Program-made: the position numbers and the translations under genes | Assembly (NCBI RefSeq): GCF_001308265.1 | Contig: NZ_CP012023.1 | Location: forward strand, 2,804,932 to 2,868,931 | Direction: 5' to 3' | DNA: 64,000 bases | Source: Celeribacter marinus | GTDB taxonomy: Bacteria; Pseudomonadota; Alphaproteobacteria; Rhodobacterales; Rhodobacteraceae | In this document: in pieces, positions 1-64,000 of the stretch | How positions within the stretch are numbered: position 1 is the first letter of the stretch | How the letters are laid out: each line of letters begins with the position of its first letter | The notes under the pieces: model-generated | Seen by the model: only the letters and a program-made list of their open reading frames with translations | Told to the model about the DNA's origin: nothing | Database searches by the model: none

Positions 1-1021
1 TGGGCAGGTAGCCCATGGCAATTGGGTGTTCGAGTGAGGGGGCAAAGCCACCAGACGTGATGACGCCAATCTGGTCCGCACTGTCTTGGCTCGCGAAGAG
101 GGGCGTGCCTTCACGCATCGGCGCGCGACCCTGTGGCAATAGGCCAACACGCAATCGTGTGGGCGCACCGTCCAGTTCGGCCAGAATACGCGCCTCTCCG
201 GCAAACCCACCCGCGCGCGCGCCGTCAGTGCGGCGCACTTTTTGAATGGCCCATGCGATATTGCCCTCGGCGGGTGAGGTGGTGGTGTCGATATCGTGAC
301 CATAGAGGCAAAGACCCGCCTCAAGGCGCAAACTGTCACGCGCTCCAAGACCAATTGGGGCAACCTCGTCCATGTCACAAATCGTCTGTGCAAAGGCTTC
401 GGCGGCGTCCGCAGGTAGCGAGATTTCGAACCCGTCTTCCCCTGTGTAGCCAGAGCGCGAAATCCACCACTCGGTGCCGTCCACATCAATGCGGTGACTG
501 TCCATAAACCGCATCTCGGTCACGGATGGAACGAGGCGCGATAGGGCCGTTTCGGCACTTGGGCCTTGCAACGCCAAGAGCGCGCGGTCGGTGATTTCGC
601 TCACCGTTACATGCGCGGGCAAGTTTGCTTTGAGGTGTGCGATGTCCTCAGATTTACACGCCGCATTCACCACAAGAAACAGGGCGTCACCTGTGTTGGC
701 GATCATCAGATCATCTAGGATCCCACCCGCCTCGTTTGTGAACACGCCGTAGCGTTGACGCCCCGCCGCGATCCCCGTGATCGACACGGGCACAAGCGCC
801 TCAAGAGCGAGGCACAATGCCTCAAGACCCTGATCGGACGTCAACATGACTTGGCCCATGTGACTAACATCGAACAGGCCCGCAGCAGCACGCGTGTGCA
901 AGTGCTCTTTCATCACGCCAAGCGGATATTGCACAGGCATATCATACCCCGCAAACGGCACCATTTTAGCCTGTTGGGAAATGTGAAAATCATAAAGTGG
1001 GGTTTTGTTTAGAGCCGTCAT
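1..1021 (-). CDS. gcvT: Aminomethyltransferase (glycine cleavage T protein), 3' end outside window
   Basis: T protein of the glycine cleavage system: takes the aminomethyl group from lipoyl-H protein and passes the methylene to tetrahydrofolate, releasing ammonia. Reading leftward from the ATG at 1021, about 340 codons stay open to the window edge. The N-terminus (MTALNKTPLYDFH, then VPFAGYDMPVQY and GLFDVSHMGQ) is typical of GcvT. The family is usually 365-375 residues, so roughly the last 30 lie beyond base 1. A GAGG ribosome site precedes the start and a tandem glycine riboswitch lies upstream, which independently supports the call and shows the gene is glycine-controlled. Confidence 0.93.
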   Translation of the reverse strand, partial: MTALNKTPLYDFHISQQAKMVPFAGYDMPVQYPLGVMKEHLHTRAAAGLFDVSHMGQVMLTSDQGLEALCLALEALVPVSITGIAAGRQRYGVFTNEAGGILDDLMIANTGDALFLVVNAACKSEDIAHLKANLPAHVTVSEITDRALLALQGPSAETALSRLVPSVTEMRFMDSHRIDVDGTEWWISRSGYTGEDGFEISLPADAAEAFAQTICDMDEVAPIGLGARDSLRLEAGLCLYGHDIDTTTSPAEGNIAWAIQKVRRTDGARAGGFAGEARILAELDGAPTRLRVGLLPQGRAPMREGTPLFASQDSADQIGVITSGGFAPSLEHPIAMGYLP

Positions 1022-1097
1022 GTCATCCTCTTTCCGACCTCTTCAGGTCGTTCTCGCCGGTGACAAATCAACCGACATCACGACAGGGAAATCCCTG

Positions 1098-1260
1098 CCC
1101 GATGCCCCCTCTGTCCTGTGCGCCTGAGATCGTTATCCCTTCGGCGGATGCGCGAGGCACCTCTCTCCAGAGTTTTGACCTCGCGAAGGTCCATTTGCCT
1201 GAGAGTTTACCGGGGCGGTTGCTCCTTCGGCACGGGGGACTATGCCCTTCCGTTCTCCCA
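1098..1260 (-). promoter_or_regulatory. Tandem glycine riboswitch upstream of gcvT
   Basis: On the minus strand two consecutive aptamers can be read. The first runs from GGGAGAACGG (about 1259) through GTGCCGAAGGAGCAACC and CTCTCAGGCAAATGGACC to CTGGAGAGA (about 1167). The second runs from GGTGCC through CCGCCGAAGGGATAAC and ATCTCAGGCGCACAGGAC to AGAGGGGGCA (about 1104). These are the conserved blocks of the glycine riboswitch class, which usually switches on glycine cleavage genes when glycine is abundant. A CAGGGA/TCCCTG hairpin (about 1083-1098) and a CGACCT/AGGTCG hairpin (1035-1050) next to the ribosome site could form the expression platform. No U-run is visible, so translational control is more likely than termination (inference). 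Confidence 0.93.
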
Positions 1261-1338
1261 ACGCGAGATATTTTGCGGACGTTATGCGAGCCTCAGATTC
1301 GGGGCAAGGGCCAAGTGCGCCTCGGCAAACCAAAGAAC

Positions 1339-1379
1339 ACAAAACCCGCCCAATGCGCATGTGGCATGGACGGGTTTGT
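1339..1379 (-). terminator. Probable intrinsic terminator of gltX
   Basis: An imperfect inverted repeat (AACCCGCCCA facing TGGACGGGTT, one mismatch) lies just past the gltX stop. On the minus strand it is followed by TTTTGTGTTC. It sits between gltX and the start of the riboswitch leader, so it probably separates the two units. Confidence 0.6.
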
Positions 1380-1408
1380 ATAGATTTAGATCAAACGCAC
1401 CTTGGCGA

Positions 1409-2731
1409 TTATAGCGCAGGTGCCTTTTGCAACAACGGCATGACGTTCGACATGTCAGGGCCGCGCTCCATTCCCGTTACAGCCTTGCGTAGCGGCATAA
1501 ATAGACCTTTGCCTTTTCGGCCCGTGGCGTCTTTGACGGCGGTGGTCCACTCTTTCCACGTGTCCAATGTGTAGGGATGCGCAGGAAGCATGGTGAAGGC
1601 TTCGGTGATGAAATCCGTGTCCTCATCGTCGATAAGCGGCGTCGCCCCATCGCGAAACAACTCCCACCAACCAGCCATATCAGCTTTTACGGTGATGTTT
1701 TCGCGCACAACGGTCCAGAATGCTTCGGCCTGACCATCGGGCACACCAAGGGCCGCGACCTCGTCTTTGACATCGGCGAACGGACGGGTGTGGTTGACTT
1801 GTGCCGACAGGGGCAACAAATCTTTTGGGTCGAACTTAGTCGGGGCAGAGCCAAAAGACGCGACATCGAACCCGTCGATCAACTCGTCCATCGTCGCGCG
1901 CAACTCCACGGGCTGAGACGAACCGAGACGCGCCATCAACGACAAAAGCGCCATAGGCTCGATACCTTGCGCGCGCAGATCACGCAGCGACAAGGTGCCA
2001 AGACGCTTGGATAGCGCTTCGCCCTCGGGGCCAGTCAACAGCGAGTGGTGCGCAAAGGTCGGCACTGTGCCACCGAGCGCTTTGATAATCTGGATTTGTG
2101 TGGCGGTGTTGGTGACGTGATCGGACCCGCGTACAACATTGGTGATGCCGTAATCGATATCGTCGCAAACGGACGCGAGCGTGTACAAAAACTGACCGTC
2201 AGCGCGGATCAAAACCGGATCGGACACGGACGCGGCATCAATCGACAGATCGCCCAAAATGCCATCGGTCCACTCAATGCGTTCTTGGTCCAGTTTGAAC
2301 CGCCACACCCCATCGCCGCGCTCGGCGCGCAACTTGGCTTTCTCGTCGTCCGAAAGCGTCAGATGCGCGCGGTCGTATACGGGCGGCTTGCCCATGTTGA
2401 GTTGTTTTTTACGCTTGAGGTCCAATTCGACGGGCGTCTCGAAACACTCGTAGAACCGGGCACTGGCGCGCAGCTCGTCGGCCGCCTGATTATAGCGATC
2501 AAGCCGCTCGGATTGTTTTTCCACGCGGTCCCACGTCAGGCCAAGCCATTCGAGGTCTTCCATGATCGCATCGGCATATTCCTGTTTCGAGCGCTCGGGA
2601 TCGGTGTCATCCAGACGCAAGATAAACTGGCCGCCGTTTTTGCGGGCGATGAGGAAGTTAAAAAGCGCAGTGCGCAAGTTGCCGATGTGGATATAGCCCG
2701 TAGGCGACGGGGCGAAACGTGTGACGGTCAT
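1409..2731 (-). CDS. gltX: Glutamyl-tRNA synthetase, shorter paralogue
   Basis: Class I aminoacyl-tRNA synthetase that charges tRNA with glutamate. The 440-residue protein has the N-terminal Rossmann signature RFAPSPTGYIHIGN (HIGN at 15-18) and an ALSKRLG block at 239-245 in place of KMSKS. It is shorter than the usual 470-490 residues, fitting the second GltX type that many alphaproteobacteria keep beside a full-length copy. Whether it charges tRNA-Glu or tRNA-Gln cannot be told here. The start is supported by an AGGAG site eight bases upstream. Confidence 0.93.
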   Translation of the reverse strand: MTVTRFAPSPTGYIHIGNLRTALFNFLIARKNGGQFILRLDDTDPERSKQEYADAIMEDLEWLGLTWDRVEKQSERLDRYNQAADELRASARFYECFETPVELDLKRKKQLNMGKPPVYDRAHLTLSDDEKAKLRAERGDGVWRFKLDQERIEWTDGILGDLSIDAASVSDPVLIRADGQFLYTLASVCDDIDYGITNVVRGSDHVTNTATQIQIIKALGGTVPTFAHHSLLTGPEGEALSKRLGTLSLRDLRAQGIEPMALLSLMARLGSSQPVELRATMDELIDGFDVASFGSAPTKFDPKDLLPLSAQVNHTRPFADVKDEVAALGVPDGQAEAFWTVVRENITVKADMAGWWELFRDGATPLIDDEDTDFITEAFTMLPAHPYTLDTWKEWTTAVKDATGRKGKGLFMPLRKAVTGMERGPDMSNVMPLLQKAPAL

Positions 2732-2813
2732 GACGATCTCCTGTTGCCGCTTGCTCTTTCATATTGCGCGCAAAGAGTCCATATCGGGAAGGCTACGTTC
2801 ATAAGGTTACCCC

Positions 2814-3242
2814 ATGTCTGATACCGTGATCCAAACACCGCTCGATGCACTTGCGCCCGACCTAGATCAGGTCGAGGATATTGCGCGCGCGACGATGTCC
2901 GCACTGCCGCCCGCGTTCAAGGTTCTAGCCTCACAAATTGCGCTATCCGTGATGGATTTTGCGCCCGAGGATTTGCTCGGCGAGATCGGCATCGAAGATC
3001 CGTTTGAGTTGACAGGGCTTTACACTGGCATTCCCTTGACCGAAAAATCGGTGATGGATCAGGCTACGGCACCCGACACCATTTGGCTATTTCGCCGTCC
3101 GATACTGGACGAGTGGCTGATGCGCGGGAACGTAACCCTGCACCAGATGGTTGCACATGTAACCATCCATGAGTTGGCGCATCATTTTGGATGGTCCGAC
3201 GACGATATTGCAACCATCGATAAGTGGTGGACAGTAGACTGA
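2814..3242 (+). CDS. Small zincin-like metallopeptidase family protein
   Basis: 142-residue protein with HELAHHFG at 119-126, the HExxH zinc motif (119-123) close to the C-terminus. That arrangement fits the short bacterial zincin family PF06262, whose substrate is generally unknown. There is no signal peptide, so it is probably cytoplasmic. It is divergent from gltX and precedes the sugar kinase gene on the same strand, separated by about 100 bp. Confidence 0.8.
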   Translation: MSDTVIQTPLDALAPDLDQVEDIARATMSALPPAFKVLASQIALSVMDFAPEDLLGEIGIEDPFELTGLYTGIPLTEKSVMDQATAPDTIWLFRRPILDEWLMRGNVTLHQMVAHVTIHELAHHFGWSDDDIATIDKWWTVD

Positions 3243-3347
3243 ACGCGCACAGCGGCAACATCCCGCCTCTTTGTGATTTGAATCAAGGCGTCTGGTGCCA
3301 TCTGCGTTAGGCTGATGCAAAATCTCCTCGAAGACGGGACCGCACAG

Positions 3348-4298
3348 ATGGCTGACATCCTCACAATCACCCTTAACCCGACTGTCGATCTGTCAACACA
3401 CGCCCCTGAGGTTGTGGCGGGACCAAAGGTGAGGTGCGATGCGCCTGTCGCTGATCCGGGTGGCGGGGGTATAAACGTGTCACGGGCCATCAAATTTTTA
3501 GGTGGAAAAAGCACCGCCTTCGTTGCGACAGGCGGCGAAACCGGTGCGCGGTTGTTGCGGCTATTGGCAAGTGAGCATGTCAAGTTTACGGCGTTTTCCG
3601 TCACGGGCGACACACGGCAATCCATGTCTATCACCGATAAGTCATCGGGCGCACAATTCAGGTTCGTGATGCCCGGTCCGGTCTGGGATGACCACATGGT
3701 GAACGACGCGCTACATGCCATAGGAGCGGCCGCACCACACAACGCCATTGTCGTGCTCTCAGGATCACAACCACCCGGCGTTCCGGTGGATTTTCCCGCC
3801 CGATTGAACCGCGCTCTCGCACCCAAAAAATGCCGTTTGTTTGTGGACACCTCTGGCGCGCCGCTGCGCGCGCTCACCCAATCCTGCGTGGGTCCGTTTG
3901 TTTTGCGCATGGATGATGTCGAGGCTGAGAATTTGGCCGATCGTCCCCTACTTAGTCGCGTCAATACCGCTGAGTTTGCCGCTGATCTCGTGGCGCGCGG
4001 CGTGGCGCAAAACGTGATCATCGCGCGCGGGTCGGACGGGTCCACTTTGGTCAATCGAGATGGCCGCTGGCATTGCGCGCGTGCGATTGATCCCGCCCAA
4101 GTCGTTTCTGCCGTTGGGGCGGGCGATAGCTTTGTCGGGGCGTTTTGCATGGCCATGTCGCGTGGCGACACACAGATAGACGCGCTTGTATTCGGCACGG
4201 CGGCGGCCTCGGCTGCGGTTATGACCGAGGGGACAAAGCTGTGTCATGCTGCGGACGTTTCAGCACTTCTATCCGACTGCGAATTGGTTGAGGTTTAG
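3348..4298 (+). CDS. PfkB-family sugar kinase, 1-phosphofructokinase-like
   Basis: ATP-dependent carbohydrate kinase of the PfkB/ribokinase fold. The start at 3348 gives MADILTITLNPTVDLST, the usual N-terminus of hexose-phosphate kinases of this family; an upstream ATG at 3315 adds eleven unlikely residues. The glycine motif GGGGINVSRA (38-47) and the catalytic GAGDSFVGAF (257-266, Asp260 as base) are intact. Length 316 is normal. There is no fructose PTS gene nearby, so the exact substrate (fructose-1-phosphate, 6-phosphofructose or tagatose-6-phosphate) is unresolved. Confidence 0.88.
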   Translation: MADILTITLNPTVDLSTHAPEVVAGPKVRCDAPVADPGGGGINVSRAIKFLGGKSTAFVATGGETGARLLRLLASEHVKFTAFSVTGDTRQSMSITDKSSGAQFRFVMPGPVWDDHMVNDALHAIGAAAPHNAIVVLSGSQPPGVPVDFPARLNRALAPKKCRLFVDTSGAPLRALTQSCVGPFVLRMDDVEAENLADRPLLSRVNTAEFAADLVARGVAQNVIIARGSDGSTLVNRDGRWHCARAIDPAQVVSAVGAGDSFVGAFCMAMSRGDTQIDALVFGTAAASAAVMTEGTKLCHAADVSALLSDCELVEV

Positions 4299-4304
4299 CA
4301 CACC

Positions 4305-5963
4305 CTAACTTGGGTCGCGCCATCCATTGACGATGGGATAGCGACGATCAAGCCAGAACGCCGCATGGGTCAGGCGCGGACCAGGTGCGGATTGAAACCG
4401 CTTGTATTCGGAAATGTAGAGCAAGTGCTCCACTCGTTTCACGATATCACGCTCGAACCCCTTAGCCACGAGATCGGCCACGCTTTCGTCACGATCCACA
4501 AGCCCCTCAAGGATTGCATCGAGCACCTCATAGGGCGGCAAGCTGTCATCATCACGTTGGTCAGGGCGCAACTCCGCTGATGGCGGCTTGTCGATGATCG
4601 ACACAGGGATGACCTCTCCCTCTGGTCCCATCATCCAATCGCGGTGATTGGCGTTGCGCCAACGACATTGCTCGAACACACGGGTTTTGTAGAGGTCTTT
4701 GATCGGGTTATAGCCGCCGTTCATATCGCCGTAGATCGTGCAGTACCCCACCGCAACTTCGGATTTATTCCCCGTGGTCAAAAGCATGGAACCAAACTTG
4801 TTAGACAGCGCCATCAGCAACAGACCGCGTAGACGTGACTGGAGGTTTTCCTCCGTCAAATCGTCCTCATAGCCCGCAAACAGCGGCGCAAGTGTGTCGG
4901 TGATCGCGTCACGCCCTTCGGAAATCGGCACAAAATCATAGCGACACCCAAGGCGCTCGGCGATGTCTTTGGCATCCTCAAGCGAGCCTTGCGAGGTGTA
5001 TTCAGAGGGTAGCATCACACAGTGAACATTGTCGGGGCCAAGCGCATCTGTGGCGATGGTGGCAACAATGGCGCTATCGATCCCGCCCGATAGACCCAGC
5101 ACGACTTTCTTGAACCCTGTTTTACGTAGGTAATCACGCAAAGCCTCGACCATCACGCGGTAATCTTGTTCCCATGCATCGGGTTGAGGAACGATTTCGC
5201 CATCCAGTGCGACCCAACCATCCGCGTCTTTGACAAAATCAACGTGGCGGATGCATTCGTCAAACGCGGGGAGAATGTGGGCGGGTTTGCCATGGCGGTT
5301 GAGGACGAAGGAGCCACCGTCAAACACCTGATCATCTTGGCCGCCAACCATATTGAGATAGACGAGCGGCACATCATTTTCGGTGACACGGGCAACCATG
5401 TGGCTTAGCCGCACATCAAATTTGTTGCGAAAATACGGCGAGCCGTTGGGTACGATGAGAATTTCGGCACCACTTTCGACTTGGGCTTCGGCGACATCCT
5501 CGTGCCACGCGTCCTCACAAATAGGCGAACCGATCCGCATAGGACCAATAGCATACGGTCCCTCAAGCGGACCTTCGGCAAACAGGCGCTTCTCGTCAAA
5601 GACGTTGAAGTTGGGCAGGCGGTGCTTGCGCAGCACTTGCTTGACCTGACCCTCGGCCAAAATCCAATACCCGTTGTAAAGCGCATCAGAGTACGCATAA
5701 GGCGCGCCCACAGCCATGGCAGGACCGTCTAACGTAAGGGCTGCCAATTCCTCCATCTTTGCCATAGCGGCATTCACCAACGCGGGCTTTTTCACCAAAT
5801 CTTGCGGCTGGTATCCGATCACAAACAATTCGGGGAACACGACATAATCCGATCCCGCGGCCTTACCCGTTGCGTAAGCGGCACGCACGGCATCTGCGTT
5901 TTTGTCAATCGCCCCCACGACTGGGTTCAATTGCGCCATGGTCAAACGGAATTTGTCGGTCAT
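4305..5963 (-). CDS. nadE: Glutamine-dependent NAD+ synthase
   Basis: Last step of NAD biosynthesis: amidates deamido-NAD with ammonia channelled from glutamine. The N-terminal nitrilase-type glutaminase domain shows the Glu-Lys-Cys triad in FPELF (Glu45), LRKHR (Lys113) and PICEDAW (Cys149). The C-terminal synthetase domain has the PP-loop SGGIDS at 292-297. The start at 5963 gives the standard 552-residue protein (MTDKFRLTMAQLNP). An upstream in-frame ATG would add 53 non-conserved residues. It converges with the kinase gene, with only six bases between stops. Confidence 0.95.
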   Translation of the reverse strand: MTDKFRLTMAQLNPVVGAIDKNADAVRAAYATGKAAGSDYVVFPELFVIGYQPQDLVKKPALVNAAMAKMEELAALTLDGPAMAVGAPYAYSDALYNGYWILAEGQVKQVLRKHRLPNFNVFDEKRLFAEGPLEGPYAIGPMRIGSPICEDAWHEDVAEAQVESGAEILIVPNGSPYFRNKFDVRLSHMVARVTENDVPLVYLNMVGGQDDQVFDGGSFVLNRHGKPAHILPAFDECIRHVDFVKDADGWVALDGEIVPQPDAWEQDYRVMVEALRDYLRKTGFKKVVLGLSGGIDSAIVATIATDALGPDNVHCVMLPSEYTSQGSLEDAKDIAERLGCRYDFVPISEGRDAITDTLAPLFAGYEDDLTEENLQSRLRGLLLMALSNKFGSMLLTTGNKSEVAVGYCTIYGDMNGGYNPIKDLYKTRVFEQCRWRNANHRDWMMGPEGEVIPVSIIDKPPSAELRPDQRDDDSLPPYEVLDAILEGLVDRDESVADLVAKGFERDIVKRVEHLLYISEYKRFQSAPGPRLTHAAFWLDRRYPIVNGWRDPS

Positions 5964-6145
5964 CTCGCACGCCTTTGCTTTGTTACGTTTGGGTTTATCA
6001 GACTGTGCGGCAAGGGAAAGCCGATCACGGCAAAAACATTTGCTCATGACGCAAGACACCTTTAGGCTTGCGCCAACGAAAAGACCCGACAGCCAAAACG
6101 GCGCGCAGTGCGATACGGGCAAGACCCAGATAAGAGGTAAGACAG

Positions 6146-7603
6146 GTGAAACGCTCGATACTTCTCACATCCGCGGCCTTAGTAGGCGCCGTGCTTTCCC
6201 TCACCGTATCCCCACTCTACGCTCAAGACGCCGGCGAGGTCATCACCCGCCAAAATGATCAGGGTGGCATTTATGAGGGAACGTTCAAGGATGGCGTTCA
6301 ACATGGCGTTGGCTCCTACCGCCTCCCCTCAGGGTTTGAATACACGGGCGAATGGGTCGAGGGCGAAATCGTAGGCGAAGGCCTCGCACGCTATCCTGAT
6401 GGCTCGGTGTATGAAGGTGCCTTTGCAAAGGGCAAGCCGCACGGGTTCGGAAAAATCACCTATGCCGATGGCGGCACGTACGAGGGCGACTGGGTCGACG
6501 GCGAGGCCACGGGGTCGGGAACCGCCACTTATGCCAACGGTGTGACCTATGAGGGCGGCTTTCTTGCGGCGAACCATCACGGTCAAGGTCGCATGGAAAG
6601 CCCGTCCGGCTACGTCTACGAGGGCGCGTGGGTCAATGGCGTCAAGCAAGGCAAAGGCACAATCACATATCCCGAGGGTGCCACATACGTGGGCGAGTTG
6701 GCGAATGATCAACGCGAGGGCGTGGGCCTATTGACGATGCCGGACGGCTTGGTGTTCGATTGCACATGGGTCGATAACCAGTGCAACGGAACGGGCACGA
6801 TTACACAGCCCAACAGTGACGTCTATGTGGGTGACCTCAAAGACGGCAAACGTGAGGGGGCGGGACAAGTCACCTACGCCAACGGCGACCTCTATGAGGG
6901 CGCGTTTGTAGATGACAAACGCCACGGTATTGGCACCTACACCGGCACCGATGGTTACACCTACCAAGGTCAATGGACACAAGGGCGCATTGAGGGCAAC
7001 GGACGCGTCGTGCATCCTGACGGTTCGATTTATGTGGGCGAGTTCCTTGATGATCTGAGCCACGGAAAAGGCATGATCACCTACCCATCTGGCACGACCT
7101 ATGAGGGCGATTGGCAATACGGTATTATCGAAGGCACAGGAATGGCGAAATATGCCAATGGCCTGATCTATGAAGGCGCGTTTAAAAATGCTCGCAATCA
7201 CGGCATAGGCAAAATGACCTACACAGACGGGTTCATCTACGATGGCATGTGGGTTGACGGCGTACGCGAAGGCACCGGCAAAGCGACCTACGCCGATGGC
7301 ACAGCATATGAGGGCTATTTCGTCGCGGGCCGCCGCGAAGGACAAGGCACCGCCATTATGCCGTCAGGCTTCACGTACACGGGCGCATGGGCTGATGGCG
7401 AATTCAATGGCATGGGCAAAGCTACCTATGCCAACGGTGACATTTACGAGGGTATGTTCGTCGACGGCAAACGCCAAGGCACGGGTACGATCACTTATGC
7501 CACAGGCGAGATTGCAACGGGGGAATGGGCCGAAGGCGCGTTGATATCCAAAGCCGCCGAAACTGCGCCTGAGGATGACACCCCGCCCGCCCCCACCGAA
7601 TAG
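6146..7603 (+). CDS. Secreted MORN-repeat protein
   Basis: 485-residue protein with a clear Sec signal peptide (MKRSILLTS start, hydrophobic core, cut near SPLYAQ, residue ~26). After it, roughly eighteen MORN-type units of about 23 residues run from ~40 to ~465, each with a YEG/YTG core followed by G-x-G. The tail is acidic and Pro-rich. MORN arrays form extended beta-hairpin sheets used as scaffolds or membrane contacts. The specific role here is unknown. It stands alone, divergent from nadE and convergent with the photolyase gene. Confidence 0.85.
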   Translation: MKRSILLTSAALVGAVLSLTVSPLYAQDAGEVITRQNDQGGIYEGTFKDGVQHGVGSYRLPSGFEYTGEWVEGEIVGEGLARYPDGSVYEGAFAKGKPHGFGKITYADGGTYEGDWVDGEATGSGTATYANGVTYEGGFLAANHHGQGRMESPSGYVYEGAWVNGVKQGKGTITYPEGATYVGELANDQREGVGLLTMPDGLVFDCTWVDNQCNGTGTITQPNSDVYVGDLKDGKREGAGQVTYANGDLYEGAFVDDKRHGIGTYTGTDGYTYQGQWTQGRIEGNGRVVHPDGSIYVGEFLDDLSHGKGMITYPSGTTYEGDWQYGIIEGTGMAKYANGLIYEGAFKNARNHGIGKMTYTDGFIYDGMWVDGVREGTGKATYADGTAYEGYFVAGRREGQGTAIMPSGFTYTGAWADGEFNGMGKATYANGDIYEGMFVDGKRQGTGTITYATGEIATGEWAEGALISKAAETAPEDDTPPAPTE

Positions 7604-7615
7604 GCGCGCGGATCA

Positions 7616-9145
7616 TTACACTGGCGCGCCACGAGACAAACGCTCCAAAACCACCTCAGCCTCTCGCAATACGGTTGCGCATTTGTCGTCGTCCATCCGG
7701 TCCCAAGTGCGGTACATCTGCGCCATGCGCGGATTGCGCGCGAACCTATCGCGGTGACGATCCAGAAAATGCCAGTACAAGAGGTTGAACGGGCATGCCC
7801 CCTCACCCGTTTTGGTCGCAACCTTATAGTGGCAGCCCTTGCAGTAGTCGGACATCTTATTGATGTAATTTCCGCTCGAGATGTAGGGTTTTGACGCAAT
7901 GATCCCACCATCTGCAAACTGGCTCATGCCGACCGTATTGGGAGCTTCAACCCATTCGAATGCATCCGCATAAACAGCGAGATACCATTCGTGCACCTCA
8001 TAGGGCGCAACGCCCGCCAAAAGCGCAAAGTTACCTGTCACCATCAGGCGCTGAATGTGGTGGGCATAGGCATCTGTGCGCGTTTGCTCGACCGCGCGCG
8101 ACATACAATTCATCTTGGTCTCGGCCCCCCAATACAAGGGCGGCAAAGGTCGATGGTGATCAAGGACGTTGCGGTGCGTGTAGTCCGGCCCTTCGAGGAT
8201 ATAAAGCCCACGCACATATTCGCGCCAACCAATGATTTGCCGTATAAACCCTTCGGCAGAGTTGAGCGGCACATCACCGGCGCGGTAACGTTTTTCAACC
8301 TCACGACATAGCTCCAACGGGTCCAGCAACCCTATATTGATATAGGGGGAGAGGACCGCGTGGTGCAAAAACTTGTCCGCCTCCAACATTGCATCTTGAT
8401 AGGTGCCAAAGTCAGCAAGATGATGATCCAGAAAATGCGCCTGCGCCGCGCGTGCATCCGCGCGCGTGACCGCAAGCCAAAAGGGGTGCAAATCGCCAAA
8501 GTTTTTTCCGAACCGCGCCGCCACCAGTTCAAGCACGTCTTTCGTTATGTCATCAGGCTCAAACTGCGGCGGCCCTTTGGCAAACAAATCGACTTGCGCG
8601 GGCTTGCGATTGTCGTGATCGAAATTCCACTTTCCCCCACACGGCGCATCACCGTCCATCAACAAGCCGGTCTTACGGCGCATATCACGGTAAAAATACT
8701 CCATGCGCAGCGCCTTGCGCCCCTGTGCCCAAAGCGCGAATTCAGGCTCAGCCGCTATAAACCTATGATCGGGCAATTGGCGGATCGGGATCGCGCTTTC
8801 CTCTGCCTCAAGGCGCAATCGCCACTCTCCGGCTTGCGTCATCACGATCTCATCTGCGCCGTGCGTTTGGGCATAGCGGCGCGCCTCGCCGTAGAGGCTA
8901 TGGGTGTTATCTGGGTCATCCAGTTTGGTGTAGGCAACGCGCCAACCCAAGTCGCGCAACTCAATCACAAAATGGCGCATAGCGGCAAAGATCAGCGCAA
9001 TCTTTTTGGGATGGTGCGCGACATACTCCGCCTCGGCACAGACCTCGGCCATGACCACAAGATCGGTGTCCCTATCGGCGTCTTTGAGCGACGAGATATC
9101 CGGTGACAGTTGATCGCCTAAAATCAGAACGACACGGCTCACCAC
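7616..9145 (-). CDS. FeS-containing photolyase/cryptochrome (PhrB type)
   Basis: Light-driven DNA repair enzyme of the bacterial FeS-BCP group, whose studied members repair (6-4) photoproducts. The 509-residue protein begins SRVVLILGDQLS, typical of this group. It has the four cysteines expected to hold a 4Fe-4S cluster: Cys347 (MNCMSR), Cys435 and Cys438 (CKGC) and Cys451 (GACPFN). The start is GTG at 9145, overlapping the stop of the upstream SDR gene, so the two are probably translationally coupled. Substrate preference is inferred from the family. Confidence 0.88.
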   Translation of the reverse strand: MVSRVVLILGDQLSPDISSLKDADRDTDLVVMAEVCAEAEYVAHHPKKIALIFAAMRHFVIELRDLGWRVAYTKLDDPDNTHSLYGEARRYAQTHGADEIVMTQAGEWRLRLEAEESAIPIRQLPDHRFIAAEPEFALWAQGRKALRMEYFYRDMRRKTGLLMDGDAPCGGKWNFDHDNRKPAQVDLFAKGPPQFEPDDITKDVLELVAARFGKNFGDLHPFWLAVTRADARAAQAHFLDHHLADFGTYQDAMLEADKFLHHAVLSPYINIGLLDPLELCREVEKRYRAGDVPLNSAEGFIRQIIGWREYVRGLYILEGPDYTHRNVLDHHRPLPPLYWGAETKMNCMSRAVEQTRTDAYAHHIQRLMVTGNFALLAGVAPYEVHEWYLAVYADAFEWVEAPNTVGMSQFADGGIIASKPYISSGNYINKMSDYCKGCHYKVATKTGEGACPFNLLYWHFLDRHRDRFARNPRMAQMYRTWDRMDDDKCATVLREAEVVLERLSRGAPV

Positions 9146-9801
9146 GCAACCTCATCGCCGCGCCAGTCATAAAATCCGCCTGACTGATTGACGCTCAATC
9201 CAGCAAGAACCCCAAGAAGGTTTTGCGCGGCCTCGTCGGGGGAGACGGTCGGATGGCTGGCCTGATAATGCGCCGTAAACTTGGTCGCGACCGTGCCCGG
9301 ATGATAGGAAATAAGACAGGCCTGTTTGTGGGTGCGCGCCAATTCGATCGCGGCCGTGTGCACGATCTGGTTGGTTGCCGCTTTTGCGGCGCGGTAGGCA
9401 TACCATCCGCCCACTTTGTTGTCGCCAATTGAGCCAACCCGCGCTGTGAGAACCGCCACATGCGCGGGCTTACTGCGCGACAACAAACGCGGCAATTCGC
9501 GCAAGATAAGGGCCGGACCAATTGTGTTGACCGCGAACTGATCCGCGAGGGCCGCAGCTGTCAGAGCTTTGAGCGATTTCTCGGGCGGATGCCCCGCACC
9601 GTCGAGTTTTCCAGTCGCAACAATAACACGGTCAAACGGCCCACTGAGCGCGGCGAGCGCGTCACCCACACTGTCGGGTTGGCTAAAGTCGAAGTCGCCA
9701 GCCGCACGCGACAGCCGCGTCACAGCATCGCCTTGGGCCTCCAAACGCGCCGCAAGTGCGGCACCGATGCCCCCAGATGCGCCGATAATAAGTGATGTCA
9801 T
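9139..9801 (-). CDS. Short-chain dehydrogenase/reductase
   Basis: NAD(P)-dependent SDR of 220 residues. The start at 9801 has a GGGG ribosome site and puts the nucleotide motif GASGGIG at 7-13. The catalytic pair is Tyr136-x3-Lys140 (YRAAK). It resembles the small C-factor/CsgA-like SDR branch. It overlaps the photolyase start by seven bases, so the pair forms one unit. In roseobacters such SDRs often sit beside photolyase genes, but no joint function is established. It is divergent from the leuA leader. Confidence 0.85.
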   Translation of the reverse strand: MTSLIIGASGGIGAALAARLEAQGDAVTRLSRAAGDFDFSQPDSVGDALAALSGPFDRVIVATGKLDGAGHPPEKSLKALTAAALADQFAVNTIGPALILRELPRLLSRSKPAHVAVLTARVGSIGDNKVGGWYAYRAAKAATNQIVHTAAIELARTHKQACLISYHPGTVATKFTAHYQASHPTVSPDEAAQNLLGVLAGLSVNQSGGFYDWRGDEVAW

Positions 9802-9892
9802 ACTGATCCCCTTTGTATCCATACGCACCGCGCGCGCGAAAAGTTCACTTTTGGGGGTTTTATTTAAATATGGCGCGCTTATAGTCTGATCC

Positions 9893-9979
9893 ATGATGAA
9901 GGTGACACATAACCAAGATCCAAACGCGCGCATCAGCGCGGGATTTGGCCGTGGCCTTCTCCTCCTTAGCAGCCTCTGA
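9893..9979 (+). CDS. leuL: Leucine leader peptide of leuA attenuator
   Basis: A 28-codon frame starts ATG ATG AAG and ends ...GRGLLLLSSL then TGA at 9977. Five of its last seven codons are Leu (CTT CTC CTC CTT, then CTC), directly upstream of leuA and overlapping the left arm of a hairpin. This is the layout of amino-acid attenuation: a ribosome stalled on Leu codons when leucine is scarce would change downstream folding. Leucine leader peptides ahead of leuA are known in alphaproteobacteria. The call rests on codon content and position. Confidence 0.8.
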   Translation: MMKVTHNQDPNARISAGFGRGLLLLSSL

Positions 9980-10006
9980 GCGTGCCGGTGGCGCGATGCT
10001 CAGAGG
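9973..10006 (+). promoter_or_regulatory. Attenuator hairpin between leader peptide and leuA
   Basis: A perfect 9-bp inverted repeat, CCTCTGAGC (9973-9981) and GCTCAGAGG (9998-10006), begins inside the last Leu codons of the leader peptide. The stop codon lies in its left arm, so ribosome position would control folding. No run of T follows, so it may act with Rho or as an antiterminator element rather than as a simple intrinsic terminator (inference). Confidence 0.65.
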
Positions 10007-10058
10007 TGACCGCCGCGCCAATGCACCAAAGCTAAGGACTTAAAGAGAGAATTTCGAC

Positions 10059-11636
10059 ATGACTGATACGAGCAAACAGGACCAAGTCCTGATTTTCGAC
10101 ACGACACTGCGCGATGGCGAGCAATCCCCCGGCGCAACCATGAGCCACAATGAAAAACTCGAGATCGCGGGCCTTCTCGACGAGATGGGCGTGGACATCA
10201 TCGAGGCGGGGTTCCCGATTGCCTCTGAGGGCGATTTCGAAGCCGTCTCCGACATCGCCAAGAATTCTAAGAACTCGGTGATCTGTGGCCTTGCCCGCGC
10301 CAGCTTTAAGGATATCGACCGCTGTATGGAGGCCGTGAAACACGCCGCACAGCCACGCATCCACACCTTTATCGGCACCTCGCCGTTGCACCGTGACATC
10401 ACGGCGCTGGACATGGACGCTATGGCCGATAAAATCCACGAGACCGTGACCCATGCGCGCAATCTTTGCGACGATGTGCAATGGTCACCGATGGATGCCA
10501 TCCGCACCGAACATGATTATCTGTGCCGCGTTGTCGAAATCGCGATCAAGGCGGGCGCGACCACGATCAACATCCCCGATACGGTCGGCTACACCATTCC
10601 GCGCGAAAGCTCGGATATTATCAAGATGTTGCTTGAACGCGTTCCGGGTGCCGACGAGATCATTTTTGCGACCCACTGTCACAACGACCTTGGCATGGCG
10701 ACCGCCAACTCGCTTGCTGCGGTTGAGGCGGGCGCACGCCAGATCGAATGCACGATCAACGGTCTGGGCGAACGCGCAGGCAACACGGCCCTCGAAGAGG
10801 TCGTGATGGCGCTCAAAGTGCGCAACGACATCATGCCGTACGCGACCCGTATCGACACCACCAAGATCATGAACATCTCGCGCCGTGTGGCGCAGGTGTC
10901 GGGCTTCCCCGTGCAGTTCAACAAGGCGATTGTGGGCAAGAACGCTTTTGCCCACGAAAGCGGCATTCACCAAGACGGCATGCTCAAAAACTCCGAAACA
11001 TTCGAGATCATGCGCCCTGCGGATGTGGGCCTGTCGGGGACATCCCTGCCACTTGGCAAGCACTCGGGCCGTGCCGCGCTGCGGGCCAAACTCGAAGAGT
11101 TGGGATTTGAGCTTGCCGACAATCAACTCAAAGACGTCTTTGTGCGGTTCAAAGGGTTGGCTGATCGCAAAAAAGAAGTGTTTGACGACGATCTCATTGC
11201 CTTGCTGCATGATACGGCGGGCGGTGAGCAAAACGATCGTGTGAAACTCAAATCGCTCAAAGTCATCTGTGGCACCGAAGGCCCGCAACAGGCGTCGATG
11301 GTTCTGGATGTCGATGGTGTTGAGAAATCGGCGGACGTCACGGGCGATGGTCCCGTGGATGCGACATTCAAGGCAATCAAAGAGATTTTCCCAATGACCA
11401 CGCGGTTGCAACTCTACCAAGTGCAAGCCGTGACCGAAGGCACAGATGCACAGGCCACCGTCTCTGTGCGCCTTGAGGAAGATGGTAAAATCGCCACGGG
11501 TCAATCGAGCGACACCGACACGGTTGTCGCCTCGGCCAAGGCCTATATCAATGCGCTCAACCGTCTGTTGGTGCGCCGCGAAAAATCCGCCCCCGGTGCG
11601 GATGTAAAAGAAGTGAAATACACCGACGCGAGCTAA
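10059..11636 (+). CDS. leuA: 2-isopropylmalate synthase
   Basis: First committed step of leucine synthesis: condenses acetyl-CoA with 2-ketoisovalerate. The 525-residue protein shows the HMGL-like TIM barrel start FDTTLRDGEQSPG (near residues 12-24), the metal-binding HCHND motif near 208-212, and a C-terminal LeuA regulatory domain (from about 380) that mediates leucine feedback inhibition. Full length for the family. Control by a leucine-rich leader peptide is visible upstream, and a strong intrinsic terminator follows. Confidence 0.96.
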   Translation: MTDTSKQDQVLIFDTTLRDGEQSPGATMSHNEKLEIAGLLDEMGVDIIEAGFPIASEGDFEAVSDIAKNSKNSVICGLARASFKDIDRCMEAVKHAAQPRIHTFIGTSPLHRDITALDMDAMADKIHETVTHARNLCDDVQWSPMDAIRTEHDYLCRVVEIAIKAGATTINIPDTVGYTIPRESSDIIKMLLERVPGADEIIFATHCHNDLGMATANSLAAVEAGARQIECTINGLGERAGNTALEEVVMALKVRNDIMPYATRIDTTKIMNISRRVAQVSGFPVQFNKAIVGKNAFAHESGIHQDGMLKNSETFEIMRPADVGLSGTSLPLGKHSGRAALRAKLEELGFELADNQLKDVFVRFKGLADRKKEVFDDDLIALLHDTAGGEQNDRVKLKSLKVICGTEGPQQASMVLDVDGVEKSADVTGDGPVDATFKAIKEIFPMTTRLQLYQVQAVTEGTDAQATVSVRLEEDGKIATGQSSDTDTVVASAKAYINALNRLLVRREKSAPGADVKEVKYTDAS

Positions 11637-11660
11637 GCGCAGCGTGTCGGCAGAATAACG

Positions 11661-11693
11661 ATAGAGGCGCATCCTATTTGCGCCTCTATTTTT
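11661..11693 (+). terminator. Intrinsic terminator of leuA
   Basis: Perfect 11-bp stem (ATAGAGGCGCA / TGCGCCTCTAT) with a 7-base loop, followed by a T-rich tail at 11689-11693. It starts 25 bp after the leuA stop. Confidence 0.88.
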
Positions 11694-11733
11694 ATGTGAA
11701 AACACCGCCTCCTGCTTGCGTACCATCCAATAA

Positions 11734-12912
<1,179 letters not shown>

Positions 12913-12965
12913 ACCTCCGCGCCCAACGCATCGGGCATCGGATCACCACAACACAAGAGGTGATC

Positions 12966-13895
12966 GTGGCTAAAGACAGAAACACATCGGACACCTATGT
13001 CCGCCCGATCCGGCGATTGCTGGTCGGGCTTTTGGTGTTGGTCTTTCTGGCAATCTTCGTTCTTTGGCGGATTGATAGCCCGCGTGTTGAGCGGATGCGC
13101 GCGAACCTTGTGGACACTATCGTGCCATCCTTTGAATGGGCCTTGGTGCCCGTGACCAAATTCGTTGGCATGGTTGAGGGATTTCAAAGCTATCAGCGCA
13201 TTTATGACCAGAACCAAGAGTTGCGGCGCGAATTGCGCCAGATGGCCGCGTGGAAAGAGGCTGCACTCCAGCTAGAACAAAAGAACGCAAAGCTGCTTGA
13301 TCTGAACCAAGTTCGCATTGATCCAAAATATACCTATGTCACGGGTGTGGTTATGGCGGATAGCGGATCGCCGTTTCGTCAATCTGTGGTGCTCAATGTC
13401 GGCGCGCGCGATGGCATTATGGACGGCTGGGCGACGATGGACGGGATCGGCCTTGTGGGTCGTATTTCAGGGGTCGGGCAAAACACGGCCCGCGTCATAT
13501 TGCTCACCGATAGCAATTCGCGTTTGCCAATCACCATTCAGCCCTCAGGTCAGCGCGCTATTCTCTCAGGCGACAATTCAGCTCAGCCGCCCCTAGAATT
13601 CATTGAAAGTCCCGAATTGATCCGACCGGGTGACCGCGTTGTGTCATCGGGCGATGGCGGCGTCTTTCCTGCCGGCCTTGTGATCGGTCAGGTTGCTATG
13701 GGCCCTGATCGTCGTTTGCGTGTGGCGCTCTCCGCAGATTACGAGCGGCTCGACTACCTGCGCGTCCTGCGCACCCACGAGGGCGAAAAGATCCTTGATC
13801 CGGGAGCCTTGATTGCAGGGCCACAACCTGTATCGCCCTTCGCCGCATCCACGGATCAAAATGTGTCTCAGCCCGAGGAGCCAAACGATGGTTGA
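12966..13895 (+). CDS. mreC: Rod shape-determining protein MreC
   Basis: Elongasome scaffold that links MreB to PBP2. It has one N-terminal membrane segment (about residues 20-40), a coiled coil (about 65-100, rich in Q, E and L) and two beta-barrel domains of the MreC family. The GTG at 12966 lies five bases after AAGAGG and is preferred; the GTG at 12960 is the alternative. Asp/Glu- and Pro-rich tail. It overlaps mreD by eight bases. Confidence 0.92.
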   Translation: MAKDRNTSDTYVRPIRRLLVGLLVLVFLAIFVLWRIDSPRVERMRANLVDTIVPSFEWALVPVTKFVGMVEGFQSYQRIYDQNQELRRELRQMAAWKEAALQLEQKNAKLLDLNQVRIDPKYTYVTGVVMADSGSPFRQSVVLNVGARDGIMDGWATMDGIGLVGRISGVGQNTARVILLTDSNSRLPITIQPSGQRAILSGDNSAQPPLEFIESPELIRPGDRVVSSGDGGVFPAGLVIGQVAMGPDRRLRVALSADYERLDYLRVLRTHEGEKILDPGALIAGPQPVSPFAASTDQNVSQPEEPNDG

Positions 13896-14427
13896 TCCTC
13901 GTACGCTACGCCGCTGGGGCCATCGCGCCGCCTTTGTTGCGATTTCAGGTCTTGCGCTATTTTTGTATCTATTGCCACTGAATGTGGGGACTGCGCGGTG
14001 GCCAGGCCCCGACCTGATTGTCGCGTTTGCATTTGCATGGGTGCTGAGACGGCCAACATGGATGCCTTTGTGGTTGGCCGCGCCGGTCTTTTTGATATGT
14101 GATTTCATGTTTTTGCGCCCCCCGGGCCTGTGGGCGGCACTTTGTGTTATCGCGCTCGAATTTTTGCGCACACGCGAGACAACATCCCGCGATATGCCAT
14201 TTGCCGTTGAATGGGCGATGATTGCAGGCGTGTTGTTCACGATGGCTGGCGTTTATCGTGCAATCCTTGCGGTGTTCATGGTCGACTTGACCTCTCTTGG
14301 GCTTGTGATTTCAGGCCAGATTTCTACGTTGGTCGTCTATCCTGTTGTGGTGTTGGTATCCGCGTCCATGTTGGGTGTACGCAGACTGACACCCGCTGAG
14401 GCTGACGAATTGCGAGGCCAAGCATAA
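13888..14427 (+). CDS. mreD: Rod shape-determining membrane protein MreD
   Basis: Small polytopic inner-membrane partner of MreC. 179 residues with about five hydrophobic segments. The start ATG at 13888 lies inside the end of mreC with a CGAGGAG site upstream. Its stop shares bases with the mrdA start (TAATG), so translation is probably coupled. MreD sequences are poorly conserved; the call relies on topology and gene order. Confidence 0.88.
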   Translation: MVDPRTLRRWGHRAAFVAISGLALFLYLLPLNVGTARWPGPDLIVAFAFAWVLRRPTWMPLWLAAPVFLICDFMFLRPPGLWAALCVIALEFLRTRETTSRDMPFAVEWAMIAGVLFTMAGVYRAILAVFMVDLTSLGLVISGQISTLVVYPVVVLVSASMLGVRRLTPAEADELRGQA

Positions 14428-16346
14428 TGCGCCGCTCTCCCCAAGACACAGCGACATCAGCACGTAAAATATCACGCCGCGCCTTGTTTTTAGGCGGCTC
14501 GCAACTCGCGTTTATGGGCATTTTAGGATTGCGCATGCGTTATATGCAGGTCGAGCAAGCCGACGAATTTCGCCTTATGGCCGAAGACAACCGTATCAAG
14601 GTGCGCCTATTGCCCCCCGCGCGCGGGCTTTTGTATGACCGCAACGGCGCAGTCATCGCAGAAAACGAGCAAACGTTCCGGATCGTTATCCGCAAAGAGG
14701 ATGCCAATCAAATTGATCAGGTGTTGGTCGAGTTAGAGCGCTTGATCAACTTGCCCCCAGAGGATCAGACCCGCGTGCGTGAGGAATTGCGCAAAGCAGG
14801 TCCATCTGCACCCGTCACCATTGCCGACCGGTTGTCATGGGAGGCCTTTTCCGCCGTCTCCGCAAACGGCCCCGCCCTCCCCGGTGTGACGCCTGAGGTT
14901 GGACTATCGCGACGCTACCCGCTGCACGACGACTTTGCCCATATGGTCGGATATGTCGGCCCCGTGTCCGACTACAACTTGTCTAAAATGGACGTGATAG
15001 ACCCTCTATATCGCATTCCTAAATTTCAAATCGGCAAGTCGGGCGTTGAAAGCCAACTTGAAGAAGATTTGCGCGGACGTGCGGGATCGTTGCGTGTCGA
15101 GCAAAATGCGCGCGGGCGGATCATTCGCGAGTTGGGCCGCCAAGAGGGCATTGCGGGCGCCAACATTCAGTTGACGTTTGACCACAAGATGCAAAACTTT
15201 ATGCAGGCGCGACTTGCGGGCGAGAGTGCGGCTGCCGTCATCCTCGATATTGAAACAGGGGATGTTTTAGCGTCTGGCTCAACGCCCGCCTTTGATCCCA
15301 ACCTGTTTGTGCGCGGCATCTCGGTTGCGGATTATAATGCGCTGTTGGAAAACAAGTACCGTCCCTTGCCATCCAAATCCGTACAAGGCGCCTACCCACC
15401 CGGATCGACATTCAAAATGGTCACCGCCCTTGCCGCGTTAGAGGCGGGTGTCGTGACCTCAGACGAGACAGTGCGCTGTACCGGTCACACCGAAGTGGGC
15501 GGACGCCGGTTTCACTGCTGGAAACGCTCGGGCCATGGCAATGTCAATCTTGTCGGGTCTTTGCGCCATTCTTGTGATGTGTATTACTACGAACTGGCGC
15601 AGCGCACCGGCATTGAAAATATTGCAGAGATGGGTCGTAAACTTGGCCTCGGCGACAGCTATGCGCTCCCCCTTCCCGGCATGAGTTCGGGCCTGATGCC
15701 CGACAAACAGTGGAAACTGAAAAATCGCGGAGCCGAATGGGTGGTTGGCGACAGCCTCAACGCCTCCATTGGTCAGGGGTTTGTCCTAACCACACCGATG
15801 CAACTGGCGGTTATGACCGCACGCATTGCAACAGGCCGCGCCGTCATTCCGCGCCTTGTGAAATCCATAGACGGGGTCGACCAAGGCATCCAAGGCGGCG
15901 AAAAGATCGACATTAATGAGAACATGTTACGCGCGGTACGTCAGGGCATGTATGAGGTGTCCAACTCATCACGTGGCACGGCCTACGCATCGCGTATCGC
16001 GGATGCAACCCTCCAGATGGCCGGAAAAACCGGCACGAGCCAAGTCCGCAACAAAGTTGTAAACAACAACAATGTCCCATGGGAAGAACGCGATCACGCG
16101 CTTTTCGTCTCCTATGCCCCCTATGACAACCCGCGCTATGCGGTCTCTGTGGTGGTTGAACATGGGGGGGGCGGGTCCTCAACAGCGGCCCCGATTGCGC
16201 GCGACCTGATGTTGTATGCGCTACACGGCGACCTGCCGCCACTCGACAGCTATCCGTCGTCACAACGCGGCACGATAAGCGAGCGTTTTCGCAATCTGCC
16301 TTTGCGCGACACCTCTGGCTCCGACACTGAGAAGAGCCGCGCATGA
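14427..16346 (+). CDS. mrdA: Penicillin-binding protein 2, elongasome transpeptidase
   Basis: Class B PBP that cross-links side-wall peptidoglycan. 639 residues: an N-terminal membrane anchor (about 20-37), a dimerisation/pedestal domain, then a transpeptidase domain with the nucleophile motif STFK (327-330), SCD (382-384, the second motif) and KTGTS (534-538). All three catalytic motifs are intact. It is joined to mreD by TAATG and to rodA by a four-base overlap. Confidence 0.95.
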   Translation: MRRSPQDTATSARKISRRALFLGGSQLAFMGILGLRMRYMQVEQADEFRLMAEDNRIKVRLLPPARGLLYDRNGAVIAENEQTFRIVIRKEDANQIDQVLVELERLINLPPEDQTRVREELRKAGPSAPVTIADRLSWEAFSAVSANGPALPGVTPEVGLSRRYPLHDDFAHMVGYVGPVSDYNLSKMDVIDPLYRIPKFQIGKSGVESQLEEDLRGRAGSLRVEQNARGRIIRELGRQEGIAGANIQLTFDHKMQNFMQARLAGESAAAVILDIETGDVLASGSTPAFDPNLFVRGISVADYNALLENKYRPLPSKSVQGAYPPGSTFKMVTALAALEAGVVTSDETVRCTGHTEVGGRRFHCWKRSGHGNVNLVGSLRHSCDVYYYELAQRTGIENIAEMGRKLGLGDSYALPLPGMSSGLMPDKQWKLKNRGAEWVVGDSLNASIGQGFVLTTPMQLAVMTARIATGRAVIPRLVKSIDGVDQGIQGGEKIDINENMLRAVRQGMYEVSNSSRGTAYASRIADATLQMAGKTGTSQVRNKVVNNNNVPWEERDHALFVSYAPYDNPRYAVSVVVEHGGGGSSTAAPIARDLMLYALHGDLPPLDSYPSSQRGTISERFRNLPLRDTSGSDTEKSRA

Positions 16347-17491
16347 GTTATCTTGAAAGCAATATGAAGACGGTCCCCACGGGCCTGTCCAAAATTCTCT
16401 ATGTGAACTGGGCCTTGGTGGTCTTGCTTGCGGCGGTGGCCTCGGTCGGGTTCATTATGCTCTATTCCAACGCGGGCGGCTCACTTCGCCCATGGGCAGA
16501 GCCACAGATGAAGCGGTTCGCGCTTGGCGTTGCCTTAATGCTGTTTGTTGGCATGGTGCCAATCTATTTTTGGCGCAATGTCGCGGGGGTCGGCTACATC
16601 TTGTCGTTTGTCCTTTTGCTGATCGTTGAGTTTTTCGGCGATGTCGGCATGGGCGCTCAGCGCTGGATTGATCTTGGCTTCATGCGACTGCAACCGTCCG
16701 AGTTGATGAAAGTCACCCTCGTGATGTTTATCGCCGCCTACTACGACTGGCTCGACATCAGAAAGGTTTCGCGTCCACTCTTTGTCGCAATTCCGGTGCT
16801 TTTGATCGCCTTGCCAACAGTATTGGTCCTCAAACAACCCGATCTGGGCACCTCTATTTTGCTGGTGCTCGGCGGTGCGATTGTCATGTTCGCAGCAGGT
16901 GTATCATGGTGGTATTTTGGCGCAGTGGCGGCAATGGTTGGTGGTTTGGTCACGGCCGTTTTCACCTCGCGCGGCACCACGTGGCAGTTGCTAAAAGACT
17001 ACCAATACCGCCGCATCGACACCTTTCTTGATCCCTCATCCGACCCTCTCGGCGCGGGCTACCACATTTCACAGGCGAAAATTGCGCTTGGATCAGGCGG
17101 ATGGACAGGGCGTGGCTTTATGCAAGGCACCCAAAGCCGCCTCAACTTTTTGCCCGAGAAACACACCGACTTTATCTTTACCACATTGGCGGAAGAATTC
17201 GGTTTTCTGGGCGGTTTTTCATTGCTGATGCTCTATGCACTCATCGTCGTGTTTTGTATCGTCTCCGCGATGCGCAACCCTGACCGCTTTGGTGCGCTCG
17301 TGACAATCGGGATTGCCGCGACCTTCTTTTTGTTCTTTGCGGTTAATATGTCGATGGTTATGGGATTGGCGCCCGTTGTCGGTGTCCCTCTTCCGCTCGT
17401 ATCTTATGGCGGCTCGGCGATGTTGGTGTTGATGATCGCCTTTGGCGTGGTCCAGTCCGCACATATCCACCGCCCACGAGGCCGCAAATGA
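16343..17491 (+). CDS. rodA: SEDS glycosyltransferase RodA
   Basis: Peptidoglycan polymerase of the elongasome, working as a pair with PBP2. 382 residues with about ten membrane segments and the SEDS C-terminal signature around GVPLPLVSYGGSAML. The loop KHTDFIFTTLAEEFGF contains the conserved Asp/Glu region. ATGA overlap with mrdA on one side and with the next reductase gene on the other. Confidence 0.95.
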   Translation: MSYLESNMKTVPTGLSKILYVNWALVVLLAAVASVGFIMLYSNAGGSLRPWAEPQMKRFALGVALMLFVGMVPIYFWRNVAGVGYILSFVLLLIVEFFGDVGMGAQRWIDLGFMRLQPSELMKVTLVMFIAAYYDWLDIRKVSRPLFVAIPVLLIALPTVLVLKQPDLGTSILLVLGGAIVMFAAGVSWWYFGAVAAMVGGLVTAVFTSRGTTWQLLKDYQYRRIDTFLDPSSDPLGAGYHISQAKIALGSGGWTGRGFMQGTQSRLNFLPEKHTDFIFTTLAEEFGFLGGFSLLMLYALIVVFCIVSAMRNPDRFGALVTIGIAATFFLFFAVNMSMVMGLAPVVGVPLPLVSYGGSAMLVLMIAFGVVQSAHIHRPRGRK

Positions 17492-18420
17492 CCCTGACGC
17501 TGTTATTCTCCGCACCCGAAAAGCTTTGGGAGGGATACCGCAATGTACTTCCCGCGGCACTCAAAGCCCGTGGTATAGACGCGCATCTGTCCCGTGATGC
17601 TGCGCCCGAGGATGTGGATTACATCGTCTATGCGCCCAATGAGACCCTCACGGACTTTACGCCATTCGTGCGCACCAAAGCCGTGTTGTCGCTATGGGCG
17701 GGTGTGGAGCGCATTGTATCGAACCCAACGCTGACACAGCCGCTTTGTCGTATGGTCGATGATGGTTTAGCGCTTGGCATGCGAGACTATGTGACAGGTC
17801 ATGTCCTGCGTCATCATTTGGGTATGGATGCACATATCCATGGCTTGAATGGAGTGTGGGATCAGGTCGTCCCACCATTAGCGCGGGATCGCACGGTTGC
17901 AGTCTTGGGCCTTGGCGCTTTGGGACAGTTTTGCGCGAAAGCTCTCTCGGACTTGGGGTTCAACACGCTGGGGTGGTCCCGCTCAGCAAAAGAGATAGAG
18001 GGCGTGACCTGCGCTCATGGTCCCGAGGGCCTGCGCGATGTCTTAGCTCGCGCCCAAATCGTGGTGACACTCCTGCCCAACACGCCTGCAACCGAAAATA
18101 TACTCAGCCGTCAGGCGCTTGCGCTGATGCCCAAAGGCGCAGTGATCATAAATCCGGGACGCGGCGCATTAATCGACGATGACGCATTCCTTGCCGCTCT
18201 CGCATCGGGTCATATCGGGCATGCGACCCTTGATGTGTTTCGTACTGAACCCCTTCCCGAAGCGCACCCCTATTGGGACCACCCGCGTGTGACTGTGACG
18301 CCTCACATTGCGGCAGAAACCCGTCCCGCAACCGCGTCTCAGGTTATCGCTGAGAATGTGCGGCGCAGCGAAGCGGGTGAGCCGCTTTTATTCTCGGTCA
18401 ACAAAATCGCAGGGTACTAA
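17488..18420 (+). CDS. 2-hydroxyacid dehydrogenase, glyoxylate/hydroxypyruvate reductase A-like
   Basis: D-2-hydroxyacid dehydrogenase of 310 residues. The NAD(P)-binding motif is GLGALGQ (about 143-149). Catalytic residues are recognisable in NPGRGALID (Arg), the DVFRTEPLP block (Glu) and TPHIAAET (His). The overall pattern is closest to the GhrA branch that reduces glyoxylate and hydroxypyruvate. It overlaps rodA by four bases, an odd but tight coupling to the cell-wall operon with no obvious functional link. Confidence 0.85.
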   Translation: MTLTLLFSAPEKLWEGYRNVLPAALKARGIDAHLSRDAAPEDVDYIVYAPNETLTDFTPFVRTKAVLSLWAGVERIVSNPTLTQPLCRMVDDGLALGMRDYVTGHVLRHHLGMDAHIHGLNGVWDQVVPPLARDRTVAVLGLGALGQFCAKALSDLGFNTLGWSRSAKEIEGVTCAHGPEGLRDVLARAQIVVTLLPNTPATENILSRQALALMPKGAVIINPGRGALIDDDAFLAALASGHIGHATLDVFRTEPLPEAHPYWDHPRVTVTPHIAAETRPATASQVIAENVRRSEAGEPLLFSVNKIAGY

Positions 18421-18453
18421 TCTGGCCGAACCTCTGAATTTGAGGATCCCGAT

Positions 18454-19260
18454 TTATCGCAACTTTGGTGGGCTAGACGGATCCATGCCGGGGGCCGAAG
18501 GTCCTGCACTCAAACTTTGCGCCTCAGGCAAATCGAACCGTAGACCATGACGCGCTAGGGCCGCACATGCCGGATCGGACGGGCGAAAGAACGCCACATC
18601 CAATGCGCCCGCCTCAACACCCGAAAAGATCAATGCCTCGGACACCAGTTTGGCCAAGGCCCCCTCGGCCCCTGGAACATGATCAACAAACGCAAGGATG
18701 TGCGATTTTACGCCGCCTGTGTACGACACGCCCACGAGATAGGCGAGACGCGCTAGCCCGCCAGTGATCGCCAGTTTTTGATCCAGTGCAGTGATGAGCA
18801 CATCGGGCAATCCGTAAGGTGGGGTAATCTCTTCTGGCGTACCTTCGGTTTCAGTTGGCGCAGCGCCAAGTGTGTCGTTAAGCCAGCCCACCGCGTCAGC
18901 AGGCAAAAGCATCTCAGACGGAGCCACTGTAAGGTTCAATCCAAGACCAAGCCCCGAGCCACTCAGCATCTGTGCCAAGGCCCGACCAGATAGGGCCACG
19001 TAAGGGACAGCGCCGGCAAAAGCCGCCAATCGCTCCTCGCGGTCGAACACCAAAACGAACTGGTCGCCCTCGACGGGAAAAATGCGCGGCGTGACAGGTT
19101 GATCTTCTTGTGGTGCGTCCTCCAGCAACAAAAACAATTCCGCGTCTGCGACACGCTCGTAAAACCGCAAACGGATTGCATCATCGTCGGGGGCCGCGAT
19201 CATTGCCGCGTGAGCATGATCAATTGCTGTGTGCTCTGATGCCGTCAAATCGTCGTTCAT
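18454..19260 (-). CDS. SseB-family protein
   Basis: 268-residue cytoplasmic protein with the SseB N-terminal domain pattern: an acidic start (MNDDLTASEHTAIDHAHAAM), the RFYERVADAELFLLLE strand-helix, a central VLVFDREERLAAFAG segment and an SGRALAQML helix. SseB-type proteins are linked to serine tolerance in E. coli, with unclear biochemistry. The start at 19260 follows AAGGGACG; an extended upstream frame is non-conserved. It converges with the reductase gene. Confidence 0.8.
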   Translation of the reverse strand: MNDDLTASEHTAIDHAHAAMIAAPDDDAIRLRFYERVADAELFLLLEDAPQEDQPVTPRIFPVEGDQFVLVFDREERLAAFAGAVPYVALSGRALAQMLSGSGLGLGLNLTVAPSEMLLPADAVGWLNDTLGAAPTETEGTPEEITPPYGLPDVLITALDQKLAITGGLARLAYLVGVSYTGGVKSHILAFVDHVPGAEGALAKLVSEALIFSGVEAGALDVAFFRPSDPACAALARHGLRFDLPEAQSLSAGPSAPGMDPSSPPKLR

Positions 19261-19688
19261 GTCGCGTCCCTTCGCTCTGCGCGTCATCCCCAAGCGCCCT
19301 ACATGCGAAGTGGATTGCCGTGTCATGCCACAGGTATTGCGCGATACACGCGGAGGCAAGGGCAAGGCATCCGCGAACACGCATATGTACGCCGCTTGCC
19401 TTGACGGGCTTTGTTCTCGTTCGGCGCTGCGGCGATCTCCATCGCGGCGGGAAAACTGTGCCGTGTCGAAAAGCAAAACGGCTGACTTTCGCGGACCTAT
19501 GTCGCGCCACATCTCGTAAAATTGAATGGAAGTAAGTGTTAGATTGTTCCCGTTTTCTCCATAATACCTGTAAAACAACCGAGACATTCATGCCCATTGG
19601 ACACAATGTCGCCCAATTGGTGCGTTAGACCACTTGGGAATGCGCGGGCACACTTGCTTGTGCTTAAACAGTTTCGAGGCCGTATTCG
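19261..19688. other. Intergenic region ahead of capsule-export pair
   Basis: 428 bp with no convincing gene. It must hold the divergent promoters of the SseB-family gene and the capsule ATPase gene. The AT-rich part (about 19515-19580) is the likeliest promoter for the right-hand genes. A short block near 19600-19650 looks superficially like a tRNA D-arm but lacks a T-arm. Confidence 0.5.
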
Positions 19689-20342
19689 ATGCTCGAGTTC
19701 GACAATGTCAGCAAGTCCTTTTGGACAGGCACGCAGCGCAAGGTGATCCTTGACCGCGCGTCTTTTCGTGTGGAGTTGGGCAACTCACTCGGCATTCTCG
19801 CCCCGAACGGCACAGGCAAAACGACGATCATTAATATGATGTCTGGACTGGAAAAACCCGATGAGGGCGAAATTCGCCGTGGATGCCGCGTGTCTTTTCC
19901 CCTCGGGTTCATGGGCGGATTGATTGGCAAACATACGGCGCGTGAAAACGTGCGGTTTATTGCACAGCTCTATGATCTCGACCCCGACTATGTTGAGGCG
20001 TTTTGTCGGTGGCTTTGCGGGTTAGAAGAGTACTTTGACATGCCTGTTGCCACCTATTCATCCGGTATGCGCTCGCGCTTGTCCTTTTCGCTCTTGTTGG
20101 CGCTCGATTTCGATATCTATCTGATTGATGAGGGCATGCCCTCAACCACGGATGTTGAATTTAACCGCAAGGCGGGGAGCATCCTTCGCGAGAGACTGGA
20201 AAAGTCGACGTTGATTGTGGTATCCCACCAAACAGCAACACTAGAAAAATTCTGTCGCTCTGCTGCGGTTTTGCGCAAAGGCAAACTGCACTTCTTTGAC
20301 ACTCTGGAAGAAGCGAAATCGCTCTATGACTACGAAGCCTAA
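19689..20342 (+). CDS. Capsular polysaccharide export ATPase (KpsT-like)
   Basis: ATP-binding subunit of an ABC-2 polysaccharide exporter. 217 residues; P-loop LAPNGTGKTT (37-46), signature SSGMRSR (124-130), Walker B IYLIDE (143-148) and switch His in VSHQ (about 179-182). Short length and the YSSGMRSRL signature are typical of KpsT/CtrD/BexA. The P-loop has Ala where most members have Gly. No KpsM permease gene is adjacent, so the membrane partner must be elsewhere. It overlaps the next gene by 17 bases. Confidence 0.85.
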   Translation: MLEFDNVSKSFWTGTQRKVILDRASFRVELGNSLGILAPNGTGKTTIINMMSGLEKPDEGEIRRGCRVSFPLGFMGGLIGKHTARENVRFIAQLYDLDPDYVEAFCRWLCGLEEYFDMPVATYSSGMRSRLSFSLLLALDFDIYLIDEGMPSTTDVEFNRKAGSILRERLEKSTLIVVSHQTATLEKFCRSAAVLRKGKLHFFDTLEEAKSLYDYEA

Positions 20343-22215
20343 GGTTCAAAAATACCGCGTCCGCCGCGGGCCGCGCATCGCCGCTCAAAGCCCTGTGATG
20401 AGCATGGACCAACACGCAGGCGTTTCGCCACCTGAGGCAGTAGATGAGGCGCACGGACGCGTACACACGCTACAGGCCGCAAATGCGCCCTCGCGCGACA
20501 CACCCCCATCCGCCGCAGCACCAACCACACCCACACCTACCGCAAAGGCACCGCCAAAAGCCGCAAACGCGGCGCCCCTTCACGGTGATGACCTGTTCAA
20601 TAACGGCGCGGTTGATGATGGCTTTGGCGATGGCCCCTTTCCCGGTGCCGCAGCGTCTGAAAAGCCACAACCAGCGCGCCGTGCAGCACGTGCACATGGC
20701 GGTGTCGCAACCGAATTAGGGCAGGACACTGCGCCTCAAACGGGCGATGTCACCCCCGCTGACGAAATGAGCATTGATGCCGAAATTGATGCAATCCGCC
20801 GCGAGGGCCTAACAGGGCGTCAACTTCGAATGGCGCGCCGTGTGGCCAGCAAGCATGGGCTTGCCCCAACATCAGATTTTGACGCAATCCGGCTACTGCG
20901 CAAACAGGGTATTGATCCGTTTCAAAAAGGCAGTGTGCTGGACCTCGTGGATTCAGGAAAACCAACCGAGGGCGGCGCGGGCCTACCCGCGCGCCGCGAT
21001 CCGCAACTGCCTAAAACAGTAGATCAGCCTCAATTGCCATCTGCGGCGATTTTGGAGCGCATCGCACGCGAAGAAGACATCTCAACCATTCAACGCGATA
21101 TTGCAAAGCGGCGCCGCCGCAAAATGCTTTTGCTGGTTGCCCGCCTTGCCGCGTTCGTAGCCCTGCCGACAGTGTTTGCGGGCTACTATTTCTACAATAT
21201 TGCAACCCCAATGTACGCGACCAACTCGTCTTTGGTGATCAAGCAAGCCTCGTCCCCCGCATCAGGTGGCGGTCTTGGCTCCATGCTTCAGGGGTCTCCC
21301 CTTGGCACATCGTTAGAGGCCGTCACAGTTCAGGACTATTTACTGTCCAAGGACGCGATGCTCCGTCTGGACGCCGACGTCGGCTTCAAAGATCATTTTT
21401 CATCTCAAACCGTTGACCCGATCCAGCGCCTGCCTGAAAACCCGTCCAACGAGGAAGCGTATAAGGTCTACAAGGATCGTGTCATGATTGGCTACGACCC
21501 CACTGAAGGCATCCTTAAAATGGAAGTCGTGGCCGCCGATCCGCAGATCGCCACACAGTTTGCCAAAGCCCTCATAACCTACGCCGAAGAGCGCATGGAC
21601 CAACTCACGCAACGCATTCGCGACGACCAAATGAGTGGGGCGCGCGAAAGCCTTGATGACGCCGAGGCCAAAATGCGCAAAGCACAAGAAGACGTGGTTG
21701 AGCTGCAAGAGAAGATGGGCATTATCTCGCCAGACGCAGAGACATCCGCGCTCATGGGCCAAATCAACGGATTCGAAACCCAGTTGCAGCAAAAGCGATT
21801 GCAGCTCCAACAGCTTCTCGACAACACCCGCCCGAACCAAGCCCGCGTTGAGGGTGTTGAGGGCGATATTGGCCGCCTTGAAGTGTTGATCGGCAATCTG
21901 CGCAACGACATGACCGAGGCACAGCGCCCCGCCGGATCTCTGGCACGGATTACTGCGCAACTTCGTATGGCAGAAGTCGAACTGCAGACGCGCCAAGCGA
22001 TGGTTCAACAATCCTTAATGAACCTTGAAAGCGCGCGTACCGAAGTGAACCGCCAGATCAGCTACCTCTCAACAGGTGTAAGCCCTGTCGCGCCGGAAGA
22101 TCCCTCATATCCGCGCAAGTTCGAAAACACGCTGCTCTCCCTCCTTGTGCTCTCGGGGCTCTACCTCTTGGCCTCACTCACCGCCGCGGTCTTGCGCGAG
22201 CAGGTTTCTGCATAA
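20326..22215 (+). CDS. Capsule export polysaccharide co-polymerase (KpsE/CtrB-like)
   Basis: Inner-membrane polysaccharide co-polymerase that helps move capsule polymer across the periplasm. The start MTTKPKVQK at 20326 lies within the end of the ATPase gene. The first ~250 residues are disordered and rich in Ala, Pro, His and Asp. Then come a membrane segment (about 268-290), a periplasmic region with a long coiled coil (about 415-580) and a C-terminal membrane segment (about 600-622). The long cytoplasmic N-terminus is larger than in KpsE of E. coli. Confidence 0.82.
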   Translation: MTTKPKVQKYRVRRGPRIAAQSPVMSMDQHAGVSPPEAVDEAHGRVHTLQAANAPSRDTPPSAAAPTTPTPTAKAPPKAANAAPLHGDDLFNNGAVDDGFGDGPFPGAAASEKPQPARRAARAHGGVATELGQDTAPQTGDVTPADEMSIDAEIDAIRREGLTGRQLRMARRVASKHGLAPTSDFDAIRLLRKQGIDPFQKGSVLDLVDSGKPTEGGAGLPARRDPQLPKTVDQPQLPSAAILERIAREEDISTIQRDIAKRRRRKMLLLVARLAAFVALPTVFAGYYFYNIATPMYATNSSLVIKQASSPASGGGLGSMLQGSPLGTSLEAVTVQDYLLSKDAMLRLDADVGFKDHFSSQTVDPIQRLPENPSNEEAYKVYKDRVMIGYDPTEGILKMEVVAADPQIATQFAKALITYAEERMDQLTQRIRDDQMSGARESLDDAEAKMRKAQEDVVELQEKMGIISPDAETSALMGQINGFETQLQQKRLQLQQLLDNTRPNQARVEGVEGDIGRLEVLIGNLRNDMTEAQRPAGSLARITAQLRMAEVELQTRQAMVQQSLMNLESARTEVNRQISYLSTGVSPVAPEDPSYPRKFENTLLSLLVLSGLYLLASLTAAVLREQVSA

Positions 22216-22352
22216 AAGCGAATGACGGCGCGCTAAATAGGCGCGCCGCCGCCGATATGGCCAAAAGGCGCGCTCCTGCGTCCGTTTGACGCGACTGAAA
22301 ATCCCATTGCGACGGTTACAAATTCAGTAAGTTGATTTTGAAAGGATCCGCT

Positions 22353-22844
22353 ATGAAACGCCTCTTGTCCGTACTCGCCCTGACAGCCGCCCTACCCGCC
22401 ACCCTGTCCGCCCAACAGTTTGGCGGGCACTTCATGGAAAGCTGGGACACAGACAGTGACGGCACAGTGACCCTTGCTGAAGTCGAAGAACGCCGTGGCG
22501 ATATCTTTCATATGTTTGATGCCAACGAAGACGGTTTTCTGGATGCACAAGAATACGTTCAGTTCGACGAAACACGCGTGGCCGATCGCGAGGTTCATAT
22601 GGAAGAGGCTCAGGAGGCGGCGTCTCAGGGGGCATCCATGGGCCAAGGCAAGGGACGGGGCCCAACAGGCATGTCAGCGGGCATTTCTGGCGTCCAAAAT
22701 GCTATGACACTGGCTTACAACGATACGGATGGTGACGGGCAGGTGAGCCGCGATGAATTCACCTCCAATACCGCCGGATGGTTCGTCACAATGGACAAGT
22801 CCGGCGATGGCGTGGTGAATGCTGACGATTTCGGTCGAAAATAG
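22353..22844 (+). CDS. Periplasmic EF-hand calcium-binding protein
   Basis: 163 residues with a signal peptide (MKRLLSVLALTAALPATLSA). It has four EF-hand loops: DTDSDGTVTLAE, DANEDGFLDAQE, DTDGDGQVSRDE and DKSGDGVVNADD. The first three have the usual acidic positions 1, 3, 5 and 12; the fourth ends in Asp. A Gly/Met-rich linker separates the pairs. The start follows AAAGGA. Role probably calcium binding in the periplasm; partner unknown. Confidence 0.85.
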   Translation: MKRLLSVLALTAALPATLSAQQFGGHFMESWDTDSDGTVTLAEVEERRGDIFHMFDANEDGFLDAQEYVQFDETRVADREVHMEEAQEAASQGASMGQGKGRGPTGMSAGISGVQNAMTLAYNDTDGDGQVSRDEFTSNTAGWFVTMDKSGDGVVNADDFGRK

Positions 22845-22978
22845 GCATAAACGCAATGTGGCAAGCGAGGATTTTCTCTCCGCTTGCCCGTCTGCTAAAA
22901 TTCTTTTCTTTCAGGATCGTTTTTTACCATTTCATGGGTTGCACAGAACGCGCGGGCGGACTAACTACGCATCCACGT

Positions 22979-23053
22979 TGGGATGTAGCCAAGTGGTAAG
23001 GCAACTGTTTTTGGTACAGTGTACCGTAGGTTCGAATCCTACCATCCCAGCCA
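22979..23053 (+). tRNA. tRNA-Gln (TTG)
   Basis: Cloverleaf folds with a 7-bp acceptor (TGGGATG/CATCCCA), anticodon loop TTTTGGT (anticodon TTG), T-loop TTCGAAT, discriminator G and encoded CCA. It marks the left edge of a decayed accessory stretch and may have been an integration site. Confidence 0.95.
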
Positions 23054-23116
23054 ACTTTCTTCTAACTCATTGATCTAATTGAGACGCGATGCGCGTTTTG
23101 GGATTTGAGTCCCAGC

Positions 23117-23155
23117 TGCATCTCGTAGGTGCATCTCGTCTATGCATCTCACTCG
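23117..23155. repeat. Three 13-bp tandem repeats next to tRNA-Gln
   Basis: The unit TGCATCTCGTAGG occurs three times head to tail, the last two with changed ends, 60-100 bp downstream of tRNA-Gln and just before an integrase fragment. They could be remnants of recombinase arm sites (inference). Confidence 0.55.
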
Positions 23156-23203
23156 GTTTGCGGAAGAAGATTTCGACACCTTCGAATCCGAGGGGAAGTT
23201 GAG

Positions 23204-23341
23204 ATGACCGGCCTAAATTATGTCACCCGCCGCGGCGCAATCTATGTCTGGCGCAGGCGCCTGCCCGCGTGGACTTCCAAAACGTCCTACCTACAGATCA
23301 GCCTTCGGACACCGAGAACTGCACAGCCCTTGATTGCTTAG
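23204..23341 (+). pseudogene. N-terminal stub of a tyrosine integrase
   Basis: 45 codons starting MTGLNYVTRRGAIYVWRRRL and including YLQISLRTP, which is the usual N-terminal domain of roseobacter phage/island integrases. It then stops; no catalytic domain follows. AGTTGAG precedes the ATG. Position just after tRNA-Gln fits a remnant of an element once inserted there. Confidence 0.65.
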
Positions 23342-23466
23342 GAGCAAAGCTGCTGGCAACCACATGCCCGTCCAGCCCTGCCGTGCTTGCGTGCCGGACT
23401 ATAAAGCATCTTGATATCATCCAGTCTCCGGCAGGCGATTGCAATGTCATCTGCAGCAACAGGCGA

Positions 23467-24644
23467 TCATTCAATATCAGGTAGAAATACAGTTAGAAAT
23501 CCGAGGCATAGAAGGATGGACAGAAAGCTGAACACCTGCTGCATCCCGATCTGGTCTGCGAGTGCGCCAAGTGCCGCGGCGCCGAGCGCCCCGATTCCGA
23601 AGGCAAAGCCAAAGACGAAGCCCGCGACCATGCCCACCTTTTGTGGCATCAATTCTTGTGCATAGACGACGATGGCCGAAAAGGCGGACGACAAGATTAA
23701 CCCGACGATTATGCTAAGGCATACTGCCGCCCACAGGGGGGTGTGCGGCAACAAAACGGCAAAGGGGAGCGCGCCGACAATCGAGCCCCAGATGACCTTT
23801 TTGCGGCCAATACGGTCCCCGACGGGACCGCCGAAAAACGTGCCAAAAGCAACAGCGGCAAGAAAGACAAACAGCAAGCCCTGTGCGTGGGGATGTCGAG
23901 GCCGAATTTTTCAATCAGGAAAAACACGTAATAGGCCTTAAATGTTTCGATATAGACGAATTTGCTCAGTAGCAGCGCCCCGAGCACGGCGAAGGCAATG
24001 ACGAGACGTTTGCGCGGCAGTGCCGGTCCCGTTGCGGCAGGAGCGCCGGCGGCCTGCATCATGCGTTGATGGTGGGTGAACCACCGGGCAACCCACAACA
24101 GGATGATAATGCCACCCACCGCGAGCAGGCCGAACCAGATCGTGCTGAACTGGCCAAGTGGCAATACGATTATCGCCGCAGCCAAAGGGCCAAGGGCGGT
24201 GCCGGTGTTTCCGCCCACCTGAAAGCTCGATTGGGCAAACCCGAGGCGGCCACCGGATGCCATCCGGCACACACGCGATGCCTCCGGGTGAAACAGCGCA
24301 GAGCCGAGACCTAAAACGGTAGAGGCCACCAAAAGCCCCTCGAACGACCCCGCGGTTGCCAAAAGAAGGACGCCGATTGCGACGATAGCGAGAGAGAGGG
24401 CAAGGGAATACGGTTTGGGCCGCAGATCGCCATAAAGCCCCAGAACAGGTTGTAAAATACAGGCGGTGATTTGTTGGGCAAGCGTCAACAGCCCCAGTTG
24501 GAAATAGCTGAGCGCATACTCTGATTTCAGCAAAGGATAGAGCGCAGGCAATAGAAACTGGATCAGATCATTGATCAGGTGCGTGCTGCTAACCGCGAGG
24601 ATCACGCAATAGGAGGTCGGTAGAGTTACGGCGCGTTGTGTCAT
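23467..24644 (-). pseudogene. MFS transporter of the fosmidomycin-resistance type, frameshifted
   Basis: Twelve-segment major facilitator efflux protein resembling Fsr. The first part reads from MTQRAVTLPTSYCVILAV (24644, good AAAGGA site) to KFGLDIPT. The matching second part (LLFVFLAAVAFGTFFGGPVG to the end) is in another frame. A single missing base around 23881-23891 would restore the expected DIPT-x-QGLLFVFL. Either the gene is dead or the base is a sequencing error. It is divergent from a LysR gene that would be its natural regulator. Confidence 0.8.
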
Positions 24645-24775
24645 CGTTGTTTCCTTTACGTGGAGCAGCACCGAAGAGGGACCGATCATGAATTACCGCG
24701 CACAATGACTGATATGTGCGGGGGTTTCGCGTCAGATCGAAACACGATATGCTGTAGAAAATCTACAGGCTCACC

Positions 24776-25651
24776 ATGCGCGATCCCCGAAAGACATTAC
24801 CGCCGATGAACGCGCTGCGTGCCTTTGCCGCCGCGGGCAGCCGGCTTAATTTCCGCGCCGCGTCGGACGATCTTGGCGTGTCGCAAGGTGCCGTTGCCCA
24901 ACAGATCCGTTTGTTGGAAGACCACCTTGGCCAGACCTTGTTTACACGTCTGCCGCGAGGCGTTGCCCTCACCTCTGCGGGCGCTGTTTACCACGCAGAG
25001 GTAAAGCGTGCCTTTGATATTCTGGCGGATGCAACGGGACAGGTCAGCGGCGGCAGCGGGAGTTTGACGATCAGCGTCACGCCCACCTTTGCGACCCGGC
25101 TTTTGATCCAGAGCCTGCCCTCGTTGAACGCCATTCTTCCCGAGGTGAATATCCGCACAATCGCAACGGTTGCGGTGACTGATTTCGACCGTGATCAGGT
25201 TGACATTGCGGTGCGCGAAATCCGTCCGCCATTCCCCGCTGAACAGGAGGCGCAGCTGCTGTTCCGTCAGGATTTTATTCTGGTCTGTAGCCCGCATCTT
25301 TTGAAAGACGGGCCATGCACCGTGACGCCGGACAGTGTGCGCTCCATGCCGCTTTTGCACGATGCTTATGGCCATTGGCAGGTATATTTCGGCACGGGGG
25401 ACCGTTTGCCCGGTCCGATCTTTAACCAAGTGTCTTTGGCGATTGATGCCGCTTTGGCAGGACAGGGAGTGGCGATCGTCAGCCGCGCTTTTGTTCAGGA
25501 TGATTTAACGGCGGGACGACTGATCAATGCCGGTCCTGCGGGGGGCATGTCGGACCGCAATTACTACCTTGTCCGCAAAAAATCACAGCGCCCCCGCCCG
25601 ATGTTGGACACGGTGTGGTCGTGGTGTCTCGATACCTTTTCAGAGCATTAG
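24776..25651 (+). CDS. LysR-family transcriptional regulator (GcvA-like)
   Basis: 291 residues. The N-terminal winged helix has the LysR pattern (PPMNALRAFAAAG ... GVSQGAVAQQIRLLEDHLG, about 10-55), and the C-terminal effector domain follows from about 95. The GcvA-like type is suggested by PPMNALRAFAA and the RLPRGVALTSAG block. It is divergent from the frameshifted MFS gene across about 130 bp, the usual layout for a LysR protein and its target, so it may control that efflux gene. Confidence 0.88.
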   Translation: MRDPRKTLPPMNALRAFAAAGSRLNFRAASDDLGVSQGAVAQQIRLLEDHLGQTLFTRLPRGVALTSAGAVYHAEVKRAFDILADATGQVSGGSGSLTISVTPTFATRLLIQSLPSLNAILPEVNIRTIATVAVTDFDRDQVDIAVREIRPPFPAEQEAQLLFRQDFILVCSPHLLKDGPCTVTPDSVRSMPLLHDAYGHWQVYFGTGDRLPGPIFNQVSLAIDAALAGQGVAIVSRAFVQDDLTAGRLINAGPAGGMSDRNYYLVRKKSQRPRPMLDTVWSWCLDTFSEH

Positions 25652-25867
25652 GGGCGTACAAACGCATGGGGCGGTGAGCCGTCTGTGGTTTTCGGATCAG
25701 GGGCCTTGGTGAGTATGGGCTTTGGGGACTAGAGGCCTTGGGGTTAATTGATCTATCCGAACCATGCCACCGCGCTTGGGTGCGGGGTACCCACAAGAGG
25801 CAAAGCGACCCCGCGATTGGATTAGCGGTCGCGCCGCTTTAGGAAATATTGTCAATCGTCCGGAGTT

Positions 25868-27048
25868 TTGAAAGAACACGCCGACCGGTCACGGAAAGGT
25901 CTTGCTTTGTCTCATCTTGGTTCATTTGGTCCTGCTGTCGCTAAAAGTTCGCCGGTCGAAGCCCTGCGTCGGGGCTTGGGGCTTTCATCGGACTGGCCTT
26001 GGCCGGAGCATTTGTTCTGGCACCACAGATAGATCTGACGCTTGGTTTGTATCTGGTTGCACCATTCGGGGCGAGTTCGGTTCTTTTGTTTGCTGTTCCC
26101 AACAGCCCTCTGGCGCAGCCATGGTCCGCGATCGTCGGCAACGTTGTGGCGGCACTCGTCGGTGTCGCTGTCTGTCTGGTGGTGCAGGACCCCGTTTTGC
26201 GCATTGCGCTCGCTGTGGGGCTCGCCATTACCGCGATCATCCTATGTCGCGCGTTGCACCCACCCGCGGGTGCCGTTGCAATGACCGTGGCCATGAGCCC
26301 GGACGCGGTGCAGGAATTGGGGTTCTATTTCGCCCTCATGCCCATCGGGCTCGGTTCGGTCGTGTTGGTGGTCATTGCCATCGCTTACGGGCGGGTGACG
26401 GGGCGACACTATCCCTTTCGACAGTTTGATGACCCGAACAGCCATGGCACCCAAGACCCTGAACCTATGGCACGCATTGGATTGTCAGAGGCCGACCTGA
26501 TCGACATTCTGGACCGCTACAGACAGTCATTCAACCTTGGGGTCGAGGATCTGGCCCGCCTGCTCGGGGCTGCGGAAATACAAGTGGCGGCGAACCGGTC
26601 GGGGCCTGCGACCGCCGCTGATATCATGTCGCGCAACCTGATTACGGTCACGCCCGACACGCCGTTGACAGAGGTCGCGGATTTGTTTCACCGCCACCGG
26701 TTTACGGCATTGCCGGTCGCTGGAGACGCCAACCGGTTTTTGGGCATCATCGTTCAAATCCACCTGATCGACAGGGCGCGCGAAGATAGCCATCGTCTGA
26801 ACCGGAGGTTCGGGACGGCGATGAGCCGGCTGCTCGACCGTCAACGCGAAATGCCTGTGCAAGCCGCGGATGTCATGAGCGTAGCGGGGCCACGCGCAAC
26901 CGCAGACACCCCCTTGTCAGCGCTGCTGCCCCAGATGGCTGACGGCGCCGTCGACGCCGTGCCTATTCTGGAGCGCGGTCATCTTATCGGGATCGTGACG
27001 CGCACCGACCTAATCAGTGCTTTGGCGCGCAAAAGTCTGGATAATTAA
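25868..27048 (+). pseudogene. HPP-family membrane protein with CBS pair, N-terminal frameshift
   Basis: From 25999 the frame encodes about four membrane segments with the HPP-like ALHPPAGAVA motif (about residues 85-95) and then two CBS domains (about 210-345). The family normally has about 30 more N-terminal residues. A matching stretch (FGPAVAKSSPVEALRRGLG) is present just upstream but in another frame. One missing G in the GGGG run at 25978-25981 would join them. The region downstream of the shift could still be translated from a TTG. A putative start for the full gene is TTG 25868. Confidence 0.65.
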
Positions 27049-27116
27049 TTTATAAGGTGCTCAGAAAGTTTCAGACAGTCAAACGATAGCAACGCCTTTT
27101 GCTCGCCTTGTTCACC

Positions 27117-27677
27117 TCAGCCCTGCCACGCCCGCGCTACGGGGGACGCCACATGCAACAGGTCCACCGCCCGTGCGGCGATCTGGTCGACGACATCCGC
27201 CACCGAGACGGGATTGAGGTAAAAAGCGGGGACGGGTGGCAAGATGATTGCGCCCATTTCGGTGGCCGACGTCATGTTGCGCAGATGCGCGAGGGTCAGC
27301 GGCGCCTCACGGGTCAACAACACCACAGGCCGCCGCTCTTTGAGTTGCACACTGGCGCTACGGGTCAACAGGTTGTCGTCCAGACCATTGGCAATCGCTG
27401 CCAGACTGCGCATCGAACACGGCGCCACGATCATCCCCGCGACAGGGGCCGATCCCGAGGCAATGCGCGCGCCAATGTCGCTTGGCGCATGGACATGGTC
27501 GGCCAGATCGGTGAGCGCCCGTAGCGCGGTCTCGCCACATTCGGCGTGCAATGTGCGCTCGGCGGCGGGCGACACGACAAGCTCGACCCCGATGCTCGCA
27601 TCCACCAGATGACGCGCCGCGGACAAGGCGAGGGCCGCGCCAGATGCGCCCGAGACGCCCAAGATTACACAGGTCAT
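27117..27677 (-). CDS. ubiX: Flavin prenyltransferase UbiX
   Basis: Makes prenylated FMN, the cofactor of UbiD-type decarboxylases. 186 residues beginning VILGVSGASGAALALS (flavin-binding GxSGA motif), with APCSMRSLAAIANG and LLTREAPLTLAHLRNM, all characteristic of UbiX/Pad1. It overlaps the 3' end of the truncated ubiD by four bases, so cofactor and enzyme genes were once one unit. It appears intact although its partner is broken. Confidence 0.9.
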   Translation of the reverse strand: MTCVILGVSGASGAALALSAARHLVDASIGVELVVSPAAERTLHAECGETALRALTDLADHVHAPSDIGARIASGSAPVAGMIVAPCSMRSLAAIANGLDDNLLTRSASVQLKERRPVVLLTREAPLTLAHLRNMTSATEMGAIILPPVPAFYLNPVSVADVVDQIAARAVDLLHVASPVARAWQG

Positions 27678-28285
27678 AACTGTCCTTCCAAACGTGACAA
27701 AAGATCAGCGGCAAAGGCCGCATCCGCGGGCGCGGTCTGCATCACCGCCCCCCATTCACAGGCGGTCTCCGCGCCGATCTTATTGGTGGCATCAAAGCCG
27801 ATTTTCCCCGCAAGGCGCGGCTCGGGGGAGGCAAAGTCGAGGTAATCCATCGGCGTATTGTCCAACATCATCACATCGCGCGACGGGTCCATACGCGTGG
27901 CAAGCGCCCACGAAATGTCGTCCCAGTTGCGCGGATCAATGTCGTCATCCACGACGATGATCATCTTGGTATAACTGAACTGCGGCAACATCCCCCATAG
28001 CGCCATCATCACGCGCCGCGCCTGTCCGGGGTAGCGTTTGTTGATGGACACCACCGCGATACGGTACGAACAGGCCGAGGGCGGCAACCACAGGTCGCGC
28101 ACCTCGGGGATTTGCGCCCGAATGAGCGGCAGGGCCAAGCGGTTGAACACCTCGCCAATAATGGCCGGCTCGTCGGGCGGGCGTCCGGTATAGGTGGACA
28201 GGTAAATCGGATCGGGGCGCGAGGTCACGGCGCTGACCGTCATCACCGGAAAGGGTTCGGGGTTGATCATGGGCGTTGTGCTCAT
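27674..28285 (-). pseudogene. ubiD: UbiD decarboxylase, C-terminal part only
   Basis: About 200 residues matching the C-terminal half of 4-hydroxy-3-polyprenylbenzoate decarboxylase: YLSTYTGRPPDEPA, KRYPGQARRVMMALWG, IDPRNWDDISWALATRMDP and FDATNKIGAE. The N-terminal ~280 residues, including most prFMN contacts, are missing. Homology stops near 28260, where a truncated TRAP permease gene begins on the other strand. The ATG at 28285 could still start a short product, but activity is unlikely. Confidence 0.85.
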
Positions 28286-29015
28286 GGCGATGAATTCTCT
28301 TTTGGCGCATCGGCGCGGTTTCGCCCTTGAAACGCCCGTGCCACTGCGTGAATTGCCGCGCCGCACGGGAGACGCCTTTCCCGCGCTGCTCATGCCCGCG
28401 ATCCTGCTCTATGGCATCTACGGCGGCGTCACCACACCGACCGAAGCGGCAGCGGTTGCGGCGACCTATGCCCTTGTTCTATCGGCGGTGTTTTACCGCG
28501 CTCTCAGCTTTCGCGCTCTGTTTGACATTCTGGTGGAAAGCGCGCGCTCGTCGGCGGCTGTGGGATTGGTCATCGGCGGGGCGTTGATCCTCAATTATGT
28601 CGTCGCCTCCGAAAACATTCCGCGTCTGCTTGCGGCCCATCTGGTCGGGTTGGACGTCACCCCCGTAGCCTTTATGTTGGGGGTGATGGTGCTGTTGTTG
28701 CTGTTGGGCTGTGTGCTTGACGCGACGACGATCATTCTCGTCATTATCCCGCTGTTCCTGCCCGCCTGCCGTGATTTGGGTATTGATCTGGTGCATTTCG
28801 GCGTCGTAGCCATAATCAACTGTATGATCGGGCTTATCACGCCGCCCTACGGGATTCTTCTGTTCGTCATCAACGCGGTCACGCGCATCCCGCTATCCGA
28901 AATCATCCGCGAGATCTGGCCGTTTCTGGGCGTGCTTCTGGCGGCGCTGCTCTGGCTGGCCCTCGCCCCCGGGGTCGTACTGTGGCTACCGCGCATGTTC
29001 GGCTATGCGGGGTAA
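28263..29015 (+). pseudogene. TRAP transporter large permease (DctM), C-terminal part only
   Basis: 250 residues corresponding to the C-terminal part of a DctM-family permease: a cytoplasmic loop, then GIYGGVTTPTEAAAVAATYA and several membrane segments ending with an ITPPYGILLFV-type motif. Family members have about 425-430 residues, so some 180 N-terminal residues are absent. No DctP or DctQ gene is nearby. It abuts the truncated ubiD head to head. Confidence 0.82.
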
Positions 29016-29069
29016 CTCTTATGTGTGAGATATAAGATTCTCACAAAGCAGCGTGTCATGGACGCAGAT

Positions 29070-29414
29070 CTATTCTAAATCGTTTGGATTACCCCAAACG
29101 GACAAGCAGATCGAACCACGGGCGGTTGATCTCACAAATGCAGGTTCAACCTCGACAACGCGCACCCGCAAGACAGCGTCTCGAGCGAGTGCGGGCGAGA
29201 TGATGTCTGCGGCTTGGGGGCTTAAAAGTCCTGCGCGGATACGCGATTGTCGACCCAAGCCAAACGGAAGACGCGACTCTTTTAGCAGGTACACCACAAC
29301 ACGCTTCTCAGCGTCCAACTCCAGCTCGGCGTGATCGCCTAGTGCAACCGCAACTTTGCTGGGGTTGATCTGAAGCTCGACGATAGGCGCTTTGTAAATT
29401 AGTGGCTGCATCAC
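29070..29414 (-). CDS. Hypothetical protein, 114 residues
   Basis: Not recognised. It begins MMQPLIYKAPIVELQINPS, preceded by GAGG. It is rich in Val, Leu and Arg and has no signal peptide or membrane segment. A VVVYLLKESRLPFG block followed by RIRAGLLSP and RVRVVEVEP suggests a small beta-rich domain. It may form a unit with the small gene at 29507-29749 on the same strand. Confidence 0.5.
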   Translation of the reverse strand: MMQPLIYKAPIVELQINPSKVAVALGDHAELELDAEKRVVVYLLKESRLPFGLGRQSRIRAGLLSPQAADIISPALARDAVLRVRVVEVEPAFVRSTARGSICLSVWGNPNDLE

Positions 29415-29506
29415 GCCTCACATGTTTTAGCGATACTGAAAGACGTAGACCGAGCGACTGGGTTGAGAGTGCACAAAAGCTGGTTACATTTAGTATATGA
29501 GATCGC

Positions 29507-29749
29507 TTAGGCAGCGAAATCCACACCAATGTTGCGTGCTTTGAGCGCGCTTAACACACCGCCCAAAACGTTGCGTGCACCAATGCCTTCTTTGAGCGCG
29601 GCGTCGATCTCCGACTTTGGAGTCGACATTGGCTCGATATCAAGCACAACACGGTTCCCAGTTCGTGCATCATAGACAACTTGCATCCGGCCATTGCGAG
29701 TTGTGCGCAGCCCTAAAAACTCGGAACTGCTATCATTGTGGTAGGACAT
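29507..29749 (-). CDS. Hypothetical protein, 80 residues
   Basis: Not recognised. The start MSYHNDSSSEF at 29749 has AGAGG upstream; an earlier in-frame ATG at 29860 is less likely. Soluble, mixed alpha/beta composition, C-terminus LGGVLSALKARNIGVDFAA. Lies between the decayed tRNA-Gln stretch and the tRNA-Thr element. Confidence 0.5.
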   Translation of the reverse strand: MSYHNDSSSEFLGLRTTRNGRMQVVYDARTGNRVVLDIEPMSTPKSEIDAALKEGIGARNVLGGVLSALKARNIGVDFAA

Positions 29750-30204
29750 ATCACGCGCCTCTTGATTTCTTAACAGGTTATGAATGTACATTTCTTGATA
29801 GGGCGCGGGCATGATAACAGGCGCAGTTGGTCGCGATGTGCCTACCCAGACACAGTTCATTTGGCTCGTAATAAAAACTTTTGGATATAAAGAGTGATCT
29901 TTGGTGGCTCAATTTGTCGTACAAGATAGCATGACCTCATCGCACCACCCTTAAGTGTCGACCCCTAACCGCACGTCTGGCGCGCCGTTCAAAATACGAT
30001 TCGTATCAAGGCCTTTGACATAGCGCTATCACCTGAACGGGAACGTTACGCCCACGTGGTTGCAGCGAGGGAAAGGATCCACTCGATAGCGCCCGAAAGA
30101 TAACCCCATCGCCAGCACCCATTCACACGTCACAACTGGCCTCAACTGCGCGAGGTTCTCCCCGGCATGCAAATCATCATATGCGTGACCATAAACGGAA
30201 ATTT
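29750..30204. other. Non-coding stretch left of the tRNA-Thr element
   Basis: About 450 bp with no frame that looks coding on either strand and no RNA gene that I can recognise. It ends at the left 24-bp repeat of the integrative element. Confidence 0.5.
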
Positions 30205-30228
30205 ATGGTGCTGCTGGAGAGAATTGAA
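30205..30228. repeat. attL of the tRNA-Thr element
   Basis: 24 bp identical to 35252-35275, beginning ATGGTGCTGCTGG. It equals the last bases of the tRNA-Thr gene plus CCA and one flanking base. Identity ends sharply on both sides, as expected for a site-specific recombination core. Confidence 0.88.
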
Positions 30229-30358
30229 TGGCACTACATGTAGTGGTCATAGATTGTCAGGAATATTCTAAGTTTTTGAAATTAGGGGATTTCCCCATTC
30301 ATGTGCATCCAAATGCAATCATGCTCTATCATTCATTTTCACCCTATACTACATCTAG

Positions 30359-30380
30359 AAGGGGGATAGAAAGGGGGATA
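30359..30380. repeat. GGGGGA-type repeat near left end
   Basis: Two AAGGGGGA units 12 bp apart. The 22-bp block recurs with two differences at 35176-35197, about 75 bp from the right end. Possible integrase arm-type binding sites (inference). Confidence 0.6.
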
Positions 30381-30410
30381 GGATTCCCGTCCCCGAAAGG
30401 TGGATTGAAT

Positions 30411-31595
30411 TTGAGAACCAAAAATCGACTTAGTGCGAAGGCCGCCGCGTCACTGGGCGCGGGCAAGTTTGCCGATGGTGGCGGGCTGTGGTTGGTCAAG
30501 CGTGAGAATGGCGGGGCGCAATGGGTGTTGCGCGTCACTGTCCACGGTAGGCGGCGCGAGATGGGTTTGGGCACATATCCCGCCGTTTCCTTGGCCGATG
30601 CCCGCCGTGAGGCTGACAAGGCCCGCGCGTTGGTCCGTGATGATGTTGACCCGATCAAAGCCCGCGAAAAGGCCCGCCGTGATGCCGAGCGCAATTTACA
30701 CACCCTTGCCGATATTGCCGCCGATGCTTTCGAGAGTCGAAAGGCCGAACTCAAAGACGATGGTGTGGCGGGGCGTTGGTTAAGCCCGCTCAACATTCAT
30801 GTGCTGCCCAAACTTGGCCGCGTGCCCGTGGTCGAAATCGACCAGATAGACATACGCGACACACTCAAACCCATTTGGCACGACAAGGCGCACACGGCAC
30901 GCAAGGCGCTTAACCGTCTTGGCCTGTGCCTGAAACATGCCGCCGCGCTTGGGTTGGACGTGGATCTACAAGCCCCAGAAAAGGCCCGTGCGCTTTTGGG
31001 GCGGCAACGTCACGAAACGACACACATTCCCGCGATGCCGTGGCGCGAAGTGCCCGCATTCTACCAATCCCTCACGGACGGAACCGTCACACACCTCGCC
31101 TTGCGCTTGCTCATCCTCACGGGGTTACGGTCTGCGCCGATCCGCTTTGCACATGTGGACCAGATCGAAGGCAACGTGTGGACCATCCCGCCCGAACTGG
31201 TGAAGGGCCGCAAGGGCGCAACGCAGGCGTTTAGGGTGCCCCTAAGCGAAGAGGCGGTATGGGTCATAGAGGATGCCAAGCGGCACGCGCGTGAGGGCTA
31301 TCTTTTCCCAAGCGTGCGCAAGGGCGTTATCTCGGACGCCACCATGAGCCGCCACATGGAACGCCTTGGCATGGACTACCGCCCGCACGGGTTTCGATCC
31401 TCGTTTCGTGACTGGATTGCCGAAACCACGAGCACGCCAAACGATGTGGCCGAAACCGCAATCGGGCATGTATCAGGCGGCAACGTTGAACGCGCCTACA
31501 AGCGCACGGATTTTCTAGAGCAACGCCACGCGCTTCACACGCGCTGGGCCAACCATTTGACCGCCAAGGCGGGTAAAGTAGTGAGGATTGGGTGA
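30411..31595 (+). CDS. P4-type tyrosine integrase
   Basis: Site-specific recombinase expected to insert the element at the tRNA-Thr 3' end. It has an N-terminal DUF4102-type domain (FADGGGLWLVKR ... EMGLGTYPAVSLADAR), a SAM-like core-binding domain and a catalytic domain with Arg in LTGLRSAPIRF, HGFRSSFRDW (His-x-x-Arg), GHVSGG and Tyr in ERAYKR. The frame is open from an ATG at 30228 next to attL, but family N-termini match only from about 30411. A TTG there has AAAGG ten bases upstream, so that start is preferred. Confidence 0.88.
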   Translation: MRTKNRLSAKAAASLGAGKFADGGGLWLVKRENGGAQWVLRVTVHGRRREMGLGTYPAVSLADARREADKARALVRDDVDPIKAREKARRDAERNLHTLADIAADAFESRKAELKDDGVAGRWLSPLNIHVLPKLGRVPVVEIDQIDIRDTLKPIWHDKAHTARKALNRLGLCLKHAAALGLDVDLQAPEKARALLGRQRHETTHIPAMPWREVPAFYQSLTDGTVTHLALRLLILTGLRSAPIRFAHVDQIEGNVWTIPPELVKGRKGATQAFRVPLSEEAVWVIEDAKRHAREGYLFPSVRKGVISDATMSRHMERLGMDYRPHGFRSSFRDWIAETTSTPNDVAETAIGHVSGGNVERAYKRTDFLEQRHALHTRWANHLTAKAGKVVRIG

Positions 31596-32537
31596 GTGAC
31601 GAAAAAGCTAATAGATTTTCACGTTAAACAAACCACATTTTACGATAGAAACTTGAGCCAATTGGAAGACACATTAGATTGGAGACATGGCAAGCCGCAC
31701 CGTGGCGATGATATTGGCTTAACTGCTTATAGGCGTGAGCTTTCACAGGTTGAGTACCTACCACTGGTGTCGGATGCCTTGGAATGGGCATCTCAAGCAT
31801 TCACCCCATTAGAGTATCAAGAAACTCAGGAGGCTGTGGCTACAACAATGCGCGAAGGCCTTGAAACGCACACGCAATTATCAGTTTCTGTACCAGACGA
31901 CTTTTGGGAAGACGTGCTCACAGACGCGTTATCCGCACCAATAAGGACAAAATTTGGCAAGTTATTGTATCAAGGCAACCCGAACCAAAGCGGTTGGCAT
32001 GAGGTCAATATAATTGACGCTTACGGGCTAATTCAGGAACTTATGGTCCCTGAGAAAGGTGCGGAAACTCTCGTGCAAGACATTCTGGAGACGGGCACTA
32101 CAGGTCCAGAAATTGTTAAAAACCTAAACCTACAGTCAACAAGTATTATGGAAGCTGCATTTTCAATTGGGTTTTTATATCGTGATGCGTGGTGGAAGCG
32201 TGAGCACGAAGCCGCTGCACAAAGGTACTACGAAATCGCGGAACAAAATCGCGTTAACGGCCAAAAGGGCGGACAGGCGGACAAAAAGGCTCAGGCAATC
32301 GCTAAACTATCACAGTTGGCGTTTGAAAGTTCAGCTGACTTCCTTGCGTGCTCTGATTCCCAACGCATTAGAAAGGCACGGCAACTTGCCAGTGACTATG
32401 ACGCCATGCAGGAACCAAGTGAAAGGCTCTTTCATCGCGCGGGTCGGCTCTATGCAAAACAGTGGTTTGATGCATGGCTTTCGGAGTTTCTTTTAGAATT
32501 AAGTAATGCAATGAAATCAGGCGCTTTTAAGAAATAG
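31596..32537 (+). CDS. Unknown 313-residue protein of the tRNA-Thr element
   Basis: Not recognised. GTG start immediately after the integrase stop (TGAGTG). Soluble, acidic, largely helical by composition. It contains an NGQKGGQADKKAQAIAKL stretch, a pattern seen in small island proteins with a helix that may bind DNA or a partner. Base composition is clearly more AT-rich than the integrase before it, suggesting separate acquisition. It is the only sizeable cargo gene of the element. Confidence 0.7.
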   Translation: MTKKLIDFHVKQTTFYDRNLSQLEDTLDWRHGKPHRGDDIGLTAYRRELSQVEYLPLVSDALEWASQAFTPLEYQETQEAVATTMREGLETHTQLSVSVPDDFWEDVLTDALSAPIRTKFGKLLYQGNPNQSGWHEVNIIDAYGLIQELMVPEKGAETLVQDILETGTTGPEIVKNLNLQSTSIMEAAFSIGFLYRDAWWKREHEAAAQRYYEIAEQNRVNGQKGGQADKKAQAIAKLSQLAFESSADFLACSDSQRIRKARQLASDYDAMQEPSERLFHRAGRLYAKQWFDAWLSEFLLELSNAMKSGAFKK

Positions 32538-32634
32538 ACCGCTGGTTTCTTTCCAAATCTCTACAAACCATCGGTAAGCGGCTTTGCCGTACCGCACCCT
32601 GTCAGCCAATCGCACCAACTGCAAAGGCTGACCA

Positions 32635-32829
32635 ATGACCAACACTGACCCTCTCCTAACCGCAAAAGAAGCCGCGCCCCTTTTGGGTCTTAGCGACTCA
32701 TCATTTTGGCGGCGCGTGTCCGATGGGACTATCCCCAAGCCGATCAAGCTAGGCGCATTGTCGCGTTGGCCGCATTCGGAAATTCTCCAAGTGATCGAAC
32801 AGGCGAAAGCCAATCGCAACGCGGCATAA
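32635..32829 (+). CDS. AlpA-family regulator / excisionase
   Basis: 64 residues with a MerR-like helix-turn-helix: LLTAKEAAPLLGLSDSSFW, a short wing, then IPKPIKLGALSRWPHSEI, the AlpA signature. AlpA proteins activate integrase or excision in P4-like islands. It starts at 32635, about 100 bp after the unknown 313-residue gene, and precedes the winged-helix gene. Confidence 0.85.
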   Translation: MTNTDPLLTAKEAAPLLGLSDSSFWRRVSDGTIPKPIKLGALSRWPHSEILQVIEQAKANRNAA

Positions 32830-32936
32830 AAAAGCCGCCACCCTTTCAACATGGGCGGCGGCGCTATCTTTGGAACGGTCTACACAGGCGAAAAGGTAGC
32901 AAAGTTGGCCCGTGGCAACAAGTCACGAGGTACCGT

Positions 32937-33239
32937 ATGACTATCAATCAACGAATGGGCAAAGCCCGCTTTACGGCGCAAACCGACACGGGACGCCGCT
33001 TTGAAATTACGATTAAGGGCCGCAAGCGTTGGGCGCTCGAACGGCTCATGGACGCGGGGCCGCAAGGCTGTACGCCCATCACCGAACCCGCGCCCCGTTG
33101 GTCGGGCTATATCTTTGATTTGCGCAAGTTGGGCGTGGACATTGAAACCGTCGAAGAGACGCACGGCGGCACCTTTGCGGGGTCGCATGGCCGCTACGTT
33201 CTACGCACTGAAATCGTGGACAAGGCGGTGTTGCAATGA
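32937..33239 (+). CDS. Winged-helix domain protein of island type
   Basis: 100 residues starting MTINQRMGKARFTAQTDTG. It contains RWALERLMDAGPQGCTPI and FDLRKLGVDIETV, a compact winged-helix pattern common in small alphaproteobacterial islands and prophages. Function unknown, probably DNA binding. Its stop overlaps the start of the next small frame (ATGA). Confidence 0.7.
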   Translation: MTINQRMGKARFTAQTDTGRRFEITIKGRKRWALERLMDAGPQGCTPITEPAPRWSGYIFDLRKLGVDIETVEETHGGTFAGSHGRYVLRTEIVDKAVLQ

Positions 33240-33355
33240 GCACGCATAGCCAACTTACCGCCCTGCGCATTGCCTACCTGTCCCAGCGCTGGGGCGTCAC
33301 GCCAGAACGCGCCGTGATGCTTGCCGCCATCATCTTTGGGGAGGCGCGCGGATGA
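33236..33355 (+). CDS. Small hypothetical protein, 39 residues
   Basis: Short frame MSTHSQLTALRIAYLSQRWG to GEARG, tied to neighbours by ATGA overlaps at both ends. The tight overlaps are the main support. No recognised family; helical throughout. Confidence 0.5.
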   Translation: MSTHSQLTALRIAYLSQRWGVTPERAVMLAAIIFGEARG

Positions 33356-33558
33356 TGGACCGACACGCCGCGCCGCGCGGCTCATCCTTTGCGCTTATCG
33401 CGGACGGTGGCGGTTATGCCGTCTATGCCAAAAGGCCCGCAAATTGCCGCCGTGGTGCGCGCTTACTGCTTTTGGGTAGATGTGGCGGGCGAAGCGCCGC
33501 ACTGCGCCTGTGGGTGGCCCTGTGCGCAAAGGGGGGCGGCAATGGCGAAGCGCGATAA
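33352..33558 (+). CDS. Possible small protein, 68 residues
   Basis: Frame starting at the ATGATG overlap with the previous stop and ending just inside the next gene. Arg/Ala-rich, composition not clearly protein-like after residue 35. Kept because of the overlapping chain of starts and stops; could be spurious. Confidence 0.35.
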   Translation: MMDRHAAPRGSSFALIADGGGYAVYAKRPANCRRGARLLLLGRCGGRSAALRLWVALCAKGGGNGEAR

Positions 33559-34063
33559 GAAGGGAAGCCCCCAAAACGGCGGCGACCACTTCACCAAGAT
33601 GATTAGAGCAACGATGGAGACGCCCGCATGGCGGGCGCTCTCATTCACGGCGCAAGCGGCCTACCCGTGGCTAAAACTCGAATGGCGGGGACCGCGTGCA
33701 AACAACAACGGCAAAATCAGTTTGAGCGTGAGGCAATTGGCCGACCGTATGGGCGCGAACCCGAACACGGCGGCAAAGGCATTGCACGACTTACAGGCAA
33801 AGGGCTTTATCGTGGTGACGCGGCACGCGGTCTTAGGCTCATCAGGTCACGCGCGGTCGGCTGAATTTGAATTGACCGAATTGGCCTTGTCGCATTCCGA
33901 TCAAAACGGCGGGCGCAAGTTGTTCAAGGAGTGGTGCGAGGGTGGCGACTATTCCGTGGCCAATACCCCCGCACACAATCCGAACGGCGCAAACGGAAAA
34001 ACAAAACCCTGTCTTAAAAAACAAGACGGCACCGTCCTAAAAAATAAGACGAACAGAAATTGA
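33542..34063 (+). CDS. Helix-turn-helix protein, possible replication/regulatory protein
   Basis: 173 residues from MAKRDKKGSPQN. The core ETPAWRALSFTAQAAYPWLKLEW and ISLSVRQLADRMGANPNTAAKALHDLQAKG form a winged helix like those in plasmid/phage replication initiators and GntR-like proteins. The C-terminus runs into the iteron-like DNA repeats (34011 onward) and ends in them at 34063. A protein encoded directly next to, and partly over, iterons is typical of initiators that bind their own origin (inference). Confidence 0.65.
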   Translation: MAKRDKKGSPQNGGDHFTKMIRATMETPAWRALSFTAQAAYPWLKLEWRGPRANNNGKISLSVRQLADRMGANPNTAAKALHDLQAKGFIVVTRHAVLGSSGHARSAEFELTELALSHSDQNGGRKLFKEWCEGGDYSVANTPAHNPNGANGKTKPCLKKQDGTVLKNKTNRN

Positions 34064-34148
34064 CCGTCCTAAAAAACAAGACGGGCCGTCTTAAAAAACA
34101 AGACGAACAGGGCCGTTTTCGCCGTGCCGCCGTCCTAAAAAACAAGAC
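34011..34148. repeat. Five iteron-like repeats
   Basis: The 17-bp unit GTCYTAAAAAAYAAGAC occurs at 34011, 34034, 34066, 34088 and 34132. Each unit is itself an inverted repeat (GTCTT/AAGAC around an A-tract). Spacings of 23, 32, 22 and 44 bp change the reading frame, so the conserved thing is DNA and not peptide. Candidate binding sites for the HTH protein. Confidence 0.75.
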
Positions 34149-34223
34149 AACCTTAATATACCACCCCACACCCCTAGTTTTGAGCGATGATATTGCACAC
34201 GCACGGGGACGATAGGTTTCCAG

Positions 34224-34305
34224 TTTGAGCACGTCGAACTTTGCCATGCCCCCCCCTCACCCATTCAAAGCCGTGAGGCGGGGGGGACATTCAATCTTTG
34301 AGCAC
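34224..34305. other. GC hairpin flanked by TTTGAGCAC direct repeats
   Basis: An eight-C run plus TCAC (34249-34260) faces GTGAGGC and a G-run (34273-34286), able to form a strong hairpin. TTTGAGCAC lies on both sides (34224-34232 and 34297-34305). It lies 75 bp downstream of the iteron array. The arrangement resembles plasmid origin or nick regions, but no function is shown. The rest of 34306-34513 holds nothing I can identify. Confidence 0.5.
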
Positions 34306-34513
34306 ATGGATAGGGAACTGACATTCCCCCGTGATTTTTTCACGCGGACGAAACAAAGACAAAAAGTTGGGCAAGCAATCGGACCACCACGCGAGGCGTT
34401 CCAAGTTCGAAAAATGATGGAATAGGCATTCGCCTTTTTACGGCGTCCGAAAACTCAACAACGGGCCAGTGTTTGCGCGGGGCGTTAATCTGTTGTGAAA
34501 CTCATTGATATTG

Positions 34514-34525
34514 AATAGCGCTATT
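34514..34525. promoter_or_regulatory. Palindrome upstream of the toxin-antitoxin genes
   Basis: Perfect 12-bp palindrome AATAGCGCTATT about 50 bp before the antitoxin start. TA operons are commonly repressed by their own antitoxin at such sites. Operator role inferred from position. Confidence 0.5.
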
Positions 34526-34576
34526 AAAGGTGCTATTTAAGGCACTCTAAAACGATCCTTTCATTTGGGGGCCAAC

Positions 34577-34825
34577 ATGGCACACACAATCCTTGCGGGC
34601 GTCACCGCTAGCGTGACCGAACTCAAACGCAACCCGATGGGAACGATTGGGGCGGGCGAAGGTGCCGCCGTTGCGATATTGAACCGCAACCAACCCGCGT
34701 TCTATTGCGTCCCTGCTTTGGAATATGAGGCGATGATTGAACGCCTTGAGGATGCCGAGTTGAACGCCATCGCAAACGCCCGCGCCGATCAACGCGAAGT
34801 TGCGGTGTCGTTGGATGACCTATGA
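34577..34825 (+). CDS. Type II antitoxin, Phd/YefM (StbD-like)
   Basis: 82 residues from MAHTILAGVTASVTELKRNP, the typical start of StbD/YefM antitoxins, which bind DNA through the N-terminus and the toxin through the C-terminus. The start follows GGGGG. It overlaps the toxin gene by eleven bases. Confidence 0.85.
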   Translation: MAHTILAGVTASVTELKRNPMGTIGAGEGAAVAILNRNQPAFYCVPALEYEAMIERLEDAELNAIANARADQREVAVSLDDL

Positions 34826-35099
34826 CCTAAGGTTCCGTGAGGAAGCCTTGAAAGAATGGAATGCGTTAGGCGCAACCATCCGCAAGCAATTCAAGAAGAA
34901 GTTAGCCGAAAGGCTCGAAAGCCCGCATGTGCCCGCCTCACGGCTTCACGGCGCTCAGAACCGCTACAAAATCAAATTGCGCTCTTCGGGCTACCGCCTT
35001 GTCTATGAAGTCAGGGAATCGGAAATCGTCGTGAGCGTGGTAGCGGTGGGCAAGCGTGAGAGAAACGCCGTTTATCGCAACGCCTCAAAGCGCAAGTAA
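34815..35099 (+). CDS. Type II toxin, RelE/ParE superfamily (StbE-like)
   Basis: 94 residues from MTYDLRFREEALKEWNAL, with the conserved QFKKKLAERL helix and the IKLRSSGYRLVYEV strand containing the active-site arginines of RelE-type ribonucleases; the C-terminal VGKRERNAVY is also typical. It is probably a ribosome-dependent mRNA endonuclease. Start ATG 34815 inside the antitoxin gene. The pair probably stabilises the element. Confidence 0.88.
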   Translation: MTYDLRFREEALKEWNALGATIRKQFKKKLAERLESPHVPASRLHGAQNRYKIKLRSSGYRLVYEVRESEIVVSVVAVGKRERNAVYRNASKRK

Positions 35100-35175
35100 C
35101 CGCACCGCACGTTTCCCCGTGCGTGCCGATAAGAGCACCACAAACAACAAGAAAATCGTTTCAAGCAAACGCCAA

Positions 35176-35197
35176 AAGGGGGACAGAAAGGGGGATT
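35176..35197. repeat. GGGGGA-type repeat near right end
   Basis: Twenty of 22 bases match 30359-30380 at the other end of the element, in the same orientation: two AAGGGGGA units. Candidate arm-type integrase sites. Confidence 0.6.
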
Positions 35198-35252
35198 GAA
35201 TTTCTCAATCATCGCCCATCTCATTGATTTTGCTTAATATTTTTTGCAAAAA

Positions 35253-35327
<75 letters not shown>

Positions 35328-35516
35328 GCCGTGGGCGGCTGATTAGACGCTCGCGCGTGTCTGCGCAAGGGCTTTTTGTCCAAAACCACCCTCCAAGCGA
35401 GGATTTGAATCTGCCAGCGGCCAAGTGGTGGCCAACGCGCCTCAGAACCGCGCGGACGTGGTGGCAATGGCGGCGAGCACTGGACGGGCCACACACCAGC
35501 CGTTACATGAAAGCCC

Positions 35517-35690
35517 ATGACAAACAAACCTGATCATTCGTCTGGCGCAAAAGCGCCCATAACCGCCCGTGATGCGCGGTTAAAAGCGGCACTCAAGGCC
35601 AATCTTGCGCGCCGCAAACAACAGGCACGCGCGCGTGCAGACGACACCGATCCGAGTAAAGATAAAGCGCAAGGCGAGAGCAATGGATAG
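35517..35690 (+). CDS. Small conserved-looking protein upstream of murA, 57 residues
   Basis: Frame [34 protein letters not shown] and on to GESNG, overlapping the murA start by eight bases. It is basic and helical in the middle. A small protein of this kind ahead of murA is familiar from other Rhodobacterales, but its role is unknown. Probably co-transcribed with murA. Confidence 0.65.
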
Positions 35691-36951
35691 TATTTTGGTA
35701 CGCGGCGGTGGCCCGCTCAATGGTGACATCGAAATCGCAGGCGCGAAAAATGCGTGTTTAACGCTGATGCCCGCAACCCTACTCTCGGAAGAGCCGTTGA
35801 CGCTCACCAATGCGCCGCGCCTGTCCGACATCAAGACCATGACAGCGCTCCTGACGTCACTGGGCGCAGAAGTGTCATCGCTCCAAGAGGGCAAAGTTCA
35901 AGCTATGTCTAGCCACGGCGACATTAGCCCCTTGGCCGACTACGAAATTGTGCGTAAAATGCGCGCCTCCAACCTTGTGCTTGGGCCACTTCTGGCACGC
36001 CTTGGCCATGCTGTTGTCTCTTTGCCTGGCGGCTGCGCCATTGGGGCGCGCCCGATGGATCTGCACACCACAGCTCTTGAGGCGCTTGGGGCCGAAATCG
36101 AACTCAAGGATGGCTATTTGCATGCCAAAGTAAAAGGGGGCCGCCTCAAAGGAGCGGTGCACAAAATGCGCTTCCCCTCGGTGGGGGCCACAGAAAACTT
36201 CCTCATGGCGGCCTCGCTCGCCAAAGGCACATCTGTGTTGGAGAACGCCGCACGTGAACCAGAGATTATCGACCTCGCGGATTGCTTGCGTGCGATGGGC
36301 GCCCAGATTGAGGGTGACGGCACATCGCGCATCGAAATCCAAGGCGTAGACCGGCTGCACGGCGCGACACACCCCGTTGTCACCGACCGTATCGAGCTTG
36401 GTACATTCATGCTTGCCCCGGCGATTTGCGGTGGCGAAGTCACCTGTTTGGGCGGCAAATTGCGCCTTGTCGAAAGCTTCGTTGAAAAGCTGAACCTTGC
36501 AGGGATCGACGTGCAAGAAAATGCGCGCGGTCTCACGGTGAAAAGAACGGGTGATCGGGTCAAGGCCGTCGATGTTGTCACAGAGCCTTTCCCCGGTTTT
36601 CCGACAGACCTTCAGGCCCAAATGATGGCGCTTTTGTGCACGGCAGAAGGCACCTCAGAGTTGGAAGAAACCATTTTTGAAAACCGCTTTATGCACGCGC
36701 CGGAATTGATCCGCATGGGGGCCAACATTGAGGTTCACGGCGGTAAAGCGATCGTGCGCGGCGTCGATAAACTCAAAGGCGCACAAGTGATGGCAACGGA
36801 TCTTCGGGCATCCGTGTCAATGATCCTTGCGGGCCTCGCAGCTGAGGGCGAAACGGTTGTGAGCCGCATTTACCACCTTGATCGCGGCTACGAATTCGTC
36901 GAACGCAAACTCTCTGGCATCGGCGCGCACATCGAGCGCATTCAAGGCTAA
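35683..36951 (+). CDS. murA: UDP-N-acetylglucosamine 1-carboxyvinyltransferase
   Basis: First committed step of peptidoglycan synthesis: transfers enolpyruvate from PEP to UDP-GlcNAc; fosfomycin target. 422 residues of EPSP-synthase fold. The conserved N-terminus [13 protein letters not shown] (Lys22) and the active-site Cys118 in [10 protein letters not shown] are present, so the enzyme should be fosfomycin-sensitive. Start [10 protein letters not shown] at 35683, inside the end of the small upstream gene. Confidence 0.96.
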
Positions 36952-36961
36952 GGAGATCAAT

Positions 36962-37441
36962 ATGGTCGAGGATGCACGATTTGAAGATGGCGGCGAGGCA
37001 CCTTTGCACCTCAAGGCGCTTGACCCTGATGATTTGACTGTACTCTCAACCCTTGTCCAGGACGGCGTTGTGCCTGTCACAGAGATATCGTTTAACGCAA
37101 CGACGCGCCGCTTTGCCATGCTCGTCAATCGGTTCCGGTGGGAAGATGTCGCCGCAGCACAGGCACGCGGCCGCGATGTGGAACGCGTACAATCGGTATT
37201 GTTGTTTGATGACGTGAGCAAAGCACGCTCCATGGGCGTCGATGGCGGCAACAAAGATACCGTTGTCTCCATTCTCGCGCTCGCGTTTCATGCCGGCAAG
37301 GACGGAACGGGACGCATCGAAATCACGCTCGCGGGCGATGGCGCGATCGCGCTGGATGTTGAGACCATTGACGCCACGCTCAAAGACGTCACGCGACCAT
37401 ATGTTGCACCCTCACACAAAGCGCCGTCACATCCTGACTAA
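36962..37441 (+). CDS. DUF2948 family protein
   Basis: 159 residues starting MVEDARFEDGGEAPLHLKALDPDDL, with RFAMLVNRFRWEDV and a C-terminal ITLAGDGAIALDVE block, matching the alphaproteobacterial DUF2948 family of unknown function. AAGGAG ribosome site. It sits eleven bases after murA, in a conserved murA-DUF2948-hisD order. Confidence 0.82.
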   Translation: MVEDARFEDGGEAPLHLKALDPDDLTVLSTLVQDGVVPVTEISFNATTRRFAMLVNRFRWEDVAAAQARGRDVERVQSVLLFDDVSKARSMGVDGGNKDTVVSILALAFHAGKDGTGRIEITLAGDGAIALDVETIDATLKDVTRPYVAPSHKAPSHPD

Positions 37442-37604
37442 CGTATCACCGCCTATTCACAGACCATGCACTGAAAAAGTCGAGGTTCTGCTTACGAAAA
37501 GGCAACTTTCAGCCTGCGCTCATTAGACCTTTTCAGTTCGAGATCTAGCCCACACACTTGTGACCTTTGCTGTGCTGCGCTAATTCGGACACAAGGAGAC
37601 CGCG

Positions 37605-38918
37605 ATGCCCCATTTCTTATCCACGACCGACCGTAATTTTGAAGAGCGCTTTGTCGCGCTGTTGGCAATGAAACGCGAGGATAGTCCTGATGTGGACGAT
37701 ACTGTTGCGCGCATCATTGCCGATGTCCGCGCGCGTGGCGATGACGCTGTGATTGAGCTGACTGCAAAGTTTGATCGCATGCAGATCACACCTCAAATGA
37801 TACGCTTTTCAGACACCGAAATTGAAGATCTTTGCGCACAAGTATCAGCCGAAGATCGTGCTGCACTGGAAGTGGCCGCAGAGCGCATTCGCGCCTATCA
37901 TGTGCGCCAAATCCCAGATGATCAAATGTGGACGGATCCTGACGGAGCGACACTTGGGTGGCGGTGGTCGGCTGTTTCAGCCGCAGGACTGTACGTGCCC
38001 GGTGGCCTTGCCTCATACCCCTCTTCCGTTTTGATGAACGCTATCCCCGCAAAGGTCGCAGGAGTGCCGCGACTGGCCATTACGGTTCCTACACCTGACG
38101 GCATTGCAAACCCGCTGGTTCTTATGGCGGCGCGGATTGCAGGCGTAGACGAGATTTACCGCATCGGCGGCGCACAAGCGATTGCGGCTTTGGCCTATGG
38201 CACCGAAACCATTGCTCCAGTTGATAAGATTACCGGACCCGGAAATGCCTTTGTCGCCGCCGCGAAACGGCGCGTATTCGGCAAGGTTGGCATTGATATG
38301 ATCGCCGGACCCTCAGAGATTTTGGTGATTGCCGATAAGCACAACGATCCCGATTGGGTTGCGGTAGATTTGTTATCGCAAGCAGAACACGATGAAAGCG
38401 CCCAGTCGGTCCTCATCACAGATGACGCCGCCTTTGGCGAGGCCGTTGCAGCCGCAGTATCCAAGCGCCTTGAGACCCTTGAGCGCCGCGCCATTGCGGG
38501 CAAATCTTGGGCTGACTTTGGCGCTATTATCACCGTGCGCGATCTGGATGAGGCCGCAGACTTGTCCGACAGGTTCGCCCCAGAGCACCTCGAGCTATGC
38601 GTCGAAGATCCCGATGCCTTAAGCGCAAAAGTGACTCACGCAGGCGCTATTTTCCTCGGCGCCTACACCCCCGAAGCGATTGGGGACTACATTGCGGGAC
38701 CCAACCACGTTTTGCCTACGGCCCGTTCAGCGCGCTTCTCTTCTGGCCTGTCTGTCCTTGACTTTATGAAGCGGACAACGCTGACTAAAATGACACCGCA
38801 CGCCTTGGCCACTATTGGTCCAGCTGCGGAACGTTTGGCACAAGCCGAAAGTCTAGAGGCGCACGGCCTATCGGTTCGCGCGCGGCTAGATCGTTTAAAT
38901 GGTGGAATTGATGAGTAA
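37605..38918 (+). CDS. hisD: Histidinol dehydrogenase
   Basis: Zinc enzyme doing the last two steps of histidine synthesis, histidinol to histidine with two NAD+. 437 residues with family blocks WSAVSAAGLYVPGGLASYPS, ITGPGNAFVAAAKRRVFG, DMIAGPSEILVIAD and LLSQAEHDESAQ, the last holding zinc/substrate residues. Start ATG 37605 follows AAGGAG. The 163 bp before it presumably hold a promoter. Confidence 0.96.
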   Translation: MPHFLSTTDRNFEERFVALLAMKREDSPDVDDTVARIIADVRARGDDAVIELTAKFDRMQITPQMIRFSDTEIEDLCAQVSAEDRAALEVAAERIRAYHVRQIPDDQMWTDPDGATLGWRWSAVSAAGLYVPGGLASYPSSVLMNAIPAKVAGVPRLAITVPTPDGIANPLVLMAARIAGVDEIYRIGGAQAIAALAYGTETIAPVDKITGPGNAFVAAAKRRVFGKVGIDMIAGPSEILVIADKHNDPDWVAVDLLSQAEHDESAQSVLITDDAAFGEAVAAAVSKRLETLERRAIAGKSWADFGAIITVRDLDEAADLSDRFAPEHLELCVEDPDALSAKVTHAGAIFLGAYTPEAIGDYIAGPNHVLPTARSARFSSGLSVLDFMKRTTLTKMTPHALATIGPAAERLAQAESLEAHGLSVRARLDRLNGGIDE

Positions 38919-39390
38919 ACTTGTATCCGTAAAGATTGACGACAGCGGGCTGTCGCCGCCCACCCCTGAAATTGAACAGGAACGCAAAGTCGCAATTTTT
39001 GATCTGCTTGAAGACAACAGCTTTGCGTTGCCGCCTCGTGACGACCGCGAGATTCCCGCTGGGCCATTCAAGCTATTGTTGTGTATTCGAGAGCGGCGAA
39101 TCGTGTTTGATCTCGCTAACGAAGCCGACGACAAAGTGGCAGAATTCCATATGTCGCTCGGGCCATTCCGTCAGGTGGTTAAAGACTACTTTCAGATTTG
39201 TGAAAGCTATTTTGACGCCGTCAAAACAATGCCGCCCTCACAGATCGAAGCCATAGACATGGCGCGGCGTGGTATCCACAATGAAGGTGCGCGTGTTCTC
39301 CAAGAACGCCTTGAGGGCAAGGCCGAAGTCGATACGTTGACCGCCCGCCGCCTCTTTACACTCATTTGCGTTTTACACTGGGGGGCCTGA
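38911..39390 (+). CDS. UPF0262 family protein
   Basis: 159 residues, starting MSKLVSVKIDD inside the end of hisD. Blocks EREV-like QERKVAIFDLLEDN, GPFKLLLCIRERRIVFDL and LGPFRQVVKDYFQICESYF match UPF0262, a family of unknown role that follows hisD in alphaproteobacteria. Soluble and acidic. Confidence 0.85.
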   Translation: MSKLVSVKIDDSGLSPPTPEIEQERKVAIFDLLEDNSFALPPRDDREIPAGPFKLLLCIRERRIVFDLANEADDKVAEFHMSLGPFRQVVKDYFQICESYFDAVKTMPPSQIEAIDMARRGIHNEGARVLQERLEGKAEVDTLTARRLFTLICVLHWGA

Positions 39391-39394
39391 TTGA

Positions 39395-39853
39395 ATGACC
39401 GCAGAACTTCCCCATTCCGTCCTGTTCTGCTGCGATCACAACGCTGTGCGCTCGCCTATGGCCGAAGGGTTGATGAAAAAGTTTTACGGTACCGGCACCT
39501 ACGTTCAATCCGCAGGTGTCAAAAGCGACATGGAGATCGACGGCTTTTCCGTCGCCGTTTGTGAGGAAATGGGAGTCGCGCTGCACCGGCACAGATCCCG
39601 CTCGTTTGACGACATGAAAGACTGGGGCGACGACATTTCATCCTATGACCTCGTAATCGCACTATCGCCTGCGTCTCAGAGGCAAGCCCTTGAAATGACA
39701 CGGTGCTATCACTTAGACGTCGAGTATTGGCCGATCATGGACCCGACAGGCATCGGTCAAACCCGCGAGGCCAAACTTGACGCATACCGTCAAACGCGTG
39801 ATCAAATCATTTCACGCATGACGGCACGGTTCGGCGCCCCAAAAGACGCTTGA
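39395..39853 (+). CDS. Low-molecular-weight protein tyrosine phosphatase family protein
   Basis: 152 residues with the phosphatase loop CDHNAVRS (Cys13-x5-Arg19) and a MDPTG block near residue 115 supplying the general acid Asp. The loop differs from the classical CxGNxCRS, so substrate (phosphotyrosine or arsenate) is uncertain. It lies four bases after the UPF0262 gene. Confidence 0.82.
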   Translation: MTAELPHSVLFCCDHNAVRSPMAEGLMKKFYGTGTYVQSAGVKSDMEIDGFSVAVCEEMGVALHRHRSRSFDDMKDWGDDISSYDLVIALSPASQRQALEMTRCYHLDVEYWPIMDPTGIGQTREAKLDAYRQTRDQIISRMTARFGAPKDA

Positions 39854-40005
39854 ACCTCTGATTTAGCTATCGTTTTTTCGCCATTGAGGCCACAAACCCA
39901 ATATCTCTGTGCCAAAACGCGGAATCAGCCTTGAAAATCCACGGCCAAAGGCGCATTTACTGCACGCGCTCGCAAATTGGCGGGTGAAACAAACATGGAG
40001 TGAAC

Positions 40006-40224
40006 ATGGCCAAGGAAGAATTGCTCGAATTTCCCGGTGTCGTTAAGGAACTCCTGCCGAACGCGACATTCCTGGTCGAGCTGGAAAACGGCCATACGAT
40101 CATCGCTCACACGGCAGGTAAAATGCGTAAAAACCGCATTCGCGTTCTCGCAGGCGACAAAGTGCAAGTCGAAATGACCCCCTACGATCTGACCAAGGGT
40201 CGGATCAATTATCGCTTCCGCTAA
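40006..40224 (+). CDS. infA: Translation initiation factor IF-1
   Basis: 72-residue S1/OB-fold protein, [20 protein letters not shown] to [13 protein letters not shown], standard for IF-1. It binds the ribosomal A site during initiation. An ATG six bases upstream is possible but MAKE is the family start. About 150 bp of upstream sequence presumably carries the promoter. Confidence 0.96.
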
Positions 40225-40245
40225 ACGCGGCGGCGCATTGTCCAT

Positions 40246-40824
40246 ATGAAACTGATTTTAGGTTCAGGAAGCCCGCGTCGGAAGGAACTTCTGGCGCAGC
40301 TTGGCCTTGCACCCGACGAGGTGCGCACCCCCGACATTGACGAGACCCCGCGCAAAGGCGAACAGCCCCGCCCCTATTGCGCCCGTATGGCCCGTGAAAA
40401 GGCGATGGCGGTGCCGCGTAGTGACGAGGAAATTGTACTGTGTGCGGACACCACTGTGGCGCTAGGGCGTCGCATCATGGGAAAACCTGCGGATGAAAAA
40501 GAAGCCGCTGCGTTTTTGCTCGCCATGGGTGGGCGCCGCCATAAAGTCATTACGGCTGTTGCGGTGGCGTTCGGGGATCGCGTTTTAGAATCAGTTGTCG
40601 TGACGGACGTCAAAATGAAACGTCTGTCAGATGATGAGCTAAACACCTACCTCGCCTCGGGCGATTGGAAGGGTAAGGCGGGCGGCTATGGCATCCAAGG
40701 TCCAGCAGGTGCCTTCATTCCATGGATTCAAGGTAGCTATTCAGCCGTCATGGGACTACCCGTAGCTGAAACCGCAAACCTGCTCCTCGCAGCAGGATAC
40801 CCCGTATATGGAGAGACATCATGA
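40246..40824 (+). CDS. maf: Maf-family nucleoside triphosphate pyrophosphatase
   Basis: 192 residues; hydrolyses non-canonical or excess NTPs (dTTP/UTP or m7GTP type) to NMP and pyrophosphate. Signature [11 protein letters not shown] at the N-terminus, CADTTVALG with the catalytic Asp, and [15 protein letters not shown]. It overlaps the ribonuclease gene by four bases. Confidence 0.9.
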
Positions 40825-41855
40825 AGGGCAGTGTCATTGCACTCGGCGAGATCAATGGACATCGTGCAGCCGCACTCATCCGTGACGGTAAGCTTGATGA
40901 CTTTCTTGTGGATGCCGACGATAGCTTGGCCCCTGCCCCCGGCTCGATCTTTCGCGCTAAAGGCGGGCGTTTGCTCAAGGGGATGGGGGGCGCACTCCTC
41001 GACCTGCCAAACGGCGAGCAGGCATATCTACGCGGCTCCAAAGGGCTCAAACCCGGCGCGCCGATGTTGGTGCAAGTCACCCACATCGCTGAAGAGGGTA
41101 AGGCGGTCCCAGTGACAACACGCCTTCTGTTCAAATCCAAATACGCCATTGTCACCCCTGATGCCCCCGGCCTCAACATCTCTCGCGCGATTAGCGATGA
41201 CGATGAGCTATTGCGCCTGCACGATCTTGCATCCGCAGGCATGGACGGCGCCGATGAAACGTTTGGTCTCATTCTGCGCTCGGCGTGCGAAGGCACCTCG
41301 GACGACGACATTGCAGACGACATTGCTGCGATGCGTGACCTCGCCGAAGCTGTCGCCGCTGATATCGACGGCCAGCCCGAGCTGCTGACCTCCGGACCGG
41401 ATGCATGGGACGCCGCATGGCGCGATTGGACGGCAGATGTGTTTGACGACAGCGACGATGCGTTCGAAAACCACGGTGTGATGGAGCTTGTAGACACAGC
41501 CCTATCGATTAAGGCCCCGCTCACTGGCGGTGCCTTCGCCTATATCGAGCAGACTCGCGCGATGGTCACCGTAGACATCAACACAGGCGGCGAGTTTTCT
41601 CCCGCTGCCGGCCTTAAGGCGAATATTGCAATTGCACGCGATCTCTCACGTCAACTGCGTGTGCGCGGCCTTGCGGGCCAAATTGTCATCGACCTCGCCC
41701 CAATGGCGAAAAAAGAGCGCCGTCAATTCGAGCAGGCCCTCAAAGCAGGCTTTAAGTCAGACGGCGGCGATGTTGTATTGGCTGGCTGGACTCCTCTTGG
41801 CAACTTTGAAATTCAAAAGAAACGCACCCGCTTGCCGATCTCGCAGGTGCTGTGA
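40821..41855 (+). CDS. Ribonuclease E/G family protein, compact RNase G-like
   Basis: 344 residues, about two thirds the size of E. coli RNase G; lacks the RNase E scaffold tail and has only a remnant S1 region. The catalytic core is visible as [10 protein letters not shown] (first metal Asp) and [14 protein letters not shown] (second Asp region). A small alphaproteobacterial form always found between maf and yacG. Probably an endoribonuclease for rRNA or mRNA processing. Confidence 0.85.
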
Positions 41856-42061
41856 TGGCCTGTCCCATTTGCAAACAAGACAGCACCAAAGAATATCGCC
41901 CCTTTTGTAGCAAACGCTGCGCCGACATTGATCTGGGCCGCTGGATGAACGGCTCATATGCCGTCCCGTCCGAGCGAGAATTCGACCCCGAAGAGGTCGC
42001 AAAAGCGCTCGGTGAGGCGAGTGAAGAAAATAATGCCGACAGCTTGGATAAACCCCACTAA
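41855..42061 (+). CDS. yacG: DNA gyrase inhibitor YacG
   Basis: 68-residue zinc protein with Cys3, Cys6, Cys18 and Cys22 (CPIC ... FCSKRC) followed by the IDLGRWMNGSYAVP signature. Known members bind GyrB and block DNA binding. TGATG overlap with the ribonuclease gene. Acidic disordered tail. Confidence 0.92.
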   Translation: MACPICKQDSTKEYRPFCSKRCADIDLGRWMNGSYAVPSEREFDPEEVAKALGEASEENNADSLDKPH

Positions 42062-42140
42062 TTTCTTCACTTTCCCTCTGGACACCCACGCCCCCTACGA
42101 CTAGAACCCCGCTACCCGAACGCAAAAGCGTTCTTCCGGT

Positions 42141-42215
42141 GCCCGGGTAGCTCAGGGGTAGAGCAGTGGATTGAAAATCCTCGTGTCGGTGGTTCGATTC
42201 CGCCCCTGGGCACCA
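42141..42215 (+). tRNA. tRNA-Phe (GAA)
   Basis: Complete cloverleaf: acceptor GCCCGGG/CCTGGGC, anticodon loop TTGAAAA (GAA), T-loop TTCGATT, discriminator A and encoded CCA. Its 3' 46 bases are repeated at 57980-58025, so it is the target of tandem integrative elements. Confidence 0.96.
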
Positions 42216-42413
42216 CTTTTACTAATAAAAACAATGACTTAGCCAATCGCCATGCGCGCTAAAGTTGTGCAATTCAAAAACACACCTTAAACACACTTTT
42301 TGCCGTGTTGCTGACTATTTTGCCTGTGGATTCGCTGTGTTGAACACAGTGTAGGCTGATGCTGTGTTGCGAACACTGTGTTGGCAGAGTTTTGGGCGAA
42401 CATAGTGAGGAAC
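42216..42413. repeat. Left arm sequence shared by both tRNA-Phe elements
   Basis: About 200 bp following the tRNA match 58026-58222 with few differences. It includes the palindromes CTGTGTTGAACACAG (42335-42349) and GTGTTGCGAACAC (42364-42376). No coding frame is evident. The rest up to 42454 shows nothing else. Confidence 0.8.
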
Positions 42414-42454
42414 ACAAGAAACGTCATTGCTGGTTTTCCGCCCAGAGCAGACAT

Positions 42455-42958
42455 TCACGCTAGGCGCGGCGAATGGCGGCTTCGAGCCCAACGCCAACCA
42501 AGATCGGTAGGGAACTTTTCGATCGCAAACATCATCGAATTTTGCTCCCATTTAACTTCGTTATGTTTGAAAGTTGGGTGAGCTGCGTTGTAGACATTAG
42601 CCTGATACGCTGGTCCTGAATATTGCCCATCTAGAGTTGCACGGATCAGTTTTATGACCATTGGATAACTTAACGCCCGAAACATCCACATGCAGCTGTT
42701 TCTATCTCCAAAATTCAAAGACGCACGCGCGCTGTAAAAGAAGCTAAGCCTTAACCCCATGTAGTATGGATAGCCCAAACTACTGGCAAATCCGTGCTCT
42801 GGTTCTTGTGCATGCTGCAAATACACGAGAACAGGATTGCTGGTTATGTTGTCCTCAACAATAACACCCAAGCCGCAAGCATGCCAAATATTGAGAAGTG
42901 AGGTTTCGTACGGGCTTAAGATCAGGCCGCTGTTTTGTGGTTGGCTCATAATATTCAT
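42455..42958 (-). CDS. Unknown 167-residue protein, third gene of AAA operon
   Basis: Not recognised. Start MNIMSQPQNSG at 42958 with AGGAG upstream, overlapping the AAA gene stop (ATGA), so translation is coupled. Rich in aromatic residues (YPYYMGLRLSFFYSARASLNFG). It has no signal peptide. AT-richer than core genes. Likely works with the ATPase. Confidence 0.65.
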   Translation of the reverse strand: MNIMSQPQNSGLILSPYETSLLNIWHACGLGVIVEDNITSNPVLVYLQHAQEPEHGFASSLGYPYYMGLRLSFFYSARASLNFGDRNSCMWMFRALSYPMVIKLIRATLDGQYSGPAYQANVYNAAHPTFKHNEVKWEQNSMMFAIEKFPTDLGWRWARSRHSPRLA

Positions 42959-43596
42959 GATGCTCTCCTGTGGCTTGCGATTACCATCTCTTCGAGGAGA
43001 TCAATGAGATCGCGGGCACTGCCTTGGAAGTTGTGCAGCATCTGCGCGACGTCCGCTTGTGTTGGAGATAAACCTTCGGCTTCTAGGATGGTCTTGGCGC
43101 GATCCACCCAATCCAAATTGGTTGGCGGAGTAAGATCTAGAACTCGAAAGCGTGACAGCATCGCCCCGATGATGCGGCTCTTGTGATTGGTGGTTGCAAC
43201 AAAGCGGACAAGATGGCGCTTGTCGTCCATAAACTCGCGAAACATGGGTTGCACGCTGCGCAAGTCCATCTCGTCAATCTCATTGATAACGATCAGCGCT
43301 TTATCTGCGTTGCCAAACATCTGATGGTTCACTTCAGACATAATCTTGGCTTCAAAGTCTTTGCCAAGACTGGCTGCGTTGAACTCCCACTGCATGTGTT
43401 GGATGTTCAACCTGTCGAAGTAGCTCTTGGCGATCACACGCGCAGCTTCTGTTTTGCCTGCGCCGGGCATACCAGCTAGTAGCACCGGCTTTGAGGGCGG
43501 TTGGGCGCAGTATTGTTTAATTACACCGGCATTAAGTGGGTCTGTAATAACGAGGTCAGAGAACACTTGTGGCAGATGCTTAAGGTCGAATGACAT
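42955..43596 (-). CDS. AAA+ ATPase, clamp-loader (RFC small subunit)-like
   Basis: 213 residues from MSFDLKHLPQ, with GGAGG five bases before the ATG. Walker A GMPGAGKT (42-49). The Walker B region reads LIVINEID (101-108) with Asn where Asp is usual but Glu kept. Sensor-1 ATTNHKS, then LSRFRVLDL with a possible arginine finger, and sensor-2 SARDL (about 193-197). The order and the RFVATTNHKSRIIG-type strand recall RFC/T4 gp44 clamp loaders more than MoxR. It probably remodels a DNA or protein partner encoded in this operon. Confidence 0.75.
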   Translation of the reverse strand: MSFDLKHLPQVFSDLVITDPLNAGVIKQYCAQPPSKPVLLAGMPGAGKTEAARVIAKSYFDRLNIQHMQWEFNAASLGKDFEAKIMSEVNHQMFGNADKALIVINEIDEMDLRSVQPMFREFMDDKRHLVRFVATTNHKSRIIGAMLSRFRVLDLTPPTNLDWVDRAKTILEAEGLSPTQADVAQMLHNFQGSARDLIDLLEEMVIASHRRAS

Positions 43597-43626
43597 GAAA
43601 GCCTCCATTTTTTAGTGTAGATGTCA

Positions 43627-43648
43627 GGGGCAACTCATCAGTTGCCCC
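43627..43648. promoter_or_regulatory. Intercistronic hairpin upstream of the AAA gene
   Basis: Perfect 9-bp inverted repeat GGGGCAACT/AGTTGCCCC with a 4-base loop between the first and second genes of the minus-strand operon. No T-run follows on the minus strand. It could tune expression of the ATPase relative to the upstream gene or protect the mRNA end (inference). Confidence 0.55.
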
Positions 43649-43661
43649 CAGTTGGCGAGCA

Positions 43662-44471
43662 TTAGCCGTAGAACTGTGCATCAGCTTTGCTGGGCGCATT
43701 TGCTGCAGTAACCGCTGCCTTGGAGCCGACCCGTATCATTTTGGAGGCAAACTCACGGACATCACGGGCTCGTTTGTCTGCCAGATCACCTGCATCAAGT
43801 TTGGCCAGGCTTTCTTGGGTGCGTTGATCAAGGTCTTTACCTGATGACACCAAGACAGCATCGATGATGCCTGCTTCATTGCAGCCGTAAACCACAGTGC
43901 CAGTGCCGTCGTCATGACAGCGCACCAAAGCTACCGCATAATCTTCTTCGTAATCCGTGTTGGCTTGAATAAAGGTCGGAAGCTCAAACGTAGACACACC
44001 GACTTGCACTTCTTGCAGGCCTTCAAGAGCCAGCTTGCGGTAGTCTTCTTTAGACATGGTTGTCTTCTTTGTGGCCGTTGGAACCCGGCGTACCTCTTCT
44101 AAACCACCGCATTCTTGCACATAGCTCGTAAAGCTTTGATCAGGTCCCTTCATGTCATGCGCAATTGCAACAACCCGGGCATAGGCTTCTTCACGGCGTC
44201 CCTGCCCCGCAAACACATAGCGGATCACCTTAAGAGCCAAGCTCGTATTTGCTTGGGTCTTAACCTCAAGATCCGTGAGTAAAGCAGCAAAAGCGCGGCG
44301 CTTGCCCACTTCTGCTTTGAGCTCTGCATACATAGCGTACACACCTTCAAGAATTGCATAAAGCTCATCGTTTGATGCCCGCAGTGTGCCTTCTTCCCAA
44401 GTCACACGGGAAGTGTGCATTGCGTCGAGGCGTTTGTGGATATCGGTTTTGATTTGAGATTGAACAGACAT
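43662..44471 (-). CDS. Unknown 269-residue protein, first gene of AAA operon
   Basis: Not recognised. Start MSVQSQIKTDIHKRLDAMH at 44471 after AAAGGAAG. The N-terminal half is helical with possible coiled coil (DELYAILEGVYAMYAELKAE). The C-terminal part is beta-rich (TGTVVYGCNEAGIIDAVLVSS) with an Ala-rich tail. No membrane segment. First gene of a minus-strand operon, divergent from the 256-residue gene across 180 bp. Confidence 0.65.
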   Translation of the reverse strand: MSVQSQIKTDIHKRLDAMHTSRVTWEEGTLRASNDELYAILEGVYAMYAELKAEVGKRRAFAALLTDLEVKTQANTSLALKVIRYVFAGQGRREEAYARVVAIAHDMKGPDQSFTSYVQECGGLEEVRRVPTATKKTTMSKEDYRKLALEGLQEVQVGVSTFELPTFIQANTDYEEDYAVALVRCHDDGTGTVVYGCNEAGIIDAVLVSSGKDLDQRTQESLAKLDAGDLADKRARDVREFASKMIRVGSKAAVTAANAPSKADAQFYG

Positions 44472-44652
44472 GGTTCTTCCTTTCAATTTTAGCTTGCAGC
44501 CACCTGCAAAGCGTTGAGTAAAAGCCCAAGTCCTTACGAACAGCGTTCTAAGGAAGCAGAGGGCCACAGCACTTTAGTGTCATGCTGAGACTCGTTTAAT
44601 CGAAGAAGTGCTCTAGATTTTGACTCCAAACGCGTAAAACGGAGATGGAGTC

Positions 44653-45423
44653 ATGCCCAAGGACTGGGCACATGAAGGCGCAGAGGCACTTAGCTTTGTG
44701 ACTGCTCCGCCCAACAACGCAGAGATTGCGTACACTCGCTTCAAGGGCCAGCGGAACCTGCCCTATAAGGAAGCCGAGCCCTATAAGTCTTCGCTTTATT
44801 ATTGGTGGTGGGCGTTCTTGCGACGCAACAAGCAGTACAAGAATACCTGCAACAAGTTTGGGGCTGGCAAACTTGCTCGCCTTTATCAGGACTTTGGCAA
44901 TATCTTTGATGGTACCTTCTTGGATTGGTGGCGTGATCACCAAAGCCTGTTTGCAGAGCAAAGCTGCGTAGGAGAAGACCCCGACAATCTTGGCCAATTA
45001 ATGTACCAAATTGACCCTTATCGGCCACTGCACCATATACAAGAAGAAGTTAAAGCACTGCACATGCGTGCTCAGGCAATTATGCCAGTTGGCGGCTCAA
45101 CCGTTACATCGACAGCCCAGTATCCAATTTATACTAATGTGTCTGCTCATACCCTACACCGGGTTTTAAAGCTGTGGGACCTCAAGCAAACACATCCAAC
45201 AGACAGCGCTTATAATCTAGGTATCTTGGCGGGTTTGCGTCCAAACTTGATGCCATTGTCTCAGTATGTTGCCACGCGCACATCAAAGGCGCTTGAGATT
45301 GAGCGCCACAACAAACGCGCCCGCATCAGCATATCCAATCAAACAAACCGATATTTGCGCACAGCTGAGCAATATATTGAGAATGTTGGGCACGGAGAGT
45401 TCCCCAAAGCCCTGCGCAGGTAA
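44653..45423 (+). CDS. Unknown 256-residue protein with YYWWWAFLRRN motif
   Basis: Not assigned to a family. The N-terminal third holds a Trp/Tyr-rich block SSLYYWWWAFLRRNKQY, then GKLARLYQDFGNI and FLDWWRDH ... LFAEQ. This pattern feels conserved among proteins of proteobacterial islands, but I cannot name it. The C-terminal part has LWDLKQTHPTDSAYNLG and a basic end. Probably soluble and nucleic-acid associated (inference). Divergent from the AAA operon; GGAGATGGAGTC precedes the ATG. Confidence 0.65.
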   Translation: MPKDWAHEGAEALSFVTAPPNNAEIAYTRFKGQRNLPYKEAEPYKSSLYYWWWAFLRRNKQYKNTCNKFGAGKLARLYQDFGNIFDGTFLDWWRDHQSLFAEQSCVGEDPDNLGQLMYQIDPYRPLHHIQEEVKALHMRAQAIMPVGGSTVTSTAQYPIYTNVSAHTLHRVLKLWDLKQTHPTDSAYNLGILAGLRPNLMPLSQYVATRTSKALEIERHNKRARISISNQTNRYLRTAEQYIENVGHGEFPKALRR

Positions 45424-45454
45424 CTTCCAGCCGTTGATTTTATTGGATAAAAAT

Positions 45455-45576
45455 CCAAACACGCTGTTTGGAAACGCCATGTTTGCTATTTTTGTCAAAC
45501 ACGCTGTTTGCAACAGGAGTGTTTGGGTAATTACAAATAAACGCCGTGTTAACACTGCATGTTAGAACACCGTGTT
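45455..45576. repeat. Cluster of AACAC/GTGTT palindromes
   Basis: Four palindromes between convergent genes: CCAAACACGCTGTTTGG (45455-45471), CAAACACGCTGTTTG (45496-45510), GTGTTAACAC (45546-45555) and AACACCGTGTT (45566-45576). All share AACA/TGTT half-sites, as do palindromes in both att arms (42335-42376 and 58145-58186). They lie between two gene ends, so they are not promoters; origin or partition sites are possible (inference). Confidence 0.75.
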
Positions 45577-45667
45577 TGCATAGACCTGCACTATTTGGTG
45601 GCCTTAAGTGCTGACTTTATACAGGGCAGATGTGCTGTGTTTGTATCAGGATGATCTGTGATGGGGC

Positions 45668-45994
45668 TTAATACTCCTCTGCCAACATGATCGTAAGTAC
45701 ACGACTGGTCACAGTCGGATCGCTGGGATCAGGCGAATGCATCTGCAGGTCTACATCGTAGGTCTCGATCTTCCAGAAGATGGTTATATCGCCGTGATGG
45801 AATGATCCGAAGTCATGCTATCCATAAGGGTCCTTGTCCGGTGTGAAGGCGGTGTAACACTGCACTTGGCCCAGCACTGATGGTACGTCATCTAACGCCT
45901 GCACGCCTTGAGTGATCACCACACGGCACCCTGTGAATGAGCGCCGTGCGTGATCATTAAGTGCTGCTATTTTAGCTGTGGTTGCATCATGCAT
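45668..45994 (-). pseudogene. DUF3768-like protein with in-frame TAG
   Basis: A 108-codon frame starting MHDATTAKIAALNDHARRSF and ending [11 protein letters not shown] has the DUF3768 layout ([38 protein letters not shown]). It is interrupted once, at codon 59 (45818-45820), by TAG exactly where homologues usually have a charged residue. Both sides stay conserved and in one frame. The start overlaps the stop of the preceding DUF gene. Nonsense mutation, readthrough or sequencing error are all possible. Confidence 0.75.
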
Positions 45995-46445
45995 TTGCTG
46001 CCGCCTTAGCAGCTCCTGGCTTTAGGCGTGGTTGCCGCTCAGCTACTTTGGTGATCGCTACGTCCAACTCTCCTGCGGCAGCTGCGTTTAGAAAAGCATC
46101 AAGGACACCAGCTACGTCTTCTAGTGATTTGACTAGTACTGCGTTGTTGGTGCCATCAGCTGCAATCACACGCGCGCCGTATCGGCACTGCACATACCAG
46201 CCCCCGTCTTGCTCAAAGAACCATGGGCGTATTCTGCGGTGTGTTTTGACCATCACCCGTTCTCCCATGTCATTGGTCATCCACTTGTGTCGCTCAACGC
46301 GGTGATCTTCTTTCTTGAGTGCAGCCGCATGCACCAGCTTTTGCTCTTCAAGCCCCGCCACGAGTTTATCGCGCCGTGCTACAATGGGATCGCGCTTGGT
46401 GCTGCGATCAACGGTCTTGAATGTAAGCTTTGCCAGATGTGTCAT
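45987..46445 (-). CDS. DUF6641-like protein
   Basis: 152 residues. Basic N-terminus with DPIVARRDKLVAGLEEQKLVH, then RHKWMTNDMGERVMVKTHRR and RIRPWFFEQDGGWYVQCRYG, resembling DUF6641, a family of islands and plasmids in alphaproteobacteria with unknown role. C-terminal Ala-rich tail. The first gene of a two-gene unit with the DUF3768-like frame. Family name given from memory of the pattern. Confidence 0.65.
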   Translation of the reverse strand: MTHLAKLTFKTVDRSTKRDPIVARRDKLVAGLEEQKLVHAAALKKEDHRVERHKWMTNDMGERVMVKTHRRIRPWFFEQDGGWYVQCRYGARVIAADGTNNAVLVKSLEDVAGVLDAFLNAAAAGELDVAITKVAERQPRLKPGAAKAAANA

Positions 46446-46583
46446 ATCCGCTCCTTGCTGTTTGGTTACAGCTAAAGCGTATGGTCAAAGGAAACATTGG
46501 ACGACCGGAAAGACAGTCAAGATACTGATTATATGTGATAATGTGGATAAATACAGCTGCACTTACCCAACTGGAGGCAGCAT

Positions 46584-46910
46584 ATGAGCATAAGACTACT
46601 AGAGCACTTACGAGACGAATTGATACACACTGGTATTGTCCAGAATACACCAGAATTTTGCCGCAGCTGGCTAGGACGCAGTGAAGGCTACATTCGCGTG
46701 TTGCGCTACAACCGCATAGAACCAAGTGTGGAGACGCTGGCGATCTGTTCTAACAAGCTGGGGCATTATGCGGCGCGACTGAATGGCTCAGAGGTTGAAC
46801 AGCACAAACAGTGGGCCGCTAGGTTAGTCGGCCTAAAGGCCCTCTGCGATCAGGCCATAGCCCGCCAAGCAGAAGCAGTGTGGCGTGAGCCTGAGAGGAT
46901 GGGCGCATGA
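46584..46910 (+). CDS. DUF6626-like small protein
   Basis: 108 residues beginning MSIRLLEHLRDELIHTGIVQ, with FCRSWLGRSEGYIRVLRYNRIEPSVETLAICSNKLG, a helix-turn-helix-like arrangement seen in DUF6626 proteins of alphaproteobacterial islands. Probably DNA-binding. Divergent from the DUF6641-like gene, with about 140 bp of shared promoter region. A likely terminator lies 27 bp downstream. Confidence 0.6.
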   Translation: MSIRLLEHLRDELIHTGIVQNTPEFCRSWLGRSEGYIRVLRYNRIEPSVETLAICSNKLGHYAARLNGSEVEQHKQWAARLVGLKALCDQAIARQAEAVWREPERMGA

Positions 46911-46936
46911 GCTTGTATCTGAAATGGGTTCTGCAG

Positions 46937-46963
46937 CCGCAAAAATCTGTGCTGCGGTTTTTT
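46937..46963 (+). terminator. Possible intrinsic terminator
   Basis: Short stem CCGCA/TGCGG closing a 12-base loop and followed by six T. Weak stem but good T-run, 27 bp after the DUF6626-like gene. Confidence 0.5.
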
Positions 46964-47033
46964 AGCGGGAAGTACTTACAGAAGTTAGGTGGTGATTTTG
47001 CATCACCCCATTTTGCTAAGCAGGGTGCTGCGC

Positions 47034-47390
47034 ATGGATGACCGAGACGAACTGCGCAGACTAATTGATGTGATTGAGAAAGGCTCTGGCACGGGCAGTC
47101 TTGAGCAAGCCGTTGATGACATTAAGACCTTTGCCAATACCGCAAGCTTGCTAGCTAACAAGTTGGACACACGGCTAAAAGGTGGCGACGTCAAAGCAAA
47201 GAAGCAGCCAAAGTCGCGGATGGGTAAGGCTATTGCAGCTGTGCCAAAGCCAAGTGCACCTAAGCCCCCTACGCCAGCCACGCAGCCGTCTGCGTCTGGG
47301 ATGCCTCAAGTAACCAGTACGGCAACGTCACAAGCAGATTACGATAAGCTTAAGCCACAGGGAACACAGGGAACTCTGGGTGGGATGTAG
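47034..47390 (+). CDS. Hypothetical protein with Pro/Ala/Thr-rich tail, 118 residues
   Basis: Not recognised. Start MDDRDELRRLIDVIEKG at 47034. The first 60 residues are helical and acidic, then a Lys-rich patch and a disordered Pro, Ser and Thr tail ending GTLGGM. No membrane segment. The last gene of the unknown module before the non-coding stretch and IS91. Confidence 0.5.
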   Translation: MDDRDELRRLIDVIEKGSGTGSLEQAVDDIKTFANTASLLANKLDTRLKGGDVKAKKQPKSRMGKAIAAVPKPSAPKPPTPATQPSASGMPQVTSTATSQADYDKLKPQGTQGTLGGM

Positions 47391-48005
47391 TGCTGTGGCG
47401 TTTACGGCGCTGTGTAAGCAGGCGTAAGGCGGTGAGTTTGGGAAGGCCGCTACGTGTGGCTGTAAACGTGGGTTAAGGCGCTACGTGGGCTTTTGTGTCA
47501 GACATATGCGGATGTTGGAGTTTATAGGGCTGTGTAGGTTTTGGTTGTGAACAAGCGCGAGAGGCATAGTTAAAATCATACGAGTTCGTCTTCGCTCATA
47601 TGCTCGATAAAGATGCTAGGCCTTAAACCAAGCTGGCATTTGTGCATATTGCAGCCAACGGCTGGTTTGATGAAGATTTTCTGATGCGGGCCAGGGTGCA
47701 ATCTTTCGGCTTGGCTCGACTGTGGCCCGCGTTGGAAAATCTCTCAGGGAGGAAGCCGCGGGGGCTTGGCGGTGTCTATGGGGAAAGAGCGCTGTCTATC
47801 GGGCTTGTGACTGCTGCGGATACGTTTTTGGTCAGATTGAAGACGGCGGTTCGTACGTTTTGCCCGCTCGCTTGCCTAAGATTTGAGCTGGGTCGCTGCC
47901 GGTTTGCACCTTTAACGTGATTTGCTGGATCGCTGCGCACAAGTGATTTTGGCCGGTGTTGCAGAAACAACCGGATCGCATTGGGCGGGATAAACGGGCA
48001 ATCAG
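47391..48005. other. Non-coding stretch before IS91 transposase
   Basis: About 600 bp. Frames on both strands look like shadows. The right part (from about 47700) has higher GC than the left and probably belongs to the transposon's 3' flank. The exact transposon end could not be placed. Confidence 0.4.
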
Positions 48006-49199
48006 TCATGCGGCCTGTTTCCTTGGTGGAGCGCGGGATCGGGGAACCTGGCCGCGCTTGAACGTTTCGATGATCAGCATTGTGCCGCCGCAACAGGGGC
48101 ACGGTTCCCGCAATGTAAATGGTGTGGGATCATCCTCGGATGGTGGTTCTTGCTCTGGCGGGCTCGCCCCAATCAGGGCTCGGACCTTTGCAATGTTGGT
48201 TTTACGTTGCGCGGACGCCAGCAGGCCATAGTGCCGGATCCGGTGGAACCCGTCGGGGAGAACATGCATCAGGAAACGGCGGATGAACTCGTCCGTTGTC
48301 AGGCGCATCACCTTTTGCCGGTCACCACTCTTGATGCGATAGTCCTTCCATCGGAACGCGACGGTGTTTGCATCGGCGCTGAAGAGGCGCTGGTTCGAGA
48401 TCGCGACACGGTGCGTGTAACGACTGAGGTAGGCTAGAACTGCCTCGGGTCCGCCGAACGGTGGTTTGGCATAGACCACCCATTCGATTTTACGGAACGG
48501 GGCCAACCAGTTTGCAAATGCACCGGTCTCAGCCAGCCCTTTTAGGTCACTATAAAACGCCAGATCACCCGAGCGATGCAACGCCATCAGTCCTTCGATG
48601 AACAGGCGGCGGAACAGCCGTGACAGCACCCGCACATGCAGGAAGAACCCCGGCTTGCACGCCACCCATTGGTTGCCGTCGCGCGACAAGCCACCGCCGG
48701 GGACGATCATGTGGATGTGTGGGTGATGGGTGAGCGCAGACCCCCATGTGTGCAACACGCTGGTCATGCCAACGCGAGCACCCATGCGCTTGGGATCAGC
48801 GGCGATGGTCGTCACGGTCTCGGCGGACGCCCGGAACAGCAGGCCGTAAATGGCGCGCTTGTTCCAGAGGGCGATCCTGGCAATCTCGGCTGGTAGCGTG
48901 AAGACGACATGGAAATACTCGACGGGCAGCAAGTCTTCGGCCCGTGCCGCCATCCAGTCGCGCGCAGCGGGTCCCTGACACTTTGGACAGTGCCGGTTTT
49001 TGCAACTGTTGTATGCGATGTGCTGATGGCTGCATTTGGTGCAAGCCGCCACATGCCCGCCGAGCGCCTCTGTTCGGCAGGCTTCTATCGCTGACATCAC
49101 CTTAAGCTGGCTCAGGCTGATATGCCCGGCATTGGCCCGCCGCCACGCGGGACCATGTTTGCGGAATATGTCAGCAACCTCCAGTCTGGGGCGGGGCAC
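48006..49199 (-). CDS. IS91-family transposase
   Basis: 397 residues from a GTG start. N-terminal zinc ribbon (CTKCSHQHIAYNSCKNRHCPKC spread over about 53-75), then the HUH endonuclease core with HHPHIHMIVPGGG supplying the metal His residues, and a YLSRYTHRVAISNQRL block with the catalytic tyrosine region. Intact and full length. It lies ten bases after the recombinase gene. Confidence 0.93.
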   Translation of the reverse strand: MPRPRLEVADIFRKHGPAWRRANAGHISLSQLKVMSAIEACRTEALGGHVAACTKCSHQHIAYNSCKNRHCPKCQGPAARDWMAARAEDLLPVEYFHVVFTLPAEIARIALWNKRAIYGLLFRASAETVTTIAADPKRMGARVGMTSVLHTWGSALTHHPHIHMIVPGGGLSRDGNQWVACKPGFFLHVRVLSRLFRRLFIEGLMALHRSGDLAFYSDLKGLAETGAFANWLAPFRKIEWVVYAKPPFGGPEAVLAYLSRYTHRVAISNQRLFSADANTVAFRWKDYRIKSGDRQKVMRLTTDEFIRRFLMHVLPDGFHRIRHYGLLASAQRKTNIAKVRALIGASPPEQEPPSEDDPTPFTLREPCPCCGGTMLIIETFKRGQVPRSRAPPRKQAA

Positions 49200-49209
49200 T
49201 CCCCGCCCG

Positions 49210-50097
49210 TCACCGCGGTCGCGTCTTGCGTGTCTGTAGGTTCAACTGCTTGAGGGCCTCGAACGGGCTGGTCGTATCCCGGATCATCTTGGTGGCGACC
49301 TTAGTGTACTGCGCGGTGGTTGTCAGTTTGGCGTGACCAAGTAGCACTTGGATAACCCGTACATCCGTGCCCGCTTCCAGCAGATGGGTGGCAAAGCTGT
49401 GCCGCAGGGTGTGCAGCGTTGCGGGCCTGTTGATCCCGGCCATGCGTTTGGCCGATGTAAAGGCCCGGTTGAGTTGACGTGGCGAGATCGGATTGATCTT
49501 GGGTTTACCCGGGAACATCCACCCTTCAGGCCGTGCCTCGCACCAATAGTCACGCAACAGATCGAGCAATCCCGGCGACAGCATTACCTTACGATCCTTC
49601 CGCCCCTTGCCCTGCACGACGTGGATCAACATCCGGTCACTGTCGATGTCGCCGGTCGTCAGATTGCAAACCTCAGAGGCGCGCAGACCCGCACCATAAG
49701 AGATACTGAGCGCCGCGCGATACTTGAGCCCGGGACCAGGTGCTACGGCCAGAAGTTCTGAGACTTCCTCAACGCTGAGCACAGCGGGCAGCTTGCGCGG
49801 CTCGGTGCGGAATTGCATGTACTTCTTCATCTCATCACGCCCGCAGGTCATCGAGAAAAAGAAACGCAGAGCAGTGATCCGCGCGTTGTAAACCGAGGGC
49901 GTGACCTCGGTATCCGTCATATGAAGTTGATACGCGCGCAGCTCCTCACGCGTAGCCGTATCCGGTGAATGCCCCAGAAACGCAGCAAAATCCTTGACTG
50001 CCCGGATATGAGATCGCTGGGATTGGTGCCCCAGACCCCGAATGCGCATGTCTTCGATCATCCGCTCCCGAAGCGGTGTTGTTCTCTCGCTGACCAT
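49210..50097 (-). CDS. Tyrosine recombinase of the IS91 unit
   Basis: 295-residue XerC/D-like recombinase. N-terminal SAM-like core-binding domain (HIRAVKDFAAFLGHSP). Catalytic Arg in GAGLRASEVCNL, Lys in GKGRKDRKV, HTLRHSFATHLLEAG and LGHAKLTTTAQYTKV with Tyr. AGGAGG site before the ATG. In this IS91 subgroup such a gene regularly precedes the transposase; its part in transposition is unclear. It is not expected to act at tRNA-Phe. Confidence 0.9.
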   Translation of the reverse strand: MVSERTTPLRERMIEDMRIRGLGHQSQRSHIRAVKDFAAFLGHSPDTATREELRAYQLHMTDTEVTPSVYNARITALRFFFSMTCGRDEMKKYMQFRTEPRKLPAVLSVEEVSELLAVAPGPGLKYRAALSISYGAGLRASEVCNLTTGDIDSDRMLIHVVQGKGRKDRKVMLSPGLLDLLRDYWCEARPEGWMFPGKPKINPISPRQLNRAFTSAKRMAGINRPATLHTLRHSFATHLLEAGTDVRVIQVLLGHAKLTTTAQYTKVATKMIRDTTSPFEALKQLNLQTRKTRPR

Positions 50098-50114
50098 GAA
50101 ATCCTCCTGTCTGT

Positions 50115-50134
50115 CGATTGAGAAACCTCAATCG
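50115..50134. repeat. Terminal hairpin next to the IS91 recombinase gene
   Basis: Perfect 8-bp stem CGATTGAG/CTCAATCG with a 4-base loop, 18 bp upstream of the recombinase start. IS91 ends carry such hairpins, so it probably marks the terminus-side end. Confidence 0.6.
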
Positions 50135-50274
50135 TCAAACAGATCAGCCAGATCGCAAAATCCGCCAACATGTGGGATGCTTCAATACGCTTGCCACAAG
50201 CGCCAGTGCCGCGCGAGCGGCTTCGTCCCTGAGCCCAAAATTCCAACTTCTACTGGGTGCAGCGAAGGTCTGCT

Positions 50275-50793
50275 TCAGATCCTGCGCTTCGCCAGCTCTC
50301 GGTAGAGCGCTGGTGGCGAAACGCCGATCCTTTCTGCCACCATGATCCATTCACCCTTGGGCGGTTTGCCATGAAGGTCCAGCCAAGCATCAAGCCGATC
50401 CGCCACACGCCTGAAACGCAGGATTTCAATCCGCGCCCGCTGCGCCTGCACTTCCTTTGCATGGGTTTCAATTAAGCTCAGGGCGGCCTCCGGCATGTTG
50501 CGGATAGCGCTCAAAAACTTAGCACGAGGCATGCTGGCAACTTCAGCGTCAAAGCGCGCAACAGCGTCACAGTGATAGATTTTCGCAAACAAGGAAGCCT
50601 CGGCCAAAGCCATGCCTGCCGTGGCAACGTGCAGTGTCAGCGGCACACCATCTGTCAGCGGGCGCTCCAATGCGACCGCGCCGGATCGCACCAGATACAT
50701 AGACTCCACTTGCTCCGCTTGACGGAACACCGCCGCATTTTTCGCTATCCTACGGACGGGTGCGCCATCGAAAATATCTATCCAGGTCGACAT
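50275..50793 (-). CDS. Crp/Fnr-family regulator, short
   Basis: 172 residues from MSTWIDIFDGAPVRRI. Cyclic-nucleotide-binding-like barrel (FRQAEQVESMYLVRSGAVALERP) followed by a helix-turn-helix cut short (WIMVAERIGVSPPALYRELAKRRI). There are no Fnr-type N-terminal cysteines. A start at 50844 is possible. It is divergent from the copper cluster and may be its second regulator; the ligand is unknown. Confidence 0.78.
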   Translation of the reverse strand: MSTWIDIFDGAPVRRIAKNAAVFRQAEQVESMYLVRSGAVALERPLTDGVPLTLHVATAGMALAEASLFAKIYHCDAVARFDAEVASMPRAKFLSAIRNMPEAALSLIETHAKEVQAQRARIEILRFRRVADRLDAWLDLHGKPPKGEWIMVAERIGVSPPALYRELAKRRI

Positions 50794-50860
50794 GATAGAG
50801 ATCATATGGCGCTTGATACTTGTCTGATAGTCTTTTGATGACAATTTGAGAGGCTAAAAC

Positions 50861-51448
50861 ATGCAAGCAAAAATTATCCTAACTGTAATTGCATTTACGG
50901 GCGGCACGGCGCTCGCGTTCGCGCAAACCAACCATGCCGGACACGATAATGGTATGGATCATTCAGCACACGGCCAAGATCAGATAACGAATGCCGATGT
51001 ATTGTCAGAACCTGGGCAAGGCGCTTTCGCAGCTTTGTCCGAAGTCGTACGCGTCCTTGAAGCTGATCCTAGTACGAACTGGGCCAAAGTCGATCTGACT
51101 GGCTTGCGAGCGCATCTGATCGATATGGACCGGTTGGTCTCGGATGCGGTGGTCTCGCAAACTGACCTCCCGAACGGGATAAGCGCCGCCGCGACTGGCG
51201 ATGCAGAGACAATCGAGACGCTTCGGCGGATGGTGCCTGCCCATGCGGCGCAGCTCGCGCGTGATGATCGTTGGGCTGTACAAGCCACCCAAACCGACGA
51301 GGGCATTGAGCTGCGGGTGACGAGCGATGATCCCGCTGTTGTCGCCCGGATCAAAGGCCTAGGTTTCTTTGGATTGATGGCCAGTCAGGATCATCATCGT
51401 GAGCATCACTTGATGATGGCACTCGGGGAAGATGCCCACGCGCATTGA
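50861..51448 (+). CDS. Secreted His/Met-rich protein of the copper cluster
   Basis: 195 residues with a signal peptide (MQAKIILTVIAFTGGTALAFA). The mature protein starts with a His-, Met- and Asp-rich stretch (HAGHDNGMDHSAHGQDQ) and ends with DHHREHHLMMALGEDAHAH, both suited to metal binding. The middle part is a helical domain found beside copper genes, without a named function. Probably a periplasmic copper buffer (inference). First gene of the cluster. Confidence 0.75.
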   Translation: MQAKIILTVIAFTGGTALAFAQTNHAGHDNGMDHSAHGQDQITNADVLSEPGQGAFAALSEVVRVLEADPSTNWAKVDLTGLRAHLIDMDRLVSDAVVSQTDLPNGISAAATGDAETIETLRRMVPAHAAQLARDDRWAVQATQTDEGIELRVTSDDPAVVARIKGLGFFGLMASQDHHREHHLMMALGEDAHAH

Positions 51449-51492
51449 TATGCTGCGACAGCAGGTAACAGACGTGTGACTTGCAAAACCAT

Positions 51493-51513
51493 ACATACCC
51501 CATATAGGTATGT
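51493..51513. promoter_or_regulatory. CsoR-type operator 1
   Basis: Palindrome with arms ACATACC and GGTATGT around CCATATA, directly before the small membrane protein gene at 51517. It shares the TACCCCATAT core with the site at 56286-56306 next to the CsoR-type gene. Assigned as its binding site by similarity and position. Confidence 0.65.
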
Positions 51514-51516
51514 TTC

Positions 51517-51831
51517 ATGTTTATGGCTCGCTTCATCATGGTCGTCATCTTGACGCTATCCGCATCGCTCTCCGGAGCGATGGATGCGGGACATATGCCG
51601 TCTACCGATCATAACCACGCTGCGGCTGAAATCATGGCGGATGAACAACCCGCATGTTGTCAGGACAGCAGTGAACGCACGCAGACCTGTCATGCCGTGC
51701 CAGCTCTGCTTCCGGCATCGGAACCGACCAGCACTCCGCCATTTGCGGGTAAAGGTGTAGTCTTCGCGTCTGGCATACTGCTGACCGGTATTCAGCCATC
51801 CCGTCCTCTCGATCCACCCCGCGCGGTGTGA
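51517..51831 (+). CDS. Small exported/membrane protein, Cys-His rich
   Basis: 104 residues. Hydrophobic N-terminus (MARFIMVVILTLSASLSGAM, from the second ATG at 51523), then HMPSTDHNHAAAE and CCQDSSERTQTC with several possible metal ligands, and a short hydrophobic segment at about 75-90. Resembles small proteins placed first in copper operons. It stands right behind the CsoR-type palindrome, so it is probably metal induced. Confidence 0.55.
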   Translation: MFMARFIMVVILTLSASLSGAMDAGHMPSTDHNHAAAEIMADEQPACCQDSSERTQTCHAVPALLPASEPTSTPPFAGKGVVFASGILLTGIQPSRPLDPPRAV

Positions 51832-51939
51832 TGCCTGCTGTGCCTCTTTGTGGTGCAGCAAAGATTAGTCATCACACCAAAACGGGCTTTGCCCGCAGCC
51901 CTCATTAATTGGGCACGCATCTTTCGAGAGGAAAACCTT

Positions 51940-52434
51940 ATGAAATCAATCAAGACACTTCTGGCCTTCACACCCGCCGCTGCACTTGCCCTTGGACTGG
52001 CATCCTTTGGATGGGCGAGTATGGCCCATGCCGACAGCCATTCACATATGGCTGACTACGGCACCATGCACGTAACCAAAAGTCCTACATGCGGATGCTG
52101 CGGCGCTTGGGTGGCACTGGCCCGCGAGGAAGGCTACGACATTGAAGTGACCGACACTGCGGACGTCACAAGCGTGAAATTGGACGCGAACATTCCTGGC
52201 AATATGTGGGCCTGTCATACCGCCATGATCGACGGCTACGTCGTCGAAGGCCATGTGCCGTTTGCAGCCCTTGCAAAACTGCTGGAAGAGCGCCCGAACG
52301 TCACAGGCATCGCTGTTCCGGGAATGCCCGGCGGCTCGCCCGGCATGGGAAATGATCCAACTGCACGCTATGACGTGATCTCCTTCGGCGGCGATGCGAA
52401 TGAAGGCGACGTCTTCTATCAGGCCGGTTTGTGA
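51940..52434 (+). CDS. DUF411 metal-binding protein
   Basis: 164 residues with a signal peptide ending near SMAHA. DUF411 core: TMHVTKSPTCGCCGAWVALA with CGCC, then GNMWACHTAMIDGYVVEGHVP, both carrying Cys and His ligands. DUF411 proteins are copper-linked periplasmic proteins of unclear mechanism. Start ATG 51940 after GAGAGG. It overlaps the cytochrome c gene by four bases. Confidence 0.88.
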   Translation: MKSIKTLLAFTPAAALALGLASFGWASMAHADSHSHMADYGTMHVTKSPTCGCCGAWVALAREEGYDIEVTDTADVTSVKLDANIPGNMWACHTAMIDGYVVEGHVPFAALAKLLEERPNVTGIAVPGMPGGSPGMGNDPTARYDVISFGGDANEGDVFYQAGL

Positions 52435-52895
52435 AACGGCTTGTATTCATAGCTGGTGGCGGAGCGGCTCTGATCGGGGCCGCTCTCTATGCCTACACCA
52501 CGGTCTCGGCTGAAACTGATCGGGTTGTCCTGAAAGATACCGATCCAGTAATCGTAGCACTCGGGGCAAGTGTCTATGAGGCGAATTGTGCCTCGTGCCA
52601 CGGGGCTAATCTGGAAGGCCAAGCCAATTGGCGCTCGCCTGATGAAGATGGACGTCTCCCCGCTCCGCCCCATGATGAAACCGGACACACATGGCACCAT
52701 GACGGGGACACGTTGTTTCGGCTCACCAAATACGGGACGGGTGCCCTTATCGGCGATCCCGACTACGCTTCGAACATGCCAATCTACGAAGGCGTTCTGA
52801 GCGATGAAGAGATTATCGCCGTTCTCAGCTACATCAAATCGACCTGGCCGGACGACGTCCGCGCCCGTCATGACGAAATGGAAAACAGACAATGA
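52431..52895 (+). CDS. c-type cytochrome
   Basis: 154 residues from a GTG start overlapping the DUF411 stop. Signal anchor (LVFIAGGGAALIGAALYAY), a single heme site CASCH (about residues 49-53) and a likely axial Met in SNMPIYEG. It could take electrons from or hand them to the multicopper oxidase, but that is inferred from neighbourhood only. Confidence 0.85.
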   Translation: MKRLVFIAGGGAALIGAALYAYTTVSAETDRVVLKDTDPVIVALGASVYEANCASCHGANLEGQANWRSPDEDGRLPAPPHDETGHTWHHDGDTLFRLTKYGTGALIGDPDYASNMPIYEGVLSDEEIIAVLSYIKSTWPDDVRARHDEMENRQ

Positions 52896-53236
52896 AACAA
52901 AGCATTTTTGCAATCCTTGCGCTGATCGCAACCGCGACCGGTGCCTGGGCGCACTCCAAAGCCGAAGAAACAACTCCGGCAAATGAGGCGACAGTAGCAT
53001 CGGTTGAAGCCATCGAAATGCGCTTTGATGATCCGATGCGCGTGATCGCGATTACGCTGACCGGACCGGACGGCGAAGTGGATATTGAGCGTGAAACCGG
53101 CATGGACGCCGTGACGGAGTTCCGTGCACTGCCACCTGCTGATCTGCCCGACGGGGCCTATACGGTTGATTGGCGTGGTCTATCTGCAGACGGTCACCCC
53201 ATGCAGGGCACCTTCGGCTTCAAAGTAGCCGATTGA
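52892..53236 (+). CDS. copC: Copper resistance protein CopC
   Basis: Periplasmic copper-binding beta-barrel protein. 114 residues; signal peptide cut after GAWA gives a mature N-terminus HSKAEE whose His1 is the usual Cu(II) ligand. The second conserved region DGHPMQGTFGF is at the C-terminus. Overlaps both neighbours (cytochrome before, copD after). Confidence 0.92.
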   Translation: MKQSIFAILALIATATGAWAHSKAEETTPANEATVASVEAIEMRFDDPMRVIAITLTGPDGEVDIERETGMDAVTEFRALPPADLPDGAYTVDWRGLSADGHPMQGTFGFKVAD

Positions 53237-54120
53237 TCCGCGTGGAAGGTCTGGCACCAATCGACGCATGGGCCATTGCGGCCATCATTGCGAAGGCAGC
53301 GGGCTACGGCGCGGCGCTTCTTGCAATGGGCGGGCCACTATTCATTTTGGCCTTTCCAAACGCATCCTCCGATGTGCAGAAACTAGCTCGGAAAATCGCT
53401 GTGATCGCCGCTTTGATCGGACTTGCAGTGCTGGCATTGCGGTTTGGCATCCGGGCCGCCCGTATCTCCGGGATGGGTTTGCCGGGTGCACTCGATCCTA
53501 TGATGCTTGGCTTTGTCTGGGACAGTCCGCTTGGGACAGCCGCAATCTGGCGCGTTTTGGGTGAACTTCTTGTCCTTGCCATGCTGATAAGGGGTGTCGT
53601 TGGCCTCGGGATGGGGTTGGTTGGGGCGCTCTTGATTGCGGTGTCTTACACGTTCGTCGGCCATTCTCTTGGTGACCTTCGCTGGCTGCTCGCGTCGTTA
53701 TTGACACTGCACCTTCTGGCGGCGGCGTTCTGGATTGGCGCACTGGCCCCTCTCGGTCGCGCGGTCGGCCAGCCAGACGGCGCATTGCTGCTTCATCGCT
53801 TTGGAAACGTCGCCAGCGTGACGGTCGCACTGCTTGTCGTCGTTGGGTTGGTCTTTGCGTGGCTCATGACCGGATCACTCTCCGCGCTGCTTTCAACCGC
53901 TTACGGCTGGACGCTTCTCGCCAAGCTCGGCGTGGTAACAGGGTTGATGGCCCTTGCCGGCCTCAACAAATGGCGGCTCGTTCCGGCGCTTGCATCTGGC
54001 GATTCCACTGCTGCGTCCCACTTACGCCGCTCAATTCAAATCGAAACCGTGGCCGTTCTGCTCATCTTGCTGGCAACCGCAACGCTGACCTCGATCACCA
54101 CGCCTCCGGTCAACATGTGA
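53233..54120 (+). CDS. copD: Copper resistance membrane protein CopD
   Basis: 295 residues with about eight membrane segments and CopD-family blocks (FVGHSLGDLRWLLASLLTLHLLAAAFWIGALAPL, given here only as position about 135-170, with conserved His). The start appears to be TTG at 53233, overlapping the copC stop; GTG at 53242 is the alternative. CopC and CopD together import or transfer copper across the inner membrane. Confidence 0.88.
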   Translation: MIRVEGLAPIDAWAIAAIIAKAAGYGAALLAMGGPLFILAFPNASSDVQKLARKIAVIAALIGLAVLALRFGIRAARISGMGLPGALDPMMLGFVWDSPLGTAAIWRVLGELLVLAMLIRGVVGLGMGLVGALLIAVSYTFVGHSLGDLRWLLASLLTLHLLAAAFWIGALAPLGRAVGQPDGALLLHRFGNVASVTVALLVVVGLVFAWLMTGSLSALLSTAYGWTLLAKLGVVTGLMALAGLNKWRLVPALASGDSTAASHLRRSIQIETVAVLLILLATATLTSITTPPVNM

Positions 54121-54133
54121 AAAGGAAACTCTC

Positions 54134-55561
54134 ATGACCTCCTTATCTCGACGATCAATTCTGAAAGGAGCTGCTGCGCTTGGCGGCGCAACCCTGTTAT
54201 CCAGACCCTCTTTAGCCTATGAAGGCTTGCCAATCCTGCGCGCGGCACCTGCATCCGCGCAGCTTGCATCTGCCGGATATCCGCCAACGCCTGTCTGGGC
54301 TTACGCGACCGAGGCGGAAGGCAACGTTCCCGGCCCGGAAATTCGTGTGCAAGCGGGCGCGCGGGTCAACTTCCAACTGGCCAACGACCTGCCGCAACCA
54401 ACCTCTGTGCACTGGCATGGCATTCGCATTGAAAATGCCATGGATGGCGCGGCACCTTTGACACAAGCCCCCGTCCCGCCCGGCGATACGTTTGACTATG
54501 ACTTCGTAGCCCCCGATCCTGGGACATATTGGTATCACTCTCACAACCGCAGCACGGAACAAGTCGCGCGTGGCCTCGCGGGTCCATTGATCGTGGAAGA
54601 TCGCGAACCGTGGCTCGGGGAACCTAGTGCAGCAACCCGCGAGCTGGTCCTTATTCTTGATGATTGGCTGCTGGATAGCGACGCAAGAATTATTGAAAAC
54701 AGATGGGAAGACCTGCATGCAGCCTCGCATAGTGGGCGCATGGGAAACACGGTCACGGTGAACGGCGCTGCCTATCCAGAATTGGATATCCAGCCCGACG
54801 AGCGTGTGCGGTTGCGGATCATCAACACAGCCACGGATCGGATCATGCCCTTGTCGTTGCCGCATCTGTCGGCGCGGCTGATTGCACTAGACGGCCACCC
54901 TGTTACGCCACGCGAAATCGACACTCTTATCCTCGGACCCGCTCAAAGGGCGGATGTGGTGATCGACGGTCGCGTGGACGGTGAGGCCCGCGCCAGCCTG
55001 CTGCTTGATCCCGGTAATGGAGAATGGGTGGAAATTGCTGGCTTCATCCATTCGGGTGACACTTTGCCGTCACGCGGCACTGATGTCCGCCCTTTACCTG
55101 CGTGGGGCACACTTCCCGTGCCAGACCTATCAGACCCGCAACGCGAAACGCTGTTGATGGAAGGCGGAGCCATGCGCGGGATGTTGGAAACTCGTTTTGG
55201 CGGCGAAACAATGGGATTCCGCGAACTTGCAGCCAACGGTATGGTTTGGGCGTTCAACGGTGCCGCGAACGAAATGGATAAGCCAATGTTCCAGGCGGCT
55301 CTGGGCCGAACTGTGCAATTGAAAATGTCAAACCGATCCGTGTTCCCGCATGCAATCCACCTGCATGGTCACCATTTTACCGTCCTGTCCAAAAGTGGCG
55401 CTGCAAACATCGAAGGTGACGTGCGCGATACTGTGCTGATCGGCGCGGATGAAACCGTCGAGATTGCATTTGTTGCTGACAATCCCGGCCAGTGGATGAT
55501 CCATTGCCACATGCTATCGCATCAGAAGTCGGGCATGATGGCTTGGTTTAAGGTCGCCTGA
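54134..55561 (+). CDS. Multicopper oxidase, Tat-exported
   Basis: 475 residues with a Tat signal (SRRSILKGAAALGGATLL). All four copper-ligand regions are present: HWHG (93-96), YHSH (134-137), HAIHLHGHHF (about 410-419) and HCHMLSHQKSGMM (457-469), with the T1 Cys at 458. Similar to CueO/SufI-like oxidases that turn Cu(I) to less toxic Cu(II). No long Met-rich insert is seen. AAAGGA site; TGATG overlap with the next gene. Confidence 0.92.
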   Translation: MTSLSRRSILKGAAALGGATLLSRPSLAYEGLPILRAAPASAQLASAGYPPTPVWAYATEAEGNVPGPEIRVQAGARVNFQLANDLPQPTSVHWHGIRIENAMDGAAPLTQAPVPPGDTFDYDFVAPDPGTYWYHSHNRSTEQVARGLAGPLIVEDREPWLGEPSAATRELVLILDDWLLDSDARIIENRWEDLHAASHSGRMGNTVTVNGAAYPELDIQPDERVRLRIINTATDRIMPLSLPHLSARLIALDGHPVTPREIDTLILGPAQRADVVIDGRVDGEARASLLLDPGNGEWVEIAGFIHSGDTLPSRGTDVRPLPAWGTLPVPDLSDPQRETLLMEGGAMRGMLETRFGGETMGFRELAANGMVWAFNGAANEMDKPMFQAALGRTVQLKMSNRSVFPHAIHLHGHHFTVLSKSGAANIEGDVRDTVLIGADETVEIAFVADNPGQWMIHCHMLSHQKSGMMAWFKVA

Positions 55562-55962
55562 TGTTCTGGATGCCTCTCATATCAGGGGCTATACTCGGCG
55601 GCGCGACTATCGCACTCATGGAAATCGGTGGCGTGATGCGTCAGCGGGGAACATGGGCGACAACAATGGTCGCTATCGCATCATTCTACGTAGTGTTCGC
55701 CATCCAGACCGGCGATACGCTGGAAATCATCGTTCATAGCGGTCTCGCAGCCGGGTTCGTCATTCTCGCGATTGTTGGCGCACGCGCGTCATCCTGGATA
55801 CTCGCTGCTGCTTTGCTCGGACATGGATTATTCGACGTTGCAGTCGGATCGGTTCTCTCGAACCCTGCCCCGAACTGGTGGGGGCCGTTCTGTCTGGGGA
55901 TCGACGTGATACTGGCGCTTGCTTTGGCCGTGATGCTCTGGCGCGGACAAACCCTCGACTGA
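55561..55962 (+). CDS. Small membrane protein (DUF6010-like)
   Basis: 133 residues with four hydrophobic segments (about 5-25, 32-50, 55-75, 105-128). Start shares bases with the oxidase stop. The order of segments and GHGLFDVAVGS block resemble DUF6010, assigned tentatively. Last gene of the forward copper operon; converges with the CsoR-type gene. Confidence 0.65.
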   Translation: MFWMPLISGAILGGATIALMEIGGVMRQRGTWATTMVAIASFYVVFAIQTGDTLEIIVHSGLAAGFVILAIVGARASSWILAAALLGHGLFDVAVGSVLSNPAPNWWGPFCLGIDVILALALAVMLWRGQTLD

Positions 55963-55966
55963 ACAG

Positions 55967-56278
55967 CTACTTTGACGCTTTTTGCAAAAGCCCGATCAAC
56001 TCATCAAACTTCGCACGTTGCTCCTCGGGGTCGCCGCTCTGGATCGCCGTCTCGACACAATGCTCGGCATGGTTTTCAAGGATTAGCTTTTCGACACCCA
56101 GGATCGCTGACCGGATCGCCGCTGTTTGCGCTAGAATATCCATACAGTAGCGGTCGGCCTCGACCATGCCCGACACGCCGCGCACCTGTCCTTCCAGCCT
56201 TGAGAGCCGGTCCAGTGTCTTTTCTTTGTTAGCTTTCACGCTGGCATTCCACTTTTGTTTGGAACCATCGGCTGACAT
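55967..56278 (-). CDS. CsoR/FrmR-family metal-sensing repressor
   Basis: 103 residues from MSADGSKQKW. Family core TLDRLSRLEGQVRGVSGMVE; Cu(I) ligand set Cys45 (DRYCMDIL), His70 and Cys74 (ENHAEHC), i.e. the C-H-C pattern of copper sensors. All-helical dimer or tetramer that releases DNA on metal binding. Divergent from the DUF305 gene with a palindrome between them, and a matching palindrome lies at 51493-51513. Confidence 0.9.
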   Translation of the reverse strand: MSADGSKQKWNASVKANKEKTLDRLSRLEGQVRGVSGMVEADRYCMDILAQTAAIRSAILGVEKLILENHAEHCVETAIQSGDPEEQRAKFDELIGLLQKASK

Positions 56279-56285
56279 TCTGGTT

Positions 56286-56306
56286 ATATACCCCATATGG
56301 GTATAT
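56286..56306. promoter_or_regulatory. CsoR-type operator 2
   Basis: Palindrome with 8-bp arms ATATACCC and GGGTATAT around CATAT, lying between the divergent CsoR-type and DUF305 genes. It would allow autoregulation and control of the right-hand genes. Confidence 0.72.
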
Positions 56307-56320
56307 TGGAGAGACAGACA

Positions 56321-56893
56321 ATGGCACATCAAGGCGACAATACAATGGATTCCACAGATACGCATCATATCCATACCGGAAAAACCGGAAACTATGGCCG
56401 GTTTTTTGCAATGATCGGCACCTCAACGATTGTGATGTATGGCCTGATGTATCTCAACACATACGCGCTCGATCACGTCTTTTTCTCGCAAACTCGGATG
56501 TGGATGGCGCTTTACATGGGCGGGATGATGGCGGTGATCATGCAGGCTTTCATGCTCGGCATGTATTCAAACCATAAAGCAAATATTACGATTTTTGTTG
56601 GTGCCGCGATTGCCTTTGCGGCGGGCCTTTATCTGGTGCGTTCTCAAGATACAGTGGGCGATGTCGCATGGATGAAGGCGATGATCCCACACCATTCTAT
56701 CGCAATACTGACCAGCGAACGGGCCAACATATCGGTCCCGCGTGTGCGTGAACTGGCCGATGCGATCATCGAAGTGCAACGCGGGGAGATTGCAGAAATG
56801 AAGCGATACATCGCGGACATTGAAGCGAACGGCGATGCAGCCCCCGGAACATCCAGAACAGAACCTAAGACGAAGGAAAACGATCATGCCTAA
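56321..56893 (+). CDS. DUF305-family membrane protein
   Basis: 190 residues from MAHQGDNTMDS after GGAGAG. His-rich N-terminus (DTHHIHTG), three membrane segments (about 30-105), then the DUF305 core WMKAMIPHHSIAILTSERA with the paired His and a helical tail containing EIAEMKRYI. DUF305 proteins accompany copper genes and may bind the metal. Overlaps the next gene by eight bases. Confidence 0.85.
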   Translation: MAHQGDNTMDSTDTHHIHTGKTGNYGRFFAMIGTSTIVMYGLMYLNTYALDHVFFSQTRMWMALYMGGMMAVIMQAFMLGMYSNHKANITIFVGAAIAFAAGLYLVRSQDTVGDVAWMKAMIPHHSIAILTSERANISVPRVRELADAIIEVQRGEIAEMKRYIADIEANGDAAPGTSRTEPKTKENDHA

Positions 56894-57674
56894 AGACACC
56901 CGCGACGTCGCTGATGTGACGACCGATCCCGCAACCGCCGCGACCGGAAAAACAGCCGTTTTGTATCGTATGGCCTTGCCGAACCATCTGTGCCCGGCGG
57001 GACAGAAGGCGCGTTGGATTTTGGAAAGAAAAGGGTTTGAAGTCGATGATCGTCTGTTCCGGGAGCGATCAGAGGTCGACACATTCAAAAAGGCGCATGA
57101 CGTGCCCACCACCCCGCAGATCTGGATCGAGGGCGAGCGGGTCGGTGGCTACGATGCTCTGCGACAAAAGCTGACCGACTACGATCCGAACGCTACAACC
57201 TACCAGCCAGTAATCTATCTATTCGCGGTGGCCGCTGCGACGGCGCTTGCTCTGTCCATAGGCTTTCTCGGCGCAATCACATGGCAAACGCTCGGTTGGT
57301 TCATCTCCGTTTCAATGATCCTTTTGGGGATGCAAAAGCTCCGCGACATTGAGAGCTTTACCACCATGTTCCTGAACTACGATCTGCTAGCGCGGAAATG
57401 GGTGCCGTACGCCTATGTTTACCCTTGGGTCGAAACTGGCGCGGGCATTCTGATGACGGGTATGTTGCTGACTCCACTTGCCGCCCCTGCGGCACTCTTT
57501 ATCGCCACAGTCGGCGCGATCAGCGTGTTCAAAGCAGTCTACATTGACAAGCGAGAGTTAAAATGTGCCTGTGTGGGTGGCAACTCGAATGTCCCACTCG
57601 GTTTCGTAAGCCTGACGGAAAACCTCATGATGGTGGGCATGGCGATTGTGATGCTCGCCCTGATAGTAGTTTGA
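56886..57674 (+). CDS. Glutaredoxin-MauE fusion membrane protein
   Basis: 262 residues. N-terminal glutaredoxin-like domain (YRMALPNHLCPAGQKARWIL ... PTTPQIWIEGERVGGYDAL, about 25-100). The active-site pair is CPAG, lacking the second Cys, so a monothiol type. The C-terminal part has four membrane segments of MauE/DoxX type and a CACVGG pair near residue 225. It probably moves reducing equivalents to periplasmic proteins or handles metal thiols (inference). Last gene of the copper cluster. Confidence 0.8.
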   Translation: MPKDTRDVADVTTDPATAATGKTAVLYRMALPNHLCPAGQKARWILERKGFEVDDRLFRERSEVDTFKKAHDVPTTPQIWIEGERVGGYDALRQKLTDYDPNATTYQPVIYLFAVAAATALALSIGFLGAITWQTLGWFISVSMILLGMQKLRDIESFTTMFLNYDLLARKWVPYAYVYPWVETGAGILMTGMLLTPLAAPAALFIATVGAISVFKAVYIDKRELKCACVGGNSNVPLGFVSLTENLMMVGMAIVMLALIVV

Positions 57675-57979
57675 AAGGAAGCAACATACCGTGACTTCGG
57701 CGCAAGCAGACGTTGGTGGTGCGCGACCTAATGGCAGCTTAGTACCGCATAGCAGTTATATGAACGCGCAACATTGAGAATCCGCTTAATTAGCCAAAAC
57801 CAGCGCTTGTGCTTCAATCGTTGTCGAGAGAAGCTTCAATCGAGGTATGGGGCTATCATAGTGTTCAACACGGCGTTTCCGCCCTGCCCTTACAATGACA
57901 TCAAAAACACACTTATACGCACACCAAAAATATATTCGCTTAAGCCATTGATTATAAATGTATAATTTATACCGCCTCC
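57675..57979. other. Right end of the first tRNA-Phe element
   Basis: About 300 bp. It begins with a good ribosome site and a 28-codon GTG frame ending at 57777 that looks like a gene remnant. After that the DNA is AT-rich without coding character up to the att copy. Confidence 0.4.
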
Positions 57980-58025
57980 ATTGAAAATCCTCGTGTCGGT
58001 GGTTCGATTCCGCCCCTGGGCACCA
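57980..58025. repeat. att copy: 3' end of tRNA-Phe
   Basis: 46 bp identical to 42170-42215, from the anticodon stem to CCA. The 5' half of the tRNA is absent, so it is not a second tRNA gene. Junction between the two tandem elements. Confidence 0.92.
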
Positions 58026-58222
58026 TTTTTACCAACAAAAACAATGACTTAGCCGAGCGCAATGCGCGCTTAAGTTGTGTAATTCAAAAACACACCTTAA
58101 ACACACTTTTTGCCGTGTTGCTGACTATTTTTACTCTGGATTCGCTGTGTTGAACACAGTGTAGGCTGATGCTGTGTTGCGAACACTGTGTTGGCAGAGT
58201 TTTGGGCGAACATGGTTCGGGA
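58026..58222. repeat. Left arm of the second tRNA-Phe element
   Basis: Near copy of 42216-42413, including CTGTGTTGAACACAG (58145-58159) and GTGTTGCGAACAC (58174-58186). Similarity ends around 58222. The following DNA to 58396 has no gene that I can support. Confidence 0.8.
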
Positions 58223-58396
58223 CACAGAGAAACAATTCATAGGCAACGACTGGGCCGCAGCGTCATAACCGTATTTCTACGATTTGACGCAATCATCACA
58301 TCTCAATATGATATGTGTGTACTCATAATTGGTAATGACTTTGGCGTGTTTTAAATTCTTTTTTGATGTGCCAACAAAATTTGGAACTATAGAACC

Positions 58397-58675
58397 ATGA
58401 TAATTGACCAGATAGTCTCCCTACGCGTGATGCTTGACGAGATGGAACAAGATATTGGTCTCGACAAACTCTCTCCTCCCGAAAAAAGCATATACCTTGC
58501 TGCTCAAGCCGCAAAATCCAAAGACGGCCTTGTTCAAACGAGAGATATTTTAGAGCATCAGCTAACGCGGCAAATATCGCGCCCAACATTTTTCAGATGC
58601 CTAAAAGCCATTTTAGATCATGGATTACTCAAACATTCAGACCGCAAGAAGAGAGGCGAGTTTAAAGTCCTGTAA
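58397..58675 (+). CDS. Small winged-helix-like regulator, 92 residues
   Basis: Start MIIDQIVSLRVMLDEMEQD. The stretch LSPPEKSIYLAAQAAKSK ... VQTRDILEHQLTRQISRPTFFRCLKAILDHGLL reads as a winged helix with a recognition helix. AT-rich. First gene after the att arm, so a candidate regulator of the second element. Family not identified. Confidence 0.6.
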   Translation: MIIDQIVSLRVMLDEMEQDIGLDKLSPPEKSIYLAAQAAKSKDGLVQTRDILEHQLTRQISRPTFFRCLKAILDHGLLKHSDRKKRGEFKVL

Positions 58676-58699
58676 AGTACCGCGCCTGCCATCGACTGC

Positions 58700-59278
58700 T
58701 TATGAAGACTTTGCGCCATGCTGACGTATTGCTTTGTTGAACGCTATTAACAACATCAGCAAGAAGAACAATCCAGACACGTCTCCGATGAAGAACCCAA
58801 GCATAAGGGTGATCCATGTTGCGTCCAATTGGGATCCGTACCAGATAGCGTGACCTAAGCCATTGCCAATTGAAGCGACCGCCCCTGCAATAATGATTAG
58901 CAGCCAATGGGAGCGAAGTTGGCTATCGCTGTGACTAGACCAGGTGCGAAACACCAAGCAAACCGCCAGAAAGCTTGCGCAAATAGATATGAGAGCTGAA
59001 TAAATGCCCTGCTCACTCTCAAGAAACACCCTCAGATACCCCCAAGTCACAAGATGTCCTGGAAGCAGATAAAGTATTGCTCGCCATCCATAGAGATAGA
59101 CAGCAAGAACACGCACCCCGTGAGGCAAAAACAACAAACTAATGCTCATGGGCAACCAGTCAAAAAACTGCGCCTGTATTGGCATCAAAGCTCCAAAAGT
59201 CACAACAAACAGAATAACATAAGCAATAGTAACAATAATTGTGGCTTGAGCTTCGGCGATAAAAGTCAGTCGAGACAT
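58700..59278 (-). CDS. Polytopic membrane protein of unknown function
   Basis: 192 residues from MSRLTFIAEAQATII with GAGG upstream (a longer form from 59302 is possible). Five or six hydrophobic segments spread over the whole length, with short loops and a basic end. Resembles membrane-sensor modules of MASE type, but no signalling domain follows. Function unknown. Confidence 0.6.
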   Translation of the reverse strand: MSRLTFIAEAQATIIVTIAYVILFVVTFGALMPIQAQFFDWLPMSISLLFLPHGVRVLAVYLYGWRAILYLLPGHLVTWGYLRVFLESEQGIYSALISICASFLAVCLVFRTWSSHSDSQLRSHWLLIIIAGAVASIGNGLGHAIWYGSQLDATWITLMLGFFIGDVSGLFFLLMLLIAFNKAIRQHGAKSS

Positions 59279-59517
59279 ATAGCCTATCCTCAAGAAATTC
59301 ATGTGTGTCCCACACCAACACAGCTATCCTAGCCTAGGCTTGATTGAGCAAGGGACAGATCAACAGCCCGCTTATGTCCAGTTTAGCGTTGACCCTTTGA
59401 GGGCGCTGGTTTTTTTAGCCTTAGCGCACACCCACGTCCACTTTACCGATTTGGAGCTCTTCGCATAACGCCAAGAGGCTTAATTTTAGCGACCACAGGG
59501 TTTTTGCCTTCATAGGC

Positions 59518-59637
59518 TCAAACAACGCGCTCGACTGCATCAGCTTGCTTTGGGGCTGAGCTGATGTGAGTAAAGCTACCGTGATCAGTATTTATAGTGA
59601 TTTCAAATCTCGGATAGCGGCGAGTTAACGTCATCAT
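59518..59637 (-). CDS. Possible small protein, 39 residues
   Basis: Frame MMTLTRRYPRFEITINTDHG to DAVERVV preceded by AGGAAA. Too short to classify. The remainder of 59279-59813 has no other supported gene and holds the integrase promoter. Confidence 0.4.
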   Translation of the reverse strand: MMTLTRRYPRFEITINTDHGSFTHISSAPKQADAVERVV

Positions 59638-59813
59638 AATTTCCTGTTGGTTCATTTTATTATTTTGAAGTGCAATAAAATAACAATAGCTTGAAGATGC
59701 GAGTTTTAATCCGAGACTAAATTGCACGATCGAAGCTTTCTCACACCCTCAAACACACACTTTCGTAGACTTGTTGGTGCGCCCTGCCGTAGTGTTGTGG
59801 TGAGGAGCATGAC

Positions 59814-61055
59814 ATGCGGCAGCTGCGTGATGATACACATCTGATACTGGACGGCGAGGTGCGGGTGTATCGGCGTGAGCGCAGCAAGCGCTGGCAGGCA
59901 GCCTTTGTAATTGATGGGCACACCATCCGCATCAGCACGGGCAAGCGTGACTTAGCTGAGGCCAAGGAATATGCCCGCGACACGTTTTTGGAATACAAGT
60001 TCCGCCACAAAAACGATCTGCCTGTTGTGACCAAGAAGTTCTCTGATGTTGCTAAGCTGGCCATTGCCGACATGCGCAAGCAATTGGATGCGAGTTTAGG
60101 GCGTAAAGTGTTTGCTGATTACATCGTGTGTGTTGAGCGCTACCTCATCCCCTTCTTCGGTGCACAGTATGTGACCACCATTGATTATGAGAAGGTGCAA
60201 CAGTTCTACGAGTGGCGGCGTGCTAAGATGGGGCGTGAGCCTAAGGCCTCAACGCTGAATACCCATAACTCAGCCATGAACCGTGTGTTTGAAGAAGCGG
60301 TCGCGCGGGGCTTTATCGCGCATAAGAATGTGCCACTGCTGGTAAACCGCGGCGAGAAGAGCGAACGACGTCCAGACTTTACCCGCGAAGAATACGCCAC
60401 GCTCATCCGCAAGCTGCCCAGCTGGATCGATGCAGGCAAGGCAGGCAAACCCACAGACATGCGCCACCTTATGCGGGACTATGTGTTGATAATGGCCAAT
60501 ACAGGCATGCGGCACGGCACAGAGGCGCTGAACCTACGCTGGAAGCATGTGACCCTGTTCGAGGAAAAGGATCTGCAGTATCTAGAGATGAGCGTCTCAG
60601 GCAAGACTGGTCGCAGGGACATCATCTGCCGCAGTGGAACCATCAATTACCTAAAACGCATTCACGAGCGCAGTGACGACATACGGCACGTCCCTTTTGA
60701 AGACTTGCTCAAGCAGCCTGTTGATCTGCCTGTGTTCAGATTGCCAGATGGCACTGTCTCAAAGAACATCCACCAGACGTTCCGCAAGTTCCTCACAGAC
60801 ACGGGACTGATCACCTGCCCACGCACGGGCCAGAACCGCACACTCTACAGCCTGCGTCACACATACGCGACCTTTGCGCTGCTCAACGATGGTATGGATA
60901 TCCACGCGCTGGCTGTGCAGATGGGCACATCGATTGGCATGATTGAGCGGCATTACAGCCATCTCACGCCAAGGCTCAAGAAGGATATGCTCACAGGCAA
61001 GCGGTATGAGTTGTCGCGGGATGAGTTTGAGGACCAGCATGCCATTAGCGAGTGA
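59814..61055 (+). CDS. Tyrosine integrase of the tRNA-Phe element
   Basis: 413 residues. N-terminal arm-binding region (DGEVRVYRRERSKRWQAAFV), core-binding domain, and catalytic domain with Arg in NTGMRHGTEALNLRW, SLRHTYATFALL (His-x-x-Arg), GTSIGMIERHYSHL with the Tyr nucleophile. Start ATG 59814 after GAGGAG. Its length and place about 1.8 kb from the att site make it the likely enzyme for insertion at tRNA-Phe. Confidence 0.9.
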   Translation: MRQLRDDTHLILDGEVRVYRRERSKRWQAAFVIDGHTIRISTGKRDLAEAKEYARDTFLEYKFRHKNDLPVVTKKFSDVAKLAIADMRKQLDASLGRKVFADYIVCVERYLIPFFGAQYVTTIDYEKVQQFYEWRRAKMGREPKASTLNTHNSAMNRVFEEAVARGFIAHKNVPLLVNRGEKSERRPDFTREEYATLIRKLPSWIDAGKAGKPTDMRHLMRDYVLIMANTGMRHGTEALNLRWKHVTLFEEKDLQYLEMSVSGKTGRRDIICRSGTINYLKRIHERSDDIRHVPFEDLLKQPVDLPVFRLPDGTVSKNIHQTFRKFLTDTGLITCPRTGQNRTLYSLRHTYATFALLNDGMDIHALAVQMGTSIGMIERHYSHLTPRLKKDMLTGKRYELSRDEFEDQHAISE

Positions 61056-61183
61056 TAGAAAGCTACATCTTGGGCGGGAATCGGTCGTTCACCGCAGGCC
61101 CAATAGAGGTCCGCGTTGGGGGGACGAAGCGGACTTTTCAGCGATTGGATCGGCAAGCGCGAAGGTCCGCTTCATTCGCACGT

Positions 61184-61720
61184 TCAGACGGTGCCCGTGT
61201 ATTCTCCGCGCGCCGGGTAGTTGTTCTTTATAGCGAAATCGAGTGCCCCAACAAGTTCCGAGAAATGCGGCCGAACGAAGGGCATGGTCTGGACCGAGCC
61301 GTAGTAGAGCGATTGCTCCGGCGTGACCATGAACAGGCCTGGTTCGGAGAACAGCGCTGGTTCCTCGATTCCGATCGATGTCTTGCCGCGTGACGCCGAG
61401 ATATACAGTCCCCATTCGCGTGCTTTGGTCAGGGGCAGGTCGTAGGCGAAACGCAAAGTGTCCGCACCGATCTTGTCGGCCATGGCGCGCGCGCGCTCCT
61501 TGCCGTCCGAGCTTACGGCGATAGTGCTGACGCCCCGCTCGGCGAAATCGGCAACGCGTTTTTGGAACTCCGTCAGATAGGTGGCGCAAATGGGGCAATG
61601 CAGGCCACGATAGAAACAGATCACAGTGCCGCGTTCGGACCGCTCGGCCGAGAGGTCGAACGCCCCGTGATCGAGTGTCGGAAGCTGTAATTGCGGGGTT
61701 TTTTGACGGGGAATAAGCAT
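61184..61720 (-). CDS. Peroxiredoxin-like (AhpC/TSA family) protein
   Basis: 178 residues with the thioredoxin-fold core TVICFYRGLHCPICATYLTEF; the motif is CPIC, a CxxC at the peroxidatic position. Then VSTIAVSSDGKERARAMADK and a Phe/Pro-rich end. Probably a peroxidase-like oxidoreductase; substrate unknown. GGAGA site. It is divergent from the AraC gene, 87 bp apart, which probably controls it. Confidence 0.85.
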   Translation of the reverse strand: MLIPRQKTPQLQLPTLDHGAFDLSAERSERGTVICFYRGLHCPICATYLTEFQKRVADFAERGVSTIAVSSDGKERARAMADKIGADTLRFAYDLPLTKAREWGLYISASRGKTSIGIEEPALFSEPGLFMVTPEQSLYYGSVQTMPFVRPHFSELVGALDFAIKNNYPARGEYTGTV

Positions 61721-61807
61721 CGAAGGTCTCTCCTACGTGAAAGTTGCATTCGGATCATATCAGACGTATAATCTATAAAATCTTAAAAATCGGACCAAAA
61801 CGCCCAA

Positions 61808-62548
61808 ATGGAACGACATGACCGCCTCACTACCCTGATCGACAAATTCAAGCTGACTGTTTCGTCAGCGGTGCCCGAGGATGCGAATCTTGTCGTGCAC
61901 ACAGCACTGGACGGCACGCCCCAGAGGGCTTGCTTCCGGACGCGGGGCACGGGCTTTCCCCCTTCTGAAAGACCGGTGCTGTTTTGGGCGCATGTCGATT
62001 GGAGTGGTTTGCACAATCCCTTCCTGACGACGCTCCCCGATACGGTTGATATCGACATGTCCGCCGATCCCGATGGCGTCGGTCTTGTGCGCATGATGCA
62101 GTCCGAGATCGCCGGGCAGCGGTGCGGCGTGGACTCGGTGCTGAACCGTCTTGGCGAGGTCCTGATCGTGCGGATGATGCGAGCGCAGATCGAGGCGGGA
62201 TCCACACAACCGGGTCTTCTCGCCGGTCTCTCCGATCAGCGTCTCAGCCGGGCCATCGTCGCCATGCATGACAGGCCGGGACAGGCTTGGCGCACCGAGG
62301 ACCTGGCACAACTCGCCGGCATGTCGCGAAGCCGTTTCGCCGAGTCGTTTCTATCCGCCGTAGGCGAACCGCCCGCGGCCTATCTTCGCCGATGGAGGCT
62401 GACCCTGGCCCGGCAGGACATCATTAAGGGCCATAGGGTGGACGTGGTTGCGCGGCGTTATGGGTTCGTCTCTTCCGAAGGCTTCTCACGCGCGTTCAGG
62501 AAACATCACGGCGAGCCACCAATTTCGCTACGGCACGGCCAGGCGTAA
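61808..62548 (+). CDS. AraC-family regulator with cupin domain
   Basis: 246 residues. N-terminal cupin-like sensor (about 1-135, CFRTRGTGFPPSERPVLFW), then two C-terminal HTH motifs: WRTEDLAQLAGMSRSRFAESF and VVARRYGFVSSEGFSRAFRKHHGEPP. Typical of AraC regulators that control a divergent oxidoreductase gene. Confidence 0.88.
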   Translation: MERHDRLTTLIDKFKLTVSSAVPEDANLVVHTALDGTPQRACFRTRGTGFPPSERPVLFWAHVDWSGLHNPFLTTLPDTVDIDMSADPDGVGLVRMMQSEIAGQRCGVDSVLNRLGEVLIVRMMRAQIEAGSTQPGLLAGLSDQRLSRAIVAMHDRPGQAWRTEDLAQLAGMSRSRFAESFLSAVGEPPAAYLRRWRLTLARQDIIKGHRVDVVARRYGFVSSEGFSRAFRKHHGEPPISLRHGQA

Positions 62549-62980
62549 GCGGTTTGCAAAGCCAGTCAGGTGCGCGGCAGCGCTTTTTTCAAGGTTATCT
62601 GTAGGTGACCGCGGCAAGGCTCTGCGGCCGTCCAAATAGTCAAAACCCACTGGTTCCGAATGAGCATCACGCAGGCCATTGCCGAGGTTTGAAGAAATTT
62701 GCTGCTCGTCGTCTTTCCAACTCACTAGCGTCCGCTCTTGGCGCAACTGCTGCCATAAGTTCCGGGTGCGGCATCGGATGAAGTTGGGCTCGAACCTGCC
62801 TTCAGCTGCGCGCCTCACCAACGTCCGGTAAGGGCCGGTCGCGACGGTCGTGCAAACAGGGCGGTTTTCATGATGGTTCAGCCATTCGGCCAAGACGCCA
62901 CGGTAATCTTACAGCGGGAAAATGCGACAACCGGGCCTTCGCTGCAACTAAACCGAATGGCCGGTATGGGCCGAAAGCGC
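62549..62980. other. Non-coding stretch between AraC gene and recombinase
   Basis: About 430 bp, GC-rich. Frames on either strand have no protein-like features. It looks like decayed mobile DNA. Confidence 0.45.
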
Positions 62981-63547
62981 CTACAGCAGCTCCACAGCCT
63001 GGCTAAGCTGCTCAGAATTCACATCGATATATCTCTGGGTAGTGCTTATGTGACTATGCCCCGCCAACTCGGCCAGCAACCGCACCCCCACGCCTTTGTT
63101 TGCCAGTCGCGTGATGTAAGTACGTCTTCCCGAATGGCTTGAAGCGTCCTTGAGCCCTACCGCTTTGTAGATGTCGAGAAACAGCTGGCACATGGTGTTG
63201 GCTGAGAAGTGCCCACCTTTTTGGCTCTCAAACAACGCATGATGCGGCTTGGCTGTGCGGATTGATGCGCTGTACTCCAGCAGAGCTTTGCGTAAGCGCT
63301 GATTGAGATACACCGTGCGTGTGTGCCCGCCTTTGCTTTGCTCGGCTGTAAGTATAAACTGCTCACGCACGTTGCCCGTTTCATCAAACACATTGCCCAC
63401 AGTGAGCGCTGCAATCTCCTTGGCCCTCAGCCCTGCGTAGAAGCTCGTCAGTATAATAGTCTCATCCCGTGTTGGATGACGACGACTGCGACAGTACTGT
63501 ATAACCCTGCGCAGCTGCGCATCATTGAGTGTCTGTGCTTGGCGCAT
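62981..63547 (-). CDS. Small tyrosine recombinase
   Basis: 188 residues, catalytic domain only: Arg in SFYAGLRAKEIAAL, Lys in SKGGHTRTV, HSGRRTYITRLA, LAGHSHISTTQRYIDV with Tyr. There is no core-binding domain, as in the short recombinases carried by integrative elements. It may act in dimer resolution or belong to a further element. Confidence 0.85.
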   Translation of the reverse strand: MRQAQTLNDAQLRRVIQYCRSRRHPTRDETIILTSFYAGLRAKEIAALTVGNVFDETGNVREQFILTAEQSKGGHTRTVYLNQRLRKALLEYSASIRTAKPHHALFESQKGGHFSANTMCQLFLDIYKAVGLKDASSHSGRRTYITRLANKGVGVRLLAELAGHSHISTTQRYIDVNSEQLSQAVELL

Positions 63548-63742
63548 GGCGCTATCTCCTCAAAACCTAAGCATTTGTTAGCTTTGAGCATAAAGTCTGA
63601 GATATTGGTCTTCCTACCGGAAAGACGCCTTTCCTGAAGTCTATGTTTTACAATGACTTACGCAATAATCTCATACAATATGCATTCTATGAGGTTTTAA
63701 GCTCTGCCGTTCAGCTCAAGCAAAACTGCGCAGTTAAAGCCT

Positions 63743-64000
63743 TCATGGCGTGCTCACAGCGACTTGCTGCTTTGCCAATTGCAGATGATTGACTAAGGGA
63801 GAAAAATTCCCCGCCATCTGCAGCAGCAGCTTGTACTTGGCAAAGTCATAGACGTGCACTTGATCGATGGCGGGCAAGATCACCTGCAGCTGTTGTACTA
63901 AATGTGCAAACTGAGGTTCTGCCTCCAACGCACTCAGCCGTGTCCAAAAATGCTCAAGCCAAGGCAGGAGCGCTGCGAACTCAGCAAAGCGCTCTTCTGC
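63743..64000 (-). CDS. Unknown protein, C-terminal 85 residues
   Basis: Minus-strand frame entering from beyond the right edge: AEERFAEFAALLPWLEHFW and on to LAKQQVAVSTP, then stop. Helical, with Leu and Gln repeats. Family not recognised. The 195 bp between it and the recombinase (63548-63742) hold nothing else. Confidence 0.55.
   Translation of the reverse strand, partial: AEERFAEFAALLPWLEHFWTRLSALEAEPQFAHLVQQLQVILPAIDQVHVYDFAKYKLLLQMAGNFSPLVNHLQLAKQQVAVSTP

Follow-up and report, generated by a model that had tools for sequence, protein, structure and literature searches.

Gene organization of the locus

Between positions 42,455 and 45,423 of the window, by which we mean the whole 64,000-nucleotide stretch of Celeribacter marinus DNA analysed here, lie four open reading frames whose coordinates and strands agree with the first-pass annotation:

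42455..42958, minus strand: 167-aa accessory gene, overlapping the AAA+ gene by 4 nt; not conserved
42955..43608, minus strand: AAA+ ATPase, RFC/gp44-like, without collar; probable start 43596, 213 aa
43662..44471, minus strand: P269, obligate partner of the AAA+ protein; no known family; N-terminal domain helical
44653..45423, plus strand: P256 (256 aa), divergent; third gene of the module that is swapped

The three minus-strand genes had been described as a unit with overlapping starts and stops. This is true of the AAA+ and 167-aa genes, but P269 is separated from the AAA+ gene by a 53-bp gap, and the 167-aa gene was rejected as a member of the unit because no relative of its product was present in any element copy examined; in other copies, the slot after the AAA+ gene holds unrelated genes (243- or 263/244-aa). 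The claimed operon is really a two-gene pair plus one non-conserved gene. As GGAGG stands just before the ATG at 43596 and the resulting length is that of its relatives, the AAA+ protein is probably 213 aa long. A hairpin (GGGGCAACT-GATG-AGTTGCCCC) in the gap at 43609-43661, which separates the stop codon of P269 from the start of AAA+, possibly tunes the P269:AAA+ ratio. The conserved unit extends past 45423, to about 47390, taking in genes for DUF6641, DUF6626 and P133.

A clamp-loader-like ATPase without a collar

The resemblance of the ATPase to clamp loaders, proposed earlier from its motif order, was borne out by both sequence and fold. The protein matches Pfam AAA (6e-12), the PHROG clamp loader family (phrog_168, 2.6e-25) and the NCBIfam RFC small subunit (2.7e-16), and among PDB sequences it matches RFC (7e-27). 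Its AlphaFold model (mean pLDDT 91.8) has as its top fold match 2chg, an RFC construct comprising domains 1 and 2 (Z 20.2, 3.1 Å, 206 residues), and all best fold matches are RFC, gp44 or DnaX subunits. Across 16 relatives there is no variation in Walker A, the Glu/Asp of Walker B, sensor 1, the Arg finger (SRC-like) or the sensor 2 Arg (invariant G46, G49, K52, E110, D112, R153 and R199), so the protein is probably an active, oligomerising ATPase.

The C-terminal collar (domain III), the part that builds clamp-loader pentamers, is absent, as the AAA+ proteins stop after the lid at 213-236 aa, compared with about 320 aa for RFC and gp44. Because this defining feature is missing, we describe the protein as resembling a clamp loader and do not class it as one. 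No sliding-clamp gene was noticed within the conserved block, and the host beta clamp is a possible partner. The phage proteins that the ATPase matches, at 24-28% identity, are clamp loaders from large phages. AAA matches on rhizobial plasmids were rejected as relatives, since the one with annotated neighbours adjoins ybaB and recR and is therefore dnaX.

The other three proteins had been said to match no recognised family, and indeed none has a meaningful match in Pfam, PHROG, NCBIfam or PADLOC. For P269 and P256 the same is true of PDB, and neither contains a known initiator (Rep) domain. The structure model of P269 is confident for residues 1-126 only, and we claim no fold for it, because the best candidate, a TetR-type helical bundle, scored a structural Z of 6.0, which is within background. 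P269 was absent from the phage records and viral contigs searched, which lends no support to a phage or prophage. It was also absent from the plasmid collection, and neither a free circle nor a plasmid form came to light. The one match of P256 is weak, to a Bradyrhizobium plasmid protein with no AAA or P269 gene annotated nearby. The tryptophan-rich N-terminal stretch of P256 recalls a domain of the FseA-type activators of ICEMlSymR7A; none of 15 P256 relatives has a meaningful Pfam match, and we regard the likeness as a lead only.

Tandem integrative elements at tRNA-Phe

At tRNA-Phe the window contains integrative elements in tandem, and the AAA+/P269/P256 module is the core of the first of them, element 1. 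The first-pass annotation was thus correct in describing an element-borne module with a clamp-loader-like ATPase. The features that delimit and accompany the elements are as follows:

42170..42215, plus strand: attL of element 1, the 3' 46 bp of tRNA-Phe (tRNA 42141-42215)
42216..42422: left att arm of element 1, with palindromes at 42343 and 42372 and AAAAACACACC-type repeats
45456..45576: iteron-like array, four palindromes at 45458, 45498, 45540 and 45566; spacing 40/42/26 bp
45818..45994, minus strand: DUF3768 gene, truncated (58 aa, about 110 in relatives)
45987..46445, minus strand: DUF6641-related backbone gene (Pfam 1.3e-4, below the curated cut-off; phrog_31551 1.7e-14; synteny)
46584..46910, plus strand: DUF6626 backbone gene (Pfam 2.2e-38; synteny)
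46989..47390, plus strand: P133 backbone gene (synteny); probable start 47034
57867..57877: right-arm palindrome of element 1, 1 mismatch, 113 bp before attR
57980..58025, plus strand: attR of element 1 and attL of element 2, a 46-bp perfect direct repeat
58026..58233: left att arm of element 2, with palindromes at 58153 and 58182
59814..61055, plus strand: intL of element 2, 413-aa tyrosine integrase (Pfam 7e-7, phrog_1 2e-40)
62981..63547, minus strand: int188 of element 2, 188-aa tyrosine recombinase (Pfam 2e-29, phrog_216 1.7e-44); also present in the majority of elements with sufficient flanking sequence

A third perfect copy of the 46-bp repeat lies at genome positions 2886953-2886998 and a 45-bp copy at 2892557, so that the repeats delimit tandem segments of 15.8, 24.0 and 5.6 kb. 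The left arms are alike, with the 254 bp at the left end of element 1 being 93.7% identical to 57980-58233, and AAAAACACAC(C/T)-type repeats, which are probable arm-type integrase sites, occur in both att arms (58026-58125 and 57903-57930). In an empty-site comparison, the left flank and tRNA were conserved in genus relatives; the right flank was not comparable. The third segment (L042 2999-8556, 5.6 kb), a degenerate remnant in the tandem, carries IS21-like genes and the same left arm.

Most relatives with enough flanking sequence have their own tyrosine integrase, as does element 2. Element 1 has neither intL nor int188, and its sole tyrosine recombinase is that of its IS91-type insertion; given the loss of both genes, it would be either defective or reliant on recombinases acting in trans. 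The insertion itself (48006-50097) consists of an IS91-type transposase (Y2_Tnp) and the adjoining tyrosine recombinase; a second copy is suggested by a similar recombinase match at another place in the genome (C1:41501). The cargo of element 1 (50275-57674) encodes copper-handling proteins: CopD, a multicopper oxidase, a DUF411 protein, a cytochrome c and a CsoR-type repressor.

Distribution and layout of related elements

Proximity to tRNA genes, which had been proposed as a check on the module, holds beyond this genome: related elements are bounded by tRNA 3'-end repeats, with att direct repeats of 45-50 bp at six sites in different genomes. Att-bounded relatives lie at tRNA-Pro (L083, 10.5 kb), tRNA-Cys (L085, L036) and tRNA-Phe (L066, L037), and intL sits at one end of them.

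The pair of AAA+ and P269 genes with a divergent P256 was found in about 30 integrated elements, mainly in Rhodobacteraceae. A P269 profile scan of 84,980 genomes returned 19 loci, all or nearly all from Rhodobacteraceae or related MAGs, and broader samples placed the module in other alphaproteobacterial families (G476, G244) and in more distant proteobacterial families (G657, G733, G791), the taxonomy of G-labelled genomes being given by family number only. AAA+ matches were present in 129 of 149 family genomes, but nearly all were weak (1e-4 to 1e-8) and fell in longer ORFs (many of 435-480 aa); only G045 and G148 held true relatives.

Co-occurrence across genomes had also been suggested as a check, and the AAA+ gene adjoins P269 in all of the approximately 30 loci examined except L082, a divergent copy. 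Since this adjacency persists down to 26-30% identity in many genera, the pairing is conserved far beyond chance. Several copies can share a genome: a second one, with an AAA+ protein 79% identical, lies just beyond the window in the host genome, another Rhodobacteraceae genome has three, and alleles about 75-80% identical coexist within one genome.

The elements follow a recurrent layout, running as P133, DUF6626, P256 (divergent), P269, AAA+ and accessory genes, and continuing through DUF6641/DUF3768 and sometimes an HUH-like protein to int188, intL and the tRNA. Different elements fill the accessory slot with unrelated genes, of which the 167-aa gene is one. Because the backbone genes also occur in islands that lack the AAA+/P269 module (L109, L110), the module is core to one group of these elements but not to the whole set. 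The L109 island, another in the same genome (5396-16546; genome 621-632 kb), contains DUF6641, HUH-like, DUF6626-like, int188 and intL genes without AAA+ or P269, and carries a 615-aa ParA-like/TPR protein. The HUH-like protein is found in many sister elements (for instance, L033 9347-9988, L035 14698-15324 and L037 11854-12477) and is absent from element 1 of the window; its motifs FGTLKF, FH[IV]HF and Y..xEYW are invariant or nearly so, and it has no Pfam or PDB match reaching the cut-off. A ParB/RepB-like partition gene lies beside P133 in the tRNA-Cys lineage only (L036 13621-14544; L054-L056). We found no description of this element family in the open-access library searched, and the family of tRNA-integrated mobile elements is apparently undescribed.

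Exchange of the module as a block

We compared pairwise protein identities among 13 Rhodobacteraceae loci by Mantel correlation, in which permutations treat loci as exchangeable. P269 and AAA+ identities are tightly correlated (r = 0.98), and P256 follows either of them (r = 0.78). The backbone genes (DUF6641, DUF6626, int188, intL) likewise correlate among themselves (r = 0.69-0.92), whereas module and backbone are decoupled (r = −0.01 to 0.25). Elements L063 and L033 illustrate this, being 96% identical in int188, 94% in intL and 90% in DUF6641 but only 30% in AAA+, 29% in P269 and 21% in P256. The genes of the P269/AAA+/P256 module co-diverge and are decoupled from the backbone, so the module is swapped as an allele, moving as one block between elements that are otherwise alike. 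P256 can also be exchanged on its own, since L061 and L062 retain the P269/AAA+ pair (84-86% identical) while their P256 proteins are 21% identical.

Palindromic sites in the att arms and the array

Allowing at most one mismatch, the AACACNGTGTT palindrome occurs 9 times in the window, compared with 1.6 expected, and no shuffle reached 9. Across nine loci, we counted 15 sites in the att arms (3.5 kb), 13 immediately 3' of P256 (1.5 kb) and 7 in the other 199 kb, so that the density in the arms and in the array is about 120-250 times that elsewhere, although homologous copies among the loci are not independent and Fisher p-values for these densities overstate the enrichment. Eight of the 12 exact sites in the whole host genome fall in the tRNA-Phe tandem and the other four are C/G-centred; in three whole genomes, A/T-centred exact palindromes occur only within or near elements.

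Array palindromes are spaced 26-42 bp apart, with a 40/42/26-bp pattern in the window clade that the window and L033 have in common. In most Rhodobacteraceae copies the array occupies a gap between convergent genes, and for this reason it is not a promoter or operator in those copies. Array similarity follows AAA+ and P269 (r = 0.79/0.74) more than the backbone (r = 0.32-0.41), and the array is unchanged between L061 and L062 despite their different P256 proteins. No array can be recognised in L065 or in the more distant L082-L085. A perfect DnaA box stands beside the array in the L036/L056 lineage only, and the first 50 bp 3' of P256 have a GC content of 28-40% in the window clade (22% in L035), which is not seen in others. 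In several elements, palindromes also flank att at −113 and +128/+157, beside the putative arm-type repeats. These arm palindromes are kept in L063 and L037 though the AAA+ and P269 proteins there share about 30% identity with those of the window type, and the att arms and intL associate with the backbone and not with the module.

Possible roles of the module

Earlier, a role in replication, copy control or defence had been proposed. We favour replication or copy control because of the obligate pair, the iteron-like array in a convergent, non-promoter gap and the allele swapping; defence was not supported. At a probability of roughly 0.4, the P269/AAA+ module would be a replication or maintenance unit of the excised circle that acts on the iteron-like sites. 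Starting from what the sequence contains, namely tRNA integration, an obligate P269/AAA+ pair, block exchange, a linked array and the catalytic ATPase residues, we infer the following course. The element would be excised as a circle by one or more tyrosine recombinases, and P269 and/or P256 would recognise the array sites. In an ATP-dependent step, the AAA+ protein would load a host factor for replication, either helicase or sliding clamp, on the circle, so that the pair at the array would serve as an iteron-type replication or maintenance unit whose different alleles behave like incompatibility types. More tentatively, the module may represent a replication module of a new type, in which a collarless RFC-like ATPase, its partner and the array form a swappable replication/incompatibility determinant of a widespread, undescribed tRNA-integrated family.

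Several findings weigh against a replicon. Some elements encode the separate HUH-like protein, a possible replication initiator, the module is absent from some islands that share the backbone, and neither a free circle nor a plasmid form turned up. Some loci have no recognisable array, the DnaA box is restricted to one lineage, and the absence of a collar, a noticed clamp gene and a known initiator domain in P269 or P256 also counts here. The presence of the palindrome in the att arms is in keeping with control of recombination, and because of it the main rival is that the module proteins bind both arm palindromes and array to control excision and integration, with the AAA+ protein remodelling the recombination complex or setting an excision switch and the array being an accessory or titration site. 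The confinement of A/T-centred exact sites to the elements and their surroundings agrees with this proposal. We nevertheless consider it doubtful, as the arm palindromes persist alongside highly diverged AAA+ and P269 proteins, the module, unlike the att arms and recombinases, does not follow the backbone, and no AAA+ protein is known to act as a directionality factor for tyrosine recombinases.

Allele swapping with a matched array, together with tandem and multiple copies in one genome, might instead reflect superinfection control or incompatibility without replication, in which module alleles recognise the array and exclude or regulate related elements; this is rather unlikely given that alleles about 75-80% identical coexist, and it leaves the RFC-like ATPase unexplained. 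That the module serves defence, as an AAA+ protein plus sensor/effector, would suit its highly divergent alleles, its placement in an island and the restriction-modification genes among nearby cargo in other elements. PADLOC matches, however, were weak (best 1.7e-5 over 42 residues), several of them covering the Walker A region alone, no effector domain was found, and the module belongs to the core and not to the cargo and has a DNA array linked to it, making this role improbable. It is equally hard to credit that AAA+ and P269 act with the array like a partition complex, aiding segregation or dimer resolution of the circle, since the ATPase is of the RFC type and not the ParA/ParM type, even though the array lies outside promoters and the ParB/RepB-like gene adjoins the module in the tRNA-Cys lineage.

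Mobile islands that lack conjugation and virion genes are common, and little is known of the way in which they persist; this family offers a clear, testable case in which a core module travels as a block with its DNA sites. Should the AAA+ pair drive replication of the circle, integrative elements would have recruited clamp-loader-type ATPases as dedicated determinants of their replication, and the module alleles would provide a typing scheme like plasmid incompatibility groups.

Comparison with known systems

With the RFC small subunit, T4 gp44 and DnaX, the AAA+ protein has in common the AAA+ domain and lid, Walker A and B, and the Arg-finger and sensor-2 arginines, and differs in lacking the collar, in its unrelated partner, in the lack of a noticed clamp gene in the block and in residing on an integrative element. 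Tycheposons resemble the present elements in their tRNA borders, tyrosine recombinase and cargo genes; the paper describing them contains no AAA or clamp term, and the comparison made here is of described features (PMC10872708). That islands can replicate themselves is established by SGI1, an integrative mobilizable element with a plasmid-like replicon, which replicates from its own oriV and RepA (PMC7826253). Whereas that RepA is IncN-related, the elements studied here have an RFC-like ATPase and P269, with no known Rep domain, and would replicate only if our favoured reading is right. SGI1 shares with them the form of a chromosomal island with att repeats and a recombinase, to which the present family adds an iteron-like array in its core module.

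Follow-up and report, generated by a model that had tools for sequence, protein, structure and literature searches.

A Palindromic Site Shared by the att Arms and an Inner Array of Tandem tRNA-Phe Islands in Celeribacter marinus, with DUF6626 as Its Candidate Binding Protein

Introduction

Apl from phage 186 and Cox from the P2-like phages are small helix-turn-helix proteins that serve both as excision factor and as transcription regulator and have sites at att and in an inner control region (PMC7498355). The sites of known excision factors are direct repeats with a spacing of one helix turn; those of Apl and Cox are 10–11 bp apart and lie between face-to-face promoters (PMC7498355). In the Alphaproteobacteria, RdfS of ICEMlSymR7A, an ICE of Mesorhizobium located at a tRNA gene, binds attP as well as the promoter region of its own gene, and it coordinates excision with gene expression (PMC11963761). 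Integrative mobilizable elements of the SGI1 type combine int, an excision factor, and a replication module, and are characterized by an IncN2-type RepA, oriV, and the plasmid-encoded AcaCD (PMC10954446).

The islands considered here, found in C. marinus and other Rhodobacterales, resemble the Apl and Cox systems in that one kind of site is found at att and again in an inner control region apart from it. They differ in that the sites are 11-bp palindromes, arranged as 12-bp pairs in the att arms and at distances of 15 and 40–42 bp in the inner array, and in that the array of the first element is not at a recognizable promoter. RdfS is a winged helix-turn-helix protein that forms filaments and has no consensus motif, whereas the islands have a sharp palindromic consensus. 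Because the island sites are palindromes rather than helix-turn direct repeats, the proposed likeness to Xis, Cox, Apl, and RdfS is one of working in the manner of a recombination directionality factor, not of membership. With SGI1 the islands share integration at a tRNA gene or gene end, int, a candidate excision factor, and a replication module, but IncN2-type RepA, oriV, and AcaCD are not recognizable in them. The tandem accretion of IMEs and CIMEs at a tRNA gene also has its parallel, an integrase-less element with att sites lying beside a second element (cores at 42, 58, 82, and 87.6 kb); the difference is that conjugation or mobilization genes were not identified in the islands. Judging from comparative sequence analysis, the palindromes are most probably the operators of a regulator not described before, in a Rhodobacterales island family that is itself undescribed. 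This is of relevance to how islands in which no genes for conjugation or of phages are recognizable exit chromosomes and enter them again.

Tandem Elements at tRNA-Phe

The window, by which is meant the whole stretch of 64,000 nucleotides that was analyzed, corresponds to positions 2,804,932–2,868,931 of the single 3.10-Mb contig of C. marinus. Of a tandem array at tRNA-Phe it covers one element and half of the next. The att cores were found at 42171 and 57981 and, beyond the window, at window-equivalent positions 82023 and 87626. There are thus three tandem elements: element 1 (42.2–58.0 kb), element 2 (58.0–82.0 kb), and a short third one extending to 87.6 kb. A tyrosine integrase and direct repeats of the tRNA 3′ end as attL and attR identify them as tRNA-targeted integrative elements, and in an Rfam scan of 41900–60000 tRNA was the sole family matched. 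The features that define the elements are:

42141..42215, + strand, tRNA-Phe(GAA), the integration target (ARAGORN, Rfam RF00005); its 3′ 46 bp (42170–42215) are the att core
57980..58025, + strand, att core between elements 1 and 2, a direct repeat of the tRNA-Phe 3′ end
59814..61055, + strand, tyrosine integrase of element 2, without a copy in element 1 (Pfam PF00589, PHROG 1)

Elements 1 and 2 have a common backbone (approximately 72–74% DNA identity) with genes for an AAA clamp-loader-like ATPase, p303 (301/303 aa), p256 (259 aa in element 2), DUF3768, DUF6641, DUF6626, and p120 (120–133 aa). Element 2 additionally has the integrase, a protein with HUH motifs, and a 92-residue protein. Element 1, from which the genes for the integrase and the HUH protein have been lost, has kept both att sites beside the integrase-bearing element 2. 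The AAA protein matches PHROG 168 (4e-24), and p303 has no known relatives; their genes (42955–43608 and 43662–44567, both on the − strand) are found paired in nearly every element. Searches of the elements identified neither conjugation or mobilization genes nor genes for hijacking a T4SS. Comparable tandem arrays are present at tRNA-Met in G045 and at tRNA-Cys in G289 (G and L numbers are our handles for genomes and loci, respectively).

A second tyrosine recombinase, r188 (62981–63547, − strand; 188 aa, catalytic domain only, PF00589 2e-29), is conserved at 66–91% across most loci, in nearly all elements, and better than the integrase. It is possibly a multimer resolvase.

The Palindrome and the Inner Array

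The palindrome is an 11-bp dyad, AACAC-N-GTGTT (AACACNGTGTT), frequently extended to CAAACACNGTGTTTG. The initial annotation had reported four palindromes with a common half-site between two convergent genes. All four are where it had placed them, and a fifth, weaker site is present at 45473. The genes to either side are indeed convergent in element 1, the right-hand one being a DUF3768 gene broken by an internal stop. The array, as located in the sequence, and its surroundings comprise:

44653..45423, + strand, p256/p259 gene, whose 3′ end adjoins the array; all-helical protein without known relatives
45424..45455, no strand, AT-rich block directly left of the array (62–80% AT in seven loci, mean of the loci approximately 50%)
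45458..45468, no strand, array site 1, AACACGCTGTT, one mismatch
45473..45483, no strand, secondary array site 1b, AACGCCATGTT, two mismatches, 15 bp beyond site 1
45498..45508, no strand, array site 2, AACACGCTGTT, one mismatch, 40 bp beyond site 1
45540..45550, no strand, array site 3, AACGCCGTGTT, one mismatch, 42 bp beyond site 2
45566..45576, no strand, array site 4, AACACCGTGTT, exact, 26 bp beyond site 3
45668..45994, − strand, DUF3768 gene interrupted by a single internal stop and convergent with that of p256; an intact relative matches Pfam PF12599 (5e-33)
45987..46445, − strand, DUF6641-like gene, part of the cassette between the array and DUF6626

The genome-wide count by pattern searches, which had been proposed as a check of enrichment, gave 12 exact matches in which the arms are 1 bp apart. 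Eight of these lie within the 40-kb block of tandem elements, i.e., in 1.3% of the chromosome (binomial p = 4e-13). When the arms are spaced by other centre lengths there are nine copies in the genome and none of them is in this block. In the array itself, four sites with at most one mismatch occur in 177 bp versus 0.037 expected, the maximum in 2,000 Markov shuffles being two. The clustering of the palindromes is real, conserved, and not due to chance. No sigma-70-like promoter was found in 45300–46700.

Sites in the att Arms

Two palindromes had also been noted in each att arm. Both pairs were recovered (42343/42372 and 58153/58182), and an extra pair was found at 57855/57867, inward of the right att. 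Since the 58-kb repeat is the shared boundary of two tandem elements and not just a right end, its palindrome pair is that of the left end of element 2. Distances are from the 36-bp core query:

42278..42306, + strand, ACACAC direct repeats approximately 11 bp apart, between core and dyads; by their sequence probable arm-type sites of the integrase
42343..42353, no strand, palindrome AACACAGTGTA, one mismatch, +136 bp
42372..42382, no strand, palindrome AACACTGTGTT, exact, +165 bp
57855..57877, no strand, inner-side pair ATCATAGTGTT-C-AACACGGCGTT, starts at 57855 and 57867, 12 bp apart, −126/−114 bp
58153..58163, no strand, palindrome AACACAGTGTA of element 2, identical to the 42343 site
58182..58192, no strand, palindrome AACACTGTGTT of element 2, identical to the 42372 site

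The geometry is fixed. At tRNA-Phe the sites on one side are at −126/−114 in the window and at −127/−115 in L035, L065, and L067, and those on the other side are at +122 to +137 and +161 to +165 in five elements; the tRNA-Phe att sites are 12-bp-spaced pairs around GTGTTNAACAC. Elsewhere, the att-arm sites are at +121 (tRNA-Met) and at +94/+106 or +107 (tRNA-Cys). In tRNA-Phe, tRNA-Met, and tRNA-Cys elements alike, the sites examined by sequence lie at a fixed distance outside the ACACA repeats. This agrees with the earlier suggestion that the palindromes have to do with the control of recombination.

The combination of att core, ACACA repeats, and outer AACACNGTGTT pairs is a signature that located island ends blind in other genomes. 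For example, a stray exact site at position 732511 of G045 proved to have a 30-bp copy of the tRNA-Met 3′ end beside it, together with a new integrase. Another stray site, at 498226 in G289, adjoins an intact tRNA-Cys gene.

Conservation and Position of the Array

Had the cluster been missing from related elements, this would have spoken against a specific site. Related islands in the Rhodobacterales do carry it. In element 2 there is a matching cluster in the same place (window-equivalent 67001, 67041, 67083, and 67109). The cluster follows relatives of p256 in two elements of G045 (tRNA-Met and tRNA-Cys), in Nereida ignava and Paradonghicola (now Marivivens) geojensis, and likewise in Ascidiaceihabitans and strain HTCC2083. 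Beside the same gene in L012, L018, and L021–L024 the phasing of 15/25 and 40–42 bp is retained while the words drift. An AT-rich 40-bp block is found left of the array in all seven aligned loci, and the conserved block to its right was not recovered downstream of DUF3768 in other places, except for the 3′ end of that gene itself.

The cluster had been described as not lying in a promoter. This holds for element 1, but in most relatives it is in the 5′ region of DUF6626: array sites are 41–516 bp upstream of this gene in L029, L065, L068, L079, L081, and L083, and the array is in the same interval in L035, L066, L067, and L076. In element 1, as in element 2 and the relatives close to both, the array and DUF6626 are separated by a DUF3768-DUF6641(-HUH) cassette, which is why the array there appears to lie between convergent genes. 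The array is probably an old upstream region of this gene. It is 1–2 kb away from it in elements 1 and 2 and still well formed, which suggests a role beyond that of one promoter.

In two related genomes (L033:8940–9050 and the 3′ flank of L045) the array word has drifted to AACACNGTAAAC / GTTTACNGTGTT, the putative recognition helix of DUF6626 being nearly unchanged.

DUF6626 as Candidate Binding Protein

46584..46910, + strand, DUF6626 protein of 108 aa, helix-turn-helix-like, candidate binder of the palindromes (Pfam PF20331, structural model, co-occurrence)

The protein is 108–112 aa long and matches PF20331 with a score of 134.8 bits versus a Pfam gathering cut-off of 27.3, the copy in element 1 scoring 130.6 bits; the copy in element 2 is off-window at 69194–69532. 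In the structural model (mean pLDDT 86) there are a helix pair, 26–33 and 38–47, and two long C-terminal helices, and the pair could be a helix-turn-helix. Fold searches with the model gave no significant match and only weak ones to antitoxins of the HigA/GraA type, and VIA-align returned only helical-bundle matches below Z 8, which have little meaning. Searches of PDB, the Pfam RDF families, and NCBIfam likewise gave no significant match for DUF6626, and no relation to Cox or Apl was detectable. The DUF6626 and p256 profiles hit nothing in viral contigs, nor did p256 in phage records, and neither DUF6626 nor DUF3768 is mentioned in the literature searched.

When six site-bearing elements were compared all against all, DUF6626 was the sole gene with a true homolog in every one. 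The other small overlapping frames listed are shadows or neighbors of DUF6626, and what matches r188 in element 1 (28%) is the recombinase linked to IS91. Dyads are present in L029, whose integrase is 38% and whose DUF6626 is 43% identical to that of element 2, and in L068, whose integrase is 38–39% identical. L095 and L096 (integrase 71%, DUF6626 35–36%) have no att dyads and have kept the ACACA repeats, and the same is true of L085–L088 (integrase 52–54% identical to that of L029, DUF6626 25–27% or weakly detectable). In all, att-arm dyads were found in about eleven elements with a DUF6626 at least 43% identical versus none of six with a more distant DUF6626; because the elements share ancestry, these counts are not independent. 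The sites thus track DUF6626 rather than the integrase. Some loci speak against this. The att site of the G438 element (L062/L063, DUF6626 61%) is weak, with two mismatches, and L033, L062, L034, and L075 (DUF6626 61–70% identical) lack array sites with one mismatch or less; imperfect sites of the AACACNGTAAAC type are present in L033 and L062.

Recognition by a protein of the element had been proposed, with the 92-residue regulator, the 256-residue protein, and the DUF6626-like protein as possible binders. Very probably one element-encoded protein recognizes both the inner cluster and the att arms. Among the three named, the DUF6626-like protein survives.

Other candidates were rejected from their distribution, although, since tandem elements could act in trans, the absence of a gene from one array element does not strictly exclude its product. 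The 92-residue regulator is absent from the site-bearing L022, L027, and L029, and the complete site-bearing L068 (453.8–467.4 kb of G289) lacks the 256-residue protein (p256/p259) as well as AAA and p303. The HUH protein, DUF3768, and DUF6641 are absent from the complete site-bearing L029, and p120 is absent from the site-bearing L066 (G486). The integrase is absent from element 1, and its identity is dissociated from the dyads in both directions, while r188 is about as similar in L029 (69%), which has dyads, as in L095/L096 (66%), which have none. Foldseek found no match of p256 in PDB or BFVD, and PDB profile searches with alignments of p256, DUF6626, the HUH-like protein, and p303 found nothing.

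Proposed Function and Alternatives

From the computed sites, their enrichment, fixed geometry, conservation, and co-occurrence with DUF6626, we infer the identity of the binder and every functional step that follows. On these comparisons we somewhat favor the view that a single dimeric protein encoded by the element, most likely DUF6626, binds the palindromes at the att arms and in the inner array. Its dimers would bind the outer dyads, which flank the crossover core on both sides at approximately 115–165 bp and lie immediately outside the ACACA direct repeats, the probable anchors of the integrase arms. Bound there, DUF6626 may bend or bridge the arms and so influence the choice between integration and excision, as Xis, Cox, Apl, and RdfS do. 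It would also bind the phased inner array (sites at intervals of 40–42 bp, each followed after 15 bp by a weaker one), which lies in noncoding DNA ancestrally upstream of its own gene, and this binding may set its own level or couple excision to replication, for which the elements carry genes. A bolder version, to which we give rather little credence, is that DUF6626 is a new kind of master DNA-binding protein, one helix-turn-helix protein that would assemble both the intasome at att and the array as a replication or partition center, thereby switching excision and copying. In either case a testable function is offered for a curated family of unknown function.

The strongest rival reading is that the inner array, with DUF6626 or p256 bound to it, serves the excised circle as an iteron-like origin or for partition, and that the copies at att couple replication to excision. 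It is a possibility that we take seriously and yet regard as doubtful. The array is phased and lies beside an AT-rich block (62–80% AT) in all seven aligned loci, genes of the replication type are aboard (the AAA clamp-loader-like protein and often the HUH-motif protein), the array is retained where it is separated from DUF6626, and one locus has a DnaA box, TTATCCACA. However, this box is found in only one of the seven loci, and no constant, recognizable initiator accompanies every copy, p256 having no match to an initiator-like fold; these two points speak against a classical iteron origin. Moreover, the array persists in the complete L068 without p259, AAA, and p303 and in L029 without HUH, and no plasmid was found with a close relative of p256 or with any DUF6626.

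Less can be said for the remaining alternatives. A role of the palindromes as arm-type or accessory sites for the integrase would fit their position at a fixed distance on both sides of the att core and the resemblance of the half-site AACAC to the ACACAC repeats, but it is improbable: dyads occur with integrases that are 38% identical and are missing with those that are 66–71% identical, ACACA repeats being present in all, and no att core lies anywhere near the inner array. At least as hard to sustain is an accessory site for multimer resolution by r188. The conservation of r188 above that of the integrase and the frequency of tandem multimers make it conceivable, yet the 1-bp centre spacing is unfit for the core site of a tyrosine recombinase, r188 is 69% identical in the dyad-bearing L029 versus 66% in the dyad-free L095/L096, and the att arms would be left unexplained. 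It is hardly conceivable that the palindromes arose by chance or are hairpin terminators where convergent genes end. For one of them a weak terminator-like stem was scored on the minus strand, but the stems are A+T-rich with three G-C pairs, the same word stands at the att arms, and centre and spacing are conserved across genera; chance as such is already refuted by the clustering in the genome (p = 4e-13) and by the att-arm geometry.

Cargo and Cassette Genes

Apart from the backbone, the islands bring metal-handling and surface-sugar genes to marine bacteria. In element 1 an IS91-type transposase (Y2_Tnp) with its own tyrosine recombinase (48006–50097, − strand) adjoins cargo of the copper/multicopper-oxidase type. 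The cargo of element 2 (window-equivalent 70386–79925, L010) is a cluster for the biosynthesis of surface sugars of the nonulosonic-acid type. The HUH-like protein (window-equivalent 68416–69057, L010:3348–3989, − strand) has 213 aa, the motifs FGT, NFHIHF, and SYVTHEYW, and no Pfam match, and it travels in a cassette with DUF6641 and DUF3768. A conserved TGATAAATA element is found 30–50 bp before the start codons of the HUH-like protein and of DUF6626 in L010 and its relatives and is perhaps an element-specific promoter box.
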